Part shown: positions 1-49,036 of the stretch, piece by piece
Layout of the letters: each line of letters begins with the position of its first letter
Position numbering within the stretch: position 1 is the first letter of the stretch
NCBI GenBank assembly: GCA_023664365.1
Contig: JAMPFR010000019.1
Location: 1 to 49,036, forward strand
Length of the DNA: 49,036 bases
From: Acetatifactor muris
Lineage (GTDB): Bacteria; Bacillota; Clostridia; Lachnospirales; Lachnospiraceae
Reading direction: 5' to 3'
Program-made: the position numbers and the translations under genes
Notes under the pieces: generated by a model
Seen by the model: only the letters and a program-made list of their open reading frames with translations
What the model was told of the DNA's origin: nothing
Databases searched by the model: none

Positions 1-1475
1 GTTACAGCCTGCTGGTAAAGTACGGCAAGGCCGGGACGGCGCAGTATTGGGAGGAACTGGGCGGCAAGTGGGCGGTGCCCGGGTATGATACCCAAAAGTA
101 TGGCTCTCTGGAGGAGGCAAACGCCGCAGGAGACAGCTATGGGTACCAGATAATTAAGATTTTAAACAGGATACTGACAATAGAAGAGGAGCAAAAAATG
201 ATTAGAAAAACAGCATATCAGACAAAAAACAGGGCATATACATGTGGCAAGACAATCTCCGTGGCTGGGGGAATGCTGCACAGCTACGGCTGCCCGCAGC
301 CGGATCCGAACGTATTGGCAGAAAAGTGGAATAATTCCGCTGCCAACGCTTGCGTTCATGCCCATATAGGGAAAGATGTATGTATCGACACATTGCCGTG
401 CGCGGAGAAAAAGGGAAAGGCCCGGCGAGGGTGGCATTCCGGAACCGGAAAAAAGGGATCCGCTAACAATACGCATCTGGCCGCGGAAATGACAGAACCC
501 GCTACCATAAAATATGTATCCGGTTCAAACTGGATTGAACTGGGGGACGGAAGCAATACAAAGGCCCATGTACTGTCCACATACAAAAATGCAGTGGAGG
601 TTTTCGCGCAGTGGTGCAAATACCATGGATTGAACCCTCTGGAGGATGGCGTAATTCTGTCCCACCGGGAAGGACATGCCCGGAGCATTGCCAGCAATCA
701 TGGGGATGTGGAGCATATCTGGGCCAGGTTTGGCCTTACTATGGAGCAGTTCCGGCGGGATGTGGCAGCAGCCATGCAGGGTGCCAGTGTAGATTTTGGC
801 GATACGGTAACGGTGGCAGATACATCCGGTCAGAAGGTCAACTCCCTGGACGGCACGATAACGGTTATCTACGCAGGGGAGGATGGGCTGAATATCCGCA
901 AGGCACCGTCCTTCAATGCGATTGTGCAGAGAGTGGCTTATAAAAATGCCACATTTACTGTTACAGGAATTTCCGCAGATGAAAAGTGGTACAAATTGGG
1001 AGATGGCGCTTTTATCTCTGCCGTGCCGTCCTATGTATCCTTTAAGGCTACGCCCGCGCAGAAAAAGGCGACAGCCGGAACTGGATACTACCATGTGCGC
1101 CAGGTTTGGGATAAGGCGGATACCCAGATCGGGGCATTTAAGGTACAGGAAAATGCAGTTGACTTGTGTATGCAGAACAGCGGATACCGGGTATATGATC
1201 CGAGCGGGAAAGAAATTTATCCCTGCACAGAGGGTCAGGTAGTGCCGCTGCAGGCAGCTGTAAAGATTTCCAATCTGAGGATCCGCAAGGGCCCGGGGAC
1301 TACATATGACTATCACAAACAGGGCGGGAAAGCCATCTATACCGGGAAAACGTCTGTAACGATTATTGAGACAATGGATGGACCGGGGGCAAAGCTGTGG
1401 GGGCTGCTGGCCGACTACGCGCAGGGTCGAGACGGCTGGATTTCTCTGGATGAGAAGTATGTAGATCTGATGTGA
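1..1475 (+). CDS. Phage N-acetylmuramoyl-L-alanine amidase lysin with SH3 domains (5' partial)
   Basis: The enzyme cuts the amide bond between muramic acid and the peptide stem of peptidoglycan, releasing phage by lysis. The amidase part fits the Amidase_2 zinc family: a first zinc histidine in MLHSYG, a central HIGKDVCID block, and a late histidine in SNHGDVEHIW. Two SH3-like wall-binding segments follow, with NIRKAPSF and LRIRKGPGT cores, and the protein ends at VDLM. The amidase has its own plausible start at ATG 198 after a GAGGAG ribosome binding site, giving 425 residues. However, the frame is open without a stop to the left edge, and the upstream residues (such as GGKWAVPGYDT) look like real protein. 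It is therefore either a fusion with another wall-active domain or an amidase whose start lies inside the open frame. Confidence 0.8.
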   Translation, partial: YSLLVKYGKAGTAQYWEELGGKWAVPGYDTQKYGSLEEANAAGDSYGYQIIKILNRILTIEEEQKMIRKTAYQTKNRAYTCGKTISVAGGMLHSYGCPQPDPNVLAEKWNNSAANACVHAHIGKDVCIDTLPCAEKKGKARRGWHSGTGKKGSANNTHLAAEMTEPATIKYVSGSNWIELGDGSNTKAHVLSTYKNAVEVFAQWCKYHGLNPLEDGVILSHREGHARSIASNHGDVEHIWARFGLTMEQFRRDVAAAMQGASVDFGDTVTVADTSGQKVNSLDGTITVIYAGEDGLNIRKAPSFNAIVQRVAYKNATFTVTGISADEKWYKLGDGAFISAVPSYVSFKATPAQKKATAGTGYYHVRQVWDKADTQIGAFKVQENAVDLCMQNSGYRVYDPSGKEIYPCTEGQVVPLQAAVKISNLRIRKGPGTTYDYHKQGGKAIYTGKTSVTIIETMDGPGAKLWGLLADYAQGRDGWISLDEKYVDLM

Positions 1476-1518
1476 GCTTTGGCGTCAGGGCTGCTGAAAA
1501 GACTTTAATAGAAACGTT

Positions 1519-1559
1519 GAATAGAGATACCTTGGGAATATTTTAGGGTATCTCTATTC
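1519..1559. terminator. Inverted repeat after the lysin gene
   Basis: A perfect 13-bp stem (1519-1531 with 1547-1559) closes a 15-base loop about 45 bases after the lysin stop codon. There is no T-run right after it, so it is a weak or bidirectional terminator, or another RNA 3' end signal. Confidence 0.5.
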
Positions 1560-1867
1560 ATAGTAAGACAAGCGCCTTTTTTTCAATATCTAGTAGTTGA
1601 AAATTTTTTTTTATTGTTTTAAAATTAAAGGACGAAATGTGGATAAACACAAGGTCTATAATCTGCTGTATTTCTACATAATTCTACAATTATGCATGTA
1701 TTAATACTTATGAACATGTTATTAACTTCTTTTCCACATGGTTATCCACATAGGTGTTGATTTTTAAGTAGAATATGTTACAATATAGTTAGAAAGATGC
1801 ATAAAACCTTGTTCGTGGACCATAAATATTATAATTTCAAAATTTTGAGTTATAAGGAGGTGCTTGA
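1560..1867. other. AT-rich gap with two perfect DnaA-box sequences
   Basis: No gene was found here. TGTGGATAA (1638-1646) and TTATCCACA (1742-1750) are perfect DnaA boxes in opposite orientation about 100 bases apart. The spacer is rich in A and T. They may be chance, a remnant origin, or a DnaA-linked control site for the following cassette. Confidence 0.45.
1757..1784 (+). promoter_or_regulatory. Sigma-A-type promoter for the PanA-like cassette
   Basis: TTGATT (1757-1762) and TACAAT (1779-1784) are separated by 16 bases, with a TG one base before the -10 box. It starts a leader of about 75 bases before the ATG at 1868. The upstream DnaA box ends only 7 bases before the -35 hexamer, so DnaA binding could affect it. 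Confidence 0.6.
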
Positions 1868-2350
1868 ATGGGGAAGGTTATTCTTTTTAAGAGAGGTGAA
1901 GAGAGAATGGAAGATATTTTGGAAGTTGCAAAGTATTTTTTATCCCGTGGCATGATGAACCATAAAAAATTGCAAAAGTTATGTTATTATTCCCAAGCGT
2001 TATATGCGGCATTATATAATACTAAGTTAATGGATACAGAATTTGAGGCATGGGTTCATGGACCTGTTTCACCAAGGCTATATAGTCGGTATAGGGACTG
2101 GGGAGGGTTATGCATAACTGGTTTGCAAAGCATTCCTCATTTTGTTGATGGTTCTCATAGAATTTTTTTAGATAAGATTTATGATCTATATGGTGGCTAT
2201 ACTGCTGATGAATTAGAAAAGATGACACATGAAGAATCTCCTTGGAAAGAAGCCAGAGGCAATTTGGCTGGTGATGTTCCCTGCAAGAATATAATTCCGT
2301 ATGAAAGTATGGCAAGATATTACAGAGGTATGTTAGGGGTTGGAGGATGA
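1868..2350 (+). CDS. Panacea-domain (DUF4065) antitoxin-like protein, PanA family
   Basis: The 160-residue protein fits the Panacea/DUF4065 family: a LQKLCYYSQA helix, FEAWVHGPVSPRLY in the middle and a DELEKMTHEESPWKEAR block near the end. Panacea proteins (also called GepA-like) are antitoxins that neutralise very different toxins, and they often sit in prophages. ATG 1868 follows a full AAGGAGGTG site. A second start at 1907 (MEDILEVAKYF) fits the usual family N-terminus better, so the first 13 residues may be a short extension. The stop overlaps the next ATG by four bases (ATGA), so the two genes are translationally coupled. Family assignment is confident; antitoxin function is inferred from the family and the partner. 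Confidence 0.8.
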   Translation: MGKVILFKRGEERMEDILEVAKYFLSRGMMNHKKLQKLCYYSQALYAALYNTKLMDTEFEAWVHGPVSPRLYSRYRDWGGLCITGLQSIPHFVDGSHRIFLDKIYDLYGGYTADELEKMTHEESPWKEARGNLAGDVPCKNIIPYESMARYYRGMLGVGG

Positions 2351-3018
2351 GCGAGTTGTGGAAATTAATAAGTGCTTTCGCGGTTAAATATTGGTTGCAT
2401 CTGGTTTTGCTTATAGCAGGCTTTTTGCTTGGCTGGCTGTTTGCTCAAATTAAACAGAAGGAGTTTATACAAAAACAGAAAAGAAGGTTGGAAAATCTTG
2501 AGAATTGGATTATGCTTGTCTCCTTTATAATTGCGTTAATATGTATGTTTAGTGGGATTACAGGTGTATCGACCCAGATGGATTCCCAATATTTAAGTAT
2601 ATATTCATCATTCATTTTCGCATGGATATTGACAAAGAAGACTGCCGGCAAGGATTTCAGAAAGAATCAGCATAAAATTGCAAAAAGTACATATAGGCAT
2701 ATTCAGGATGCGGAGACAGCAGTATTAATAGCTAAGAACAGGTTAACAGAGCGGCGCGGGACACAATTGAATGAGGGAGATGTAGACGGATTAATTGATG
2801 ATTTACAGATTATTTTAACATGCATCAGGTCTAATAAAAAGGACTGGAGAGATATGTTGAAAAAGAAATATCAGGAAAAAATAGACAATGAAGAGGATCC
2901 TGAAGATATTTTGCAAAGGGATTACTATAAAGGAACAAATGAAAAAACCAGAGATGAACTAAAGGAGAAAATGCAAAGTACTTTTGAAGAAGAATTAAAA
3001 GAGGCAAAGAAAACATAA
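2347..3018 (+). CDS. Membrane protein, candidate toxin partner of the Panacea protein
   Basis: I do not recognise the family. Residues about 12-33 form one hydrophobic helix, about 54-72 a second and about 82-95 a weaker third. The remaining 120 residues are a charged cytoplasmic tail rich in Lys and Glu, likely helical. The gene starts inside the antitoxin stop codon, so both come from one transcript. In PanAT systems the partner is the toxin, and some such toxins act on the membrane, which would suit this layout. A phage exclusion protein is an alternative. Confidence 0.5.
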   Translation: MSELWKLISAFAVKYWLHLVLLIAGFLLGWLFAQIKQKEFIQKQKRRLENLENWIMLVSFIIALICMFSGITGVSTQMDSQYLSIYSSFIFAWILTKKTAGKDFRKNQHKIAKSTYRHIQDAETAVLIAKNRLTERRGTQLNEGDVDGLIDDLQIILTCIRSNKKDWRDMLKKKYQEKIDNEEDPEDILQRDYYKGTNEKTRDELKEKMQSTFEEELKEAKKT

Positions 3019-3143
3019 CAACAAATCACCTTGATTGAATATTGCAAGAATTTTTTCACAAAATATCACGGTACAATTTGTCATAAATTTTGTCATGAAA
3101 ATGTAAAAGCCCTTTAATATAAAGGGATATATGATTTTTATAT

Positions 3144-3168
3144 GGGGGTTCGAGTCCCCCTATCTCCA
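3144..3168 (+). other. attR: 3' fragment of a tRNA or tmRNA
   Basis: A perfect T-arm (GGGGG, loop TTCGAGT, CCCCC) is followed by a 7-base acceptor strand TATCTCC and discriminator A. No matching 5' acceptor strand or anticodon arm lies upstream. This is what remains at the far end of a prophage integrated into the 3' end of a tRNA-like gene. The TCTCCAC ending resembles ssrA (tmRNA) more than the usual tRNAs, but this cannot be settled here. Confidence 0.7.
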
Positions 3169-3191
3169 CTTTGCGGGAAACATGGGAAAAT

Positions 3192-3233
3192 GGCGGAAAC
3201 CGTTGTAAAATCAGCGGAAATCCGCCGTTTTTT
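3192..3233 (+). terminator. Terminator downstream of the attR tRNA fragment
   Basis: GGCGGA (3192-3197) can pair with TCCGCC (3221-3226), with an alternative tight GCGG-aaat-CCGC hairpin at 3214-3225. Six T follow at 3228-3233. It is probably the native terminator of the tRNA-like gene into which the first prophage inserted. Confidence 0.6.
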
Positions 3234-3281
3234 ATGCCATGATTACAAAGTGGAGTTCAAGATTTTATGCTCCGGGATCTG

Positions 3282-3857
3282 CTATGAGCACTCCAGTTCC
3301 TGCAACAAATCCTGCATTTCCCTGATCCCCTTCTTCTGGGAGGTGATGATTGCTTCCAGAATGGGTGTAAGCTCCCGGCAGATCTGGGAACGCAGGGTGG
3401 TCTCGGACATTTTCACCGCCCCTTCATGGTGGGGGATCATTTCCCGCATGAAGTCGCAGCTGATCCGGTTGGTGGTACAGGCCCGCTGCATTTCCGAAAA
3501 CATATTCTGCATGATTTGATTCATCTGACACTGATAGGACTGCAGACTCTGGATCCCGTTGGTGCAGGCACTGCAGCATTCTTCGACGGAAAGCATATTT
3601 TCAATGCTTTTCGTCTGCTCCGTTATGATGTCTGAAGCAATGTCCTGTAAGGCTTTATTGGCAGTATATATCAGAATATTCCGTGACATCCGGATGGCCG
3701 CCCTGTGGTGGGGAATCATCTGTACAATAAAGTTGTGGGAAATGCTGTCTGTAAGAGAGGCGTTTGTCATGCCGCAAATCATCCTTTTCAAAATACCCCG
3801 GAAGGTGGCGTAGTATGCTTCGGCTGCCTGATTCAGACCGCAAGAGTTGTTAGTCAT
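3282..3857 (-). CDS. DUF305 family protein, two-repeat
   Basis: The protein has two copies of the DUF305 core, each with the motif MIPHH (MIPHHRAAIRMS and MIPHHEGAVKMS), typical of this four-helix ferritin-like family in which the histidines may bind metal. CopM-type members bind copper or silver. It lacks a clear signal peptide and carries a CCSAC cluster in the middle. The start at MTNNSC (3857) has a GGAGG site eight bases upstream; an upstream ATG would lack one. The gene runs opposite to the two-component operon, with the intergenic region shared. The exact role is unknown. Confidence 0.75.
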   Translation of the reverse strand: MTNNSCGLNQAAEAYYATFRGILKRMICGMTNASLTDSISHNFIVQMIPHHRAAIRMSRNILIYTANKALQDIASDIITEQTKSIENMLSVEECCSACTNGIQSLQSYQCQMNQIMQNMFSEMQRACTTNRISCDFMREMIPHHEGAVKMSETTLRSQICRELTPILEAIITSQKKGIREMQDLLQELECS

Positions 3858-3915
3858 CGCTTTGTCCTCCATAAAATCGGTTACCCTTTTAATTTGCTAT
3901 AGCATTATATGCCGC

Positions 3916-3972
3916 ATTTAAGAAATTGTTAAGGACCTTTGTAAAGACAGTTAAGGTTCGGGATGATATAAT
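3916..3972 (+). promoter_or_regulatory. Response-regulator operator and promoter before the two-component genes
   Basis: ATTTAAGAAA (3916), TTAAGG (3929), GTAAAG (3941) and TTAAGG (3951) lie at spacings near 11 bases, the pattern bound by OmpR/PhoB regulators. The last TTAAGG sits 10 bases before a perfect TATAAT (3967-3972), where a -35 box would be expected, so activation is likely. The same layout precedes the ABC transporter genes, suggesting autoregulation and a shared regulon. Confidence 0.65.
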
Positions 3973-4003
3973 GAGCGCAGAGGAAAAACAAGGAGGAGCA
4001 GAG

Positions 4004-4687
4004 ATGAATTACGACTGCCTGATCATAGATGACGAAAAGATGCTGGCGGACAGCACTGTGGAATATTTCAACCTGTTTGACGTCAGTACCGCGGTGGCGT
4101 ACAGCGTTTCCGAATGCCGGGACTTTTTCCGGGAAAATACGGCGCAGCTTCTGTTGCTGGACATTAATCTGAGGGACGGCAGCGGATTTGAACTTTGCAG
4201 GGAACTGCGCAGGGAAACGAATATTCCCATTCTTTTTATTTCTGCAAGAACCAGCGACGACGACAAGATTATCGCCCTGAATATCGGAGGAGACGATTAT
4301 GTTCAGAAGCCCTATACCCTGGGGGTTCTGCTGGCAAAGGTGAAGGCGGTCTTAAAGCGCTATGGGCAGAGCAGCCGGAAAGCGGAATATGAGGATGGGA
4401 GACTGTGGGTGAATGAGGACGCAAGGCAGGTAAAGGTGGACGGCAGCCAGGTCAGACTGACGGCGCTGGAATTCAGGCTGTTGTGGTATCTGATAGAAAA
4501 CAGGAATCGGGTAGTATCCAAGCAGGAGCTTTTTGAAAAGGTCTGGGGGGACAGGCTTACGGGAGACGGTACGCTGAATGTGCATATTCGCAGGCTCAGA
4601 GAGGCCATAGAGCGGGAGCCGAATGCCCCTGTATACATTACCACTGTCTGGGGAGACGGCTATAAATTCAACGGAGGAGACAGGTGA
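4004..4687 (+). CDS. OmpR/PhoB family response regulator
   Basis: This 227-residue regulator has a receiver domain (residues 1-115) with acidic pair D9-D10, phosphorylated Asp53 in LLLDINLRDG, and the conserved lysine in YVQKPY. A winged-helix DNA-binding domain follows (about 130-225) with LTALEFRLLWYLIENRNRVVSK and the ending TTVWGDGYKF. Phosphorylation by the histidine kinase encoded next should let it bind direct repeats. ATG 4004 has an AGGAGG site; an upstream in-frame extension has none. Its stop overlaps the GTG start of the kinase gene. Confidence 0.9.
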   Translation: MNYDCLIIDDEKMLADSTVEYFNLFDVSTAVAYSVSECRDFFRENTAQLLLLDINLRDGSGFELCRELRRETNIPILFISARTSDDDKIIALNIGGDDYVQKPYTLGVLLAKVKAVLKRYGQSSRKAEYEDGRLWVNEDARQVKVDGSQVRLTALEFRLLWYLIENRNRVVSKQELFEKVWGDRLTGDGTLNVHIRRLREAIEREPNAPVYITTVWGDGYKFNGGDR

Positions 4688-5940
4688 AAAAGAAAGGGTT
4701 TCTGATTGGCACCACGGCGGCGCTGCTGCTGGAGGTAACGGTTGTTCTGGCTTTCGCGGCGGCAGAGCCGGATCACGCCCAGAATGCAGTGACGGTAAAT
4801 GAGGCAGTGCAGTCAGTGCAGGCTGACTGGGAAAATATGGACAGCCACATTCCTGTGCAGGGACTTAAGTATGTGGTGCTTGACAGGAATGGAGACATGC
4901 TGTTCAGAACGGAGCAGGGCTTAAGCGAAAGCATAAATGCCGCAGTGGTACACCGGGACACAATACTTGACATTTGTGTCGGAAATGCGGCAGTGGGGAA
5001 ACTGATTATCAGGAATGAGGAGGCGGAGGCGCTGCGGGCGGACAGGCTTAAGGGCGCCGCTGTTTTTTCTGTGGGAATTCTTCTGCAGTGCTGTATTTGC
5101 GCAGGCTATATGATTTACCTGCACAGAAGGGTTACAGGCCCTTTTCGCCGCCTGCAGGATTTTGCGGAAAGAGTTGCGGGCGGTAATCTGGATATTCCGC
5201 TGGAGATGGACAGGCAGAATATCTTCGGGGTGTTTACGGAAAGCTTTGACATGATGCGCTCCGAGCTTAAAAAGGCCAGAATCGCCGAGGCGGAAGCCAA
5301 CGCAGGGAAGAAGGAGCTGGTGGCAAAGCTTTCCCACGATATAAAGACTCCCGTGGCAAGCATCAGGGCTGCGGCGGAGGTGGGCCTTGCTCTGTCTGAA
5401 ACACAGAAACAGCGGGAGAGTTATCAGGGTATTATCGGAAAAGCAGACCGGATCAACGCTCTGGTTACAAATCTTTTCACGGCTACACTGGAGGAACTGA
5501 GTCAGCTTTCCGTGACAGCTGCGGACATGGACAGCCGGGAACTTAAGGGTATGCTGGAAAATGCCGATTACCTGCACCGTGCTGCAATTCCGGATTTTCC
5601 GGGATGTCTGGTTTGTGTGGATAAGCTGCGGCTTCAGCAGGTCTTTGACAATATTTTTGCCAATTCCTATAAATATGCGAATACGGAGATATGTATTTCC
5701 CTTGAGAGAGACGCCGGTTTCCTGTATGTTTTCGTAGAGGATAAGGGCGGCGGAGTGAGGGAGGAGGAGCTGCCTCTGCTGAAGGAAAAATATAAGCGGG
5801 GAAGTAATACGGAGAATATTGAAGGAGCGGGCCTGGGGCTTTATATCTCCGATTATTTTATGAAGGAAATGCAGGGAGCATTGACGCTGGGAAACGGAGA
5901 ACAGGGCCTGCGGGTGACTATAGGCATTCCCTTGAGCTGA
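4684..5940 (+). CDS. Sensor histidine kinase
   Basis: The kinase has an N-terminal membrane helix, about 95 extracellular residues, a second helix (about 120-142), a HAMP segment (RRVTGPFRRLQDFAERVAGG), a dimerisation box with phosphorylated His218 in KLSHDIKTP, and an ATPase domain with DNIFANSYKYA, EDKGGG and GAGLGLYI. It should autophosphorylate and pass phosphate to the neighbouring regulator. Unlike BceS kinases it has a real extracellular sensing domain. The GTG start overlaps the regulator stop by four bases. The signal is unknown; the adjacent ABC exporter suggests an antimicrobial peptide or envelope stress. Confidence 0.88.
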   Translation: MKKKGFLIGTTAALLLEVTVVLAFAAAEPDHAQNAVTVNEAVQSVQADWENMDSHIPVQGLKYVVLDRNGDMLFRTEQGLSESINAAVVHRDTILDICVGNAAVGKLIIRNEEAEALRADRLKGAAVFSVGILLQCCICAGYMIYLHRRVTGPFRRLQDFAERVAGGNLDIPLEMDRQNIFGVFTESFDMMRSELKKARIAEAEANAGKKELVAKLSHDIKTPVASIRAAAEVGLALSETQKQRESYQGIIGKADRINALVTNLFTATLEELSQLSVTAADMDSRELKGMLENADYLHRAAIPDFPGCLVCVDKLRLQQVFDNIFANSYKYANTEICISLERDAGFLYVFVEDKGGGVREEELPLLKEKYKRGSNTENIEGAGLGLYISDYFMKEMQGALTLGNGEQGLRVTIGIPLS

Positions 5941-5996
5941 CGTGCTGTGCCGCTCCTATTTTGTAAAACGATTGACCGGCATCCGCGTTTGCAGAG

Positions 5997-6052
5997 ATTT
6001 AAGAAACCCGTAAGGATTGCATAAAGACAGTTAAGGATTCCGAAAGTAAAAT
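5997..6052 (+). promoter_or_regulatory. Second copy of the response-regulator operator, before the ABC transporter
   Basis: ATTTAAGAAA (5997), TAAGGA (6011), ATAAAGACAG (6021) and TTAAGG (6031) repeat the arrangement at 3916-3956. TTAAGG again stands exactly 10 bases before the -10 box, here TAAAAT (6047-6052). The shared block TAAAGACAGTTAAGG is identical. This makes the transporter a likely target of the adjacent regulator. Confidence 0.65.
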
Positions 6053-6088
6053 GGGACGTGACAAAAGGAATCAACAGGAGGTTTTGCC

Positions 6089-6847
6089 ATGGAACGATTA
6101 CTTTTAAAAACGGAAAGCTTAAGTAAGTCCTTTTCCACCGGAGGGGTTTTGCAGCATGTCTTAAAGAACATTGATCTGGAGCTGTATCGGGGGGACTTTA
6201 CCGTAATCATGGGCGCCAGCGGAGCCGGTAAATCCACGCTGCTGTATGCTCTTTCGGGAATGGATACTCCCTCTCTGGGCAGGATCACCTTCGGGGACAG
6301 GATTATTTCCGATCTGACAGCCGACAGGCTTGCAGTATTCCGGCGGGAACACTGCGGCTTTGTATTCCAGCAGATATATCTTATCGACGGCATGAGCGTC
6401 CTGGACAATGTGCTGGCGGCGGGGCTGCTGGTCTGTAAGGACAAGAAGGCTCTGACAAAGCGGGCGGAGGAGCTGTTTCAGGCCGTGGACATTCCGCCGG
6501 AAATTCAGAAGAAATTTCCCACCCAGCTTTCCGGCGGCGAGGCCCAGCGGGTGGGCATTGTCCGGGCGCTGATAAACGCTCCGGAAATTCTGTTCGCGGA
6601 TGAGCCTACGGGGGCGCTGAATTCCAAAACCGGGCTGGACGTGCTGGATACCCTTACGAGGTTTAACGAGGGGGGACAAAGCGTGGTCATGGTGACTCAC
6701 GATATGCGCTCTGCCCGCCGGGGCAGCCGTATCCTGTACCTGAAGGACGGCGCCATTCTGGGAGATTGCAGGCTGGGAAAATATGTTCACGGGGATGAGA
6801 CGCGCCATAAAAAGCTGTCTGCATTTCTGGAAGAAATGGGGTGGTAG
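6089..6847 (+). CDS. ABC transporter ATP-binding protein (MacB/LolD/BceA type)
   Basis: The 252-residue ATPase shows Walker A GASGAGKST (residues 42-50), the Q-loop FVFQQIYL, signature QLSGGEAQR, Walker B ILFADEP and switch histidine VTHD. It energises the FtsX-like permease encoded two bases downstream. Such pairs export or remove lipids and antimicrobial peptides. ATG 6089 has an AGGAGG site. Transcription probably starts at the regulated promoter just upstream. Confidence 0.9.
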   Translation: MERLLLKTESLSKSFSTGGVLQHVLKNIDLELYRGDFTVIMGASGAGKSTLLYALSGMDTPSLGRITFGDRIISDLTADRLAVFRREHCGFVFQQIYLIDGMSVLDNVLAAGLLVCKDKKALTKRAEELFQAVDIPPEIQKKFPTQLSGGEAQRVGIVRALINAPEILFADEPTGALNSKTGLDVLDTLTRFNEGGQSVVMVTHDMRSARRGSRILYLKDGAILGDCRLGKYVHGDETRHKKLSAFLEEMGW

Positions 6848-6848
6848 C

Positions 6849-9302
6849 ATGAGGAAAAGTATTTTATTTGCATGCGCCAATATCCGGAGGGCTAAGGGAC
6901 AGACGGCAGCGGTGGCCGTTCTGGTATTTCTGGCGGCGGTCATGCTGAATCTCTGGCTTATGCTGGCTGCGGACTACAAGCAGAACTTTGACCGCTGCCA
7001 TGACAGGCTGAACGCGGAACACGTCCTTGTGGTGATGTCTGAGGAGACTGCCGGAGTGCAGAGCGCTCTCGGAGAGAACATCGGGAAGGATATGCGGGGG
7101 CAGAGTTCTTCCGGAGAGAATGCCGCAGAGGTGCAGGATTCTTTCCGGGAGAATACCGAGGAAGATACTGCTGTGCGGAAGTGCTTCCGGGAGACCGTGG
7201 AAAAGGATGAAAGGACGACAGAATACAGTATAGAGGGTTGCCTGCTTACGGCAGGCAGCATACCCTACAATGATGGGGAGGTAAGTGTCACTCTTGTGCT
7301 GCTTGAAAAGCAGGCTGCCTTAAACCGCAGCGTGGGAAAGATCGAGATTGTAGAGGAAGGAGCCTGTACAAGTGGTATTTATCTGCCCGTGATTTACAGG
7401 GCAGGGGCTGTGAAGACGGGGGAAAGGATTGGGCTCACCGTCTATGGCCGGAAAATGGAATTTACCGTATGCGGCTTTTTTAACAGCGCCATAGCCGGTT
7501 CCCATAATTGCGGCCTGACAGAGATGCTCCTCACGGAGGACGTCTATGAAAGCCTGGCAGGCACGGAATATACCTTTCCAGCCGTCATATGCTCTGTGCG
7601 AATCAGGGATAAAAGCGAAAGTGAGGACTATGCCGCCATGCTCAGCAGCGCGGCATCCGCCGCTTCGTCCGACGGCAAAGGAGTCAGTACCTCCTATACC
7701 CTTGTAAGCACCAGCCGTTATATCTCTCAGATGATCTGCTCCGCTATCATCAGTGCAATGGCTTTTCTGGTGCTGCTGATCGCGCTGATAGTCATGGCGT
7801 CAAATATTGTCAACTATATTCAGGAGAATATGCGAGACCTTGGGGCGCTGAAGGCAGTGGGTTATACCGGCAGACAGCTGGTGGGCGCTTTGATTTTACA
7901 GTTTCTGGGCATATGGCTGCTTGCAGCGGTTATGGGAATTGGAGCGTCGTATTGTCTGTTCCCGGCGTTGAATTCCATGATGATTGCTCAGACAGGCATC
8001 CCTTATGAAATACATTTTCTGCCCCTGCCCGGCGTACTTACCTTGGTACTGCTGTGCGGGGCCGTCTGCCTGGCGGTGTGGCTGTCCGGCCGCAGGATGA
8101 AGAGGATAGATCCTATTTTGGCGTTGCGCCGAGGGGTGGAGACCCACAGCTTTCAGAAGAACCATGTGCCTCTTGCAGAGACAAAGGCGCCCTTACAGCT
8201 TGCCCTGGGGCTGAAAACCATGCTGTCGGGCATGAAACAAAACGTGACGGTATGTGTGACTATGCTGGTACTGTCCCTGATAGTTGTGTTTTCCGGGGTG
8301 ATGATCGAAAATATTATCACGGACAGCGCGGCCTTTATCCATATGGTCGTAGGGGAGACGGCTGACAGCTGTGTCAATATAACAGCGGAGGGGGAGAACA
8401 CGTTCCTGGAGGCAATGGCGGCGGATGAACGGGTGGAAAAGGTTTATCTGTACAATTCCTTGAGCATTTACCATGAGGGCGGCGCGGAGCTGATGGTTAC
8501 CGTATGCGATGATTTCGGGCTGGTAAACAATCCCGATGTATGCTGTCAGGGCCGCTTTCCCGTATATGATAATGAGATGGCTGTGGGCATAAAATATGCA
8601 AGAGAGAACAATTTGAAGATCGGCGATGAGATCACACTTGCCGCAGGGGGGCAAAAGGCGGATTATATTATTACGGGATATACCCATGTCACCAATAACC
8701 TAGGCAAGGACTGCCTGCTTACCCGGCAGGGCTATGGCCGCCTGGGGGAGCTGCAGGATTTATCCTATTATCTGAATCTGAAGGAGGGAATTGACAGTGC
8801 GGAATTCAATGAGGATATAGAGGCAGAGCTTGACGTAAACCTTACTGTTGATGTTGCGTCAGTGGTAGAAAGTGCGTTAGCAGTTTACATTTCGCTGATG
8901 AGAGTGATCGTAATTGCCGTACTTATTTTGAGCCTGGTTATAATCGTTTTTGTGATGTATCTGCTCATCCGGAATCTTCTGTCCGCCAAGAAGCAGGAGT
9001 ATGGTATTTTGAAAGCCCTTGGCTATACCACGGGACAGATGGTTCTGCAGACGGCGCTGAGCTTTATGCCCATGGCGGTCATTTCCGCAGCGGCGGGGAT
9101 TGTTTTCGGCAGCTTTGCGATTAATCCTCTGCTGTCAATCTTTCTGAACGGCATCGGTATTGTGAAATGTAACTTTGCCATTTCCACGGGCTTCAACATT
9201 GCGGCGGGAGCGGGACTGGTGCTGGCGTCCTTTCTGTTTGCCTGCCTTATGTCCCTGCGGATCCGGAAGATCGCGCCGAGAGAACTGCTGGCGAATGAGT
9301 AG
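6849..9302 (+). CDS. ABC transporter permease, FtsX-like, duplicated
   Basis: The 817-residue permease has one N-terminal helix (about 16-38), a long extracellular domain, three helices (about 290-420) with the FtsX signature LGALKAVGYTGRQL, then a second copy of the layout: a helix (about 465-485), an extracellular domain, three C-terminal helices and the matching YGILKALGYTTGQM. It forms the membrane channel with the ATPase before it. The start at 6849 was chosen because it lies two bases after the ATPase stop; the longer frame overlaps the ATPase. Residues about 55-115 are rich in Glu, Ser and Arg with a loosely repeated S-x-REN pattern, an odd insertion. Confidence 0.85.
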   Translation: MRKSILFACANIRRAKGQTAAVAVLVFLAAVMLNLWLMLAADYKQNFDRCHDRLNAEHVLVVMSEETAGVQSALGENIGKDMRGQSSSGENAAEVQDSFRENTEEDTAVRKCFRETVEKDERTTEYSIEGCLLTAGSIPYNDGEVSVTLVLLEKQAALNRSVGKIEIVEEGACTSGIYLPVIYRAGAVKTGERIGLTVYGRKMEFTVCGFFNSAIAGSHNCGLTEMLLTEDVYESLAGTEYTFPAVICSVRIRDKSESEDYAAMLSSAASAASSDGKGVSTSYTLVSTSRYISQMICSAIISAMAFLVLLIALIVMASNIVNYIQENMRDLGALKAVGYTGRQLVGALILQFLGIWLLAAVMGIGASYCLFPALNSMMIAQTGIPYEIHFLPLPGVLTLVLLCGAVCLAVWLSGRRMKRIDPILALRRGVETHSFQKNHVPLAETKAPLQLALGLKTMLSGMKQNVTVCVTMLVLSLIVVFSGVMIENIITDSAAFIHMVVGETADSCVNITAEGENTFLEAMAADERVEKVYLYNSLSIYHEGGAELMVTVCDDFGLVNNPDVCCQGRFPVYDNEMAVGIKYARENNLKIGDEITLAAGGQKADYIITGYTHVTNNLGKDCLLTRQGYGRLGELQDLSYYLNLKEGIDSAEFNEDIEAELDVNLTVDVASVVESALAVYISLMRVIVIAVLILSLVIIVFVMYLLIRNLLSAKKQEYGILKALGYTTGQMVLQTALSFMPMAVISAAAGIVFGSFAINPLLSIFLNGIGIVKCNFAISTGFNIAAGAGLVLASFLFACLMSLRIRKIAPRELLANE

Positions 9303-9423
9303 GGACATGCAAAATATACTTGCATTTTTGCACGACTGTTTTTATAATATATTTTATAAATAGAAACAGAGTTTTTACAATATGTTTTGAAATTGTGAAT
9401 TTTGTAAAAGCAGGAGGAGCTAT

Positions 9424-10884
9424 ATGGCAATTGTGCAGGATGAACAGGTCATTAAGGTGTTGCGGCAATATAATCCTTGGTGGAGGACGCCTTCCGCTAT
9501 CAGGGAAGAAAGCAAACCGCAGAAGCGCATTGCATACTATGAAGCCCTTAAAATACTGAAGCACGAGAGCATCAGGCGTTTTGCTGTTCTGTCCGGTGTA
9601 AGGCGTGTTGGTAAGACGACGATCATGTATCAGATAATAGAAAGTCTGATAGAAGAAGGGGTGGAACCCAGGAATATTTTATTTGTAACCTTTGATAATC
9701 CTATCTTAAAGCTGGTCAACGTGGAAAGCGTCCTAGCGATCTACGAGTCCTTATATCCCCTTGAGGGAGTCAGGTACGTTTTTTTGGATGAAATACAGTA
9801 TACGGATGACTGGGAGCTTTGGATGAAAGTCATTTATGACAGTAGGAAAGATATTCGGCTGATTGCCACAGGCTCTGCAAGTCCCATTTTGGAAAAAGGC
9901 TCCGCAGATAGCGGTACGGGCAGATGGAGCATTTTAAAAATACCTACAATGTCATTTTACGAGTACTGCAGGCTGTTGGATATTGAAGGACCGGAGCTGC
10001 CGGAAGATCTGCGGCTCACAGAGCTGGTTGGAATGAATCCTGTAGAATTGGGTGATTTAACGAGCCGATTTATGCCCCTGCAAAATCATTTTAACCGCTA
10101 CCTGACGATTGGCGGATTCCCGGAGCTTGCACTGTCTCATGATGATATTTACGCACAAAGGATGCTCAGGGAAGATGTGGTAGATAAGGTCATCAAGCGG
10201 GATGTATTGACTTTATTTAATATACGAAGTCCGTTACTGATGGAAAAGCTGTTTCTGTATCTTTGTATGAACAGTGCTGAGATTTTCAATGCGACCACGG
10301 CGGCAAAAGAACTGGAAAATGTATCGGCGGCAACCATTGAAAGTTATATTGCGGCACTGGAAATGTCCAATCTTATTTATCTGGCAAGGCCCATGAATGT
10401 GGGCAGCAAAGGAGCGCTGAAGGGGAAGCCGAAGATCTATATTGCGGATGCGGCCATTCGTAATGCGGTGTTGATGATCGAAGATGTGCTTTCCGAGGAG
10501 AGTGAGCTTGGAGTGACGGTGGAAACCGCTGTTTATAAGCATATATTGTCCTTCTATCAGGGAAAGCCGGCTCAACTCGGCTATTTCAGAAAGGCAAAGG
10601 ATAACCAGAAAGAGGTAGATGTGGTTATCGAATTACCGCGGCACAAGATATTATGTGAGGTGAAGTATCGAAACAATTCTCACATCCCGGCTGCAGACGC
10701 CATTGTAGAATTGTGCGGAGATGCAGGATCGGGAGTAACAGGCGCTTTCTTGATTACTAAGCGGTTGGATGACTTTGGCATTGCAAAGCATGAAACGGTC
10801 ACGCCAATCATGCGTATACCTGCAGTTGTATTTCTCTATTTGCTGGGGAAGGCCGAGGCGGAAGGGCAGGGCGGCAGGCTGTAA
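9424..10884 (+). CDS. AAA family ATPase with DUF4143 domain
   Basis: The protein has an AAA_14 ATPase domain with Walker A SGVRRVGKTT (residues 57-66) and Walker B YVFLDEIQY, then a winged-helix region and a C-terminal DUF4143 nuclease-like fold with ..EVDVVIELPRHKILCEVKYR, the E/D...ExK pattern of PD-(D/E)XK enzymes. These STAND-like proteins are common in anaerobes and of unknown function; some are suspected defence or toxin ATPases. It is monocistronic, with an AGGAGG site at the start. Confidence 0.82.
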   Translation: MAIVQDEQVIKVLRQYNPWWRTPSAIREESKPQKRIAYYEALKILKHESIRRFAVLSGVRRVGKTTIMYQIIESLIEEGVEPRNILFVTFDNPILKLVNVESVLAIYESLYPLEGVRYVFLDEIQYTDDWELWMKVIYDSRKDIRLIATGSASPILEKGSADSGTGRWSILKIPTMSFYEYCRLLDIEGPELPEDLRLTELVGMNPVELGDLTSRFMPLQNHFNRYLTIGGFPELALSHDDIYAQRMLREDVVDKVIKRDVLTLFNIRSPLLMEKLFLYLCMNSAEIFNATTAAKELENVSAATIESYIAALEMSNLIYLARPMNVGSKGALKGKPKIYIADAAIRNAVLMIEDVLSEESELGVTVETAVYKHILSFYQGKPAQLGYFRKAKDNQKEVDVVIELPRHKILCEVKYRNNSHIPAADAIVELCGDAGSGVTGAFLITKRLDDFGIAKHETVTPIMRIPAVVFLYLLGKAEAEGQGGRL

Positions 10885-10886
10885 AG

Positions 10887-11036
10887 GAGCTTACGGAAGC
10901 GCAGCCTGTGACGGTTCCTGCCCATGAGGCCATGTCTGAATATATTGATACCTTTTTCAAAAAGGATTACCGATTTGTGGAGGAGCAGTATAATGAAAAC
11001 CTTGATATTAAATGGATCTCCAAGAATAAATGGTGA
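10887..11036 (+). pseudogene. Possible gene remnant after the ATPase
   Basis: This frame reads as plausible protein (SEYIDTFFKKDYRFVEEQYN) from a possible ATG at 10932 to a stop at 11034, and overlaps the start of the flavodoxin-like gene in another frame. I cannot name it. It looks like the tail of a lost gene. Confidence 0.25.
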
Positions 11037-11496
11037 TACAAGCAGCCTTATCAGGAAAATTACTGAAAAAAATGTAGATGAGTATAAAATCGTAGATGCC
11101 TATAGGTGTAATATTTCGCCTTGCCTTGATTGCCGATATTGTTGGAAGAATAAAGGTTGTTCAATAAATGATGAAATGCAAGATGTATATAAATACATAC
11201 AGGAATGTGATAATATTTTAATTGCGTCGCCACTTTATTTTTCGGAGTTGACTGGAAAATTATTAGATGTTGGAAGCAGACTCCAAATATATTTTTGCGC
11301 CAGATTTTTCCGAAAGGAAGAACCTATCATAAAATCTAAGAAAGGCGCAGTCATATTAGTAGGGGGCGCCGCACGATTAGTTATCTCAGATGATCTTGCT
11401 GCCGCCCCCTCCAAAGCGGAGAGTGTGGGATTCGAACCTCTTATTGGTTGCTTTTTTGTAAGCAGAAAAAAAGCCGCAAATCCAAGATTTTCATAA
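10993..11496 (+). pseudogene. Flavodoxin/NADPH-dependent FMN reductase-like gene, 3' end lost
   Basis: The N-terminal 125 residues fit the iron-sulfur flavoprotein/FMN reductase family: the flavin-binding GSPRINGDTSSL loop, a cysteine set CNISPCLDCRYCWKNKGC, and LIASPLYFSELTG. The family normally continues for 50-60 residues after the strand KKGAVILVGG. Here the similarity ends at about 11365 and the frame runs into a GC-rich inverted repeat and a tRNA-Ser fragment before stopping at 11496. The native start is ATG 10993. The break coincides with the prophage boundary, so the gene is probably disrupted by integration or a related rearrangement. Confidence 0.6.
11417..11438 (-). other. Attachment-site core: 3' fragment of a tRNA-Ser
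   Basis: Read on the minus strand, the segment is a T-loop TTCGAAT, half T-stem CCCAC, acceptor strand ACTCTCC and discriminator G, as in a tRNA-Ser. The 5' half of the T-stem is missing (AAGAGG instead of GTGGG). This is the expected attachment core left next to an integrase gene after recombination into a tRNA 3' end. The intact tRNA-Ser should lie at the other prophage end, beyond the window. Confidence 0.6.
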
Positions 11497-11520
11497 TAAA
11501 ATCAAGGGTTTGCGGCTTTT
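11469..11520. terminator. Bidirectional terminator beside the integrase gene
   Basis: AAAAGCCGCAAA (11469-11480) pairs perfectly with TTTGCGGCTTTT (11509-11520), flanked by A on one side and T on the other. It can end leftward integrase transcripts and rightward chromosomal transcripts. Confidence 0.7.
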
Positions 11521-11605
11521 CCCATATAGTAAAAGTCAAAACATATTTTCATTGTTTTAAAGCATATTTTATAATTTTTTTGTCCAGATTTTGTCCAATC
11601 ATTTT

Positions 11606-12601
11606 CTAGGTAAATAAGACATTCCGCAGCTTTTCGGCGGCATCTCTTTTGGCCTGCTCCTCTTTATCTATCATGGAGTGCCGGTATACGGACTTCATTA
11701 CATGATCTGTCTCCCAGCCACCCATCTTCATTATATCTGCTTCCGGCACATGCAATGCGCTCATCTTGGATGCAAAATAGTGCCGGAGCTTGTGGAGCGG
11801 AAAGTGGGGGATGCCCAGACGGCTCTCTGTCTTTCCCAAGTAAAGGGTGATAGAATTCGGGTGTCCTTTATAGATATATCCCTTTTCCCGGATTTTATCA
11901 GCAATTTCCATTGGTATGACAATCTCCCTGGTGCTGGAAGTAGTTTTGGTAGTTTTCTCTATCCAGTTGGTATCTTCATCCAATACCTTTGCTTTATTTA
12001 TCTTTATTATATCACCGTCCAAATCATCCGTGGTAAGGGCGCATATCTCCGAACGCCGCAGGCCATAGCAAGCCAGAATGAGGGGAATTTCATATTCCGT
12101 ATCCATGGCGCACTCTAATATCCTTTTTACATCTTCGTCAGACGGTATGTAAGGTTCCTTTTTGACTTTTTGCGGAAGGGTAGTACATATTTTAAGGCTT
12201 GGGCAAAAAGTGCCCATAACAGCCGATATGAGGCCATGATAATTGCGTACGGTTTTGGGGCTGTGTTCCTTCGCAAGGCGATTGATCTCTGCCTGGATGT
12301 CCAAGGCAGTAATATCATATATGTTTTTATTCAGAAAGTGTTCTGATAATGTCTTTAAGGTGCTGTTGTACCCTCTGATTGTAGTAGGAGACAGTACATT
12401 CCTTTTAGATTCTATGTATTCTCCCGCAGCGGCGTGAAAGGTTCTGCTCTCATGCCGTTTCTGAACCTTCTGCAGTTCGTCAGCCATGGCGAGCATAGCT
12501 TCCTTCTGGGTGGGCTTGTGTTCAAAGGTGATCGTATATGTCCGCCCTTTATACATTTTCCTTACCCGGTAGCTGTCCTGGCCTCTTTTTTCAATCTTCA
12601 T
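11606..12601 (-). CDS. int: Phage integrase, tyrosine recombinase
   Basis: This 331-residue recombinase has an N-terminal arm-binding domain, a SAM-like core-binding domain (about 55-140) and a catalytic domain with Arg182 in GLRRSE, HKLRH, GGWET and the nucleophile Tyr in VYRHSM. It integrates and, with an excision factor, removes the prophage. It lies beside the tRNA-Ser fragment, which fits the habit of tyrosine integrases to use tRNA 3' ends. The start has an AGGAGG site. Confidence 0.92.
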   Translation of the reverse strand: MKIEKRGQDSYRVRKMYKGRTYTITFEHKPTQKEAMLAMADELQKVQKRHESRTFHAAAGEYIESKRNVLSPTTIRGYNSTLKTLSEHFLNKNIYDITALDIQAEINRLAKEHSPKTVRNYHGLISAVMGTFCPSLKICTTLPQKVKKEPYIPSDEDVKRILECAMDTEYEIPLILACYGLRRSEICALTTDDLDGDIIKINKAKVLDEDTNWIEKTTKTTSSTREIVIPMEIADKIREKGYIYKGHPNSITLYLGKTESRLGIPHFPLHKLRHYFASKMSALHVPEADIMKMGGWETDHVMKSVYRHSMIDKEEQAKRDAAEKLRNVLFT

Positions 12602-12715
12602 GGAATCATCCTCCTGTCTGATTTAGGGTACAAAAATAGCAGCCTCCTCCAAAGGTAAACACGGACATTGCCTATGCAGACGATACTTTGATTATCGCTG
12701 TTGTGGCAAGTGTGA

Positions 12716-12907
12716 TCAGTCCCAGTTTATAGCTTCATGAGGAATAGTACCATATTCGGAAATACTTTTATCAGCTCTTTTTATAGCTTCGATTTCATCC
12801 GGCAGGGGAGTCTCTTCTGGAACAAATCTTACTAATACCTTAAAAACGGTGTCCATATCACATTCATCAATTAAATCAATCAAACCCTTTACCATTTCTC
12901 TGCTCAT
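12716..12907 (-). CDS. Small antitoxin-like protein next to RelE
   Basis: The 63-residue acidic protein begins MSREMVKGLIDLIDECD after an AGGAGG site; an upstream ATG at 12958 lies inside the toxin gene and has no site. It follows the RelE-type toxin gene by 13 bases on the same strand, and its size and charge suit an antitoxin. The order toxin then antitoxin is the reverse of classic relBE. I do not recognise a DNA-binding motif. Confidence 0.6.
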   Translation of the reverse strand: MSREMVKGLIDLIDECDMDTVFKVLVRFVPEETPLPDEIEAIKRADKSISEYGTIPHEAINWD

Positions 12908-12920
12908 ATATATTCGCCTC

Positions 12921-13160
12921 CTATAATCTTTTATATGCCTGGCCTCTGGGCAGGACATCTTTTATTATTATTGTTTCATTTTGGACAGAAAATAAAACTC
13001 TTAAATCACCCACTCTTAAGCGGTAATCGTCGGTTAAGCCTTGGAGTTTAATGACATCACCGGACGGGAGCTTTTCAATAGCTGTTTTGATTCGTTGCTT
13101 TGAAGGTTTATCCATTCTGCTGATATGTTTGGCAGCTTCTTTTTCATATTCTATTTTCAT
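12921..13160 (-). CDS. RelE/ParE family toxin
   Basis: The 79-residue protein fits the RelE/ParE fold: IEYEKEAAKHISRMD, a helix pair, then LRVGDLRVLFSVQNETIIIKDVLPRGQAY. RelE members cut mRNA on the ribosome; ParE members block gyrase. The YRLRVGDLRVLF strand favours RelE. With the downstream small protein it forms a prophage toxin-antitoxin pair that may stabilise the lysogen. Confidence 0.8.
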   Translation of the reverse strand: MKIEYEKEAAKHISRMDKPSKQRIKTAIEKLPSGDVIKLQGLTDDYRLRVGDLRVLFSVQNETIIIKDVLPRGQAYKRL

Positions 13161-13194
13161 TGCTTTATGCTATTCCCCATTTCTTTAGTTTATT

Positions 13195-13263
13195 TTATAT
13201 GATTTCATAATCCGGCCCCAGCTTCCCAATCACCTTACCCATGCAGACAATGTTGTCGCCTTG
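13195..13263 (-). pseudogene. Remnant of a phage repressor-like C-terminus
   Basis: The minus strand reads QGDNIVCMGKVIGKLGPDYE to a stop at 13195. This resembles the last residues of phage HTH regulators. No upstream frame continues it. It is a short relic between the toxin gene and ImmA. Confidence 0.3.
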
Positions 13264-13306
13264 CAAGTTGCTTTAGAAGATGATACACGAGACTTGTGTA
13301 GTTGTT

Positions 13307-13343
13307 AAAAGCCGCTCGGTGTTGGTGGCGCCGGGCGGCTTTT
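13307..13343. terminator. Strong hairpin terminator before the toxin-antitoxin pair
   Basis: AAAAGCCGC and GCGGCTTTT form the outer stem with GC-rich continuation (13307-13319 with 13331-13343). It separates the immunity genes from the toxin-antitoxin genes, ending leftward repressor transcripts or rightward ones. Confidence 0.65.
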
Positions 13344-13399
13344 CATGCGGTTAAAAGGTTTACATTTTGATTGCTTTCTCTTTCGCTCCAACGAATTGG

Positions 13400-13870
13400 C
13401 TAAAGCGCATCACCGTTCATCTCACATACACCTATGCCCGGCTCAAAATAGATAATATAATTATCTAATTTTACATACAGGCCATATTTCTGTTTATAGC
13501 ATATCAGTGCTTCCCGCAGGAAGGATTCTGTTACATCCAAATAATCGGCAATGTCAGTTATATTCCTGCATCCGGACTCATGGGCGGAAATTATTCCACG
13601 AAGGCCAATTAATCTATTGTAGGCCCAGAGCCGCCCGCGCAGTTCCTGCTTCCGGTTTGAGACGGACGACTGATCTAATATATCACCAACACCAGTATAA
13701 TAATGTCCAAGTTCTTCAGCCATGACACACTTTTTTGCCTGTTCGGTTAAGGCTTTGCTTATGGCAATGCGATTACCCTTAATTCTTCCCTTACTTATAG
13801 GAAGGTCTTTTTCTTTTGCAATAAGGTTGTTATTGTCAGCTTCTGCTAGCAGCTGCTCATATGTAGTCAT
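13400..13870 (-). CDS. ImmA/IrrE family metallopeptidase-like protein
   Basis: The 156-residue protein has the ImmA/IrrE core, with AEELGHYYTG where the zinc motif HExxH normally stands; the first histidine is Glu, a variant that recurs in Clostridia phage proteins. In ICEBs1 ImmA cleaves the repressor ImmR during induction. The C-terminal part has a helix-turn-helix-like NITDIADYLDVTESFL. It is encoded 51 bases after the repressor gene, likely in one operon, so it probably controls repressor level. Confidence 0.8.
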   Translation of the reverse strand: MTTYEQLLAEADNNNLIAKEKDLPISKGRIKGNRIAISKALTEQAKKCVMAEELGHYYTGVGDILDQSSVSNRKQELRGRLWAYNRLIGLRGIISAHESGCRNITDIADYLDVTESFLREALICYKQKYGLYVKLDNYIIYFEPGIGVCEMNGDAL

Positions 13871-13921
13871 GGCATCATCTCCTTTGCCAACAATAGCAGA
13901 ATACCAGTCCCATAAAGCGGA

Positions 13922-14353
13922 TTAAAAGTTTTTATCATCCATCATATTTTCTTCCAACTGCTTTAATTCTTCCGGGGCATTTATGTAATCGTCAGCATGG
14001 GCGGCATTGACATAGTTGGTATCTTTCTTTACATACCGAGGAACCTCTGTCAGTTCTGCAACTCTCTTTGTGGCTTCATGCTTTCCCATGTCGTTTAGCT
14101 GCTCGTAGTACTGGAGGATTTTGGGAGATTCAACATTTTGCGTTTTTTTATCTTCCCATCCCATTAAATAGCAAGGGGAACAATTCAAAATTTCTCCGTA
14201 AACACACATATATTCATATGGTATACTTTTTATATTTCCGCATTCATACCTTTGGGCTGTAGCTTCCGTTACCCCTAGTCTTTCTGCAACTTGTGCCAAA
14301 GTAATTCCTTTTTCTAATCTTCTCTCATGTATTCGTTCGTTCCAAATGGGCAT
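13922..14353 (-). CDS. Phage repressor, XRE-family helix-turn-helix
   Basis: The 143-residue protein has an N-terminal HTH (residues about 5-60: ITLAQVAERLGVTEATAQRYECG) and a charged C-terminus. It lacks the S24 peptidase domain of LexA-like repressors, so relief of repression likely relies on the ImmA-like protein. It is divergent from the Cro-like gene and should bind the TTACG operators between them. Confidence 0.82.
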   Translation of the reverse strand: MPIWNERIHERRLEKGITLAQVAERLGVTEATAQRYECGNIKSIPYEYMCVYGEILNCSPCYLMGWEDKKTQNVESPKILQYYEQLNDMGKHEATKRVAELTEVPRYVKKDTNYVNAAHADDYINAPEELKQLEENMMDDKNF

Positions 14354-14394
14354 TTTGTCACCTCGCTTTGTGTCTAAATAGAAAATAACATATT

Positions 14395-14509
14395 CTTACG
14401 CAAAATGCAATAGTTTTTATACAACAAAATAGAAAACTTACGAGTTTTGCAAAAAATGTATTGACACAAGAAAAAGCCGGTGATATTATAAACTTACGCA
14501 ATTCGTAAG
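14395..14509. promoter_or_regulatory. Lysogeny switch: operators and rightward promoter
   Basis: CTTACG recurs at 14395, 14437 and 14493, the last within the palindrome CTTACGCAATTCGTAAG (14493-14509). A near-consensus rightward promoter lies between sites: TTGACA (14461-14466), 17 bases, TATTAT (14484-14489). The palindrome sits over the transcription start, so bound repressor would block the Cro-like early operon. Confidence 0.75.
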
Positions 14510-14524
14510 AAAGGAGCTGAGAGC

Positions 14525-14770
14525 ATGGGACAGGCGCAGAAGTATAAAGTGGATGTTATTGAGTTGAAAAAAATCATGGTGGAACAGAAACTTGATAAAA
14601 TCATTGATTTATCAGCCGCTTCAACAGTGGACAGGAATACATTGTCTAAGGTTATCAATGGGGATGTTAAGCCGTCAACAACTGTGATTGAGAAGTTGAT
14701 GTATACTTTGCATATTCCGCCGGAGAGGGCCGGGGCAATTTTTTTTAGCGAAAACTTGCAGAATGTGTAA
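14525..14770 (+). CDS. Cro-like HTH regulator
   Basis: The 81-residue protein carries an XRE HTH (IDLSAASTVDRNTLSKVINGDVKPS) and is the first gene after the rightward promoter. It likely competes with the repressor for the TTACG operators and favours lytic growth. An AAGGAG site precedes ATG 14525. Confidence 0.75.
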   Translation: MGQAQKYKVDVIELKKIMVEQKLDKIIDLSAASTVDRNTLSKVINGDVKPSTTVIEKLMYTLHIPPERAGAIFFSENLQNV

Positions 14771-14795
14771 GATTTGGTTATATAGGAGGTGAGAA

Positions 14796-15041
14796 ATGAA
14801 AGAAAATCCGAATAGAAAGAGATACATCATTACCATTATTGTAATAGTATTTTTCTTTTTTACTTTAATGATAGATACATTTAATGATTATCAGATTCAT
14901 CAACAATTGGGTCAGAGTAATCTGGATCTTTATCAGGAAATTCTGGAACTTCGTGAAGAAATTCTGGAACTTCATAGGACAACTCTGGAGAGACTGAAAA
15001 TGCAGAATCTGATTTTGGAATCTCTAAAAGATGCTCTTTAG
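14796..15041 (+). CDS. Small membrane protein with coiled coil
   Basis: The 81-residue protein has one membrane helix (residues 10-28, IITIIVIVFFFFTLMI) and a coiled-coil tail with repeats EILELREEILELHRTTLE. An AGGAGG site precedes ATG 14796. Its last 160 bases overlap, on the opposite strand, the end of the next gene; both frames look coding. Function unknown; it could be an exclusion or lysis-timing protein. Confidence 0.5.
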   Translation: MKENPNRKRYIITIIVIVFFFFTLMIDTFNDYQIHQQLGQSNLDLYQEILELREEILELHRTTLERLKMQNLILESLKDAL

Positions 15042-15684
15042 TGTTTTCGCAGTCGCAGTTATTTAGCATATTGAGCGTTTCTTCTAAAGATTGAGCATAA
15101 TCGGTTATAGTTTGAAGCTCCTGCTCTTGAAGATGAATTTGCTCTCTCAATAATTGGATTTCATCTTCATGCAATTGGCGTTCCTCAATATATCTTTTTT
15201 GTGATTCAAGGGCGTCCAATTTGTTGTGATAATTAGTATACAACATTTGAGCTAAGGTCATAAGGATTGGAATCAGTACGGATTTAACAAAATCAGGTAT
15301 GGACATTTTTCCTTTTGAGGTTTTTGGAGGAACACTAGATGAGTTAGAGGATTCTAAAATAGTATTTATCGAATCACAGTCATTTTTAGTGAGCTCAACA
15401 TAGTACTCTTGAAAATTGAGATCTTTTAAAAAGTCTAAATTTTCTATAGGTGCAGAACAAGAATTTATAGCGGGGAGTATAGAGCGGCATATTTCTGATA
15501 GGTATTTAGCGGATTCTATTGCAGAATTTGAGTTATAAAATGCGGTAAGATTGCGGAGAGACTCCTGTAATGTCTCATTGATAGAGCTAATGACTTTAGA
15601 TGTATATTCTACTTGAGATTCCGTGAGTGGAGAAAGGGCGTTTACTATTGCATTTGATATGCCTTTATAAATGTATTCGTGCAT
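14881..15684 (-). CDS. Hypothetical protein with membrane segment and coiled coil, antisense overlap
   Basis: The protein starts at 15684 (MHEYIYKGISNAIVNALSPL) after an AGGAAGG site; the longer frame to 15777 has none. It is about 267 residues: a helical N-terminus, one hydrophobic stretch (SVLIPILMTLAQMLY), a coiled coil (HEDEIQLLREQIHLQEQEL) and an acidic Pro-rich tail with EVPEF repeats. It runs against the early operon in a place where phages keep lysogenic-conversion or superinfection-exclusion genes. Family not recognised. Confidence 0.5.
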   Translation of the reverse strand: MHEYIYKGISNAIVNALSPLTESQVEYTSKVISSINETLQESLRNLTAFYNSNSAIESAKYLSEICRSILPAINSCSAPIENLDFLKDLNFQEYYVELTKNDCDSINTILESSNSSSVPPKTSKGKMSIPDFVKSVLIPILMTLAQMLYTNYHNKLDALESQKRYIEERQLHEDEIQLLREQIHLQEQELQTITDYAQSLEETLNMLNNCDCENTKEHLLEIPKSDSAFSVSPELSYEVPEFLHEVPEFPDKDPDYSDPIVDESDNH

Positions 15685-15848
15685 ATATGGAGTTCCTTCC
15701 TGATTTATTTCAGCAGGGCAGTGCTGATAAAGAGATTGTACCACAAGGCGATAAAAAATCAATATAAGGATGAGCACAGCGGTTCATGGAGGTGAGAAAG
15801 ACGGGTGCAAATTAAAGTAAAAATTAATGATGAGGGAGGTGAGGGAGC

Positions 15849-16031
15849 GTGAAGAAACGCTTAATGGGCGTTTTGTGGAAGGGGGTTCTAATGGTAATGA
15901 GCAAAATGAGAGAAAGGAGATATGCAACGGCAGTAAAGCTTCAAGGGCAGGTCTATGTGATAACAATTGAGAAGTACTTGCCTGTAAATGAATTCTGCCA
16001 TCAAATAAATAAAATGATGGCAGAGAAATAG
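15849..16031 (+). CDS. Small early phage protein
   Basis: A GTG start at 15849 follows GGAGGTGAGGGAGC. The 60-residue product has a basic N-terminus and a C-terminal half (TAVKLQGQVYVITIEKYLP). A shorter start at 15891 is possible. Not recognised. Confidence 0.4.
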   Translation: MKKRLMGVLWKGVLMVMSKMRERRYATAVKLQGQVYVITIEKYLPVNEFCHQINKMMAEK

Positions 16032-16118
16032 AGTTATTTCATATTTTTTAGATATGAATCCATGTTTAACAGATTTGGTTCACATCACTTAACTTTTGGG
16101 CAATAGAGGAGAAGAAAA

Positions 16119-16334
16119 ATGAAGCAAAAAACAGAAAAAGAACTCCTCCGCAAGCAGTTGGAGCTGTTAGCGGAGGAATCAAAAGATACTTGTCCGGCAA
16201 GCAATGAATTGAGTCAGAATTCATTTGCAATGGCAAAGATAAGTAATGAATTACTCAAAAGGAAATGCTTGTCCTTTATGTTCGCGGTCGCACTTGGTTA
16301 TTTTATCAAATGCTTCACGATACATAGAAAGTAA
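16119..16334 (+). CDS. Small early phage protein, Glu/Lys-rich helix
   Basis: The 71-residue product begins KQKTEKELLRKQLELLAEESK, an amphipathic helix common in small Clostridia phage proteins, and ends in a hydrophobic stretch CLSFMFAVALGYFIK. A GGAG site lies upstream. Not recognised. Confidence 0.45.
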   Translation: MKQKTEKELLRKQLELLAEESKDTCPASNELSQNSFAMAKISNELLKRKCLSFMFAVALGYFIKCFTIHRK

Positions 16335-16504
16335 TTTCTCTTGGCGGTCACTTCTATTGAAGCTGTTGCAAAGATACTCCCTAAAGAATATCTTTGCACA
16401 GCCGTTATGAAAGCGATATGGCAGAAAGCAGAAAGCAAGTTAGAAACTATGCCTATATTATTTTCTCAGAAATAGTAGCAGAACGCAAACCTGGAGGAGA
16501 AAAA

Positions 16505-16747
16505 ATGAACGCAGAAATATTTACAGATGTCCCAAATGAATTAAAGACTATTGAGGTTGATGTAGAAAAGAAAATTTTCAAAGTGAATGGTGTTCCATTT
16601 GGCGATCATTGTACTTACTTCAATATATCTTGTGATGCAATGGAAGGATTTAAAATCAGAATGGAGTTTAACACAACGGTAAAATTTGCTTCATATGGAA
16701 TGAATGGCAGAAAGAATTCCAGCGACACTTGGGAGGTGAAGGGGTGA
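16505..16747 (+). CDS. Small early phage protein
   Basis: ATG 16505 follows GGAGGAG; the open frame extends upstream but without a site. The 80-residue product is beta-rich (TIEVDVEKKIFKVNGVPFGD). Its stop overlaps the GTG start of the next gene, so the two are coupled. Not recognised. Confidence 0.5.
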   Translation: MNAEIFTDVPNELKTIEVDVEKKIFKVNGVPFGDHCTYFNISCDAMEGFKIRMEFNTTVKFASYGMNGRKNSSDTWEVKG

Positions 16748-16932
16748 CAGAATTTGAAGCATTAAAGCAGATGCCGCTTAACAATTTTGCAGATATTGTT
16801 TTTTGCGCATTAAAAGAAGAGGACAGGACTTTAGAAGAATTTATTGACTTTTTGAAGGAAGAAATCCCGGAGCATTTGGAGGTGACTTTAAAAAAGGCAC
16901 TGCACGAATTGCAATGCCTTAATGAAAACTAG
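16744..16932 (+). CDS. Small acidic phage protein
   Basis: GTG 16744 overlaps the previous stop (GTGA) and has a GGAGGTG site. The 62-residue acidic, helical product (EEDRTLEEFIDFLKEEIPEH) is not recognised. Confidence 0.45.
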   Translation: MTEFEALKQMPLNNFADIVFCALKEEDRTLEEFIDFLKEEIPEHLEVTLKKALHELQCLNEN

Positions 16933-17159
16933 CCTGTGTTCTTTTCCGGCATACAAAAAGCGCAACCATTACAGTCACAGTGATCCAACATAATAGATGC
17001 TGTCTGCGCTTCAGCATAGGTATCATAATTACGAATGTGTTCCGCCTTTATCTCATTGATTCTGCAAGCGGCGGTTTCACGATCTAAATCATGTACCTCG
17101 TGTGTGTTCCGGTTAAGGACATAGCGAGTCCCATTATATGGAGGATTGTGTCGCCTCAT
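16929..17159 (-). CDS. Small cysteine-rich protein on the opposite strand
   Basis: The 76-residue product has RYVLNRNTHEVHDLDRE, a DTYAEAQTASIMLDH helix and the cysteine cluster CDCNGCAFCM near its end. An AGGAAGGAG site precedes it. I recall similar short proteins in Clostridia phages. The cysteines could bind zinc. Being antisense inside a rightward operon, it would need its own promoter. Confidence 0.5.
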   Translation of the reverse strand: MRRHNPPYNGTRYVLNRNTHEVHDLDRETAACRINEIKAEHIRNYDTYAEAQTASIMLDHCDCNGCAFCMPEKNTG

Positions 17160-17273
17160 AATGGATTCTCCTTCCTTTATACTCAGCCATGGCAGTGGCC
17201 TGTACAGACAGTATAAGGGAGATGATGAGAAAAGGCAACAAAAGAATATTGAGAGAGCAGGAGAGGAGGTGAG

Positions 17274-17546
17274 ATGGTGGCAAGAGTAACACTATGTCCG
17301 GAGCAGAAAGAAGAGTACATGGTTGCGGATCTTCCGTTCATATTTGAGAAGGAAGCAAAGAAAAGGGGGCTGCATCAGAAAGACCTGGCGAAAGCCCTTG
17401 GAATCACCCCGCAGGCATATAATGCGCGGAAAAAGAAGAATAGCAATGGTAAGCCTAAAGATTCTTTCAGTTATGGGGAGATGCTGAAGCTTTTCCGGTT
17501 GTTGGGGTTATCGGAGGAGGAAAGATTGAAGCTGCTTTCACCATGA
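17274..17546 (+). CDS. HTH DNA-binding protein
   Basis: The 90-residue protein has an XRE-type HTH (GLHQKDLAKALGITPQAYNARKKK) and a helical C-terminus. An AGGAGG site precedes ATG 17274. Probably an early regulator. Confidence 0.6.
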   Translation: MVARVTLCPEQKEEYMVADLPFIFEKEAKKRGLHQKDLAKALGITPQAYNARKKKNSNGKPKDSFSYGEMLKLFRLLGLSEEERLKLLSP

Positions 17547-17578
17547 CTTGGCAGCAAAACAAAGAAAGGAGGCAGCCG

Positions 17579-17746
17579 GTGAGAGTTTTATGGAAAGTTA
17601 CATGCGGTATCGGCTTTGTGCTGGTGGTCTTGGGCGTCGCAAGCTTCAGCAGCCCGTCCCTGGTTCTTCCGCTGTCATTGATAGTTTCCGGCGCGGTAAT
17701 GATAGGAGTATCCGCCGGCGGGGAATCCAAATGGACAGAAGAATAG
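17579..17746 (+). CDS. Small two-helix membrane protein
   Basis: GTG 17579 follows AAAGGAGG. The 55-residue product is almost entirely two hydrophobic helices (GIGFVLVVLGVASF and LSLIVSGAVMIGVSAG) with a charged end. Not recognised. Confidence 0.45.
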   Translation: MRVLWKVTCGIGFVLVVLGVASFSSPSLVLPLSLIVSGAVMIGVSAGGESKWTEE

Positions 17747-17837
17747 CGTTGGCAACTTTAGGAGGGAACCAACGCTACAGCATAACCAACTATGCATCTT
17801 TATGCTTATTTTATCACAGAAGGAAAGGAGAAGTCAA

Positions 17838-18035
17838 ATGTTTTCGTATGAATGTCATATCTGCGGTGCATTATGTGACCCCGGGGAACTGGAGAACGGC
17901 GTCTGCTTCGACTGCAGGGCAGATCAGGCACAGAAGCAGGATGAGCGGAACTGCCAGACAATCAGGAGCCTGAACCAGCTGATGCGTGCCAGATATGCGG
18001 AGCAGGCTGACGGTCAAATGGTAATTGTAAACTAA
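17838..18035 (+). CDS. Small zinc-ribbon-like protein
   Basis: ATG 17838 follows AAAGGAG. The 65-residue product has paired cysteines CHICGALC and CFDCRAD near the N-terminus, likely one zinc site, then a helix. Role unknown. Confidence 0.5.
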   Translation: MFSYECHICGALCDPGELENGVCFDCRADQAQKQDERNCQTIRSLNQLMRARYAEQADGQMVIVN

Positions 18036-18057
18036 ACGCAGAAAGGATGATACATGA

Positions 18058-18348
18058 ATGGAGGCAGATAAGGAGAAGGTTAAGGAGTGGATGTCCGGGC
18101 TGGCAGCGAACTGCAAAGAATTGAAGGAAATGGAAATCTTGGAAGAAGGTGTGTATGAGATATGTCTTCCGTTTCCCGGTAAGGTTCATCTGTATGGATG
18201 TGCCAGAAAGATTGCAGAGCTGTTGGAGATACCACTTGCAGAGTACGATAGGCAAAGAAGTAAAGGTGATAAACAACATGAAGTAAGCTTTATATATGAG
18301 GACGTGGAGTTTTTTGGCTTGGAGGTCGACTATGTCGGAGAAGACTGA
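18058..18348 (+). CDS. Hypothetical phage protein
   Basis: The 96-residue product follows the zinc-ribbon gene by 22 bases in the early operon. It is mixed helix/strand, with GKVHLYGCARKIAELL. Not recognised. Confidence 0.45.
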   Translation: MEADKEKVKEWMSGLAANCKELKEMEILEEGVYEICLPFPGKVHLYGCARKIAELLEIPLAEYDRQRSKGDKQHEVSFIYEDVEFFGLEVDYVGED

Positions 18349-18508
18349 AATACCCTATATGGAGGAAATGAACTATTGTATATCAATGCGCCGGAGAACA
18401 TCCGAAGCGCGGCAAAGAATTGCCTATATTCAGGCGGAAATGGAGGATATGAAAGATGGGAAACTACGAGGTAAAGGTAATACCGACGGCGGGCAGCGTT
18501 ACCTGTGA
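18332..18508 (+). CDS. Small hypothetical phage protein
   Basis: ATG 18332 has a GGAGG site inside the end of the previous gene; the gene ends inside DUF1351. The 58-residue product is basic and helical (RRRTSEARQRIAYIQAEMED). Not recognised. Confidence 0.4.
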   Translation: MSEKTEIPYMEEMNYCISMRRRTSEARQRIAYIQAEMEDMKDGKLRGKGNTDGGQRYL

Positions 18509-19448
18509 TTTTGAGGGGGCCAAGGCATACCTGAAGGAGCAGCTGTCTATCTATGGCGGCATGGTATTTACGGAAGACACCAAAAAGGCGGCAAAGGAGA
18601 CGGTGGCAGAACTGCGGAAGCAGAAAAAAGCTTTTTCTGACCGCGTGAAAGAGGTCAGAAATGAGTATATGCGTCCCTTTGAACAGTTTTCAGCCCAGGC
18701 GCAGGAACTGTATCTGCTCTATGATGAGCCTATAAGCTTTATCAGCGGCCAGGTTGAGGAATTTGAGAAGAAACGGATTGAGGAAAAGAAGGTTCTCATC
18801 CGGGAAACCTATGCGGAGTTGATGACGGGCATGGAGGAAGTGTTACCCCTGGAGCGCATCTACAATCCCAAATGGGAAAACGCTACCACCACCCAGAAAG
18901 CAATCCGTGCAGAGCTTATGGAGAGGAAAGAGGCGGCAAAGCAGGCCATTGCCACAATCAAAGAAATGGGATCGGATGTAGAGGATATTGCCCTGCAGAT
19001 GTACAAGGATACCTATGACTTGCAGAAATGTATTCTGTACATAACCGGCCATGAAAAGCAGAAGCAGGAAATACTGGCCCGTGAGCAGGAACGCATCCGG
19101 CGGGAAGAAGAAGAGCGCATCCGCCGGGAGGAGAGGGAGAAACTTGAGGCGGAGCGGAGAGCAGAGGACGAATTGAGGCGGGTCAGGGAACAGGCGGAGG
19201 CAGAAAAGCAGGAAGCGATCGCTGCGGCAGAGGAGCAGAAGGAAGCAGCAATCAATGCCGCACTTGCAGCGATAGATGCCATTGAACAGGCCAAAGCGGA
19301 AGCAGCGCAGGAGGTTATTGAAAGTTTTATTCCTGATTCTGACGGGGAAGAAAATCTTTATGAGTACAGGATTTCCCTTACTGCAGATGGCAAAGAAAAA
19401 TTGGAAACTTACATGGACAGCGTGGGGATTGAATGGGAGTTGATATGA
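18456..19448 (+). CDS. DUF1351 family phage protein
   Basis: The 330-residue protein fits DUF1351: VTCDFEGAKAYLKEQLSIYGG, RKQKKAFSDRVKEVRNEYM, then a long charged coiled coil (about 205-285: repeated R-E-E-E-R and A-E-E-Q-K) and a C-terminal domain ending GIEWELI. Members are encoded beside single-strand annealing proteins and are thought to assist recombination. Its stop overlaps the next ATG. Confidence 0.78.
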   Translation: MGNYEVKVIPTAGSVTCDFEGAKAYLKEQLSIYGGMVFTEDTKKAAKETVAELRKQKKAFSDRVKEVRNEYMRPFEQFSAQAQELYLLYDEPISFISGQVEEFEKKRIEEKKVLIRETYAELMTGMEEVLPLERIYNPKWENATTTQKAIRAELMERKEAAKQAIATIKEMGSDVEDIALQMYKDTYDLQKCILYITGHEKQKQEILAREQERIRREEEERIRREEREKLEAERRAEDELRRVREQAEAEKQEAIAAAEEQKEAAINAALAAIDAIEQAKAEAAQEVIESFIPDSDGEENLYEYRISLTADGKEKLETYMDSVGIEWELI

Positions 19449-20161
19449 TGGACAACCTTTTTTATTACAATCAGGGCAGGGAGGTGCCGCTTACGGCAAA
19501 AAAGCCTATTCAGGGCGGCAGGATGAACGGCAAGACGGACATCAATCCCATGTGGCGCATCAAGAAGCTTACGGAGATGTTTGGCCCCTGCGGAATCGGC
19601 TGGTATTACAAATCTGTCCGGGAATGGATAGAGCCTTACGATAAAATGGCCGCTGCCTTTGTCAAAATAGAACTTTTTGTGAAAGTTGACGGCGAATGGT
19701 CCATGCCAATACAGGGTACCGGTGGAAGCATGTTTGTTGACATGCAGAAGGGAAGTCCGTATGTTTCGGACGAATGCTTTAAAATGGCGACTACGGATGC
19801 CATATCGGTGGCTTGCAAACAGCTTGGTATCGGCGCGGATGTGTATTGGGACAAGGATGAAACGAAGTACCAGACAGGTGGAACCACGTCAAACCCCACA
19901 GCCCGAAATCCGCCCAGGGAGAATGCCCCAAATGGTTCACCACATTGCCGGAGCGGGCAAAGTGGCAGTGCTGGCGGCAGGCAGGATAATCAGCGGCAAT
20001 CCTTGATTGATGAGCTGGACAGCGAACTGTCACGAACCGGTTACGGCTGGGGCGCGGTTATCAAAAAATATAATAAGGACAGTCCTGAGGAAATGACAAA
20101 TCTGCAGCTTAAGGATTGCATTTCCAAAATGAAGAAGCTTCCGGATAAGGTGGCATCCTGA
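19445..20161 (+). CDS. Probable Rad52-like single-strand annealing protein
   Basis: The protein carries a conserved block MWRIKKLTEMFGPCGIGW and the later GGSMFVDMQKGSPYVSDECFKMATTDAISVACKQLG, seen in Rad52-type phage recombinases that anneal complementary single strands. The C-terminus is low-complexity then helical. ATG 19445 overlaps the DUF1351 stop (ATGA). DUF1351, NinB-like and HNH neighbours form a recombination module. Family by motif memory only. Confidence 0.6.
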   Translation: MMDNLFYYNQGREVPLTAKKPIQGGRMNGKTDINPMWRIKKLTEMFGPCGIGWYYKSVREWIEPYDKMAAAFVKIELFVKVDGEWSMPIQGTGGSMFVDMQKGSPYVSDECFKMATTDAISVACKQLGIGADVYWDKDETKYQTGGTTSNPTARNPPRENAPNGSPHCRSGQSGSAGGRQDNQRQSLIDELDSELSRTGYGWGAVIKKYNKDSPEEMTNLQLKDCISKMKKLPDKVAS

Positions 20162-20703
20162 TGAAATTTACAGCCAGAATAAAGGATATAGGCCGCACGT
20201 TGGAAGGGAACTTCACCCTTACCCTTGAAAGTCGTGACATGATTCCTGCGGCGGCCATGAAGCTGTCGCAGGTGGACAAGCTGGATGTGGAGATAAAGAA
20301 GCACCTGGAAAAGCGAAGTCTGGATGCAAATGCGTATGCATGGGTACTTATGAGTAAAATTGCGCAGGTTCTCGGGAGCAGCAAGGAAGAGGTATACGAG
20401 GAGATGCTTCACCGATACGGGATCCTTTATGAAGATTCCGGAGGATACATAACTGTAACGGTAAAGGCATCCGTGGACATGAGAAAGGTGGAAGGGCACT
20501 GGCAGCTTGTCCGGGATAACGGAACGTTCAAGGCTTACGCCATGATAAAGGGGTCAAGCCAATATGATACAAAGGAAATGAGCCGCTTTATTGACGGGAT
20601 AGTGTCAGATGCCAAGGAACTGGATATAGAGACACTTCCGCCTGACGAACTGGAGAGGATGGTTGCCGCTTATGGGAAAACTGTGGAGCGCACTCACGGA
20701 TGA
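20161..20703 (+). CDS. NinB-like phage recombination protein
   Basis: The 180-residue protein has KKHLEKRSLDANAYAWVLMSKIA, the block by which NinB-like proteins are recognised, and GTFKAYAMIKGSSQYDTKEMSRFIDGIV. NinB (Orf) helps single-strand annealing in lambda. Its start overlaps the previous stop by one base. Confidence 0.6.
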   Translation: MKFTARIKDIGRTLEGNFTLTLESRDMIPAAAMKLSQVDKLDVEIKKHLEKRSLDANAYAWVLMSKIAQVLGSSKEEVYEEMLHRYGILYEDSGGYITVTVKASVDMRKVEGHWQLVRDNGTFKAYAMIKGSSQYDTKEMSRFIDGIVSDAKELDIETLPPDELERMVAAYGKTVERTHG

Positions 20704-20968
20704 CCTGCAGCACTGCTATATCACCGGGAGCTGCAACGTGGCGATACACCATGTATTTCCAGGAACGGGACGGAGAAAGCTTTGTGAAAAGTACGGGTTC
20801 ATAGTTCCTCTGGAACCGGCGCTCCATAATATGTCCGGCGCCTCCGTACATAGCAACCCAAACACCGGACTGGATCTGCAGCTTAAGCAGGAATGTCAGA
20901 GATATTTTGAAATTCACAATGGTTCCCGGAAGGAATTCATAGAGGTTTTCGGGAAGTCTTATCTTTAA
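20672..20968 (+). CDS. HNH-like endonuclease or NinG/DUF968-type protein
   Basis: The 98-residue protein carries CYITGSCNVAIHHVFPGTGRRK and PLEPALHN, an HNH/His-Me finger-like layout seen in small phage nucleases near NinB. It could resolve branched DNA. It overlaps the end of the previous gene. Confidence 0.55.
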   Translation: MGKLWSALTDDLQHCYITGSCNVAIHHVFPGTGRRKLCEKYGFIVPLEPALHNMSGASVHSNPNTGLDLQLKQECQRYFEIHNGSRKEFIEVFGKSYL

Positions 20969-21075
20969 ATTTTGGTAACTATTAATTTCCCGTTGTACAT
21001 CATCTTGGTACAGGGATAGATTCATCACAGCCCAGGGCGGCAGGGCCAATATGCCGCCGGAAAGGAGAATCAGAA

Positions 21076-21522
21076 GTGGATTTACTGAAATTAGAGGAAG
21101 TTGCGGGGGGGGCACTGCAGGAGAAAGCAAACGTTGCAATGCAGAAGGTCATTGACAACATGCAGGATCCGAACACGCCATGGAAGCCCAAAAGGAAAAT
21201 TACAATCGAACTTTCCTTTACCCAGACGGAGGACAGGGATGACGCTGCGGTTGAAGTATCTGTTAATACCAAACTTGCGCCGGTGTCTCCTGTTGTCACC
21301 AGGATGTCTATTGGGAAAGACTTATCTACAGGCGAACCTTACGTCTATGAGTACGGGAAACAGGTCAGAGGGCAGATGAGTCTTGACTTGGGGCAGCCGG
21401 GCCGGCAGGGCCAGACGGTTCGGATTGGAAATGATGCGGTTGACCCGGAAACCGGGGAAGTAATTGCAGACAGCGACAACAACAACGTCATTGATTTGAG
21501 AAAGGGAAAGGCTGCTTTATAA
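21076..21522 (+). CDS. Phage 'replication terminator' family protein
   Basis: GTG 21076 follows AAAGGAG. The 148-residue protein begins LLKLEEVAGGALQEKAN and has KRKITIELSFTQTEDRDDAAV, a small family often labelled replication terminator in Clostridia phages, without firm evidence. It lies with DUF2303. Confidence 0.55.
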   Translation: MDLLKLEEVAGGALQEKANVAMQKVIDNMQDPNTPWKPKRKITIELSFTQTEDRDDAAVEVSVNTKLAPVSPVVTRMSIGKDLSTGEPYVYEYGKQVRGQMSLDLGQPGRQGQTVRIGNDAVDPETGEVIADSDNNNVIDLRKGKAAL

Positions 21523-21540
21523 GCAGAAAAGGTGAAAAGC

Positions 21541-22284
21541 ATGATTAAAGAAGCACTGGAATATATTGTTGGTCTTGGGGAGGGAAAGGAAAAAATTAAG
21601 ACAGTAAAACTGCCGGACGGCACGGAGCAGGTCTATTCCACAGAGCGCCTTGAGAGGCTTTCCGCTTACATCCCCAGGGCAGAGGCTGTCCACATGAACA
21701 CGCTGACAAGTCTGGTGGATTACATAAAGGGAAATATCGATACTATGGCGGACAGGATGATTGTGCAGATCAAGAATCCCGGTGAGGTTCTGCTTTTTTC
21801 CCGGCTGGATAAGGACAGGAAGCGGGAATACCTTGTCAAATGTACTGCGTTGATACCGGAATTTCGCTATGAAATCTTTATTAACCACGAAGAGTTTTGC
21901 ATTAATGTGCAGGCAAAGTTTCTCAATGACCCGGAAACGGATAAGGATTTAATCCTTAGATTTGCGGGAACCGTGGAAAATGGCAGCGTCGCAGAATATG
22001 GCGATACCGGCGTGACCCAGAAGGCCACTGTAAAGGTAGGGATCGCGTCCAAGTCGGATGCGGTAGTGCCGAATCCTGTCAGACTCCGCCCTTACAGGAC
22101 ATTCATGGAGGTGGAACAGCCGGTATCGGAGTTTATCTTCCGGATAAAAGATGTGAACGGCGTGTTCTGTGCCCTCTTCGAGGCAGACGGCGGCGCATGG
22201 AAGAATGAGGCTATGAAGAATATTAAGGCATACCTGGATGCGGAGCTTGCAGACTATAAGGAACAGTTCACGGTGATTTCGTAA
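21541..22284 (+). CDS. DUF2303 (YfdQ-like) phage protein
   Basis: The 247-residue protein matches the DUF2303 pattern: HMNTLTSLVDYIKGN, a sheet RMIVQIKNPGEVLLFSRLD, FINHEEFCINVQAKF and DTGVTQKATVKVGI. Function is unknown but it is widespread near replication and recombination genes. ATG 21541 has an AAGGTG site; the GTG at 21532 is too close to it. Confidence 0.6.
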   Translation: MIKEALEYIVGLGEGKEKIKTVKLPDGTEQVYSTERLERLSAYIPRAEAVHMNTLTSLVDYIKGNIDTMADRMIVQIKNPGEVLLFSRLDKDRKREYLVKCTALIPEFRYEIFINHEEFCINVQAKFLNDPETDKDLILRFAGTVENGSVAEYGDTGVTQKATVKVGIASKSDAVVPNPVRLRPYRTFMEVEQPVSEFIFRIKDVNGVFCALFEADGGAWKNEAMKNIKAYLDAELADYKEQFTVIS

Positions 22285-22358
22285 TCATTATTTATCCTTC
22301 CTGCCATGTCGGGTGCGGGGTGGCAGGCGGGAAATACCGTTGGGAAGGAGATTTTCGA

Positions 22359-22439
22359 ATGTTACAAATTACAGATTTTATCAAAGAAGTAGGAGAAAAC
22401 AACAAGGTAAGACCGTATAAGCATGGAAAAGAGTTTTGA
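22359..22439 (+). CDS. Tiny phage ORF, 26 residues
   Basis: ATG 22359 follows an AAGGAG site at good spacing. The peptide (LQITDFIKEVGENNKVRPYK) is basic at its end. It sits alone between DUF2303 and the replication gene. Not recognised. Confidence 0.4.
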   Translation: MLQITDFIKEVGENNKVRPYKHGKEF

Positions 22440-22472
22440 CATGGATTGTTGATAGTCTTGAAAGGATAGTAC

Positions 22473-23333
22473 ATGGCAGGAAGAGGGAATAAGGTCAACC
22501 TGGACTACTTTGAACTCGATTGCCACATGGACGAAAAGGTTAAATTTATACGGGCTGAATTTGGGCTGAAGGGATTTGCGGTAGTTGTTATGATGTACCA
22601 GTACATATACGGCGGGGATCATGGTTACTATTGTGAATGGGATTACGATCGGCTTTTGCTTTTCATGTCGGATAACGGTTTGATTGGTGAAAGCAAAAAT
22701 TTAATAGATGAAATAGTTCATGCCTGTATCAGAAGGAACCTTTTTTCAGAGAGGCTTTTTAAAAAGTATGGTATTCTTACGTCCTCCGGAGTGCAGAAGC
22801 AATACCTGAAAGCTACAGCCAAGCGAGAAGCCGTTGAACTGAAAAAAGAGTACCTTTTAATAAAGATACCCAAAAAACGGACTAATGTGGTAATAAATTC
22901 AATTTCTGACGGAAGAAATGCGATTTCTGATGCCAGAAATGCACAGAGTAGAGTAGAGAAGAGTATAAAAGAGAATAAAAACATTATGTGCGAAACTGAC
23001 GCACTGTTTGAACGCCTCTGGCAGATATACCCGGTCAAAAAAGGCAAAGGGCAGGTATCTGATGCCAAAAAACGGAAGCTGCTTGAGATTGGATTTGACG
23101 AGATGAGCAGAGCCGTTGAGCGGTATCTTGCGGAACTGAAAAAGGATTCCTGGAGGAAACCGCAGAACGGCAGCACATTCTTCAACTCCGGCTATATCGA
23201 CTATCTGGATGCGAACTTTGTTCCAGACAGTCAGAAAGGCAGGGAGCCGCCGAGCAGGAAAGGGACATTTAATAATTTTCGGCAAAATGATTATGATTTC
23301 GGCCGGCTGGAAGAGGAGCTGAGGAGCAACTAA
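22473..23333 (+). CDS. DUF4373 (Lin1244/Lin1753-like) replication initiation protein
   Basis: The N-terminal domain (residues 1-100: YFELDCHMDEKVKFIRAEFG, RLLLFMSDNGLIG) fits the winged-helix family found in phage replication proteins. The C-terminal domain (from about 170: ERLWQIYPVKKGKGQVSDAKKRK) is DnaD-like or a helicase-loading module. It likely opens the phage origin, perhaps at repeats inside this gene (22902-22942). Confidence 0.72.
   Translation: MAGRGNKVNLDYFELDCHMDEKVKFIRAEFGLKGFAVVVMMYQYIYGGDHGYYCEWDYDRLLLFMSDNGLIGESKNLIDEIVHACIRRNLFSERLFKKYGILTSSGVQKQYLKATAKREAVELKKEYLLIKIPKKRTNVVINSISDGRNAISDARNAQSRVEKSIKENKNIMCETDALFERLWQIYPVKKGKGQVSDAKKRKLLEIGFDEMSRAVERYLAELKKDSWRKPQNGSTFFNSGYIDYLDANFVPDSQKGREPPSRKGTFNNFRQNDYDFGRLEEELRSN
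22902..22942. repeat. Two palindromic repeats inside the initiator gene
   Basis: TTTCTGACGGAAGAAATGC and TTTCTGATGCCAGAAATGC lie in tandem, 21 bases apart. Each has arms TTTCT and AGAAA (the first with one offset base). Tandem repeats inside initiator genes are a common form of phage origin. Confidence 0.45.
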
Positions 23334-23350
23334 GGAGGTATTGAAAGGCA

Positions 23351-23548
23351 ATGGCTAATTTACATGATTTTTATCAGAGTAATGAGCGGTTCCGACTATA
23401 TGTAGACCGCTGTGCTGCAAATAATAGGGTTCCGGTGGAAGAGGTTCTGGGTTATGCACTTACCCGGAAAGTGGCGTCGGCCTACATGGATCAGGCGTCT
23501 GGCGCTGCTGTGGCGTCAACATATGCGCCGGTGGGGGAGTGCGTATGA
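23351..23548 (+). CDS. Small hypothetical phage protein
   Basis: The 65-residue product (HDFYQSNERFRLYVDRCAAN) follows the initiator gene by 17 bases. Its stop overlaps the next ATG. Not recognised. Confidence 0.5.
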   Translation: MANLHDFYQSNERFRLYVDRCAANNRVPVEEVLGYALTRKVASAYMDQASGAAVASTYAPVGECV

Positions 23549-24837
23549 GTGCAGTATATACATTCCGGGAGGTCAATGAGGAACAGAAAAAGGACTTGGA
23601 CTATAAGATTGATTCAGCTGTTCGGGCGATTCGCCGTGCCTTTGATGTCTCCAAGAGCGCCGTTGCCTTGGCATTCAGCGGGGGCAAAGATTCAACGGTG
23701 CTGTGGCATCTGGTAAGGACATATTTCCCTGATGCAGTATATCATGTGATTTTCGGGAACACCACGGTGGAATTTCCGGAGAGCCTGGCATTTGCGCGGA
23801 AACTTGGAAAGGAGTGGAGCAGCGACAAGGTGCACTTTCATGAGGTGTTGCCGGACAGGCTGGAAGAGGATGGCCTAAAGTATGAGGCCCAGACAGAAAC
23901 CCTGGAATGGCTCATCAGAGAAGGACGTATAGGAGAGGTACTGAAGGATGATGGGAAACTGAAATCCACCAGGACGCTTGAAATGGCGGCGACGCCTGAA
24001 ATGTGGGAGAGCTTCCGGGAGCGGAACCTTGTTTGGAAAAAGGGCACCATGAAATCCTTTGTCTGGTGTTGCGACCAATATGGCTATCCGATTCTTGGAA
24101 AAGCAGCTTCGAAGTTGACGGCCCGGCGGATTAATATAGACTGTTTCCTGCAGTTTTCAGATTCGTCTTCAGAAAAGGAGGAGACGCTGGAATATTATAA
24201 CCTGCTCCGGCACGTCAAGACTTCAAACCACTGCTGCAGTATCCTTAAAAAGGAGCCTAGCGAAAAGAAGCAGGCGGAGCTTGGGATTGATGTGGTAATG
24301 AAAGGGCTTATGGCTGAGGAAAGCCACAGCAGGCTCCTGTCATTTGCAACCAGGGGCTATTTGTTCAAGAGCAGCCGCCCTCACACCCCGGAATTCTATC
24401 ACTGCTCACCTCTTGGCATCTGGACGGATGCGGACATCTGGACTTACATAGAAAAATACAATGTTCCGTATTCGCCGCTGTATGATTTGACCTATGTCAA
24501 CCGCAAATACGAGGGGTGTTATGTTAAGCGAAACGGGTGTGTCGGATGCTGTACAGACATTGCATTTCCGGACAACCATATGTCAGTCCTGCGACAGACT
24601 CATCCGGAACTGTGGCGGCATTACATGAAATCCGGGCTTGGCGAACAGCTGATGAAGCTTGAAGAATATAAGAATAATGGGCAGATCAGTTTTCTGAATA
24701 TTGCAGATACTGTGGATGATGTGTTGGACAGCAGGCCCTGCGCATTTGACAGGATAAATGAGCGGATTACGGAGGATGAGATTACAAAAAGCAGCTATGA
24801 CAGTGAAATAGACGGACAGCTTAGTCTTGATTTGTAG
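23545..24837 (+). CDS. PAPS-reductase-like protein
   Basis: The 430-residue protein has the adenine alpha-hydrolase loop FSGGKDSTVLWH (from residue about 44) and a long C-terminal part with CVGCCTDIAFPDN. In sulfur assimilation such enzymes reduce PAPS; DndC uses the fold for DNA phosphorothioation. Phage versions near methyltransferases may modify DNA or alter host sulfur use. Extra cysteines (WCC, HCCS, GCVGCC) could hold an iron-sulfur cluster. ATG 23545 overlaps the previous stop. Confidence 0.75.
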   Translation: MSAVYTFREVNEEQKKDLDYKIDSAVRAIRRAFDVSKSAVALAFSGGKDSTVLWHLVRTYFPDAVYHVIFGNTTVEFPESLAFARKLGKEWSSDKVHFHEVLPDRLEEDGLKYEAQTETLEWLIREGRIGEVLKDDGKLKSTRTLEMAATPEMWESFRERNLVWKKGTMKSFVWCCDQYGYPILGKAASKLTARRINIDCFLQFSDSSSEKEETLEYYNLLRHVKTSNHCCSILKKEPSEKKQAELGIDVVMKGLMAEESHSRLLSFATRGYLFKSSRPHTPEFYHCSPLGIWTDADIWTYIEKYNVPYSPLYDLTYVNRKYEGCYVKRNGCVGCCTDIAFPDNHMSVLRQTHPELWRHYMKSGLGEQLMKLEEYKNNGQISFLNIADTVDDVLDSRPCAFDRINERITEDEITKSSYDSEIDGQLSLDL

Positions 24838-24860
24838 AAAAGCCCTGCCTGATTGAAAAA

Positions 24861-24986
24861 CTACTTGCTGAGCTTTTCAATAATAGCCTGAAGTGCTTTC
24901 AAGCATAGTGATGCTAAGAATCTGCATAAGCCGTTGATAGGCAGCAGATCTACCAGCAAAATGCAGAACTCTATTAATAGAGTCAT
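24861..24986 (-). CDS. Small hydrophobic peptide, 41 residues
   Basis: On the minus strand, ATG 24986 follows GGGAGGTG at six bases. The peptide (LLIEFCILLVDLLPINGLC..., ending AIIEKLSK) is a likely membrane helix with a charged tail, in size and character like type I toxins or small membrane regulators. It lies alone in the gap after the PAPS-reductase-like gene, against the direction of the operon. Confidence 0.45.
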   Translation of the reverse strand: MTLLIEFCILLVDLLPINGLCRFLASLCLKALQAIIEKLSK

Positions 24987-25093
24987 ATGAGGCACCTCCC
25001 TTCATTATGCTGATTAAAACCAACATAATGCAGGCAAGGCTTATGAGTATTATATATCAAAGTACAAAATTTGAAAAGGGGAAGAAGATAAAA

Positions 25094-25378
25094 GTGAATA
25101 GAACATTACCAATTTTATTCAATACCGAAATGGTGCAGGCGATACTGGAGGGCAGAAAAACGGTGACGCGGAGAGTGGTAAAATTCCTTCCCGGAGAAAA
25201 CCCGAGGTGGCTAGGATACAAGAGAGACGGGCTTGATCTGTACAATGGTGGAAATGAGCCCTGCAACAAGAAACCGCCGTATCAGGTTGGTGACATTCTG
25301 TATGTGAGGGAGACATGGTGTCAGGAGTATAGGAGGTACTGGTATAAAGCAGATAAGTTTTGTATCACATGCCAGTGA
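25094..25378 (+). pseudogene. ASCH-like phage protein, truncated
   Basis: The N-terminal 95 residues fit phage ASCH-domain proteins (LPILFNTEMVQAILEGRKTVTRR and YQVGDILYVRETWCQEY). Family members are about twice as long; this copy breaks off after YWYKADKF and stops at 25378. The GTG at 25094 matches the family's usual N-terminus. Confidence 0.6.
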
Positions 25379-25440
25379 CAGGACATAAATTCAGCGTAGC
25401 GGCGGCAGCCAATGGGGAATTGGGAGTTAAGGGAGATTGA
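25369..25440 (+). pseudogene. Fragment of an XF1762-like acyltransferase gene
   Basis: The frame reads VTGHKFSVAAAANGEL to a stop at 25438. GHKFSVAA matches residues 28-35 of the intact copy at 27501-27944. It is a short relic left by recombination directly after the broken ASCH gene. Confidence 0.5.
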
Positions 25441-25527
25441 GCGTATGCCGTGTGGAAGGTCGGACTTTTATGGGTGGCGGAAGGAATTTTATGGAATTTT
25501 TAATCAAAAATTAAAGGAGATGGGAAA

Positions 25528-25773
25528 ATGAAGAGAAGATGCACAGACGAATACGGAAATGCAGTTCCAGATTTAAAAGTTGGTGCAGTTGTCGAGAGCG
25601 ATTTAGCAATATTCACGGTTGGAGCAATCAACGAAAAGCCGAGGGACTGGCTTGTAATTATGGATAAGGATAAACCATATAAAATCAAGGATGAGGGTAA
25701 TCCAATGTCTAATTGCGTGAAAAGCGGAAATTATGCGGTAATTGCCCCATGTCTTGTGTTTTCGGAGTTATAG
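25528..25773 (+). CDS. Hypothetical phage protein
   Basis: ATG 25528 follows AAAGGAG. The 81-residue beta-rich product (DLKVGAVVESDLAIFTVGAI) may be a small barrel fold. It overlaps the YopX-like frame. Not recognised. Confidence 0.45.
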   Translation: MKRRCTDEYGNAVPDLKVGAVVESDLAIFTVGAINEKPRDWLVIMDKDKPYKIKDEGNPMSNCVKSGNYAVIAPCLVFSEL

Positions 25774-25993
25774 CAAAACCATCCGAAGGAAGCTTTTTGA
25801 GGGAGACATTTTGAAATGTGGAGGAAATCTTGTCGTAAAATGGAGTGAAAAATTTACGGGATGGTGTCTCACAAAAAAAGGGTGGCTGTACAACCATTTC
25901 TTCGGAGAAGTGTGTAAACCGGAAGACTGTGAGGTTATCGGAAACATTTTCGACAATCCAGAACTGATAGAAAGCGAGGCGCGAGATGAATAA
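25742..25993 (+). pseudogene. YopX-like protein, N-terminus missing
   Basis: The segment KLFEGDILKCGGNLVVKW to CEVIGNIFDNPELI matches the second half of the YopX phage family. The usual N-terminal half is absent and only TTG codons are available as starts, inside the previous gene. It is probably a recombination remnant. Confidence 0.5.
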
Positions 25994-26755
25994 AACAAAA
26001 ATTGACTGGTGCGACAGCACCTGGAATCCGGTAACAGGGTGCTTGCATGGATGCGAATACTGCTATGCAAGGGGGATAGCACACAGATTTTCGGGCGGCG
26101 GCGAAAATTGGACTGATGATAAAACGATTGTGCTTAACGAAAAGGCATATGAAGAAGAACAGGAAAAAGCAATCCCTTATCCGTATGGGTTTATACCTAC
26201 ATTCCATAGATACCGCCTGAATGACTACATATGCAAGAAAGGAAGAAATATATTTGTCTGCTCTATGGCTGATTTGTTCGGACATTGGATCCCGCTGGAG
26301 TGGCAACGTGAAGTGTTTACAGCTTGCCGGAAAGCTCCTCAACATAACTACATATTTCTCACAAAAAATCCGCAGATGTATGTGGTCCTGGATAAGCTGG
26401 GGGAGATGCCTGCTGATGATAATATGTGGTTCGGTGCGACTGTCACAACGCCGGTCCAATCCCGCATAACGGGAAAGAAAAGCGCAACTTGTTCCTGTCA
26501 ATGGAGCCGCTGCTATCTGATTTCGGAATTGGAGGTGACGAAGCTTTAAAGGATATAGGGTGGGTAATTATAGGGGCGGAAACAGGGCGCAGAAAGGCTA
26601 AAATAGTACCTGAGAAGTCATGGATTGATAATATCGTTAAACAGTGTAAAAGTGCTCATGTTCCGGTTTTCATGAAATCCAGCCTATCGGAGATATGGGG
26701 CGAACCGCTTATACAGGAATTCCCAATCGGTTTAAAACAGGGAGGTAAGCTATGA
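25986..26755 (+). CDS. DUF5131 (phage Gp37/Gp68) protein in two frames, possible -1 frameshift
   Basis: The first frame (25986-26477) holds the N-terminal part with the radical-SAM-like cluster C19-x3-C23-x2-C26 and SMADLFGHWIP. The second frame (from 26477) continues with KRNLFLSMEPLL, GWVIIGAETGRRKAKIV and the normal ending FPIGLKQGGKL. Joined, they give about 256 residues, the family's usual length. The switch falls exactly at GGGAAAG (26471-26477), in the phase G GGA AAG required for -1 slippage. So the gene is either frameshifted by programme or broken by an indel at the same spot. Confidence 0.65.
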
Positions 26756-26785
26756 CAGATGGGAGGTGTATATGCTCATGGGAAA

Positions 26786-27508
26786 ATGAAGATAGGACTT
26801 ATTGATGTTGACGGTCACAACTTTCCAAATTTACCACTGATGAAGTTATCTGCATGGCACAAGTCACAGGGCGATAGCGTGAAGTGGTACGATCCGTTAT
26901 TTGACAGCATGGGAGAGCCGCTTGACAAAGTATACATGTCAAAGGTGTTTAGCTTTACACCCGATTATCAATACCATGTGAACGCCAAAGAAGTCATAAA
27001 AGGCGGTAGTGGGTACTGTATCAGCCTTGAAAATGGAAAAGAGGTATATCACAAAGAAAATGATAGCCAACTCCCCTATGAGGTTGAGCATATATATCCC
27101 GATTACAGCCTATATCCCGAACTTACAAAAGATACCGCCTATGGCTTTATGAGCCGTGGTTGTCCGAGAGGGTGCGATTTCTGCCACGTTGAAGCAAAAG
27201 AGGGAAGAATGGCGTACAAAGTCGCTGATTTGTCGGAATTTTGGAGAGGGCAAAAGAATATTGTACTGCTTGACCCCAACCCTATAGCGTGTCGAGAGTG
27301 GAAAGACATTTTGGATGATTTTTTGAATGAGGGTGTGATACTTCCACCAGAGGAATTTAATAATCCGGAAAACGCATATATGAAGGCCAGATTTGAATTT
27401 GCGCGCATATGGGATGCAACAATCAAGACATCACAAGTTGACTTAAATCCTTGGGTATGGGTGATAAGGTTCAAGAGGTGCGAAAAGCCGGAGGTGGACA
27501 ATGCTTGA
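26786..27508 (+). CDS. Radical SAM protein with replaced C-terminus
   Basis: The N-terminal 150 residues look like phage radical SAM enzymes: KIGLIDVDGHNFPNLPLMKLSAWHK and the cluster motif CPRGCDFC. After NPIACREWKDIL the family sequence stops. A different block follows (EFARIWDATIKTSQVDLNPWVWVIRF) that resembles the end of another small phage protein. It is probably a fusion by deletion. Its activity is doubtful because the barrel is incomplete. Confidence 0.55.
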   Translation: MKIGLIDVDGHNFPNLPLMKLSAWHKSQGDSVKWYDPLFDSMGEPLDKVYMSKVFSFTPDYQYHVNAKEVIKGGSGYCISLENGKEVYHKENDSQLPYEVEHIYPDYSLYPELTKDTAYGFMSRGCPRGCDFCHVEAKEGRMAYKVADLSEFWRGQKNIVLLDPNPIACREWKDILDDFLNEGVILPPEEFNNPENAYMKARFEFARIWDATIKTSQVDLNPWVWVIRFKRCEKPEVDNA

Positions 27509-27944
27509 ATTAGTGCCAATAAGCCTGAAAGAGGCCAATGCTTTTGTGGAGCAGCACCACAGGCATCACAAGCCGGTTGTAGGACACAAGTTCAGTGTAG
27601 CCGCAAGCGACGGCACAAAGATTGTCGGCGTTGCAATCGTCGGCCGTCCAGTAAGCCGCTATATGGATGACGGATGGACGCTGGAGGTGAACCGACTATG
27701 CACGGATGGAACAAAAAATGCCTGCAGTTTCCTTTATTCTGCTGCTTGGAGAGCTGCTCGGAATATGGGCTATAAAAAGTTGATTACATATATTCTTGAC
27801 ACGGAGAACGGGGCAAGTCTTAAGGCAAGCGGATGGAAATGTGTCGGGGAAGCTGGCGGAAAGCGCTGGACGGGGATTAGACGTCCGGAAGTTGATTTAT
27901 ATCCGGCACAAATGAAGCTTCGATTTGAAATTACTGAAAAGTAG
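27501..27944 (+). CDS. XF1762-like N-acyltransferase (GNAT-like)
   Basis: The 147-residue protein has HHRHHKPVVGHKFSVAA, GVAIVGRPVSRYMDDGWTLEVNRLCTDG and KLITYILDTENGASLKASGW, diagnostic of this phage family. The GNAT fold suggests transfer of an acyl group to an unknown substrate, possibly a modified base in DNA. It overlaps the radical SAM stop by eight bases. Confidence 0.7.
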   Translation: MLELVPISLKEANAFVEQHHRHHKPVVGHKFSVAASDGTKIVGVAIVGRPVSRYMDDGWTLEVNRLCTDGTKNACSFLYSAAWRAARNMGYKKLITYILDTENGASLKASGWKCVGEAGGKRWTGIRRPEVDLYPAQMKLRFEITEK

Positions 27945-27958
27945 AAGGAAATCATATT

Positions 27959-28450
27959 ATGACAGATTATGAATGGCTTACTCAAATGGGTCTGTGCCAC
28001 AAGTGCAGGCGGGAAAAAGCGGCGCCTGATAAGAAGTACTGCTTTGATTGCTTGGAAAAGATTAGGGAAGATAATGCCAAGCGGTACGATCCCGAAAAAG
28101 CCAAGGCATATCAGGAGAGGCGCAGAGAACTTTATCAGGAGAAAAAACGGGATGGTATATGTGTCAGGTGCAGCAAGAAAGCGTCTTATGGAATATATTG
28201 TTATGAGCATTACATAAAAGAGTGCAGAAGGAGAGCAAAAAGATGTCAGGATGCAAAGATGCGGCGGCATGACAGGGGCTTGATTCCCGAAAAAAGAAAA
28301 GCAGAAGGATTATGTATATGGTGCGGAGAGATGGCGGTAAGTGGAACAAACGCTTGTGAAAGGCATATTAAAATTTTCCATGATGCAGGTAAAAAGGGAA
28401 GCGTGAAAGGAGCGATAAATTTTGGAAACTGGCAAAATCGAAGAATTTAG
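27959..28450 (+). CDS. Phage protein with repeated zinc-ribbon motifs
   Basis: The 163-residue protein has three CxxC pairs (CHKC/CFDC, CVRC/CYEH, CIWC/CERH) spaced through basic helices, so probably two or three zinc sites. Likely DNA or RNA binding. It overlaps the recombinase start by 29 bases. Confidence 0.55.
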   Translation: MTDYEWLTQMGLCHKCRREKAAPDKKYCFDCLEKIREDNAKRYDPEKAKAYQERRRELYQEKKRDGICVRCSKKASYGIYCYEHYIKECRRRAKRCQDAKMRRHDRGLIPEKRKAEGLCIWCGEMAVSGTNACERHIKIFHDAGKKGSVKGAINFGNWQNRRI

Positions 28451-29228
28451 AGCATATTTAATGGATTTGGAGCGTTCGCAAAATACGATTGATAATTACA
28501 TGTGGGCTCTAAAGGCTTTCTTCCAGAGGTATCCTGACGTGAATAAAGAAAATATGCTCGACTTTAAAAAATGGCTCCTTGAGGAGAAAAAGCCCAAAAC
28601 AGCACACAACCGGATCGTCGCGCTGAATCAGTATTGCCTATTCATAAAGCACCCGGAATATTGCGTAAAAGGGATCAAGATACACCAAAGTACAACGGTG
28701 GAAAACGTGATTACGCTGGAAGAATATGAAAATTTACTGGACTGCCTGCGCCAGGACGGAAATGAGCGCGGGTATTGGATGATTAAATTTCTCACAAAAA
28801 CCGGTGCGCGGGTAAGTGAATTTATAAGGCTGACAAAAGATGGACTGGACACAGGATATTGTGAGATGTGGACAAAAGGAAAAATCCGTAGAATATACAT
28901 ACCAAATACACTGATTGAAGAGAGTAGGGGATATTTTGACAAGCAGGAGTCGGAATACCTTTTTACAAACAGATTCGGGGAGCAGATGACAGCACGCGGG
29001 GTATCCCAGAATATCAAAAATTGGGCAAAGAAATATGGGATACGGGATGAGGTGGCACACCCTCATTCCTTTAGGCATTTATATGCAATAGAGTTTTTGA
29101 AGCACAATTCAAATATTTCCCTGTTGGCTGATTTAATGGGACATTCAAGTGTGAATACAACATCAATATATCTGAAATTAAGCAGAGAGGAGCAGATGCG
29201 GCAATTCAATGAAGCATCAAATTGGTAG
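28422..29228 (+). CDS. Second tyrosine recombinase, XerC/D-like
   Basis: The 268-residue protein has an N-terminal SAM-like domain and catalytic residues Arg in TGARVSEF, Lys in TKGKIRRIY, HSFRH, GHSS and Tyr in TSIYLKLS. The start is TTG 28422 with an AAAGGAG site. A recombinase before the late genes is separate from the integrase; it may act in DNA inversion, resolution of multimers, or as late-region regulator. Confidence 0.75.
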   Translation: METGKIEEFRAYLMDLERSQNTIDNYMWALKAFFQRYPDVNKENMLDFKKWLLEEKKPKTAHNRIVALNQYCLFIKHPEYCVKGIKIHQSTTVENVITLEEYENLLDCLRQDGNERGYWMIKFLTKTGARVSEFIRLTKDGLDTGYCEMWTKGKIRRIYIPNTLIEESRGYFDKQESEYLFTNRFGEQMTARGVSQNIKNWAKKYGIRDEVAHPHSFRHLYAIEFLKHNSNISLLADLMGHSSVNTTSIYLKLSREEQMRQFNEASNW

Positions 29229-29445
29229 GATGAAAGAGATGAAATTGGATCCAATACTTTATAATTCAATTGCAGAAACAGGCAATGTATTTGTCCTTAC
29301 CGAGAAAGGATATAAGGAAACTCCGGACAGGATAAAAGCAGAGAGAAAGATAGGGCATCCATTAAAGGGTTATGAACGTGGCGTGCCTGCATCATGGATA
29401 AAAAAGGGGTATGTAGAAGAGAAGCCGGAGGAATGTTTGATATGA
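29209..29445 (+). CDS. Small hypothetical phage protein
   Basis: The 78-residue basic product overlaps the recombinase end. The start may be 29239 (MKLDPILYN). Not recognised. Confidence 0.4.
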   Translation: MKHQIGRMKEMKLDPILYNSIAETGNVFVLTEKGYKETPDRIKAERKIGHPLKGYERGVPASWIKKGYVEEKPEECLI

Positions 29446-29548
29446 GTAGACAAATCCCAGGTCTGCAGTAAAAAGAGGGAAATTTTGTGGATGAACTTCA
29501 GCCCCGTGAAACAGATGAGCTTAGAACTTAGTTAAAATAATAAGAAAG

Positions 29549-29591
29549 GAGCCGAGCCTCCGGCCGGGGTAACGTGTACACGGGCTCTTTT
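29549..29591 (+). terminator. Terminator-like hairpin before the methyltransferase gene
   Basis: A doubled GAGCC (29549-29558) faces GGGCTC (29582-29587) followed by TTTT. It resembles the later hairpins with doubled AGAGCC. The methyltransferase ATG lies 10 bases further, so it must be read through or the gene has another promoter. Confidence 0.5.
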
Positions 29592-29599
29592 CAGAAAAA

Positions 29600-31405
29600 A
29601 TGATTAATGGAGAAATAATAATCGATAACTTCGCAGGCGGCGGAGGAGCCAGCACCGGCATAGAGATAGCCACGGGCTACAGTGTGGACATAGCAATCAA
29701 CCATGACCCGGAAGCTATCCGGATGCACAAAGCAAACCATCCGGCCACAAAACATTATTGTGAGGATGTATGGCAGGTAAATCCGGTAAAAGTATGTGAT
29801 GGAAGACCCGTGGCTCTTGCATGGTTTTCCCCTGATTGTAAGCACTTTTCAAAGGCAAAAGGCGGAAAGCCCAAGGATAAGAACATCCGGGGCCTTGCAT
29901 GGGTTGCCTGCCGGTGGGCAGGACTGGTAAGGCCGCGGGTAATCATGCTGGAGAATGTGGAAGAGTTTAAGACATGGGGCCCGCTGAACCGGGGCCATAG
30001 GCCCATAAAGGCAAAGCAGGGCGTGACCTTTGAACGATTCATACACCAGATGGAGCAGATGGGGTATGAGGTGCAGTACCGGGAACTGGTGGCGGCGGAC
30101 TATGGGGCGCCGACCATGCGTAAAAGGTTTTTCCTGATTGCCCGCTGTGACGGGAAGCCCATTACCTGGCCGGAACGGACACACGGTCCTGCAGACAGCC
30201 CGGAGGTCAAGTCAGGAGTTTTAAAGCCCTATGTGGGGGCGTATACACAGATAGATTTTTCCCTGCCGTGTCCCTCTATCTTTGAAACGGCGGAAGAAAT
30301 CAAAGAAAAGTACGGTATCCGGGCGGTGAGGCCGTTGGCGGAAAAGACCATGGAGCGGATTGCGAGGGGATTAAAGAAATTTGTGATAGATAATACGGAG
30401 CCATTCATTATCCAGTGCAACCATGGAGGGGAACGCAGACCCCAGAGTATACATGATCCCATGCCCACAATCACGGGGAAACATGGCTTTGGGGTGGTAG
30501 AGCCGTACATTATTCCCATAGGGTACGGTGAGAAGAAAGGACAGCAGCCAAGGACACATGATATAAAGGAGCCGTTGCCCACCATAGTTGGAAGTGGGAA
30601 ACATTATCTGTGTGAAGCCTACATTATGTGCAATAATGAAAATAATGTGGGGGCAAGCATTGGAAGTCCGCTTCCGACGATTACGACCGGAAACAGGAAT
30701 TTTGTAGTAGCTCCGACTCTTATCCAGTACCATTCCGCGACATCCGAAAAGGAGGTGAGGGGGCAGAAGGTAACGGAACCGGTCATGACGGTGGACGCAT
30801 CCAACCGATATGGGCTGGTGACATCATTTCTGCGTAAATATTGTGACGGCGGGTGCAAAGGAGACGGAGACAGCATGGAGCCTCCCCTGTCTGCAGTAAC
30901 AGCATGGGATCATAACAGTATATGCGCAGCGGTCTTGGTACAGATGAATAACCATTGCGACGGAAGAGATATAAAAGAGCCAATGCGTACAATTACAGCT
31001 GGGGACGGGCACTTCGGAGAAGTCAGGGCGTTTCTGATTAAGTATTACGGGCAGGGAACCGGGCAGGATATAAAAAATCCTCTGGATACAGTCACAGCGC
31101 ATGATAGGTTCGGGCTTGTGACAATAGAGGGTGTTGAATATCAGATAGTAGACATAGGCTTAAGGATGTTGGAACCGCGGGAACTGTACGGGTGCCAGGG
31201 ATTTCCGGAAGATTATATAATCGACCATGACTGTACTGGTAAGGCGTATCCAAGATCGGAACAGGTCAGGCGCTGCGGCAATGCGGTATGTCCGCCTATC
31301 CCGGCAGCACTTGTCAAAGCGAACCTGCCGGAGCTGTGTGTGGCGAAGCGCACAGGAAACATGAGGATTGCCCAGGAGGAGACAGGGCAGCTGAGGTTTG
31401 CTTAA
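29600..31405 (+). CDS. DNA (cytosine-5) methyltransferase with repeated central region
   Basis: The 601-residue enzyme has motif I (DNFAGGGGASTGIE), catalytic Cys80 in SPDCKHFSK (motif IV), ENVEEF (VI) and QYRELVAADYGAPTMRKRFFL (VIII), then the C-terminal motif (RMLEPRELYGCQGFPEDY). It methylates cytosine in phage DNA, probably against host restriction. The target-recognition region (about 270-540) is unusually long and made of about six degenerate units with P-x-x-T-I-T or P-x-x-T-V-x-A followed by an exposed strand. No ribosome binding site is clear before ATG 29600. Confidence 0.85.
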   Translation: MINGEIIIDNFAGGGGASTGIEIATGYSVDIAINHDPEAIRMHKANHPATKHYCEDVWQVNPVKVCDGRPVALAWFSPDCKHFSKAKGGKPKDKNIRGLAWVACRWAGLVRPRVIMLENVEEFKTWGPLNRGHRPIKAKQGVTFERFIHQMEQMGYEVQYRELVAADYGAPTMRKRFFLIARCDGKPITWPERTHGPADSPEVKSGVLKPYVGAYTQIDFSLPCPSIFETAEEIKEKYGIRAVRPLAEKTMERIARGLKKFVIDNTEPFIIQCNHGGERRPQSIHDPMPTITGKHGFGVVEPYIIPIGYGEKKGQQPRTHDIKEPLPTIVGSGKHYLCEAYIMCNNENNVGASIGSPLPTITTGNRNFVVAPTLIQYHSATSEKEVRGQKVTEPVMTVDASNRYGLVTSFLRKYCDGGCKGDGDSMEPPLSAVTAWDHNSICAAVLVQMNNHCDGRDIKEPMRTITAGDGHFGEVRAFLIKYYGQGTGQDIKNPLDTVTAHDRFGLVTIEGVEYQIVDIGLRMLEPRELYGCQGFPEDYIIDHDCTGKAYPRSEQVRRCGNAVCPPIPAALVKANLPELCVAKRTGNMRIAQEETGQLRFA

Positions 31406-31672
31406 AGTTAGCAGGAAGGAGAATCGTTTAACAACACGGAATAGTGAAGGCATAAGTGAAGAGCAGGGGAAGCTATTGAGGCTTCCCTGCAGGGTGGGGG
31501 ACACGGTATATACAAATAAGTGATTTGACAAATGTACCTTAAGATGTCATAATAAAAACAGCCAGTAATTCCGTTATTCACACTATTAATTTCATGCTGC
31601 TCTGTTATGTGGGCGACGAAACCGTTAAGGGGAAACGCAAGTTGCAGATTTATTGTAACAGGAGGCACTATT
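31406..31672. other. Gap after the methyltransferase
   Basis: Apart from a truncated small-protein frame (31413-31523), nothing recognisable lies in the first part of the 490-base gap between the methyltransferase and terS. The second part holds a small ORF, a tRNA-like element and a terminator-like hairpin, listed separately. Confidence 0.5.
31413..31523 (+). pseudogene. Truncated phage small protein
   Basis: The frame reads ENRLTTRNSEG and then LLRLPCRVGDTVYTN, two conserved ends of a common Clostridia phage protein whose middle is missing. No ATG/GTG/TTG starts it. An in-frame AGG (31413) exists but lacks a clear ribosome binding site, so this is treated as a deletion remnant. Confidence 0.4.
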
Positions 31673-31759
31673 ATGACAATGATAGAAATTATTAAAAATG
31701 CTATTGGTGGGACAGGTGGGTGTGGGATTTGGAACCCAATAGATGAGCAGGGAGATTAA
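31673..31759 (+). CDS. Tiny ORF before terS, 28 residues
   Basis: ATG 31673 follows a perfect AGGAGG at seven bases. The peptide has an amphipathic start (TMIEIIKNAIGG) and a Gly-rich turn (GGTGGCGIW). It could be a leader peptide or a signalling/holin-like peptide. It ends just before the tRNA-like element. Confidence 0.4.
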   Translation: MTMIEIIKNAIGGTGGCGIWNPIDEQGD

Positions 31760-31772
31760 AAAGCGGGTAATC

Positions 31773-31811
31773 GGATTGGACACCGGGGGGGTTCGACTCC
31801 CCCCAATCCCA
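31773..31811 (+). other. tRNA/tmRNA-like 3' element before terS
   Basis: GGGGGG, loop TTCGACT, CCCCCC (31786-31804) form a perfect T-arm, and AATCC after it pairs with GGATT at 31773. Discriminator-like A31811 follows. There is no proper D or anticodon arm. It mimics the 3' half of a tRNA or tmRNA: an attachment-site relic, an RNA-processing signal, or a structural mimic. Confidence 0.5.
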
Positions 31812-31820
31812 TTATACCTC

Positions 31821-31870
31821 AAGAGCCAAGAGCCAATGCATGGAGCAATCCGTGTACCGGCTCTTTTTTT
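31821..31870 (+). terminator. Hairpin A with doubled AAGAGCC, directly before terS
   Basis: AAGAGCC occurs twice (31821-31834). The second copy pairs with GGCTCTT (31859-31865), and TGCATGGA pairs with TCCGTGTA around a GCAA tetraloop; seven T follow. The terS start lies only 27 bases downstream, so late transcription must pass it. The first AAGAGCC copy could pair instead, forming an alternative structure. Confidence 0.65.
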
Positions 31871-31897
31871 GTTTTGGAAAGAAAGCGGGGTGAGATA

Positions 31898-32734
31898 AGG
31901 GAGAACTACCAGAAGGCAGAAGCTGACTACATGGCCGGAATGAAATATAAAGACATAGCTAAGAAGTACAACACCACCATTAACACGGTCAAGAGCTGGA
32001 AGAAGCGGTATGACTGGAACCGGAAAGAGGGTGCACCCCAAAAGGGAAAAGGGTGCACACAAAATAAAGAGGGTGCACCCGCACACCCGGAGCAGATGGA
32101 TGACGGTACAAGAGAGACTGTGCAGAATAAAGACCTGACCCCGGAGCAGCAGATGTTCTGCATTTATTATATTCGTACATTCAATGCAACGCAGAGCTAC
32201 CTTAAGGCATATGGATGCAGTTATAATGTGGCAAATGCGGAGGGGTACAAACTTCTTGTAAAACCATGTGTTAAGAAGGAAATAGAACGCCTCAAAGAAA
32301 TCAAGCGCCAGATGATAGTTTCCGGCGCGGAGGACATTGTGGAGCTGCAGATGCGGATAGCCTTTTCCGACATAGGGGAGTATTTGACGTTTGGCCGGGA
32401 GCCGGGGGTGAAGGGAGATGTCAATGTGGTGCGCCTGAACGATTCAAGTGAAGTTGATACACAGCTGATACAGGAGGTCAAACAAGGCAAGGCAGGCGTT
32501 TCCGTAAAACTGGCAGACAAGCAGAAAGCAATGGACTGGCTTTCCAGATATTTCCTGATACATCCGGAGGACAAGTACAAAGCAGAATTTGACAGGAGGC
32601 GGGTGGAGCCGGAGGATTCAGACGTTGATACAGACGCGCCGAATGGCTTTGTTGATGCGCTGAAGGCCCAGGCGGAATCTGTTATGGAGGAAGCGGGTGA
32701 GATAATTGAAACAGAAGACATTATTCAGATTTAG
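31898..32734 (+). CDS. terS: Terminase small subunit, apparent AGG start
   Basis: The protein binds phage DNA and guides packaging. Residues 13-50 form an HTH (MKYKDIAKKYNTTINTVKSW); the terminase_2 domain follows with LTPEQQMFCIYYIRTFNATQSYLKAYG. Homologues begin a few residues before NYQKAEADYMAGM. No ATG/GTG/TTG is there. TTG 31874 is in frame but has no binding site and lies four bases after the terminator T-run. AGG 31898 stands four bases after GGGGTGA (31887-31893) and would give (M)ENYQKAEADYM, 278 residues. I infer initiation at AGG by the phage tRNA at 37678; ATA 31895 is an alternative. Confidence 0.75.
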   Translation, partial: RENYQKAEADYMAGMKYKDIAKKYNTTINTVKSWKKRYDWNRKEGAPQKGKGCTQNKEGAPAHPEQMDDGTRETVQNKDLTPEQQMFCIYYIRTFNATQSYLKAYGCSYNVANAEGYKLLVKPCVKKEIERLKEIKRQMIVSGAEDIVELQMRIAFSDIGEYLTFGREPGVKGDVNVVRLNDSSEVDTQLIQEVKQGKAGVSVKLADKQKAMDWLSRYFLIHPEDKYKAEFDRRRVEPEDSDVDTDAPNGFVDALKAQAESVMEEAGEIIETEDIIQI

Positions 32735-34031
32735 TCCGTTTACGACCAAACAGAAGGCTGTGTTGATGTGGTGGCTTCCCGGGAGCAGGTACGCATCCAA
32801 GAAGGGCATAATATGCGACGGGGCGATTCGGAGCGGGAAAACAACCGTCCTGTCCCTGTCCTTTGTAATGTGGGCAATGGAAACCTTTGACGAAGAGAAC
32901 TTTGCACTATGCGGCAAGACGATCCAGTCGCTGCAGCGGAATGTGATTGTGCAGCTTAAGCGGATGCTTGCATCCCTGGGGTATAAGGTAATAGAGCACC
33001 GTTCAGAGCACAGGATAACCATCAGCAGGGGCAGGCGTGAGAATGAATTTTACCTGTTCGGTGGGAAGGATGAGAGCAGCCAGGACCTGATTCAGGGCAT
33101 TACCCTTGCCGGTGTATTCTTTGATGAGGTGGCGCTGATGCCTGAAAGCTTTGTCAATCAGGCAACGGCAAGGTGTTCTGTGACGGGCTCCAAGTTCTGG
33201 TTTAACTGTAACCCGGAGGGGCCGGACCATTATTTCAAAACGGAATGGATTAATAACCTGAAGACCAGGAATCTGCTCAGGATTCATTTTGAGATGACAG
33301 ATAACCCAAGCCTTTCCCGTGAAATACTGGAGGAGTATACGCGGCAGTATCGGGGCGTGTTCTATGACCGCTTCATCCGCGGCTTGTGGGTGCTTGCCAG
33401 CGGCATCATCTTTCGGTACTTTGCCGAGGATGATACACCCTATCTGTATGATGATTCCGAGATATTTGATATTCAGGGAAAGCTTAAGGTATCCTTCAGC
33501 AAAATTGTAATAGGTATAGACTTTGGGGGAAACGGTTCCAAGACAACATTCTGCCTTACAGGCTATTTGAATGGGTATCATGATTTCCGGTTGATGGAGG
33601 AGAGCGGGCTTCCGCTGTCGGAGGATATAGATGCCAAGGCAATATGTGATAAATTCATTGAATTTTACAGCATGGCAATAAAAAAATATGGGCGCGTGGA
33701 CTATGTATTCCCGGACAGCGCAAGCCCCACCATGATAAACAGCCTGCGGAGCGCAGCACGGGAAGCAGGACTGCCGTGGCGGAATATTGCAGGGTGCCGT
33801 AAGAATGAGGTGTCCGAAAGACCTAGAACAATAGATTTGCTGTTTAATACCGGACGTCTGAAGATAAACCGGCGTTGTACCCAGATACGGAAAGCCATAA
33901 GCTCCCTGCGGTGGGATGAGGATCATCCGGACATACCGGAGGACAAGAACATAGGGAACTGCAATGACTGGTGGGATGCGTTCTGCTACTGCCTGTTGGA
34001 TTTCATAGAGTTCATTGATTTGGACAGATAG
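32706..34031 (+). CDS. terL: Terminase large subunit
   Basis: The 441-residue packaging motor has Walker A CDGAIRSGKTTV (residues 38-48), Walker B GVFFDEVALMP, and the nuclease domain with Asp in GIDFGGNGSKT, VFPDSASPTM and DWWDAFCYCLLDF. It overlaps terS by 29 bases. The start is TTG 32706, five bases after GGGTGA; a stop codon immediately upstream excludes an earlier one. Confidence 0.92.
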   Translation: MKQKTLFRFSPFTTKQKAVLMWWLPGSRYASKKGIICDGAIRSGKTTVLSLSFVMWAMETFDEENFALCGKTIQSLQRNVIVQLKRMLASLGYKVIEHRSEHRITISRGRRENEFYLFGGKDESSQDLIQGITLAGVFFDEVALMPESFVNQATARCSVTGSKFWFNCNPEGPDHYFKTEWINNLKTRNLLRIHFEMTDNPSLSREILEEYTRQYRGVFYDRFIRGLWVLASGIIFRYFAEDDTPYLYDDSEIFDIQGKLKVSFSKIVIGIDFGGNGSKTTFCLTGYLNGYHDFRLMEESGLPLSEDIDAKAICDKFIEFYSMAIKKYGRVDYVFPDSASPTMINSLRSAAREAGLPWRNIAGCRKNEVSERPRTIDLLFNTGRLKINRRCTQIRKAISSLRWDEDHPDIPEDKNIGNCNDWWDAFCYCLLDFIEFIDLDR

Positions 34032-34040
34032 GAGGCATAA

Positions 34041-35444
34041 AGGGAAAACTGTGTAAAAGAGTATCTGCAAAAAGAGGGTTATTCTATCAATACGGAGGCC
34101 CTGTCAGTAATAAAGCTGTGTGATGACTGGTATTCAAACCGTGAAATGGAGTTCCACAGGCGGAAGACGGTCCAAGGGGAAGACTATCGGCTACATAAGA
34201 TGAATTTTGCCAAACGGTGCTGCGCAGATGATGCGAATCTTTGTGAGTTGGTGGAGATTAATGCCGGTAAAGTCAAGGAGCAGCATGAATATGTCAAGAG
34301 TGTGCTGGACAGGAGTAACTTTGATACCATGTATCGCCGTCAGTTGGAGAAAGTCTCTGCAAACGGTACAGTTGCCTGTTATATAAGGATTGAAAACGCG
34401 CTGTTTTTGTCTAACGGCAGGACAAAAGGCGGTGAGATAAAGCTGAATTATGTGGATGCGGACTGCTACATACCCCTTACCGTAGAAAATGACATAATCA
34501 CGGAGGCTGCTTTCTCTGGTTCAAGCCTGGTAAGAGGAAAGAAACGAACAACATTGGTGTTATTCCGTGCGGAAAAGCATGGAAACTATATTTCGGACAC
34601 ACATGTATTTGATGAATTCGGGAATGAACTCAAAGACCAGCAGATTACTGTGAATCTTGGTGAAGTGAAGCCATTCGCAGTTATGCGCACGGCTGAAGTC
34701 AATAACTTTGACAATATGGAAGGATATGGCTTCCCCAAGGTGCTGAATTCCATTCCTGTTTTTGAGGGGTTAGACCTCTGTTACAATATCCTTTTTGGTG
34801 ACCTGGACAAGGGCGAGAAACTGGTACTTATCAATGAAATGCTTTGTAAATTTGATAAAAACGGGAACCCGATTACTCCGAATGAACAGATTAAAAAAAT
34901 ATTTGTTATGTTGGGAGAGAAACTGCCGCAGGAAGATGATGTATACCATGAATACAACCCGGAAATCAGAGTGGAGCAGATAACGAAGGTTTTTGAACTG
35001 CTCCTGTCTCTGCTGTCAATGTCTTTTGGATACGGCACCAAGAAATATACCTTTGAAAACGGGCAGATAACGACTGCAACGGAATACATCGGTCAGAAGC
35101 AGGACCAGATGCAGGACCTGAACCGTCAGAGGTTTGAGGCAACACAGTACATCAAGGATATTGTGAGGGCTGTGCTTTGGTATTCCAATACATTTCTTGG
35201 AAGTAGCTGGAATGTGGATGATGAGATTTCCGTTGATTATGATGATTCCTATATTACGGATAAAGAAGCGGAGCGCGAAAGAAAAAGGAATGATGCCTTA
35301 TCCTTTGACATTCCACAGCTGAAGGTTTGGTATCTGATGGATGCCTATTCCCTGGGCGAAGAAGAAGCGAAACAGCTGTTGAATCAGTCAGAGATGGAAG
35401 ATTCCGGTGATGATAGTTCAGATGATGGTGAGGGAGAAGACTGA
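34041..35444 (+). CDS. Portal protein (SPP1 gp6-like), apparent AGG start
   Basis: The portal forms the dodecamer through which DNA enters the capsid. Motifs include MNFAKRCCADDANLCELVEINAG, FFAVMR-like strands and a TATEYIGQKQDQM helix near the end. The conserved N-terminus (EYLQKEGYSI, IKLCDDWYSN) lies upstream of the first ATG (34146), which has no binding site. AGG 34041 is in frame five bases after a perfect AGGAGG (34030-34035) and would give (M)ENCVKEYLQKEG, 467 residues. The frame contains no ATG, GTG or TTG between. I infer AGG initiation. Confidence 0.8.
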   Translation, partial: RENCVKEYLQKEGYSINTEALSVIKLCDDWYSNREMEFHRRKTVQGEDYRLHKMNFAKRCCADDANLCELVEINAGKVKEQHEYVKSVLDRSNFDTMYRRQLEKVSANGTVACYIRIENALFLSNGRTKGGEIKLNYVDADCYIPLTVENDIITEAAFSGSSLVRGKKRTTLVLFRAEKHGNYISDTHVFDEFGNELKDQQITVNLGEVKPFAVMRTAEVNNFDNMEGYGFPKVLNSIPVFEGLDLCYNILFGDLDKGEKLVLINEMLCKFDKNGNPITPNEQIKKIFVMLGEKLPQEDDVYHEYNPEIRVEQITKVFELLLSLLSMSFGYGTKKYTFENGQITTATEYIGQKQDQMQDLNRQRFEATQYIKDIVRAVLWYSNTFLGSSWNVDDEISVDYDDSYITDKEAERERKRNDALSFDIPQLKVWYLMDAYSLGEEEAKQLLNQSEMEDSGDDSSDDGEGED

Positions 35445-37210
35445 TGCTGACAACAGAGCAGGAAGATATTATAGGGGGTGCATTGTCGCCTTTATTTCAA
35501 TATCTGGAACATGAGGTCATTGTTGATGTGGCAAACCGGATCCAGGCGACCATGGCATATTCCCGCACGGCGGAACTGGAAGCCCAGAGACTCAGTGACC
35601 TTGGCTTCAGCGCGGTGCAGATACGGAAAGAGGCCATGAAGATACTGCGGGCTGATTCGGCATATCAAAAAGAGGTGGCAAAAAACACTCTGGAACATAA
35701 AAGGACGGTCAAAAAGCTGTTACAGGAAATTACGGACAAGGCCAGAAAGGCCGCTGCCTGGGTTATAAAAAGGGCGGCGGATTTGTCCTATCTGGATGAT
35801 TTACATGTATGGAAGCAGGCAGGGAAGAGCCTGACAGATAAGTCCTTTCTGCCGCAGTTGGTGGAGGCAGTGGGGAAACAGACCGCAGACACAATGAAAA
35901 GCCTGGCACAGTCTACAGGCTTTAAAACCATGTCAGGCTATGAGCCGGTAGAAAGCCTGTACCGAAGGGAACTTGACAAAGCAATGATTAAGGTATGTAC
36001 CGGCACATTCAGCCAGGAGCAGGTGGTTTATGATACCGTGCGCAGTTTGTCCGCCAGCGGTCTCAGGAATATTGATTTCACTTCCGGGTACAGTATGCAG
36101 CTTGACACTGCTGTAAAGCTGGCGGTAAGGACGGGGGCGCATCAGGTTTCGGCCAGAATAATGGACGCAAATATACAGAGTACAGGCGAAAATCTTGTAT
36201 ATGTGTCCAAACACTGGGGTGCCAGAAATACAGGAATCGGCCATGCAAACCATGAGCAGTGGCAGGGGAAGGTTTATTTCATCAAAGACGGAACAGACTA
36301 CTCCGGGGAGGCGCACCGTATCAATCAGGACAGAATCATGTCTTTATGGTATGCCACCGGGTACAGCGTAGACGGTAGTAGGGAGAATGATCCTCTGGGG
36401 CTGAACGGCTATAACTGCCGACATAAGCATTATGTATGGTTTGAGGGTGTATCTTCCCTGCCCAAGGAAGATCCGGAGCCGGAGCCTGTCACAGTCAACG
36501 GGAAAAACTATGACTATTACGCTATGAGTCAGAAAATGCGCTCCATGGAACGGAATATTCGGGCGTTGAAACGGGAACGGGAGGCACTTTCATCCCTGGG
36601 TATGGATACCAAAGAGGTTTCCGCCCGGATAAAGGGCAAAATCAGAGAATACGAGGAGTTTTGCCGGGACTGCGGAGTAAAGTCAGACATTAACCGCCTG
36701 CGCTATGAGTGCGGCACGTCAGACCTGACGAAAACGGAGGCGTGGCAAGAATATTATAGCGAAAAGAAAGTAGTTGCGGATGATTTGGAATCTGGTACAA
36801 TGGATTTATCAAAAGAGGAAAAGAGAATTGAAGTGCATACGGTTGGCAGAATCAACAAAGATATGTATAAGTGCATAACGGAAGATATAACCACGGATGA
36901 GGTTATTATCACGGATGAAAGAATTGCACATATTAAGGAACGGCATCCGAGCGATTATGAAAGATATTATAAGTATTTGAAAGAAATCGTAGAACATCCT
37001 CAATATATTATTGAGGTGAATAAACCATATACTGCCTTGCTTTTGAAAGAGTTTAGCGTGGGAGAGGAATCGTTTAAGACTGTATTGAGACTTATAACTT
37101 CACATGATAATCCGGAGTTTAAAAATTCTATAATTACATTTATGAAAATAAATGATAGGGAATGGAAAAGATTGCTTAAAAATAAAAGGATTCTTTACAA
37201 AGAAGAATAA
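35444..37210 (+). CDS. Minor capsid protein with C-terminal PBECR-like nuclease domain
   Basis: The N-terminal 330 residues fit the phage minor capsid protein 2 family next to portal genes, with YCRHKHYVWFEG-like end (GYNCRHKHYVWF). A linker and coiled coil (about 355-420) lead to a C-terminal domain (about 460-588: IAHIKERHP, HPQYIIEVNK, SFKTVLRLITS, NSIITFMKI) typical of the PBECR toxin-like nucleases carried on phage head proteins. Such domains are thought to enter the cell with DNA. The last 130 codons are richer in A and T than the rest, suggesting later acquisition. ATG 35444 overlaps the portal stop. Confidence 0.75.
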   Translation: MLTTEQEDIIGGALSPLFQYLEHEVIVDVANRIQATMAYSRTAELEAQRLSDLGFSAVQIRKEAMKILRADSAYQKEVAKNTLEHKRTVKKLLQEITDKARKAAAWVIKRAADLSYLDDLHVWKQAGKSLTDKSFLPQLVEAVGKQTADTMKSLAQSTGFKTMSGYEPVESLYRRELDKAMIKVCTGTFSQEQVVYDTVRSLSASGLRNIDFTSGYSMQLDTAVKLAVRTGAHQVSARIMDANIQSTGENLVYVSKHWGARNTGIGHANHEQWQGKVYFIKDGTDYSGEAHRINQDRIMSLWYATGYSVDGSRENDPLGLNGYNCRHKHYVWFEGVSSLPKEDPEPEPVTVNGKNYDYYAMSQKMRSMERNIRALKREREALSSLGMDTKEVSARIKGKIREYEEFCRDCGVKSDINRLRYECGTSDLTKTEAWQEYYSEKKVVADDLESGTMDLSKEEKRIEVHTVGRINKDMYKCITEDITTDEVIITDERIAHIKERHPSDYERYYKYLKEIVEHPQYIIEVNKPYTALLLKEFSVGEESFKTVLRLITSHDNPEFKNSIITFMKINDREWKRLLKNKRILYKEE

Positions 37211-37222
37211 AAATGGTATAAT
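37194..37222 (+). promoter_or_regulatory. Promoter at the end of the minor capsid gene
   Basis: TTTACA (37194-37199) and TATAAT (37217-37222) are 17 bases apart, with TGG before the -10 box. It overlaps the last codons of the capsid gene and should start transcription at about 37229, exactly at the candidate structured RNA. Confidence 0.7.
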
Positions 37223-37228
37223 TTGCAC

Positions 37229-37350
37229 ATGATAAAAGAGAGGGATTGTTTGAGGTGGAAGATTTCGTCCCCGTCCACACGCCGATGGCTTGACAGGAGA
37301 AATCCGAGAGATGCAGGAGAATGGGACGCCTGCCGAACAATCTCTTTTCT
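37229..37350 (+). ncRNA. Candidate structured small RNA with its own promoter and terminator
   Basis: About 120 bases without a gene are closed by a long stem: AAAAGAGA (37234-37241) and TTGTTTG (37246-37252) pair with CGAACAA (37334-37340) and TCTCTTTT (37341-37348). Inside are a GGA-GAAA-TCC tetraloop hairpin (37296-37305), GCAGG/CCTGC (37313/37329) and GTGGA/TCCAC (37255/37274). CGTCCC (37266) can also pair with GGGACG (37323) as a long-range helix. The 3' side ends in a T-rich run and works as a terminator. I do not recognise the class. It lies between a late gene and the AGG-reading tRNA. Confidence 0.55.
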
Positions 37351-37403
37351 TTACCATATTTTTATGATAGTTTCTTTGAAGTGAAAATTGTTCGCTTCCC
37401 CTA

Positions 37404-37432
37404 TTGTCTTTTCAAGGATACTTTGCTACAAT
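37404..37432 (+). promoter_or_regulatory. Promoter before the KTR gene and tRNA
   Basis: TTGTCT (37404-37409) and TACAAT (37427-37432) are 17 bases apart. It would drive the KTR gene, and, if hairpin B is read through, the tRNA and scaffold genes. Confidence 0.6.
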
Positions 37433-37481
37433 ATGTATGTGATGAATCTGGAACAGCCAACAAAATAAGGGGGTGTTGGTA

Positions 37482-37649
37482 AGGAAACAGTCATACTGGC
37501 AGGCGTGTCCGAAGTGTGGGTATCCCCACTTTATCAAGAAGTACAGGGACACGGTACTGATAAACTTTCCGGCCTATTGTAAAGGCTGCAAAAGAGAAGT
37601 GAATATATCGACAAAGAGCCAAGAGCCGAAACTGGAATCAGTGATATGA
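37482..37649 (+). CDS. Cysteine-rich KTR-family small protein, apparent AGG start
   Basis: The 55-residue protein has CPKCGYPHFIKKYRDTVLINFP and CKGCKREVNIST, the two-CxxC pattern of the cysteine-rich KTR family, a likely zinc ribbon. GTG 37473 is inside the binding site AAGGGGGTG (37467-37475) and TTG 37476 directly abuts it, so neither is well placed. AGG 37482 is six bases after it and gives (M)KQSYWQACPKCG. The 3' end overlaps hairpin B; the shared motif AAGAGCCAAGAGCC encodes KSQEP here. Function unknown. Confidence 0.65.
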   Translation, partial: RKQSYWQACPKCGYPHFIKKYRDTVLINFPAYCKGCKREVNISTKSQEPKLESVI

Positions 37650-37670
37650 TTCCGGAACGGCTCTTTTTTT
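37614..37670 (+). terminator. Hairpin B with doubled AAGAGCC, directly before the tRNA
   Basis: AAGAGCC is doubled (37614-37627); the second copy plus G pairs with CGGCTCTT, and GGAATCA pairs with TGATTCC inside. Eight-base T-run ends at 37670, only seven bases before the tRNA. Transcripts from the upstream promoters must read through it to make the tRNA, so it may regulate the tRNA or form its 5' processing boundary. Confidence 0.65.
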
Positions 37671-37677
37671 ATTGTTC

Positions 37678-37752
37678 AGCAGGGTAGAGAAGTATGGCAA
37701 TCTCGCCGCCCTCCTTAGGCGGAGAACGCTGGTTCAAGTCCAGCTCCTGCGA
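37678..37752 (+). tRNA. Initiator-like tRNA with anticodon CCU (reads AGG)
   Basis: The 75-base cloverleaf is complete: acceptor AGCAGGG/TCCTGCG, T8, D-arm GAGA-AGTATGGCAA-TCTC, G26, anticodon stem CCGCC/GGCGG with loop CTCCTTA, variable AGAAC, T-arm GCTGG-TTCAAGT-CCAGC, A73, no CCA. An automatic call would be tRNA-Arg(CCT). But the 1:72 pair is a mismatch (A:G), 11:24 is A:U, and positions 29-31 pair with 39-41 as three G-C pairs, all features of bacterial initiator tRNA. The loop differs from CUCAUAA only at 35 and 37; the GGGT-GAG-AGT-GG-TC-G series also follows tRNA-fMet. The 29-31 bases are GCC, not GGG, and U37 is unusual. A second 5+7 hairpin (GTGGG-TGATACT-CCCAC, 37757-37773) follows. 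Confidence 0.85.
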
Positions 37753-37805
37753 TTCTGTGGGTGATACTCCCACGTTAAAAAAATTATCGTTAAAGGAGAG
37801 AGGCT

Positions 37806-38024
37806 ATGAAAAGAGAAGAACTGGAAGCATTAGGGCTTTCCAAGGAGCAGATTGATTCCGTACTGAATATGCATCACAAGGAGCTTGACCCTGTAAATGC
37901 CCAGCTGAAAACGGCGCAGGAAGACCTGCAGGCAGAACAGGACAAGGCGAAGGAGCAGGACAACACCATTAAGGAACTGAAAAGGGACTTGATGAGTTTA
38001 AGGATGCAGATGTCAGCGGGATGA
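37806..38024 (+). CDS. Scaffold protein (phage GP20-like), N-terminal part
   Basis: The frame holds the start of a GP20-type head scaffold (KREELEALGLSKEQIDSVLN and a coiled coil). It ends early at 38024 in a frameshifted tail (MSLRMQMSAG). Reading one base back near 37990 continues into DEFKDADVSG, joining the next frame. Scaffold proteins shape the procapsid and leave it, so loss of the join would matter. Confidence 0.6.
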   Translation: MKREELEALGLSKEQIDSVLNMHHKELDPVNAQLKTAQEDLQAEQDKAKEQDNTIKELKRDLMSLRMQMSAG

Positions 38025-38407
38025 AACTCAAGATTACGGAACTGGAGGACAGTATCAAGGCAAAGGATGCTGCCCACAGGAAGGAAATTGAGGAACGTGA
38101 TTTCAATGATTCCCTGAAGGAAGCCATTTCTGCCGCCAACGGGAAGAATGCCAGAGCAATCACAGCTCTTCTGGATGTGGATAAGTTGAAAGCGTCCAAG
38201 AATCAGAAGGAAGATATTGCAGCGGCGTTGAAGAGCCTGGCGGAGGCAGAAGACAGCAAGATGTTGTTCGGGGAAGCAGAAGCGGACGTTATCGGAGAGG
38301 GAAGCTTTCCCGGACGGGTAAACAAACCGAGCGGCAGCGCAGACGACGCGCAGATGCGGGCAGTAATGGGACTGCCGCCCATCAACAATGAAGGAGGAAA
38401 TAAGTAA
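38021..38407 (+). CDS. Scaffold protein, C-terminal part
   Basis: The frame holds the rest of the scaffold (ERDFNDSLKEAISAANGKNARAITALLD, ASKNQKEDIAAALKSLAEAEDSKMLFG). Its ATG overlaps the stop of the first part (ATGA), so reinitiation could make a separate protein. The gene is therefore either split with translational coupling or broken by one lost base. The stop overlaps the capsid ATG by one base. Confidence 0.6.
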   Translation: MKLKITELEDSIKAKDAAHRKEIEERDFNDSLKEAISAANGKNARAITALLDVDKLKASKNQKEDIAAALKSLAEAEDSKMLFGEAEADVIGEGSFPGRVNKPSGSADDAQMRAVMGLPPINNEGGNK

Positions 38408-39273
38408 TGCCCAACACAATCGCTTTAGCAAAAAACTATGTATCGCTGCTGGATGAGGTTTACCGCAGGGCATCCGTGACAGCAGATTTGACCTCTGACC
38501 CGCAGATGTCCAGAGCGGGGGCAAATGCCAATGAGATCATCTACCCCCAGATTTCTGTAACGGGTCTGGGCGATTATGACCGTAACAGCGGTTACACCAC
38601 AGGTGCAGTTGACCTGAAGTGGGTTACGGCCAGATTTAATTATGACAGGGGCACGAAAATCAGTGTGGATGTCATGGATAATGAGGAATCCAGAAACCTG
38701 GCGTTTGGCATGGCGGGAGCTACGCTGATGCGTGAGAAGGTGGCACCGGAGGCAGATGCTTTCACGTTTGCCAGTATTGCGGCAATGGAGAATATTTCCA
38801 AATCTCAGGATGCCATTGCAAATGCCGGGCAGTTCCTGGAAGCTCTGCTTACTGCATGGACCAAGATGGATGAAGATGAAGTACCCCAGGAGGGCAGGAT
38901 ACTTTATGCAACGGCTACGCTGCTTAATAGTGTTATGGCCCTGGACACCACGAAATCCAGAGAGATTCTGGCAAAGTTTGGTGTGAAAAAGGTGGTTCCC
39001 CAGGCAAGATTTTACACCGCCATTGATTTGCTGGACGGGAAGAGCCCGGGTGAGGAGCTGGGGCATTACCGTAAGGCTGAGGGGAGCAGCAATATCAATT
39101 TCATGATTATCCACAAGCCGGCAATCATTAAGTTCGATAAGCATACGGCCAGTAATATTATTCCTGCGTCTGCCAATGCGGATGCGGATGCCGACATCTC
39201 CAAGTACCGCAAATATGGCATGGTGGACGGCTACAAGAATAAGCGGGCCGGCATTTACATGTCTTACACATAA
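38407..39273 (+). CDS. Major capsid protein
   Basis: The 288-residue protein has the features of HK97-fold capsid proteins of Clostridia siphoviruses: helical N-arm, YPQISVTGLGDYDRNSGY, a DEDEVPQEGRILYATATL strand, and a C-terminal KYRKYGMVDGYKNKRAGIY block. It follows the scaffold gene as expected. About 400 copies would form the shell. Confidence 0.8.
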   Translation: MPNTIALAKNYVSLLDEVYRRASVTADLTSDPQMSRAGANANEIIYPQISVTGLGDYDRNSGYTTGAVDLKWVTARFNYDRGTKISVDVMDNEESRNLAFGMAGATLMREKVAPEADAFTFASIAAMENISKSQDAIANAGQFLEALLTAWTKMDEDEVPQEGRILYATATLLNSVMALDTTKSREILAKFGVKKVVPQARFYTAIDLLDGKSPGEELGHYRKAEGSSNINFMIIHKPAIIKFDKHTASNIIPASANADADADISKYRKYGMVDGYKNKRAGIYMSYT

Positions 39274-39284
39274 GGAGGAGCAGC

Positions 39285-39509
39285 ATGAGAAAAGTTGGAA
39301 TGGGAGTGACCGAGAACGGCAGGAACCTGGAAGCAGAGAACGAAGAACTGAAGAAAGCGAATGCCGGCTTGGAAGCAGAGAATGCGAAACTGAAGAAGGC
39401 ACTGGAAAAGGCTAAGCAGAAAAGCAAGGCTGACGCTGGGGAGCAGAAGGAAGTCGCTGAAGAGAGAGAACCGGACGCTGCTGACCCCGGTGCGCCTGCG
39501 GCAGAATAA
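39285..39509 (+). CDS. Small coiled-coil head protein
   Basis: The 74-residue protein has a heptad coiled coil (EAENEELKKANAGLEAENAK, with the unit repeated) and an acidic Pro/Ala tail. It follows the capsid gene by 11 bases. Likely a capsid accessory protein; not recognised by family. Confidence 0.5.
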   Translation: MRKVGMGVTENGRNLEAENEELKKANAGLEAENAKLKKALEKAKQKSKADAGEQKEVAEEREPDAADPGAPAAE

Positions 39510-39529
39510 TCGGGAAGGGGGCTGAAGAT

Positions 39530-39907
39530 ATGTCTTATGTTACATGGGAGTATTACAGCTCCCTTTTTGCAAAGGTGCCCAGGGATGAGTTTGAGCGACT
39601 GGCAGTACAGGCGGAAAAGCGAGTAAACAGCTTTACACGGGGCAGGGCGGAACGGTTCCTGAAATCCTATGATGCTGATACCGATTTTCACAGACAGATC
39701 TATGATGCGGTGCATTTTACGATATGTGAAGTAATGAATAAACTGTATCTGCAGGAGACAAGCGGAGTAGGGAGCGGTCTTTCCTCTGTCAGCAATGACG
39801 GGTATTCCGAATCCTACAAGGTAGCAACGGAATCCGAGAAACAGGAGGAGCTGAATGCAGTTATACGCAGCGGTTTAAGCGGGACGGGACTGGCAGGTGT
39901 GTTATGA
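39530..39907 (+). CDS. Head-tail connector protein (gp6-like)
   Basis: The 125-residue helical protein (YVTWEYYSSLFAKVP, FHRQIYDAVHFTICEVMNKLY) fits the phage connector/DNA-packaging family that stacks below the portal. It ends four bases into the next gene. Confidence 0.65.
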   Translation: MSYVTWEYYSSLFAKVPRDEFERLAVQAEKRVNSFTRGRAERFLKSYDADTDFHRQIYDAVHFTICEVMNKLYLQETSGVGSGLSSVSNDGYSESYKVATESEKQEELNAVIRSGLSGTGLAGVL

Positions 39908-40338
39908 GTTTGTTTACAGATGAAATGACAGTGTATAACCATTTTTATGATGAAGCAGCGGAAACAGATTTGTGGCAACGCACGGTCATCCGCGGGGTGC
40001 AGTGGTCTCACAATAAGGCGCAGACTTCCGTATCCGGCGGGGTGATGAGTGAAAAGCGGGTGGAATCCGTTACGATAGATTTTCAGCACAATTATGGCAA
40101 TGTGAAGTATCTTGACCCCATAGCCTTTGCGGCGCTGGAAGATAAGTCCGGCTGCTGGACATTGAATTCCGCAGATGGGCAGGACGTGCTTGTCCTTGGG
40201 GAATCTGACCGGGAAATCGGTAAGGACTATCCTATCAGCAGCCTTCGCAAAGACTTTCAATATTGCGGGACGGTGACGGCAGTGTCGGACAATCGGAACA
40301 GGAATTTCCTAAGGAATATCAAGGCGGTGGTGGAATAA
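39904..40338 (+). CDS. Head closure/connector protein
   Basis: The 144-residue protein (FTDEMTVYNHFYDEA, WQRTVIRGVQW, GKDYPISSLRKDFQYCGTVT) fits the small neck proteins found after the gp6-like gene in Clostridia phages, probably head-closure. Start overlaps the previous stop; its own stop overlaps the next start. Confidence 0.6.
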   Translation: MSLFTDEMTVYNHFYDEAAETDLWQRTVIRGVQWSHNKAQTSVSGGVMSEKRVESVTIDFQHNYGNVKYLDPIAFAALEDKSGCWTLNSADGQDVLVLGESDREIGKDYPISSLRKDFQYCGTVTAVSDNRNRNFLRNIKAVVE

Positions 40339-40769
40339 TGGCATACACTTTTGTGTGTACTTTTAACCTGGGCGATTGCATTAAGACCCTTGGTCTGGAA
40401 GAAAGAGGGAGAATTCAGCAGTTTGTGGCAAATGAGGTATTGAGATTGTCTGACCCCTATGTGCCGCTGGCTAAAGGTGGCTTAATGGGAAGCGGACATA
40501 CGGAAGACGGTACGGATATTGTCTGGGATCTGCCATATGCTCATTATATGTGGGAGGGTATTGTGTACGAAGACCCTAAACTGCACTGTGCAGGATTTAA
40601 GACGGAAAACGGCTGGCGTTCCCGGAAGGACGTGGAGAAGGTTCCGACAGACCGCAAGCTGCAGTACGGCAATGGAAATCTCAGGGGAAGCCATTGGGCG
40701 GAACGTATGCTGCAGGACGGCGGACGGAAAGAAATCGAGGACAAAGCAAGGAGAGAGGTTGGAAAATGA
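40338..40769 (+). CDS. Minor capsid/neck protein (HK97 gp10-like position)
   Basis: ATG 40338 has GGTGG upstream; the longer frame is not needed. The 143-residue protein has YVPLAKGGLMGSGHT and WDLPYAHYMWEG, typical of the minor capsid protein that joins head and tail. Stop overlaps the next ATG. Confidence 0.65.
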   Translation: MAYTFVCTFNLGDCIKTLGLEERGRIQQFVANEVLRLSDPYVPLAKGGLMGSGHTEDGTDIVWDLPYAHYMWEGIVYEDPKLHCAGFKTENGWRSRKDVEKVPTDRKLQYGNGNLRGSHWAERMLQDGGRKEIEDKARREVGK

Positions 40770-41197
40770 CAACGGTATCAAACGCGATTATCGCATGGCT
40801 CAAAACCTTTAACCCGGAGGATTACGGGAAGATGAAGTCCATTGAAACGGATATTCTGCCGGCAAAGGCGGAGACCTATTCACTGGCGAAGGAGCCTGTT
40901 ATCAACAAAAGGACATCCATCACCGGGAAGGTTACGGCAACAGAACACTATACACTTATGGCGCGGCTCTCCAGTCAGACAGCAAGTGACCGTAAAGGGA
41001 ATGTGGAGTGGGGAGAACTGCTTGAGGAGTGGGTGGAGGACCAGAACAGGAGCGGAAACTTTCCGGCTGTCTGCGGTGCAGTAGTCCGCAGCGTGAGCGT
41101 TACCACGCCATTCTGTATCGGAGGTGTAATGGGAACAAATGACAGCGTATATCAGCTGACAATATCAATTAAGTATGAGAAGGAGAGAGCATTATGA
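40766..41197 (+). CDS. Tail completion protein
   Basis: ATG 40766 follows AGAGAGGTTGG. The 143-residue protein (WLKTFNPEDYGKMKSIETDIL, AKEPVINKRTSITGKV) fits the tail terminator/minor capsid family found between neck and tail tube genes. Overlaps both neighbours by four bases. Confidence 0.6.
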   Translation: MTTVSNAIIAWLKTFNPEDYGKMKSIETDILPAKAETYSLAKEPVINKRTSITGKVTATEHYTLMARLSSQTASDRKGNVEWGELLEEWVEDQNRSGNFPAVCGAVVRSVSVTTPFCIGGVMGTNDSVYQLTISIKYEKERAL

Positions 41198-41679
41198 GAG
41201 AGGATTTAAGGCATTTCATTGATGTATCTATGAATGGCACGGAAGTAAAATACTGTCTGTTGGGAAACGGCATTTCTTCCCTGACGGAGGAGATGAACCC
41301 TACGGAGGAGTCAAAGCATTATATCAATATGAGCAGTGATTCCAATACAATTAAGTCCTATCAGCGCAAGTTTGAGGTGGACAAGGAAGACTGTGAGGAT
41401 GATGACGTGCAGAAGTGGCTTGACAGCATGGTTGACAGGCTGCCTACCGGCGCAAGTGCGCGTACATCCTTTGTGCGCCTGCGGCTGAAGGATGCGGTGC
41501 CCGGACAGGCCGGGGCATATAAGGCTATCAAGGTGCCCTGTACGGTATCCGTAAGTTCCAGCGGCGGTGACGGCGGCGATTATGTGCACAATGTCGTCAC
41601 GGTGACACAGTGCGGGGATGACATCCATGGCATATTTGATGTTTCCACTTCCGCATTTACGGAAAATGGAAAAGACTAG
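41194..41679 (+). CDS. Major tail tube protein
   Basis: The 161-residue protein (FIDVSMNGTEVKYCLLGNGI, YQRKFEVDKEDCEDD, YKAIKVPCTVSVSSSGGDGG) fits the phage tail tube family by sequence character and place before two chaperone genes. Confidence 0.7.
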   Translation: MREDLRHFIDVSMNGTEVKYCLLGNGISSLTEEMNPTEESKHYINMSSDSNTIKSYQRKFEVDKEDCEDDDVQKWLDSMVDRLPTGASARTSFVRLRLKDAVPGQAGAYKAIKVPCTVSVSSSGGDGGDYVHNVVTVTQCGDDIHGIFDVSTSAFTENGKD

Positions 41680-41732
41680 AAGCGAGAAGCATGATACATT
41701 CATATGGCAATGCCGGAAAGGTGGTAATTAAA

Positions 41733-42149
41733 GTGGACAAAAAAATCAGAGTAAGTGAAGGTATCAGGATAGAGGTCAATGATAATGGCGATTGCATTGT
41801 GGCTCATGTGGAAGACCATAACTTTATTGATAATTTCCATGGCCTGATAGAAAAATTTGAAAATATACATGGTGAATTGAAGGCGGCGGAGGCAAAGACG
41901 GTTTCCAAGGAAGAGCAGATGCAGTTGGTAAAGACAAAGATGCAGGAAATCACAGGCGCCATTGACGGACTTTTTGGGGTGGATACCTGTAAAAAAGTTT
42001 TTGGGGAAGGTGTTATTCCCAGCGGATTCCTGATTGCGGAATTCTTCGAACAGTTGGAGCCAATTTTCCGGGAATATGTCGATAAACGCCAGAGAACCAT
42101 ATCTGAAAAGTATAACCGGAACAGGGGACATGGCAGCAAACGGGGATAA
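41733..42149 (+). CDS. Tail assembly chaperone, first
   Basis: GTG 41733 follows AAAGGTGG at eight bases; ATG 41691 upstream has no site. The 138-residue protein has a beta N-terminus (KIRVSEGIRIEVNDNGD) and a helical C-terminus (FFEQLEPIFREYVDKR). It corresponds to gpG-type chaperones that load the tape measure. No slippery heptamer was seen at its end, and the second chaperone has its own ATG. Confidence 0.6.
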   Translation: MDKKIRVSEGIRIEVNDNGDCIVAHVEDHNFIDNFHGLIEKFENIHGELKAAEAKTVSKEEQMQLVKTKMQEITGAIDGLFGVDTCKKVFGEGVIPSGFLIAEFFEQLEPIFREYVDKRQRTISEKYNRNRGHGSKRG

Positions 42150-42154
42150 GCAGA

Positions 42155-42745
42155 ATGTTCAACATATTACTGGATGATTTGCCTGAAAAATGGAACGGGT
42201 ATGAAATGCGTACAGATCTGGCGACGGGGATACAGCTGTCACAATGCCTTACGGATGAGGACTTAAGTGAGGAGGAAAAACTACATAAAGCGGTTTCACT
42301 CCTGTTTGAAGATGATTTCCCGCGTGAGTATGGGCAAATTTCAGAGGCGATTATGTGGCTGCTGAACGGCTGGAACAATGACAATGTGCCGAAGCAGACG
42401 CATAAAAGCAAAGAAATAGAGGTTATGGATTTTGACATGGACAGCTGGCGCATTCATGCCGCGTTCCGCAGACAGTACGGAATAGACTTGGGCAAGGAAA
42501 GCCTGCATTTCTGGGAATTTATGGGACTGCTTTCCAATCTGGATGAGTGCGCCTTTACCAGGGTCATTGAACTCCGTCAGAAGAAAATTACCGGGAGTAT
42601 GTCCAAAAAGGAGAAGGATGCAATACAAAAGGCGCAGAGTATCTACCGGATACAGAAGAAAGGGGCATCTGCTGAAACAGAAGAGGAGCAGGACAAACAC
42701 AGGGAAGCAATAGAGGCGTTTAACCGTATGAGAAAGAAAGCATAA
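42155..42745 (+). CDS. Phage Gp15-like tail assembly protein, second chaperone
   Basis: The 196-residue protein (MRTDLATGIQLSQCLTDEDL, LHFWEFMGLLSNLDECAFTRVIELRQKKI) fits the Bacteriophage Gp15 family, which lies before the tape measure in many siphoviruses. It ends 14 bases before the AGG of the tape measure. Confidence 0.75.
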   Translation: MFNILLDDLPEKWNGYEMRTDLATGIQLSQCLTDEDLSEEEKLHKAVSLLFEDDFPREYGQISEAIMWLLNGWNNDNVPKQTHKSKEIEVMDFDMDSWRIHAAFRRQYGIDLGKESLHFWEFMGLLSNLDECAFTRVIELRQKKITGSMSKKEKDAIQKAQSIYRIQKKGASAETEEEQDKHREAIEAFNRMRKKA

Positions 42746-42758
42746 AAGAGGTGGCACA

Positions 42759-45206
42759 AGGGCTGGATATGATGCAAGTATCAGGGTACATACCGAAGTA
42801 GACAATACGGAATTAAAGCAGACGCAGAAGGAATTTGATACGCTGGGCAACAAAGCCGAGGATGCCGGAAAAAAGATAGATAAAAACGTATCCCATAAGT
42901 CGGTAAAGGTAAGTATGTCTGATGAGGAACTTGCCGAAGCAGAAAGACATATTGATGAAATTCTGGCAAAAAAGGATAAGGTATCTGAAACCACGGAAGT
43001 TTCATTTGAAGGCGCAATCAGGGAACCGGAATATATCGATTGGGGAAAGACTATAGAGGGAAATATTGCTGCAGAAACGCAATATAATGCCATTCTGTCC
43101 GGTAGAAAAGAATTAAATGCGGAGGAACTTGCCCTGCAGGAAAGACGTGCTAAAGCACGCGCTGAAGCAGAGAGAAAGCAGCAGATTCTTGAAGAGGAGA
43201 ACTTGCGAAAACAGCAGGCAGCTGAGGAGGAGAAACTGCGAAAGCAGCAGATTCAGGAAGCCGAGGAGCAGAGGCTGCAGGGAATAAAGGAATCGGCTAT
43301 TGTCTCAGACCAGCATGTGGTTGATTTGCTTCAGGAACAAAATGTGCTCCAGGCCAGACTCAACGATTTGAAAAAGGCGGGGGTTGGTTATGGACATGAG
43401 GAATATGATGCTATTGCAGCCCGGCTTAAGAATATTAATGCAGAGGTTAAAAAATATCAGGCAGGGCTGGGCAATATGGGGAAGGCCAGCCCCTCAGCAA
43501 AACCGGCGGATGTTCCGGTCAGTTCCGGGAATGTTCAATCTGTAGAAAAAGAGGCAAACCTTCTGACAAAAGGATTTGAAAAGGCCCGCGGCGCCGCTAA
43601 GAAGTGTTTTGGGGCTGTAGATAAGCACAGCACGAAATCCTCCGGTATGCTTGGCAAAGTGGCAGGCCGCGTTAAGGGATTGATGCTTTCCCTGATGATA
43701 TTCAGTCAGATAAGTAAAGCATTCAATGCAATGGTATCCGCAATGAGCGAGGGCTTTCAGAATCTTGTCCGTTATTCTTCAGATTATAACAGTGCCATGT
43801 CGGCCATGAAATCCGAAATGGCTACGCTGAAAAACAACTTGGCTGCGGCGTTTGAACCTGTCGTAACGGCGGTTATTCCCTACATTGCACAATTAATCGG
43901 CTGGCTGAACAAGGCGGTCGACACGATAGGCCAGTTTTTTGCCGCAATCAGCGGGAAAAGTACATATACCAGAGCAAAGAAGCAGGTCATTGACTATGCC
44001 AAGTCGATTGAAAAGGCAACACAGGCAGCTAAAGGGGCGCTGGCGGCATTTGATGAAATTAATGTGCTGCAGGACAACAGCGATACCGGGAGCGAGAATG
44101 CAGGGGGCGAAGTAACCGGAGCGGATGCCTTTGAAACGGCGGAAATCAACAGTGGTATACAGGAGTTCGCTTCCGGGGTACAGGCGCTTATGGATTCCCT
44201 TCAGCCATTCAAGGATATGTTTGACGAATGGCTGACCGGGCTGAATTTTGAACCGTTGTTGACATCCCTGGGAGAGTTAAAGACTGCCTGCGAACCTTTT
44301 GTCGGGTATCTGTATGAGGGACTGCTGTGGTTCCTCTCAAATGTGCTGGCGCCGATAGGAACCTGGACAATCAACCAAGCACTTCCGGATACCATTAGTA
44401 TGCTAGCATCTGCCTTTTCTTCTCTGGGCACGGTAATTGAGACGATAAAGCCGTCTCTTGACTATATTTGGAATAATGTGCTTGTTCCCATAGGCAGTTT
44501 TACGGGGGAGGTTTTTCTGTGGGCAATCGGCCTGCTGCAAACTGCATTCACGGAGCTGTCAGATTTATTTACGGAAAAGGGCGATAAGATTAATAATATT
44601 CTGACCGCTATCGGGCGGGTATTTGAATTATTGTGGACCATGGCGGTGAAGCCTACTATCCAGTTCATCATGGGACGCATCTCTGCAATGGTTAATTATA
44701 TCTTCCGAATCGCCGGAGACGTGATAGATATTCTGGACGGAATTGTTGAATTTGTGGCCGGAGTTTTCACAGGAGACTGGGAGCGGGCATGGGACGGTAT
44801 TGTGGGCATATTTAAAGGCATCATTAATCTGTGCGTGGATATTGTTGAGAAATTTGTAAATTCCATTATTTCAGGTTTGAATTTTATCAGCATTGACGTG
44901 CCGGAGTGGGTGCCGCTGTTAGGGGGCAAGCATTTTGGATTTGATATAGAGCCACTATCGCTGCCCAGGCTGGCTACAGGCGGAATTGTTACCTCTTCCG
45001 TACTTGCAAATATCGGAGAGGCCGGAAGGGAAGCCGTGCTGCCCCTGGAAAATAATACGGAGTGGATGGATATGTTGGCGGACAGAATCGGGGGCAGGGA
45101 TGTAAACATCCGATTTGAAGGATCCCTCTCTGAACTGGGCAGAATTCTGAAGCCGGTGATTGATACGGAGAATGCCAGAATCGGCAAGAATTTCAGGACA
45201 ACATAA
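42759..45206 (+). CDS. Tape measure protein, apparent AGG start
   Basis: The 815-residue protein sets tail length and carries coiled coils (about 115-185), hydrophobic helices (about 300-660) and a C-terminal ATGGIVTSSVLANIGEAGREAVLPL motif typical of tape measures. Coding clearly continues upstream of the first ATG (42915). AGG 42759 lies four bases after GAGGTGG (42748-42754) and gives (M)AGYDASIRVHTEVDNTELKQ, the usual family start. No ATG, GTG or TTG is in frame between 42747 and 42915. A weaker internal start at 42915 (AAAGGT upstream) would lose 52 residues. I infer AGG initiation. Confidence 0.8.
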   Translation, partial: RAGYDASIRVHTEVDNTELKQTQKEFDTLGNKAEDAGKKIDKNVSHKSVKVSMSDEELAEAERHIDEILAKKDKVSETTEVSFEGAIREPEYIDWGKTIEGNIAAETQYNAILSGRKELNAEELALQERRAKARAEAERKQQILEEENLRKQQAAEEEKLRKQQIQEAEEQRLQGIKESAIVSDQHVVDLLQEQNVLQARLNDLKKAGVGYGHEEYDAIAARLKNINAEVKKYQAGLGNMGKASPSAKPADVPVSSGNVQSVEKEANLLTKGFEKARGAAKKCFGAVDKHSTKSSGMLGKVAGRVKGLMLSLMIFSQISKAFNAMVSAMSEGFQNLVRYSSDYNSAMSAMKSEMATLKNNLAAAFEPVVTAVIPYIAQLIGWLNKAVDTIGQFFAAISGKSTYTRAKKQVIDYAKSIEKATQAAKGALAAFDEINVLQDNSDTGSENAGGEVTGADAFETAEINSGIQEFASGVQALMDSLQPFKDMFDEWLTGLNFEPLLTSLGELKTACEPFVGYLYEGLLWFLSNVLAPIGTWTINQALPDTISMLASAFSSLGTVIETIKPSLDYIWNNVLVPIGSFTGEVFLWAIGLLQTAFTELSDLFTEKGDKINNILTAIGRVFELLWTMAVKPTIQFIMGRISAMVNYIFRIAGDVIDILDGIVEFVAGVFTGDWERAWDGIVGIFKGIINLCVDIVEKFVNSIISGLNFISIDVPEWVPLLGGKHFGFDIEPLSLPRLATGGIVTSSVLANIGEAGREAVLPLENNTEWMDMLADRIGGRDVNIRFEGSLSELGRILKPVIDTENARIGKNFRTT

Positions 45207-45216
45207 GGAGTAATGT

Positions 45217-45609
45217 ATGTCAGAATACACACAAGGTATAAGAATAGATGGAGTGTTATATGATGTTCCGCTTGTTTCCGTGAAAAGGACAGCTGATTTT
45301 CTGGACAAATATGCTCAACGGACGGAAGACGGAGACTTTAAAAGAGGACTGATAGGCGTATATTTCAACTATCAGATGTCATTCGGAACCATAGACAATG
45401 ATGACCTGTATGAAGCCCTATGGGATAAACTGACGGAACCGGTGGAATTTCACGACTTCATACTTCCTACGATTAAGGGCGTTTACTCTTTTCGGGGGTA
45501 TATATCAGGGGTGTCTGACGAAGTGGAAAAGATATTCTCAGACACAGCAAAGTTTAAGGGTCTGCAGTGCAAATTTATAGCAAAAAAGCCGGCAAGACGG
45601 CCTGGATAA
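45217..45609 (+). CDS. Small tail protein after the tape measure
   Basis: The 130-residue protein (YDVPLVSVKRTADFLDKYAQR, GVYFNYQMSFGTIDND) matches the small tail protein often found between tape measure and tail-tip genes. AAGGAG upstream. Confidence 0.55.
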   Translation: MSEYTQGIRIDGVLYDVPLVSVKRTADFLDKYAQRTEDGDFKRGLIGVYFNYQMSFGTIDNDDLYEALWDKLTEPVEFHDFILPTIKGVYSFRGYISGVSDEVEKIFSDTAKFKGLQCKFIAKKPARRPG

Positions 45610-45619
45610 GGAGGCAGCT

Positions 45620-47341
45620 ATGCCTTATACGAATTGTAAAGCGCATATGGAATTTGTTGATACAACTGCTGTTGAGGACAGCGCTGCGTCTTCGCAGAGC
45701 AATGCTGATATGGGACATCTGGAACTGCTGAAGCAGGAGGAATCATATCCGTCCTATGCGATTCCTGATTTTAACAGTTTCCTGCTGGACGGGAACAGAA
45801 AGATATTGAGCCGGGACAGCAGCCTTCCTTTTATATCATGTGGGGTTTCTGACGGCGAATGTGTTTTTACGGATACACCAAAAGTGGAAGTAATATTTAA
45901 GTCACCTCATACGTCGGCAGGCATCACTTTGAAGTTCGCGGACGATTATCCGGTTGAAATCAGAATTACCTGGTACGATTTGAGCGGGCCCAAACTCATT
46001 GGCAAGACATTTTATCCGGACAGGCTGAATTTTTTCTGCAGGAACCAGGTGGACAATTACGGTAAGGTGACGGTTGAATTTACCAAGTCAAGGCTTCCCG
46101 GGCAGAGAGTGAAACTTACTTATATAAAGTATGGTGTAGAACTTGACTGGGGTGGGGATAACCTGCAATCTGCATCCGTTACGGAAGAGGTGGATATAAC
46201 CAGTGCTGTCATACCGATTAATAAAGCGGAAATATCTATTATAGATGAGTCGGATGATTTTGAAATCTCAAATCACAATGGTATATGGAAATCGATCCAA
46301 AAAAGGCAGTGCATATCCATTATGGAAGAGACGGAAAATAAAGAGGTTCCCTGCGGCAGGTTCTATATTGAAACATGGAAGAGTGAAAAGAATATTATCA
46401 GTTTTTCCCTGATAGACATGATTGGGCTGTTGGACAAAACGAAATTTTATGGCGGTGAAATCTACAATGGCTGTCCTGCCGGAGAAATCATATCTGCAAT
46501 CATGAAATCCGCAGGGGTGGAAGATTATACTGTGGCAGGTAATGTGTGGGAAGTGCTGCTGTCCGGCCATATCCCCATATGTACGCACAGGGAGGCGCTG
46601 CAGCAGGTGGCGTTTGCATGTGGCGCGATTGTGGATTGTGGCAGACAGGGAGGCATCAACATTTATATTCCGGATAGGAAGATTAAAAGCATTATCGGGA
46701 CGGGCCGCAAGTTCATGGGTACATCCGTTGAACTGGATGCGTATGTGTCGGGGGTATCGATTACCTATACAGTATACAGTCCGGCACAGGAGGACAGTGA
46801 GATATATAATGATACGCTTCCGGAGGGAATAAGCCTGATTGAATTTTCAGAGCCCTATATGCTATCCGGTATCAGGACAACAGCCGGAACTATTCTGGAG
46901 GCAGGAACAAATTTTATTAAGGTATTAATGGCAACGACAGGAGCTTGCACTATATCGGGGCGAAAGTATGAAAGCAAGAAACTTACTTATACTGAAAAGG
47001 TTGACATTATCGAGGCGGGTGAGACTGAAAATGTAGTATCTTTTGAGGGCTGTACTCTTTTTAACAGTGAGCAGGTGAAGAAAATTGCAGGCCAGCTTCT
47101 TGATTATTACCAGATGCGGAAGGTTGTAAAAATCCGTTATCTGATAGTGGAGGAAAAAACCGGGGATTGGGAAAACATTATGGACACCCGGGGCGGCATG
47201 GCAATAACCCAGATTACCCAGCAGACAATCGATTTGACAGGCGGATTTATTGCGACAGCTACATGCCGCGGATACAGTAAGGTAAATACGCAATATGATT
47301 ATACCGGCGAGTTCTATGCAGGTGAAAGGGGGGCTGTTTAA
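45620..47341 (+). CDS. Tail-tip/tail-associated protein
   Basis: The 573-residue protein fits the distal tail or tail-associated lysin-like family: ITWYDLSGPKLIGKTFYPD strands, EKKNIISFSLIDMIGLLDK-type ring domain (SEKNIISFSLIDMIGLLDK), and a long beta C-terminus. It probably forms the hub that holds receptor-binding parts. AAGGAGG upstream. Confidence 0.6.
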   Translation: MPYTNCKAHMEFVDTTAVEDSAASSQSNADMGHLELLKQEESYPSYAIPDFNSFLLDGNRKILSRDSSLPFISCGVSDGECVFTDTPKVEVIFKSPHTSAGITLKFADDYPVEIRITWYDLSGPKLIGKTFYPDRLNFFCRNQVDNYGKVTVEFTKSRLPGQRVKLTYIKYGVELDWGGDNLQSASVTEEVDITSAVIPINKAEISIIDESDDFEISNHNGIWKSIQKRQCISIMEETENKEVPCGRFYIETWKSEKNIISFSLIDMIGLLDKTKFYGGEIYNGCPAGEIISAIMKSAGVEDYTVAGNVWEVLLSGHIPICTHREALQQVAFACGAIVDCGRQGGINIYIPDRKIKSIIGTGRKFMGTSVELDAYVSGVSITYTVYSPAQEDSEIYNDTLPEGISLIEFSEPYMLSGIRTTAGTILEAGTNFIKVLMATTGACTISGRKYESKKLTYTEKVDIIEAGETENVVSFEGCTLFNSEQVKKIAGQLLDYYQMRKVVKIRYLIVEEKTGDWENIMDTRGGMAITQITQQTIDLTGGFIATATCRGYSKVNTQYDYTGEFYAGERGAV

Positions 47342-47896
47342 ATGGATTTGCGGCCTATTAATCCATATTACAGAAGGACTATCCGAAAAAGTGCGGGCAA
47401 AAGACGCGCTGCTGCGGCTGGATATTCATATCCATATACCTGGCTCACACCTGTAACGGATAGGACGCAGAAGGATGTTGACAGGGCAAAGGCATTGATT
47501 TCCAAAGGCTGGGGTGATATGACAGACGCGGAGAGAGCGGAATACAATGTCGGTTTAAAGGGATGCATTAACAGGAAGGATTTTGAGCGAATAGAGAATA
47601 ACATTCAGATTCTGCTGGATGTGTTGGAGATTGATTCAGAAAGTCATGTGGGTTCAATTCCTGAATTTCCGCTTGACGAGTATTTTGAGGACATGAAAAG
47701 GAATTTGACTGCAATCAGAGAAGGGTACTGCATACACGCAGACACTCCTGCAGTTCCGGAACTGCCTTATAATACATGGACAGCATACAATGATATTGAA
47801 AAGATACTTTTGGATGTGTATGAGGTGGTAAACGCACAGTTCCATTATTATACGGGTGAGGTTTTTGCGGGTGAAGAAACAGGATTACTATTATAA
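47342..47896 (+). CDS. Baseplate/tail fibre accessory protein
   Basis: The 184-residue protein (TWLTPVTDRTQKDVDRAKALISKGW, DMTDAERAEYNVGLKGCINR) has a motif widespread in Clostridia tail-tip proteins that hold the tail fibre. AGGGGGG upstream. Confidence 0.6.
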   Translation: MDLRPINPYYRRTIRKSAGKRRAAAAGYSYPYTWLTPVTDRTQKDVDRAKALISKGWGDMTDAERAEYNVGLKGCINRKDFERIENNIQILLDVLEIDSESHVGSIPEFPLDEYFEDMKRNLTAIREGYCIHADTPAVPELPYNTWTAYNDIEKILLDVYEVVNAQFHYYTGEVFAGEETGLLL

Positions 47897-47910
47897 GAAG
47901 GGAGAAAAAC

Positions 47911-48216
47911 ATGGCATTCAAGCAGAAAACATGGGAAGATAGAATAACGGAGTATCCAACGCGGAGAACATTAGTCAAAACGGACGGAAGTACGGAAATT
48001 GTACATGTATCGCGCAATGAAGGCAGTGTGAGCAAAGAGGGGGATGCTTTTTCTGCGGAAAATATGAATGACCTGGAGCAGCGTATCGCAGACAATTTTG
48101 GCGGAATATCCTTTGTCCGCTGCACCCAGGCCGAATATGACGCTCTTGGCGCCGATAAGCCCGACGATACAGTGTACATTATCCCGAAGCCGAAAAAACA
48201 AATTGTGGAGGGGTGA
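47911..48216 (+). CDS. Short tail fibre-like protein
   Basis: The 101-residue protein has an N-terminal attachment segment (TWEDRITEYPTRRTLVKTDGS), FSAENMNDLEQRI and a C-terminal LGADKPDDTVYIIPK block common in phage tail fibres. Confidence 0.6.
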   Translation: MAFKQKTWEDRITEYPTRRTLVKTDGSTEIVHVSRNEGSVSKEGDAFSAENMNDLEQRIADNFGGISFVRCTQAEYDALGADKPDDTVYIIPKPKKQIVEG

Positions 48217-48220
48217 CACT

Positions 48221-48949
48221 ATGGGAGCAATAAGAGCAGGAATCAATAAAATAACGCTGCGTTTGGGGGATGCAGAGGTAGAGCGGGTATATCTGGGGGA
48301 TGAGCAGATATATCCTTCCGGGACTACCTGTACATATATATGCAACGGGGTTATTTATCAGGAAGAGATAGAGGAGGGCGAGTCATGTCTGGCCCCGACA
48401 TCATTCACGCCGGAAAAATCCGGGCTAATATTTTTGGGATGGTCCTCTTCCGAAGGTTCTGCAAAAGTGCTTGAGAGCCTGGTGATGGGGACAGAGCCTG
48501 TCACACTGTATGCGGTATTTAAATATCCTGATGCTGTCCTTATACAAGATAAGACTTATACGCTGACACCGATTAATGTACCATACGGGCAGACAGGCGC
48601 TCCGCAAACCATATATACGATTGATTCAAGCAAATACAGCTCGCATACGGTTATAGCAAGCGTGAATTCGTTTTCACTGGCTAACAACACGACGGGGTAT
48701 GTATATGGGGAGGCATATGTGGACGGCTCACTTATTCGTGCCTTTTGCTCATCGAAATCCGGGCAACCCACGGTAGAGACGGTGCAAAGCTTTGGCGGAA
48801 CCCCCGTTGGTTACGGCGGCGCCCAGGTCACGCTGTCACGGACAGGGAACCTGACGGCCAGCCTGTGGAACAGGGGTGGTTTTTGGATGTCAGATGCAAC
48901 CCTGACAGTACATAAACTGATCGGTATCGGGAAAACAGTTGTCGGATAG
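48221..48949 (+). CDS. Tail protein with InlB-like repeat
   Basis: ATG 48221 follows GGAGGGGTG; the longer frame from 48068 is a shadow. The 242-residue protein starts with a phage attachment segment (INKITLRLGDAEVERVYLGD), then an InlB/listeria-type repeat (KSGLIFLGWSSSEGSAKVLE with TLYAVFK), then a beta-rich domain rich in Ser, Thr and Gly (YVYGEAYVDGSLIRAF). Probably the adhesin that binds the host surface. Confidence 0.6.
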   Translation: MGAIRAGINKITLRLGDAEVERVYLGDEQIYPSGTTCTYICNGVIYQEEIEEGESCLAPTSFTPEKSGLIFLGWSSSEGSAKVLESLVMGTEPVTLYAVFKYPDAVLIQDKTYTLTPINVPYGQTGAPQTIYTIDSSKYSSHTVIASVNSFSLANNTTGYVYGEAYVDGSLIRAFCSSKSGQPTVETVQSFGGTPVGYGGAQVTLSRTGNLTASLWNRGGFWMSDATLTVHKLIGIGKTVVG

Positions 48950-48981
48950 CTTAAAAATTTAATATTTAATCTTTGTAACAC

Positions 48982-49024
48982 AGAGCCAAGAGCCGGATGT
49001 ACCGCAAGGTACGCCCGGCTTTTG
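48982..49024 (+). terminator. Hairpin C with doubled AGAGCC at the end of the tail block
   Basis: AGAGCC then AAGAGCC (48982-48994) precede a stem AGCCGG/CCGGCT with an inner GTACC-GCAA-GGTAC hairpin and a short T-run. It ends the tail operon. The doubled motif matches hairpins A and B, and the GCAA loop matches A. Confidence 0.65.
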
Positions 49025-49036
49025 TAATAAAAAGAA

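Follow-up and report, generated by a model that had tools for sequence, protein, structure and literature searches.

The window, meaning the whole stretch of 49,036 nucleotides that was analysed, carries the late genes of a phage together with a tRNA gene that lies among them. The features that matter here are the following:

31898..32734, + strand, small terminase gene (terS); AGG start at 31898 behind the Shine-Dalgarno (SD) sequence GGGGTGA; PHROG terminase small subunit, 3.6e-81
32706..34031, + strand, terL; canonical TTG start, outside the AGG set
34041..35444, + strand, portal gene; AGG start at 34041, SD AGGAGG 5 nt before; PHROG portal, 5.4e-66
35444..37210, + strand, MuF-type minor head protein; ATG in the window phage
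37482..37649, + strand, Cys-rich, KTR-like small protein (KTR); AGG start at 37482; phrog_5602, 0.00058
37678..37752, + strand, initiator-like tRNA with anticodon CCU; found by ARAGORN (which called it tRNA-Arg) and Rfam
38407..39273, + strand, major capsid protein (MCP); ATG in the window phage
42759..45206, + strand, tape measure protein (TMP); AGG start at 42759, SD GAGGTGG; PHROG TMP, 3.5e-74

In homologue line-ups, terS, portal, KTR and TMP carry AGG in the window phage at the place where relatives carry ATG or GTG. An earlier note had proposed that exactly these four genes start at AGG, and all four codons (31898, 34041, 37482 and 42759) do lie in frame with a good SD sequence before each. 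The clearest of the four putative starts is that of the portal: TAA stands directly upstream of 34041, which makes AGG the opening codon of the reading frame, with the next ATG 35 codons into it. For terS, the AGG aligns with the GTG of L004, L076 and L014, and its SD energy is -11.5, compared with only -1.7 for the in-frame TTG upstream at 31874. ATA was also considered as the terS start and rejected; L076 and L014 keep an ATA just upstream of their GTG start. The TMP start, RAGYDASIRVHTEV, aligns with MADYDTSVRVHTEM of L009, whose TMP starts with ATG despite the presence of a CCU tRNA. KTR makes the weakest case, since an in-frame GTG and an in-frame TTG lie three and two codons upstream, though both very close to the SD sequence; its AGG aligns with the ATG of L012 and the AGG of L009.

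The other late genes of the window phage behave as the earlier note had described: MCP, terL, minor head and most others begin with ATG, GTG or TTG. Elsewhere, the minor head gene starts with AGG in L004, L011, L027, L076, L096 and G400, and MCP does so in L011, L013, L093/L096 and G400. The early genes were likewise said to need no such start, and AGG is the best start for none of 29 early genes in the window, four of which lack an SD-supported start altogether, and for one gene out of 80 in the early regions of five phages. With the early and late boundaries set by the analyst, AGG starts amount to 28 of 110 late genes as against that single early case; they are nearly confined to late genes. 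A homology-free start scan returned AGG in 4 of 124 control genes, so the noise of that scan lies above zero.

A related tRNA with anticodon CCU was found in seventeen distinct phages, the window's included, and an eighteenth lies on the contig L261, on which no late genes were seen. Seventeen sequences were parsed, leaving out L261 and L220, the latter being 100% identical to L096. In all 17, position 1:72 lacks a Watson-Crick pair and G2:C71, C3:G70 and A73 are present, though the search patterns behind nine of the 17 already specified some of the acceptor stem: G70/C71/A73 were set in advance in six and G2/C3 in three, and six of the nine also had a purine prescribed at position 72. The eight tRNAs found without any filter on tRNA sequence share the same four features (8/8). 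In the window tRNA, A1.G72 is unpaired, G2:C71, C3:G70 and A73 are in place and 20 of 20 other stem pairs form. Among six aligned CCU tRNAs, 11 of 21 pairs have changed on both sides, and the 1:72 pair is formed in none of the six. As read from these alignments, the phage CCU tRNA has a conserved acceptor stem of the initiator type. The anticodon is CCU in 17 of 17 and CAU in the sister phages L001, L069 and L090. Further matches to the tRNA pattern at L221, L255 and L256 were dropped, as ARAGORN found no tRNA there.

Initiator tRNAs have a purine at position 11 opposite a pyrimidine at position 24; the 11:24 pair is A:T in eight of the 17, including the window's, and T:A in nine. The three G:C pairs of the anticodon stem (GGG:CCC) occur in none of the 17, G30:C40 being kept in 15 and the window's own tRNA having C30:G40. 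This 3GC element is considered important for the P site, and its absence counts against an initiator role for the phage tRNA. A 3GC mutant of the initiator tRNA is reported to be inactive in initiation in E. coli (PMC10486304).

We compared gene starts between phages with the CCU tRNA and other loci. An SD sequence followed by AGG, without a canonical start nearby and at the start position defined by homologues, was found for 49 of 173 genes in phages with the CCU tRNA, which are related to one another so that the genes are not independent, and for 0 of 1760 genes in 158 other loci. Left out of this count were G399d and L220 as duplicates, genes that received fewer than two votes, windows longer than 24 codons, the copies L088, L212-L215 and L217, and, as not relevant, L221, L251, L255 and L256; the six loci from a TMP search of viral_contigs were left out of the analysis. 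The excess of AGG starts in phages with the CCU tRNA is far above chance. A smaller earlier count on fewer loci, which required AGG and no canonical start up to four codons away, gave 20 of 105 against 0 of 1256, with eight (CCU) and two (control) further genes in which AGG lies near the position and not at it. Seven AGG codons do occur at voted positions in loci without the CCU tRNA (L036, L120, L121 and L122), each with a canonical SD-supported start within four codons. The earlier note had named relatives with AGG starts and no such tRNA as grounds for giving up the idea, and none turned up among the 1760 control genes. Judged from sequence, the AGG positions are gene starts, seen only in phages with the CCU tRNA.

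The portal is the most consistent member of the set. On contigs with the CCU tRNA it begins with AGG in 12 of 12 cases seen, across two different head modules: eight of eight SPP1-type portals (the window's and seven others) and four of the HK97 type (G397, G398, L253 and L254), from phages that had been picked by the tRNA pattern first and inspected for starts afterwards. In contrast, relatives without this tRNA (L069, L010, L014 and L089) have ATG at the portal. TMP has AGG in 11 of 12 and MCP in 7 of 12 seen. The set thus varies among phages, with portal and TMP nearly always in it and, in some, terS, terL, protease, capsid, minor head, tail and lysis genes as well. L009 keeps ATG at both TMP and MCP, and the AGG start seen on its contig is that of KTR. 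On the contigs of L218 and L252 the CCU tRNA is present and no AGG start was confirmed; in L218, an AGG with an SD sequence in the terL frame (position 1101, rc coordinates) stays unconfirmed, since the PHROG homology sets in at residue 74, and the L252 frame that follows the tRNA offers ATG codons with weak support. The linkage between the tRNA and AGG starts (49/173 versus 0/1760) lends indirect support to the putative formylation of the tRNA, its entry into the P site and its starting of protein chains.

The most conventional account would be an ordinary Arg-CCU elongator carried for codon compensation, with AGG lying near SD sequences by chance and the true starts at downstream ATG codons. 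ARAGORN does call the tRNA Arg, AGG, being purine-rich, can easily come up close to SD sequences, and internal AGG still stands for arginine. Nevertheless, homologues conserve the N-terminus right up to the AGG codon, the control genes lack the combination entirely, every portal seen on a contig with the CCU tRNA has it, and the acceptor stem differs from that of the host Arg-CCU tRNA (L228), which has a paired 1:72 and A20 and lacks G2:C71 and C3:G70. We therefore consider this account barely plausible. A real AGG start served weakly, and in a regulated manner, by the ordinary host initiator tRNA, with the phage tRNA incidental, fares only slightly better and is very improbable. The host initiator supports weak initiation at codons of the ATT/ATA type, and the Castelnaud portal seems to start at ATA in a phage where no tRNA was found. 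Against this, AGG starts were seen only alongside the CCU tRNA, never in the 1760 genes of loci without it, and proteins needed in high quantity, such as the capsid protein, use AGG in several phages.

A third possibility is that AGG means methionine throughout these phages, as in the uncultivated Bacilli in which AGG has been reassigned genome-wide (Shulgina and Eddy 2021, PMC8629427). The phage tRNA has the methionine identity features that this paper names, A73, G2:C71 and C3:G70 and mostly no A20, and it resembles the Bacilli tRNA in its CCU anticodon as well as in its Met-type acceptor stem. In the phages, by contrast, starts alone are affected: at 145 conserved columns, internal AGG corresponds to R in 100, to K in 16 and to M in 3. 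Internal AGG thus remains arginine, which excludes codon reassignment, and we hold this reading to be scarcely conceivable.

The best explanation, to which we assign a probability of roughly 0.9, is that AGG serves as a private start codon read by the phage's own initiator-like tRNA. In this model, prophages of gut bacteria, mostly of Lachnospiraceae, carry an initiator-like tRNA with the anticodon CCU in place of CAU, and the late genes that they start at AGG, behind a normal SD sequence, differ from phage to phage. The tRNA would be charged, and methionine is a likelier amino acid than arginine, since A73, G2:C71 and C3:G70 are of the Met type and the arginine element A20 is mostly missing (an A follows the D-loop GG in 2 of 17, as read from the tRNA strings). 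C35/U36 is the anticodon pattern of arginine, and C35 does not belong to that of methionine. G2:C71, C3:G70 and A73 are also the formylation elements, and the host transformylase would probably formylate the phage tRNA. IF2 would then place it in the P site, where AGG is read, and internal AGG codons would be left to the host's ordinary Arg-CCU tRNA. Since the tRNA gene is found within the late cluster or at its head, genes with AGG starts should become translatable only after late transcription has made the tRNA. In addition to the missing GGG:CCC stem, the paired C1:G72 of the sister-phage CAU tRNA counts against this explanation.

What purpose a private start codon would serve is a separate matter. 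The earlier note had suggested an orthogonal initiation system acting as a lock on late expression, or shielding the genes from expression in the lysogen or by other phages. The AGG start codon, its tie to the phage CCU tRNA and its place in late genes hold up in the counts above; the lock is only partial, as MCP, terL, minor head and most other late genes of the window phage are canonical. Even so, portal and tape measure by themselves would be enough to stop virion formation. We give even odds to a natural orthogonal initiation code of this kind, in which private AGG and initiator tRNA evolved in, or were acquired by, temperate phages more than once and the tRNA is made late only, so that virion and lysis proteins would be untranslatable in the lysogen or in a cell or phage without the tRNA. 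Alternatively, the same mechanism could provide an escape from host nucleases of the VapC type that cut the initiator anticodon, as a CCU initiator would go unrecognized by them. VapC-LT2 is described as targeting the anticodon of tRNA-fMet and phages as generally avoiding tRNA-fMet genes (PMC10264068). Late genes are presumably translated at a stage when defence could already be under way. However, early genes keep canonical starts, and we regard this purpose as possible but rather unlikely. A similarly modest chance falls to a ratchet without adaptive purpose, in which a CAU phage tRNA changed to CCU, changes from ATG or GTG to AGG became tolerable and the tRNA was locked in. The differing AGG gene sets and the CAU tRNA in the same slot of a sister phage are in keeping with such a course, but the constancy of the portal start, the three label changes in the portal tree and the second head module look more like repeated selection or transfer.

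To our knowledge, natural bacterial initiator tRNAs have the anticodon CAU, to which alternative start codons are near-cognate. The phage tRNA shares with bacterial initiator tRNA-fMet, as represented by the host initiators L230 and L238, the lack of a Watson-Crick 1:72 pair as well as G2:C71, C3:G70 and A73, and differs from it in the CCU anticodon, the absent GGG:CCC stem and the mixed 11:24 pair. With phage-borne tRNA-Arg(CCU) for codon compensation it has anticodon and phage location in common, and not the acceptor stem or the linkage to start codons. A related system is that of the engineered amber initiator tRNAs (Lee et al. 2021, PMC8576571), in which translation of selected genes begins at a private codon through a second initiator with a non-CAU anticodon. 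Unlike these, the phage system would be natural, phage-borne and based on a sense codon that keeps its elongation meaning, and the 3GC element, absent from the phage tRNA, was built into the engineered one. Among the literature listings searched, in which only a minority of subscription papers and no preprints from bioRxiv itself are represented, no report of a phage initiator tRNA for AGG starts turned up. If the reading is correct, this second initiator, phage-borne and with an anticodon of its own, would show that a parasite can duplicate and split the start signal with the elongation code unchanged; standard gene finders would truncate or miss the portal, tape measure and capsid genes of such phages, and synthetic biology would gain a naturally evolved orthogonal initiator. 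Phage tRNAs that lack the 3GC element pose a test of initiator identity.

With respect to origin, six phages with the CCU tRNA form one clade in the portal tree (100/98) with L069 as its sister (100/100). In L069 the corresponding slot is occupied by a CAU tRNA, its C1:G72 paired, and the genes have ATG starts. Explaining the tree takes three label changes, and well-supported branches call for at least two of these. A model of the phage tRNA, run at E <= 1e-14 on genomes of the order (392) and of the class (391) in overlapping samples with stricter filters, matched only three host initiator tRNA-Met(CAU) genes in two genomes; at that threshold it misses the window's own tRNA and thus says little about prevalence. 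The tRNA pattern, which misses the window's tRNA with its longer variable loop, gave two matches in 397 family genomes, with the same contig numbers and places as in the genomes of L076 and L011.

All four AGG codons that the earlier note proposed as starts are present in the window, in frame and behind good Shine-Dalgarno (SD) sequences: terS (31898), portal (34041), the gene of a Cys-rich KTR-like small protein (KTR, 37482) and tape measure (42759). Within the window, the portal reads as the decisive case. AGG 34041 is the first codon of its frame, with TAA directly upstream and the next ATG 35 codons in, and it aligns with the ATG of the relative phage loci L069, L010, L014 and L089. The terS AGG aligns with the GTG of L004, L076 and L014, the tape measure AGG with the ATG of L009, and the KTR AGG with the ATG of L012 and the AGG of L009. 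KTR is the least certain of the four, since in-frame TTG and GTG codons lie just upstream. Two RNA-like elements occupy the same region. A skipping-rope RNA (RF02924, 46.8 bits; 37245-37341) follows the minor head gene and precedes KTR, with a promoter-like site immediately upstream (37194-37222). Before terS, a stretch with complementary ends and a tRNA-like T arm (GGGGGGTTCGACTCCCCCC; 31725-31811), uncalled by ARAGORN, is possibly a tRNA remnant or a packaging element.

The only tRNA found by ARAGORN in the window (37678-37752) has the anticodon CCU, and it was expected that AGG would be conserved in phages with this tRNA and ATG in those lacking it. The portals of relatives bear this out. 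Among the loci from a portal search, L004, which carries a CCU tRNA, opens its portal AGG AAA GAG TGT GTA; the same portal opens ATG AAA GAG TGT GTA in the near-identical L001, L002 and L003. In L001, the slot before the capsid gene where the phage tRNA sits is covered by the contig and holds a CAU tRNA. Searching with three aligned capsid proteins, and keeping the best 80 of 89 matches in genome_contigs and the best 80 of 137 in viral_contigs, gave 79 and 80 loci, respectively. In addition to the window and L004 (of which L088 is a copy), ARAGORN placed a CCU tRNA in the slot of L009, L011, L013, L027, L076 and L096, and a CAU tRNA in that of L001, L069 and L090. On CCU-tRNA contigs the portal starts at AGG in 12/12 genes seen, the tape measure in 11 of the 12 phages whose gene was seen (exception L009; that of L013 identified by size, place and N-terminus only) and the major capsid protein in 7 of 12. 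Initiator-like tRNA-Met(CAU) genes also occur on the phage contigs L023/L024/L039, L095, L101 and L251, those of L095 and L101 having both a 1:72 mismatch and the GGG:CCC anticodon-stem pairs; such genes are possible forerunners of the CCU form. The human-gut phage contig L261 (MT838485.1), with several tRNAs, has a CCU tRNA of the same type at 1337-1406.

Start positions were scanned in genes with homologues in loci lacking the CCU tRNA, the position being set by homologues with SD-supported ATG, GTG or TTG. In a first scan AGG was the aligned codon in 21/105 genes of CCU-tRNA loci and in 7/1256 genes elsewhere, and 20 of the 21 had no canonical SD start up to four codons away; AGG lay near the position in 8 further genes of CCU-tRNA loci and in 2 elsewhere. 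No AGG was left among the control genes once those with a canonical start that close had been taken out. A second scan, which took in more phages and tallied every codon, gave AGG in 49/173 genes of CCU-tRNA phages versus 0/1760 in 158 other loci (Fisher p ~4e-55, phage relatedness ignored), and in 49/68 versus 0/221 genes without a nearby canonical start; relatives with AGG starts but no CCU tRNA, looked for among these 158 loci, were not found. After AGG, the codons most often standing at these positions in the CCU phages were AAA and GCA (11 each).

Scanning viral_contigs with patterns of the phage tRNA reached phages with different head genes. An HK97-type portal starts at AGG in contigs G397, G398, L253 and L254, joined by protease, capsid and tape measure in G397 and G398, a major tail gene in G398, terS in L253, and a tail gene and a gene matching an endolysin PHROG in G397; the last, placed right after the tape measure, could be a distal tail gene. 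The L254 protease starts at ATG, and at the matching places Lactobacillus phages Ld25A and PMBT4 have TTG (portal) and ATG (protease). The HK97 capsid starts are read from SD and gene order, since homology begins some residues in. In G400, AGG opens terS, portal, the minor head gene MuF, capsid, tape measure (behind a weak SD, -5.8) and further late genes, among them a holin; in L219 it opens the capsid gene, whose PHROG homology starts at residue 2. In G397 (L244), a tRNA-Ala(CGC)-like gene sits flush against the CCU tRNA.

To our knowledge, natural initiator tRNAs always carry CAU. None of 17 distinct CCU tRNAs forms a standard pair at 1:72 (A.G, G.G, C.A, G.A, A.A), and all have G2:C71, C3:G70 and A73. 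Eight came from the capsid neighbourhood without a tRNA-sequence filter and have identical acceptor-stem features; for the other nine, part of the stem was fixed by the search pattern. Six gap-free CCU tRNAs keep the cloverleaf, with 11/21 pairs changed on both sides. No initiator or Arg-CCU tRNA was among those found in the draft genome that holds the window, so host tRNAs were taken from relatives: Arg-CCU L228 (genome of L027) has G1:C72, C2:G71 and T3:A70, and the initiators have C1.A72 (L230) and C1.U72 (L238), both with G2:C71 and C3:G70. A covariance model built from six phage tRNAs was run on 392 genomes sampled from the order and 391 from the class; at E up to 1e-14, a cut-off that also misses the window's own tRNA, its three matches were all genes of host initiator tRNA-Met. 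A11:U24 is a further initiator element. The GGG:CCC anticodon stem is absent from 17/17 CCU tRNAs, the middle G30:C40 being kept in 15. PMC8576571 sets out the two initiator identity elements and their roles, and PMC10486304 reports a 3GC (GGG:CCC) mutant initiator as inactive. Judged from sequence, the CCU tRNA would act like an initiator and has the acceptor stem of one, but falls short of the full initiator definition.

Within genes, AGG keeps its ordinary meaning, arginine. In 136 aligned genes of CCU phages, columns conserved at 70% or more that hold internal AGG are R in 100/145, K in 16 and M in 3 (AGA: R in 171/232). This predominance of R sets the CCU phages apart from the AGG to Met code of PMC8629427. 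Their tRNAs share the Met-identity features given there for its CCU tRNA (A73, G2:C71, C3:G70, absence of A20), with A20 absent in 15/17 by our reading of the tRNA strings; C35 is described there as the least critical anticodon nucleotide. Given these shared features, methionine would be our first guess for charging and arginine the second. For E. coli ArgRS and MetRS, C35/U36 is the Arg anticodon pattern, and C35 is not the Met one.

AGG starts are concentrated in late genes. In a homology-free scan of five CCU phages, AGG was the best-supported start in 28/110 late versus 1/80 early genes, and in 4/124 genes of five control loci; with homologues it was found in 54/189 late versus 0/24 early genes, the early sampling being thin. 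In line with the claim that no early gene needs AGG, it was the best start in 0/29 early genes of the window, four of them lacking any SD-supported start. AGG starts may act as a late-expression lock, may evade nucleases that cut the initiator anticodon (PMC10264068), or may serve no purpose, as products of a neutral ratchet. On the purpose the evidence is less telling than on the class of mechanism. A search of mostly open-access literature on AGG start codons, phage initiator tRNAs and related subjects found no report of such a system. Single-base changes suffice for CAU to CCU and ATG to AGG; GTG to AGG needs two. The portal tree unites six CCU phages in one clade (100/98), with L069 (CAU tRNA, ATG) as its sister (100/100). 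The window and L013 fall outside this clade. Three changes of label are therefore required, of which well-supported branches demand at least two; the three may be one gain and two losses. Behind KTR we read a terminator-like hairpin, which the hairpin scan does not list, and the window tRNA begins seven bases past its T run. This leaves the tRNA no room for its own promoter, and its probable source is a longer transcript that reads through the hairpin.

Three further window genes are of note, the PAPS-reductase-domain protein perhaps serving DNA modification or defence:

11606-12601, tyrosine-recombinase-type integrase gene
23539-24837, PAPS-reductase-domain protein, early region
28422-29228, tyrosine-recombinase-type integrase gene

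One integrase gene lies at the prophage edge, and the other immediately precedes a cytosine methylase gene and the late genes. Other candidate non-canonical starts were seen elsewhere. In Flavonifractor phage Castelnaud (L257, ON453903), in which ARAGORN found no tRNA, GAGGAGGTGA precedes an apparent ATA start of the portal (3974), which lies 75 bases upstream of the annotated one. In locus L159, a long frame that precedes the capsid gene (5285-6820), likely the portal, has ATT at the homologue-defined start behind AGGAGGTGG.
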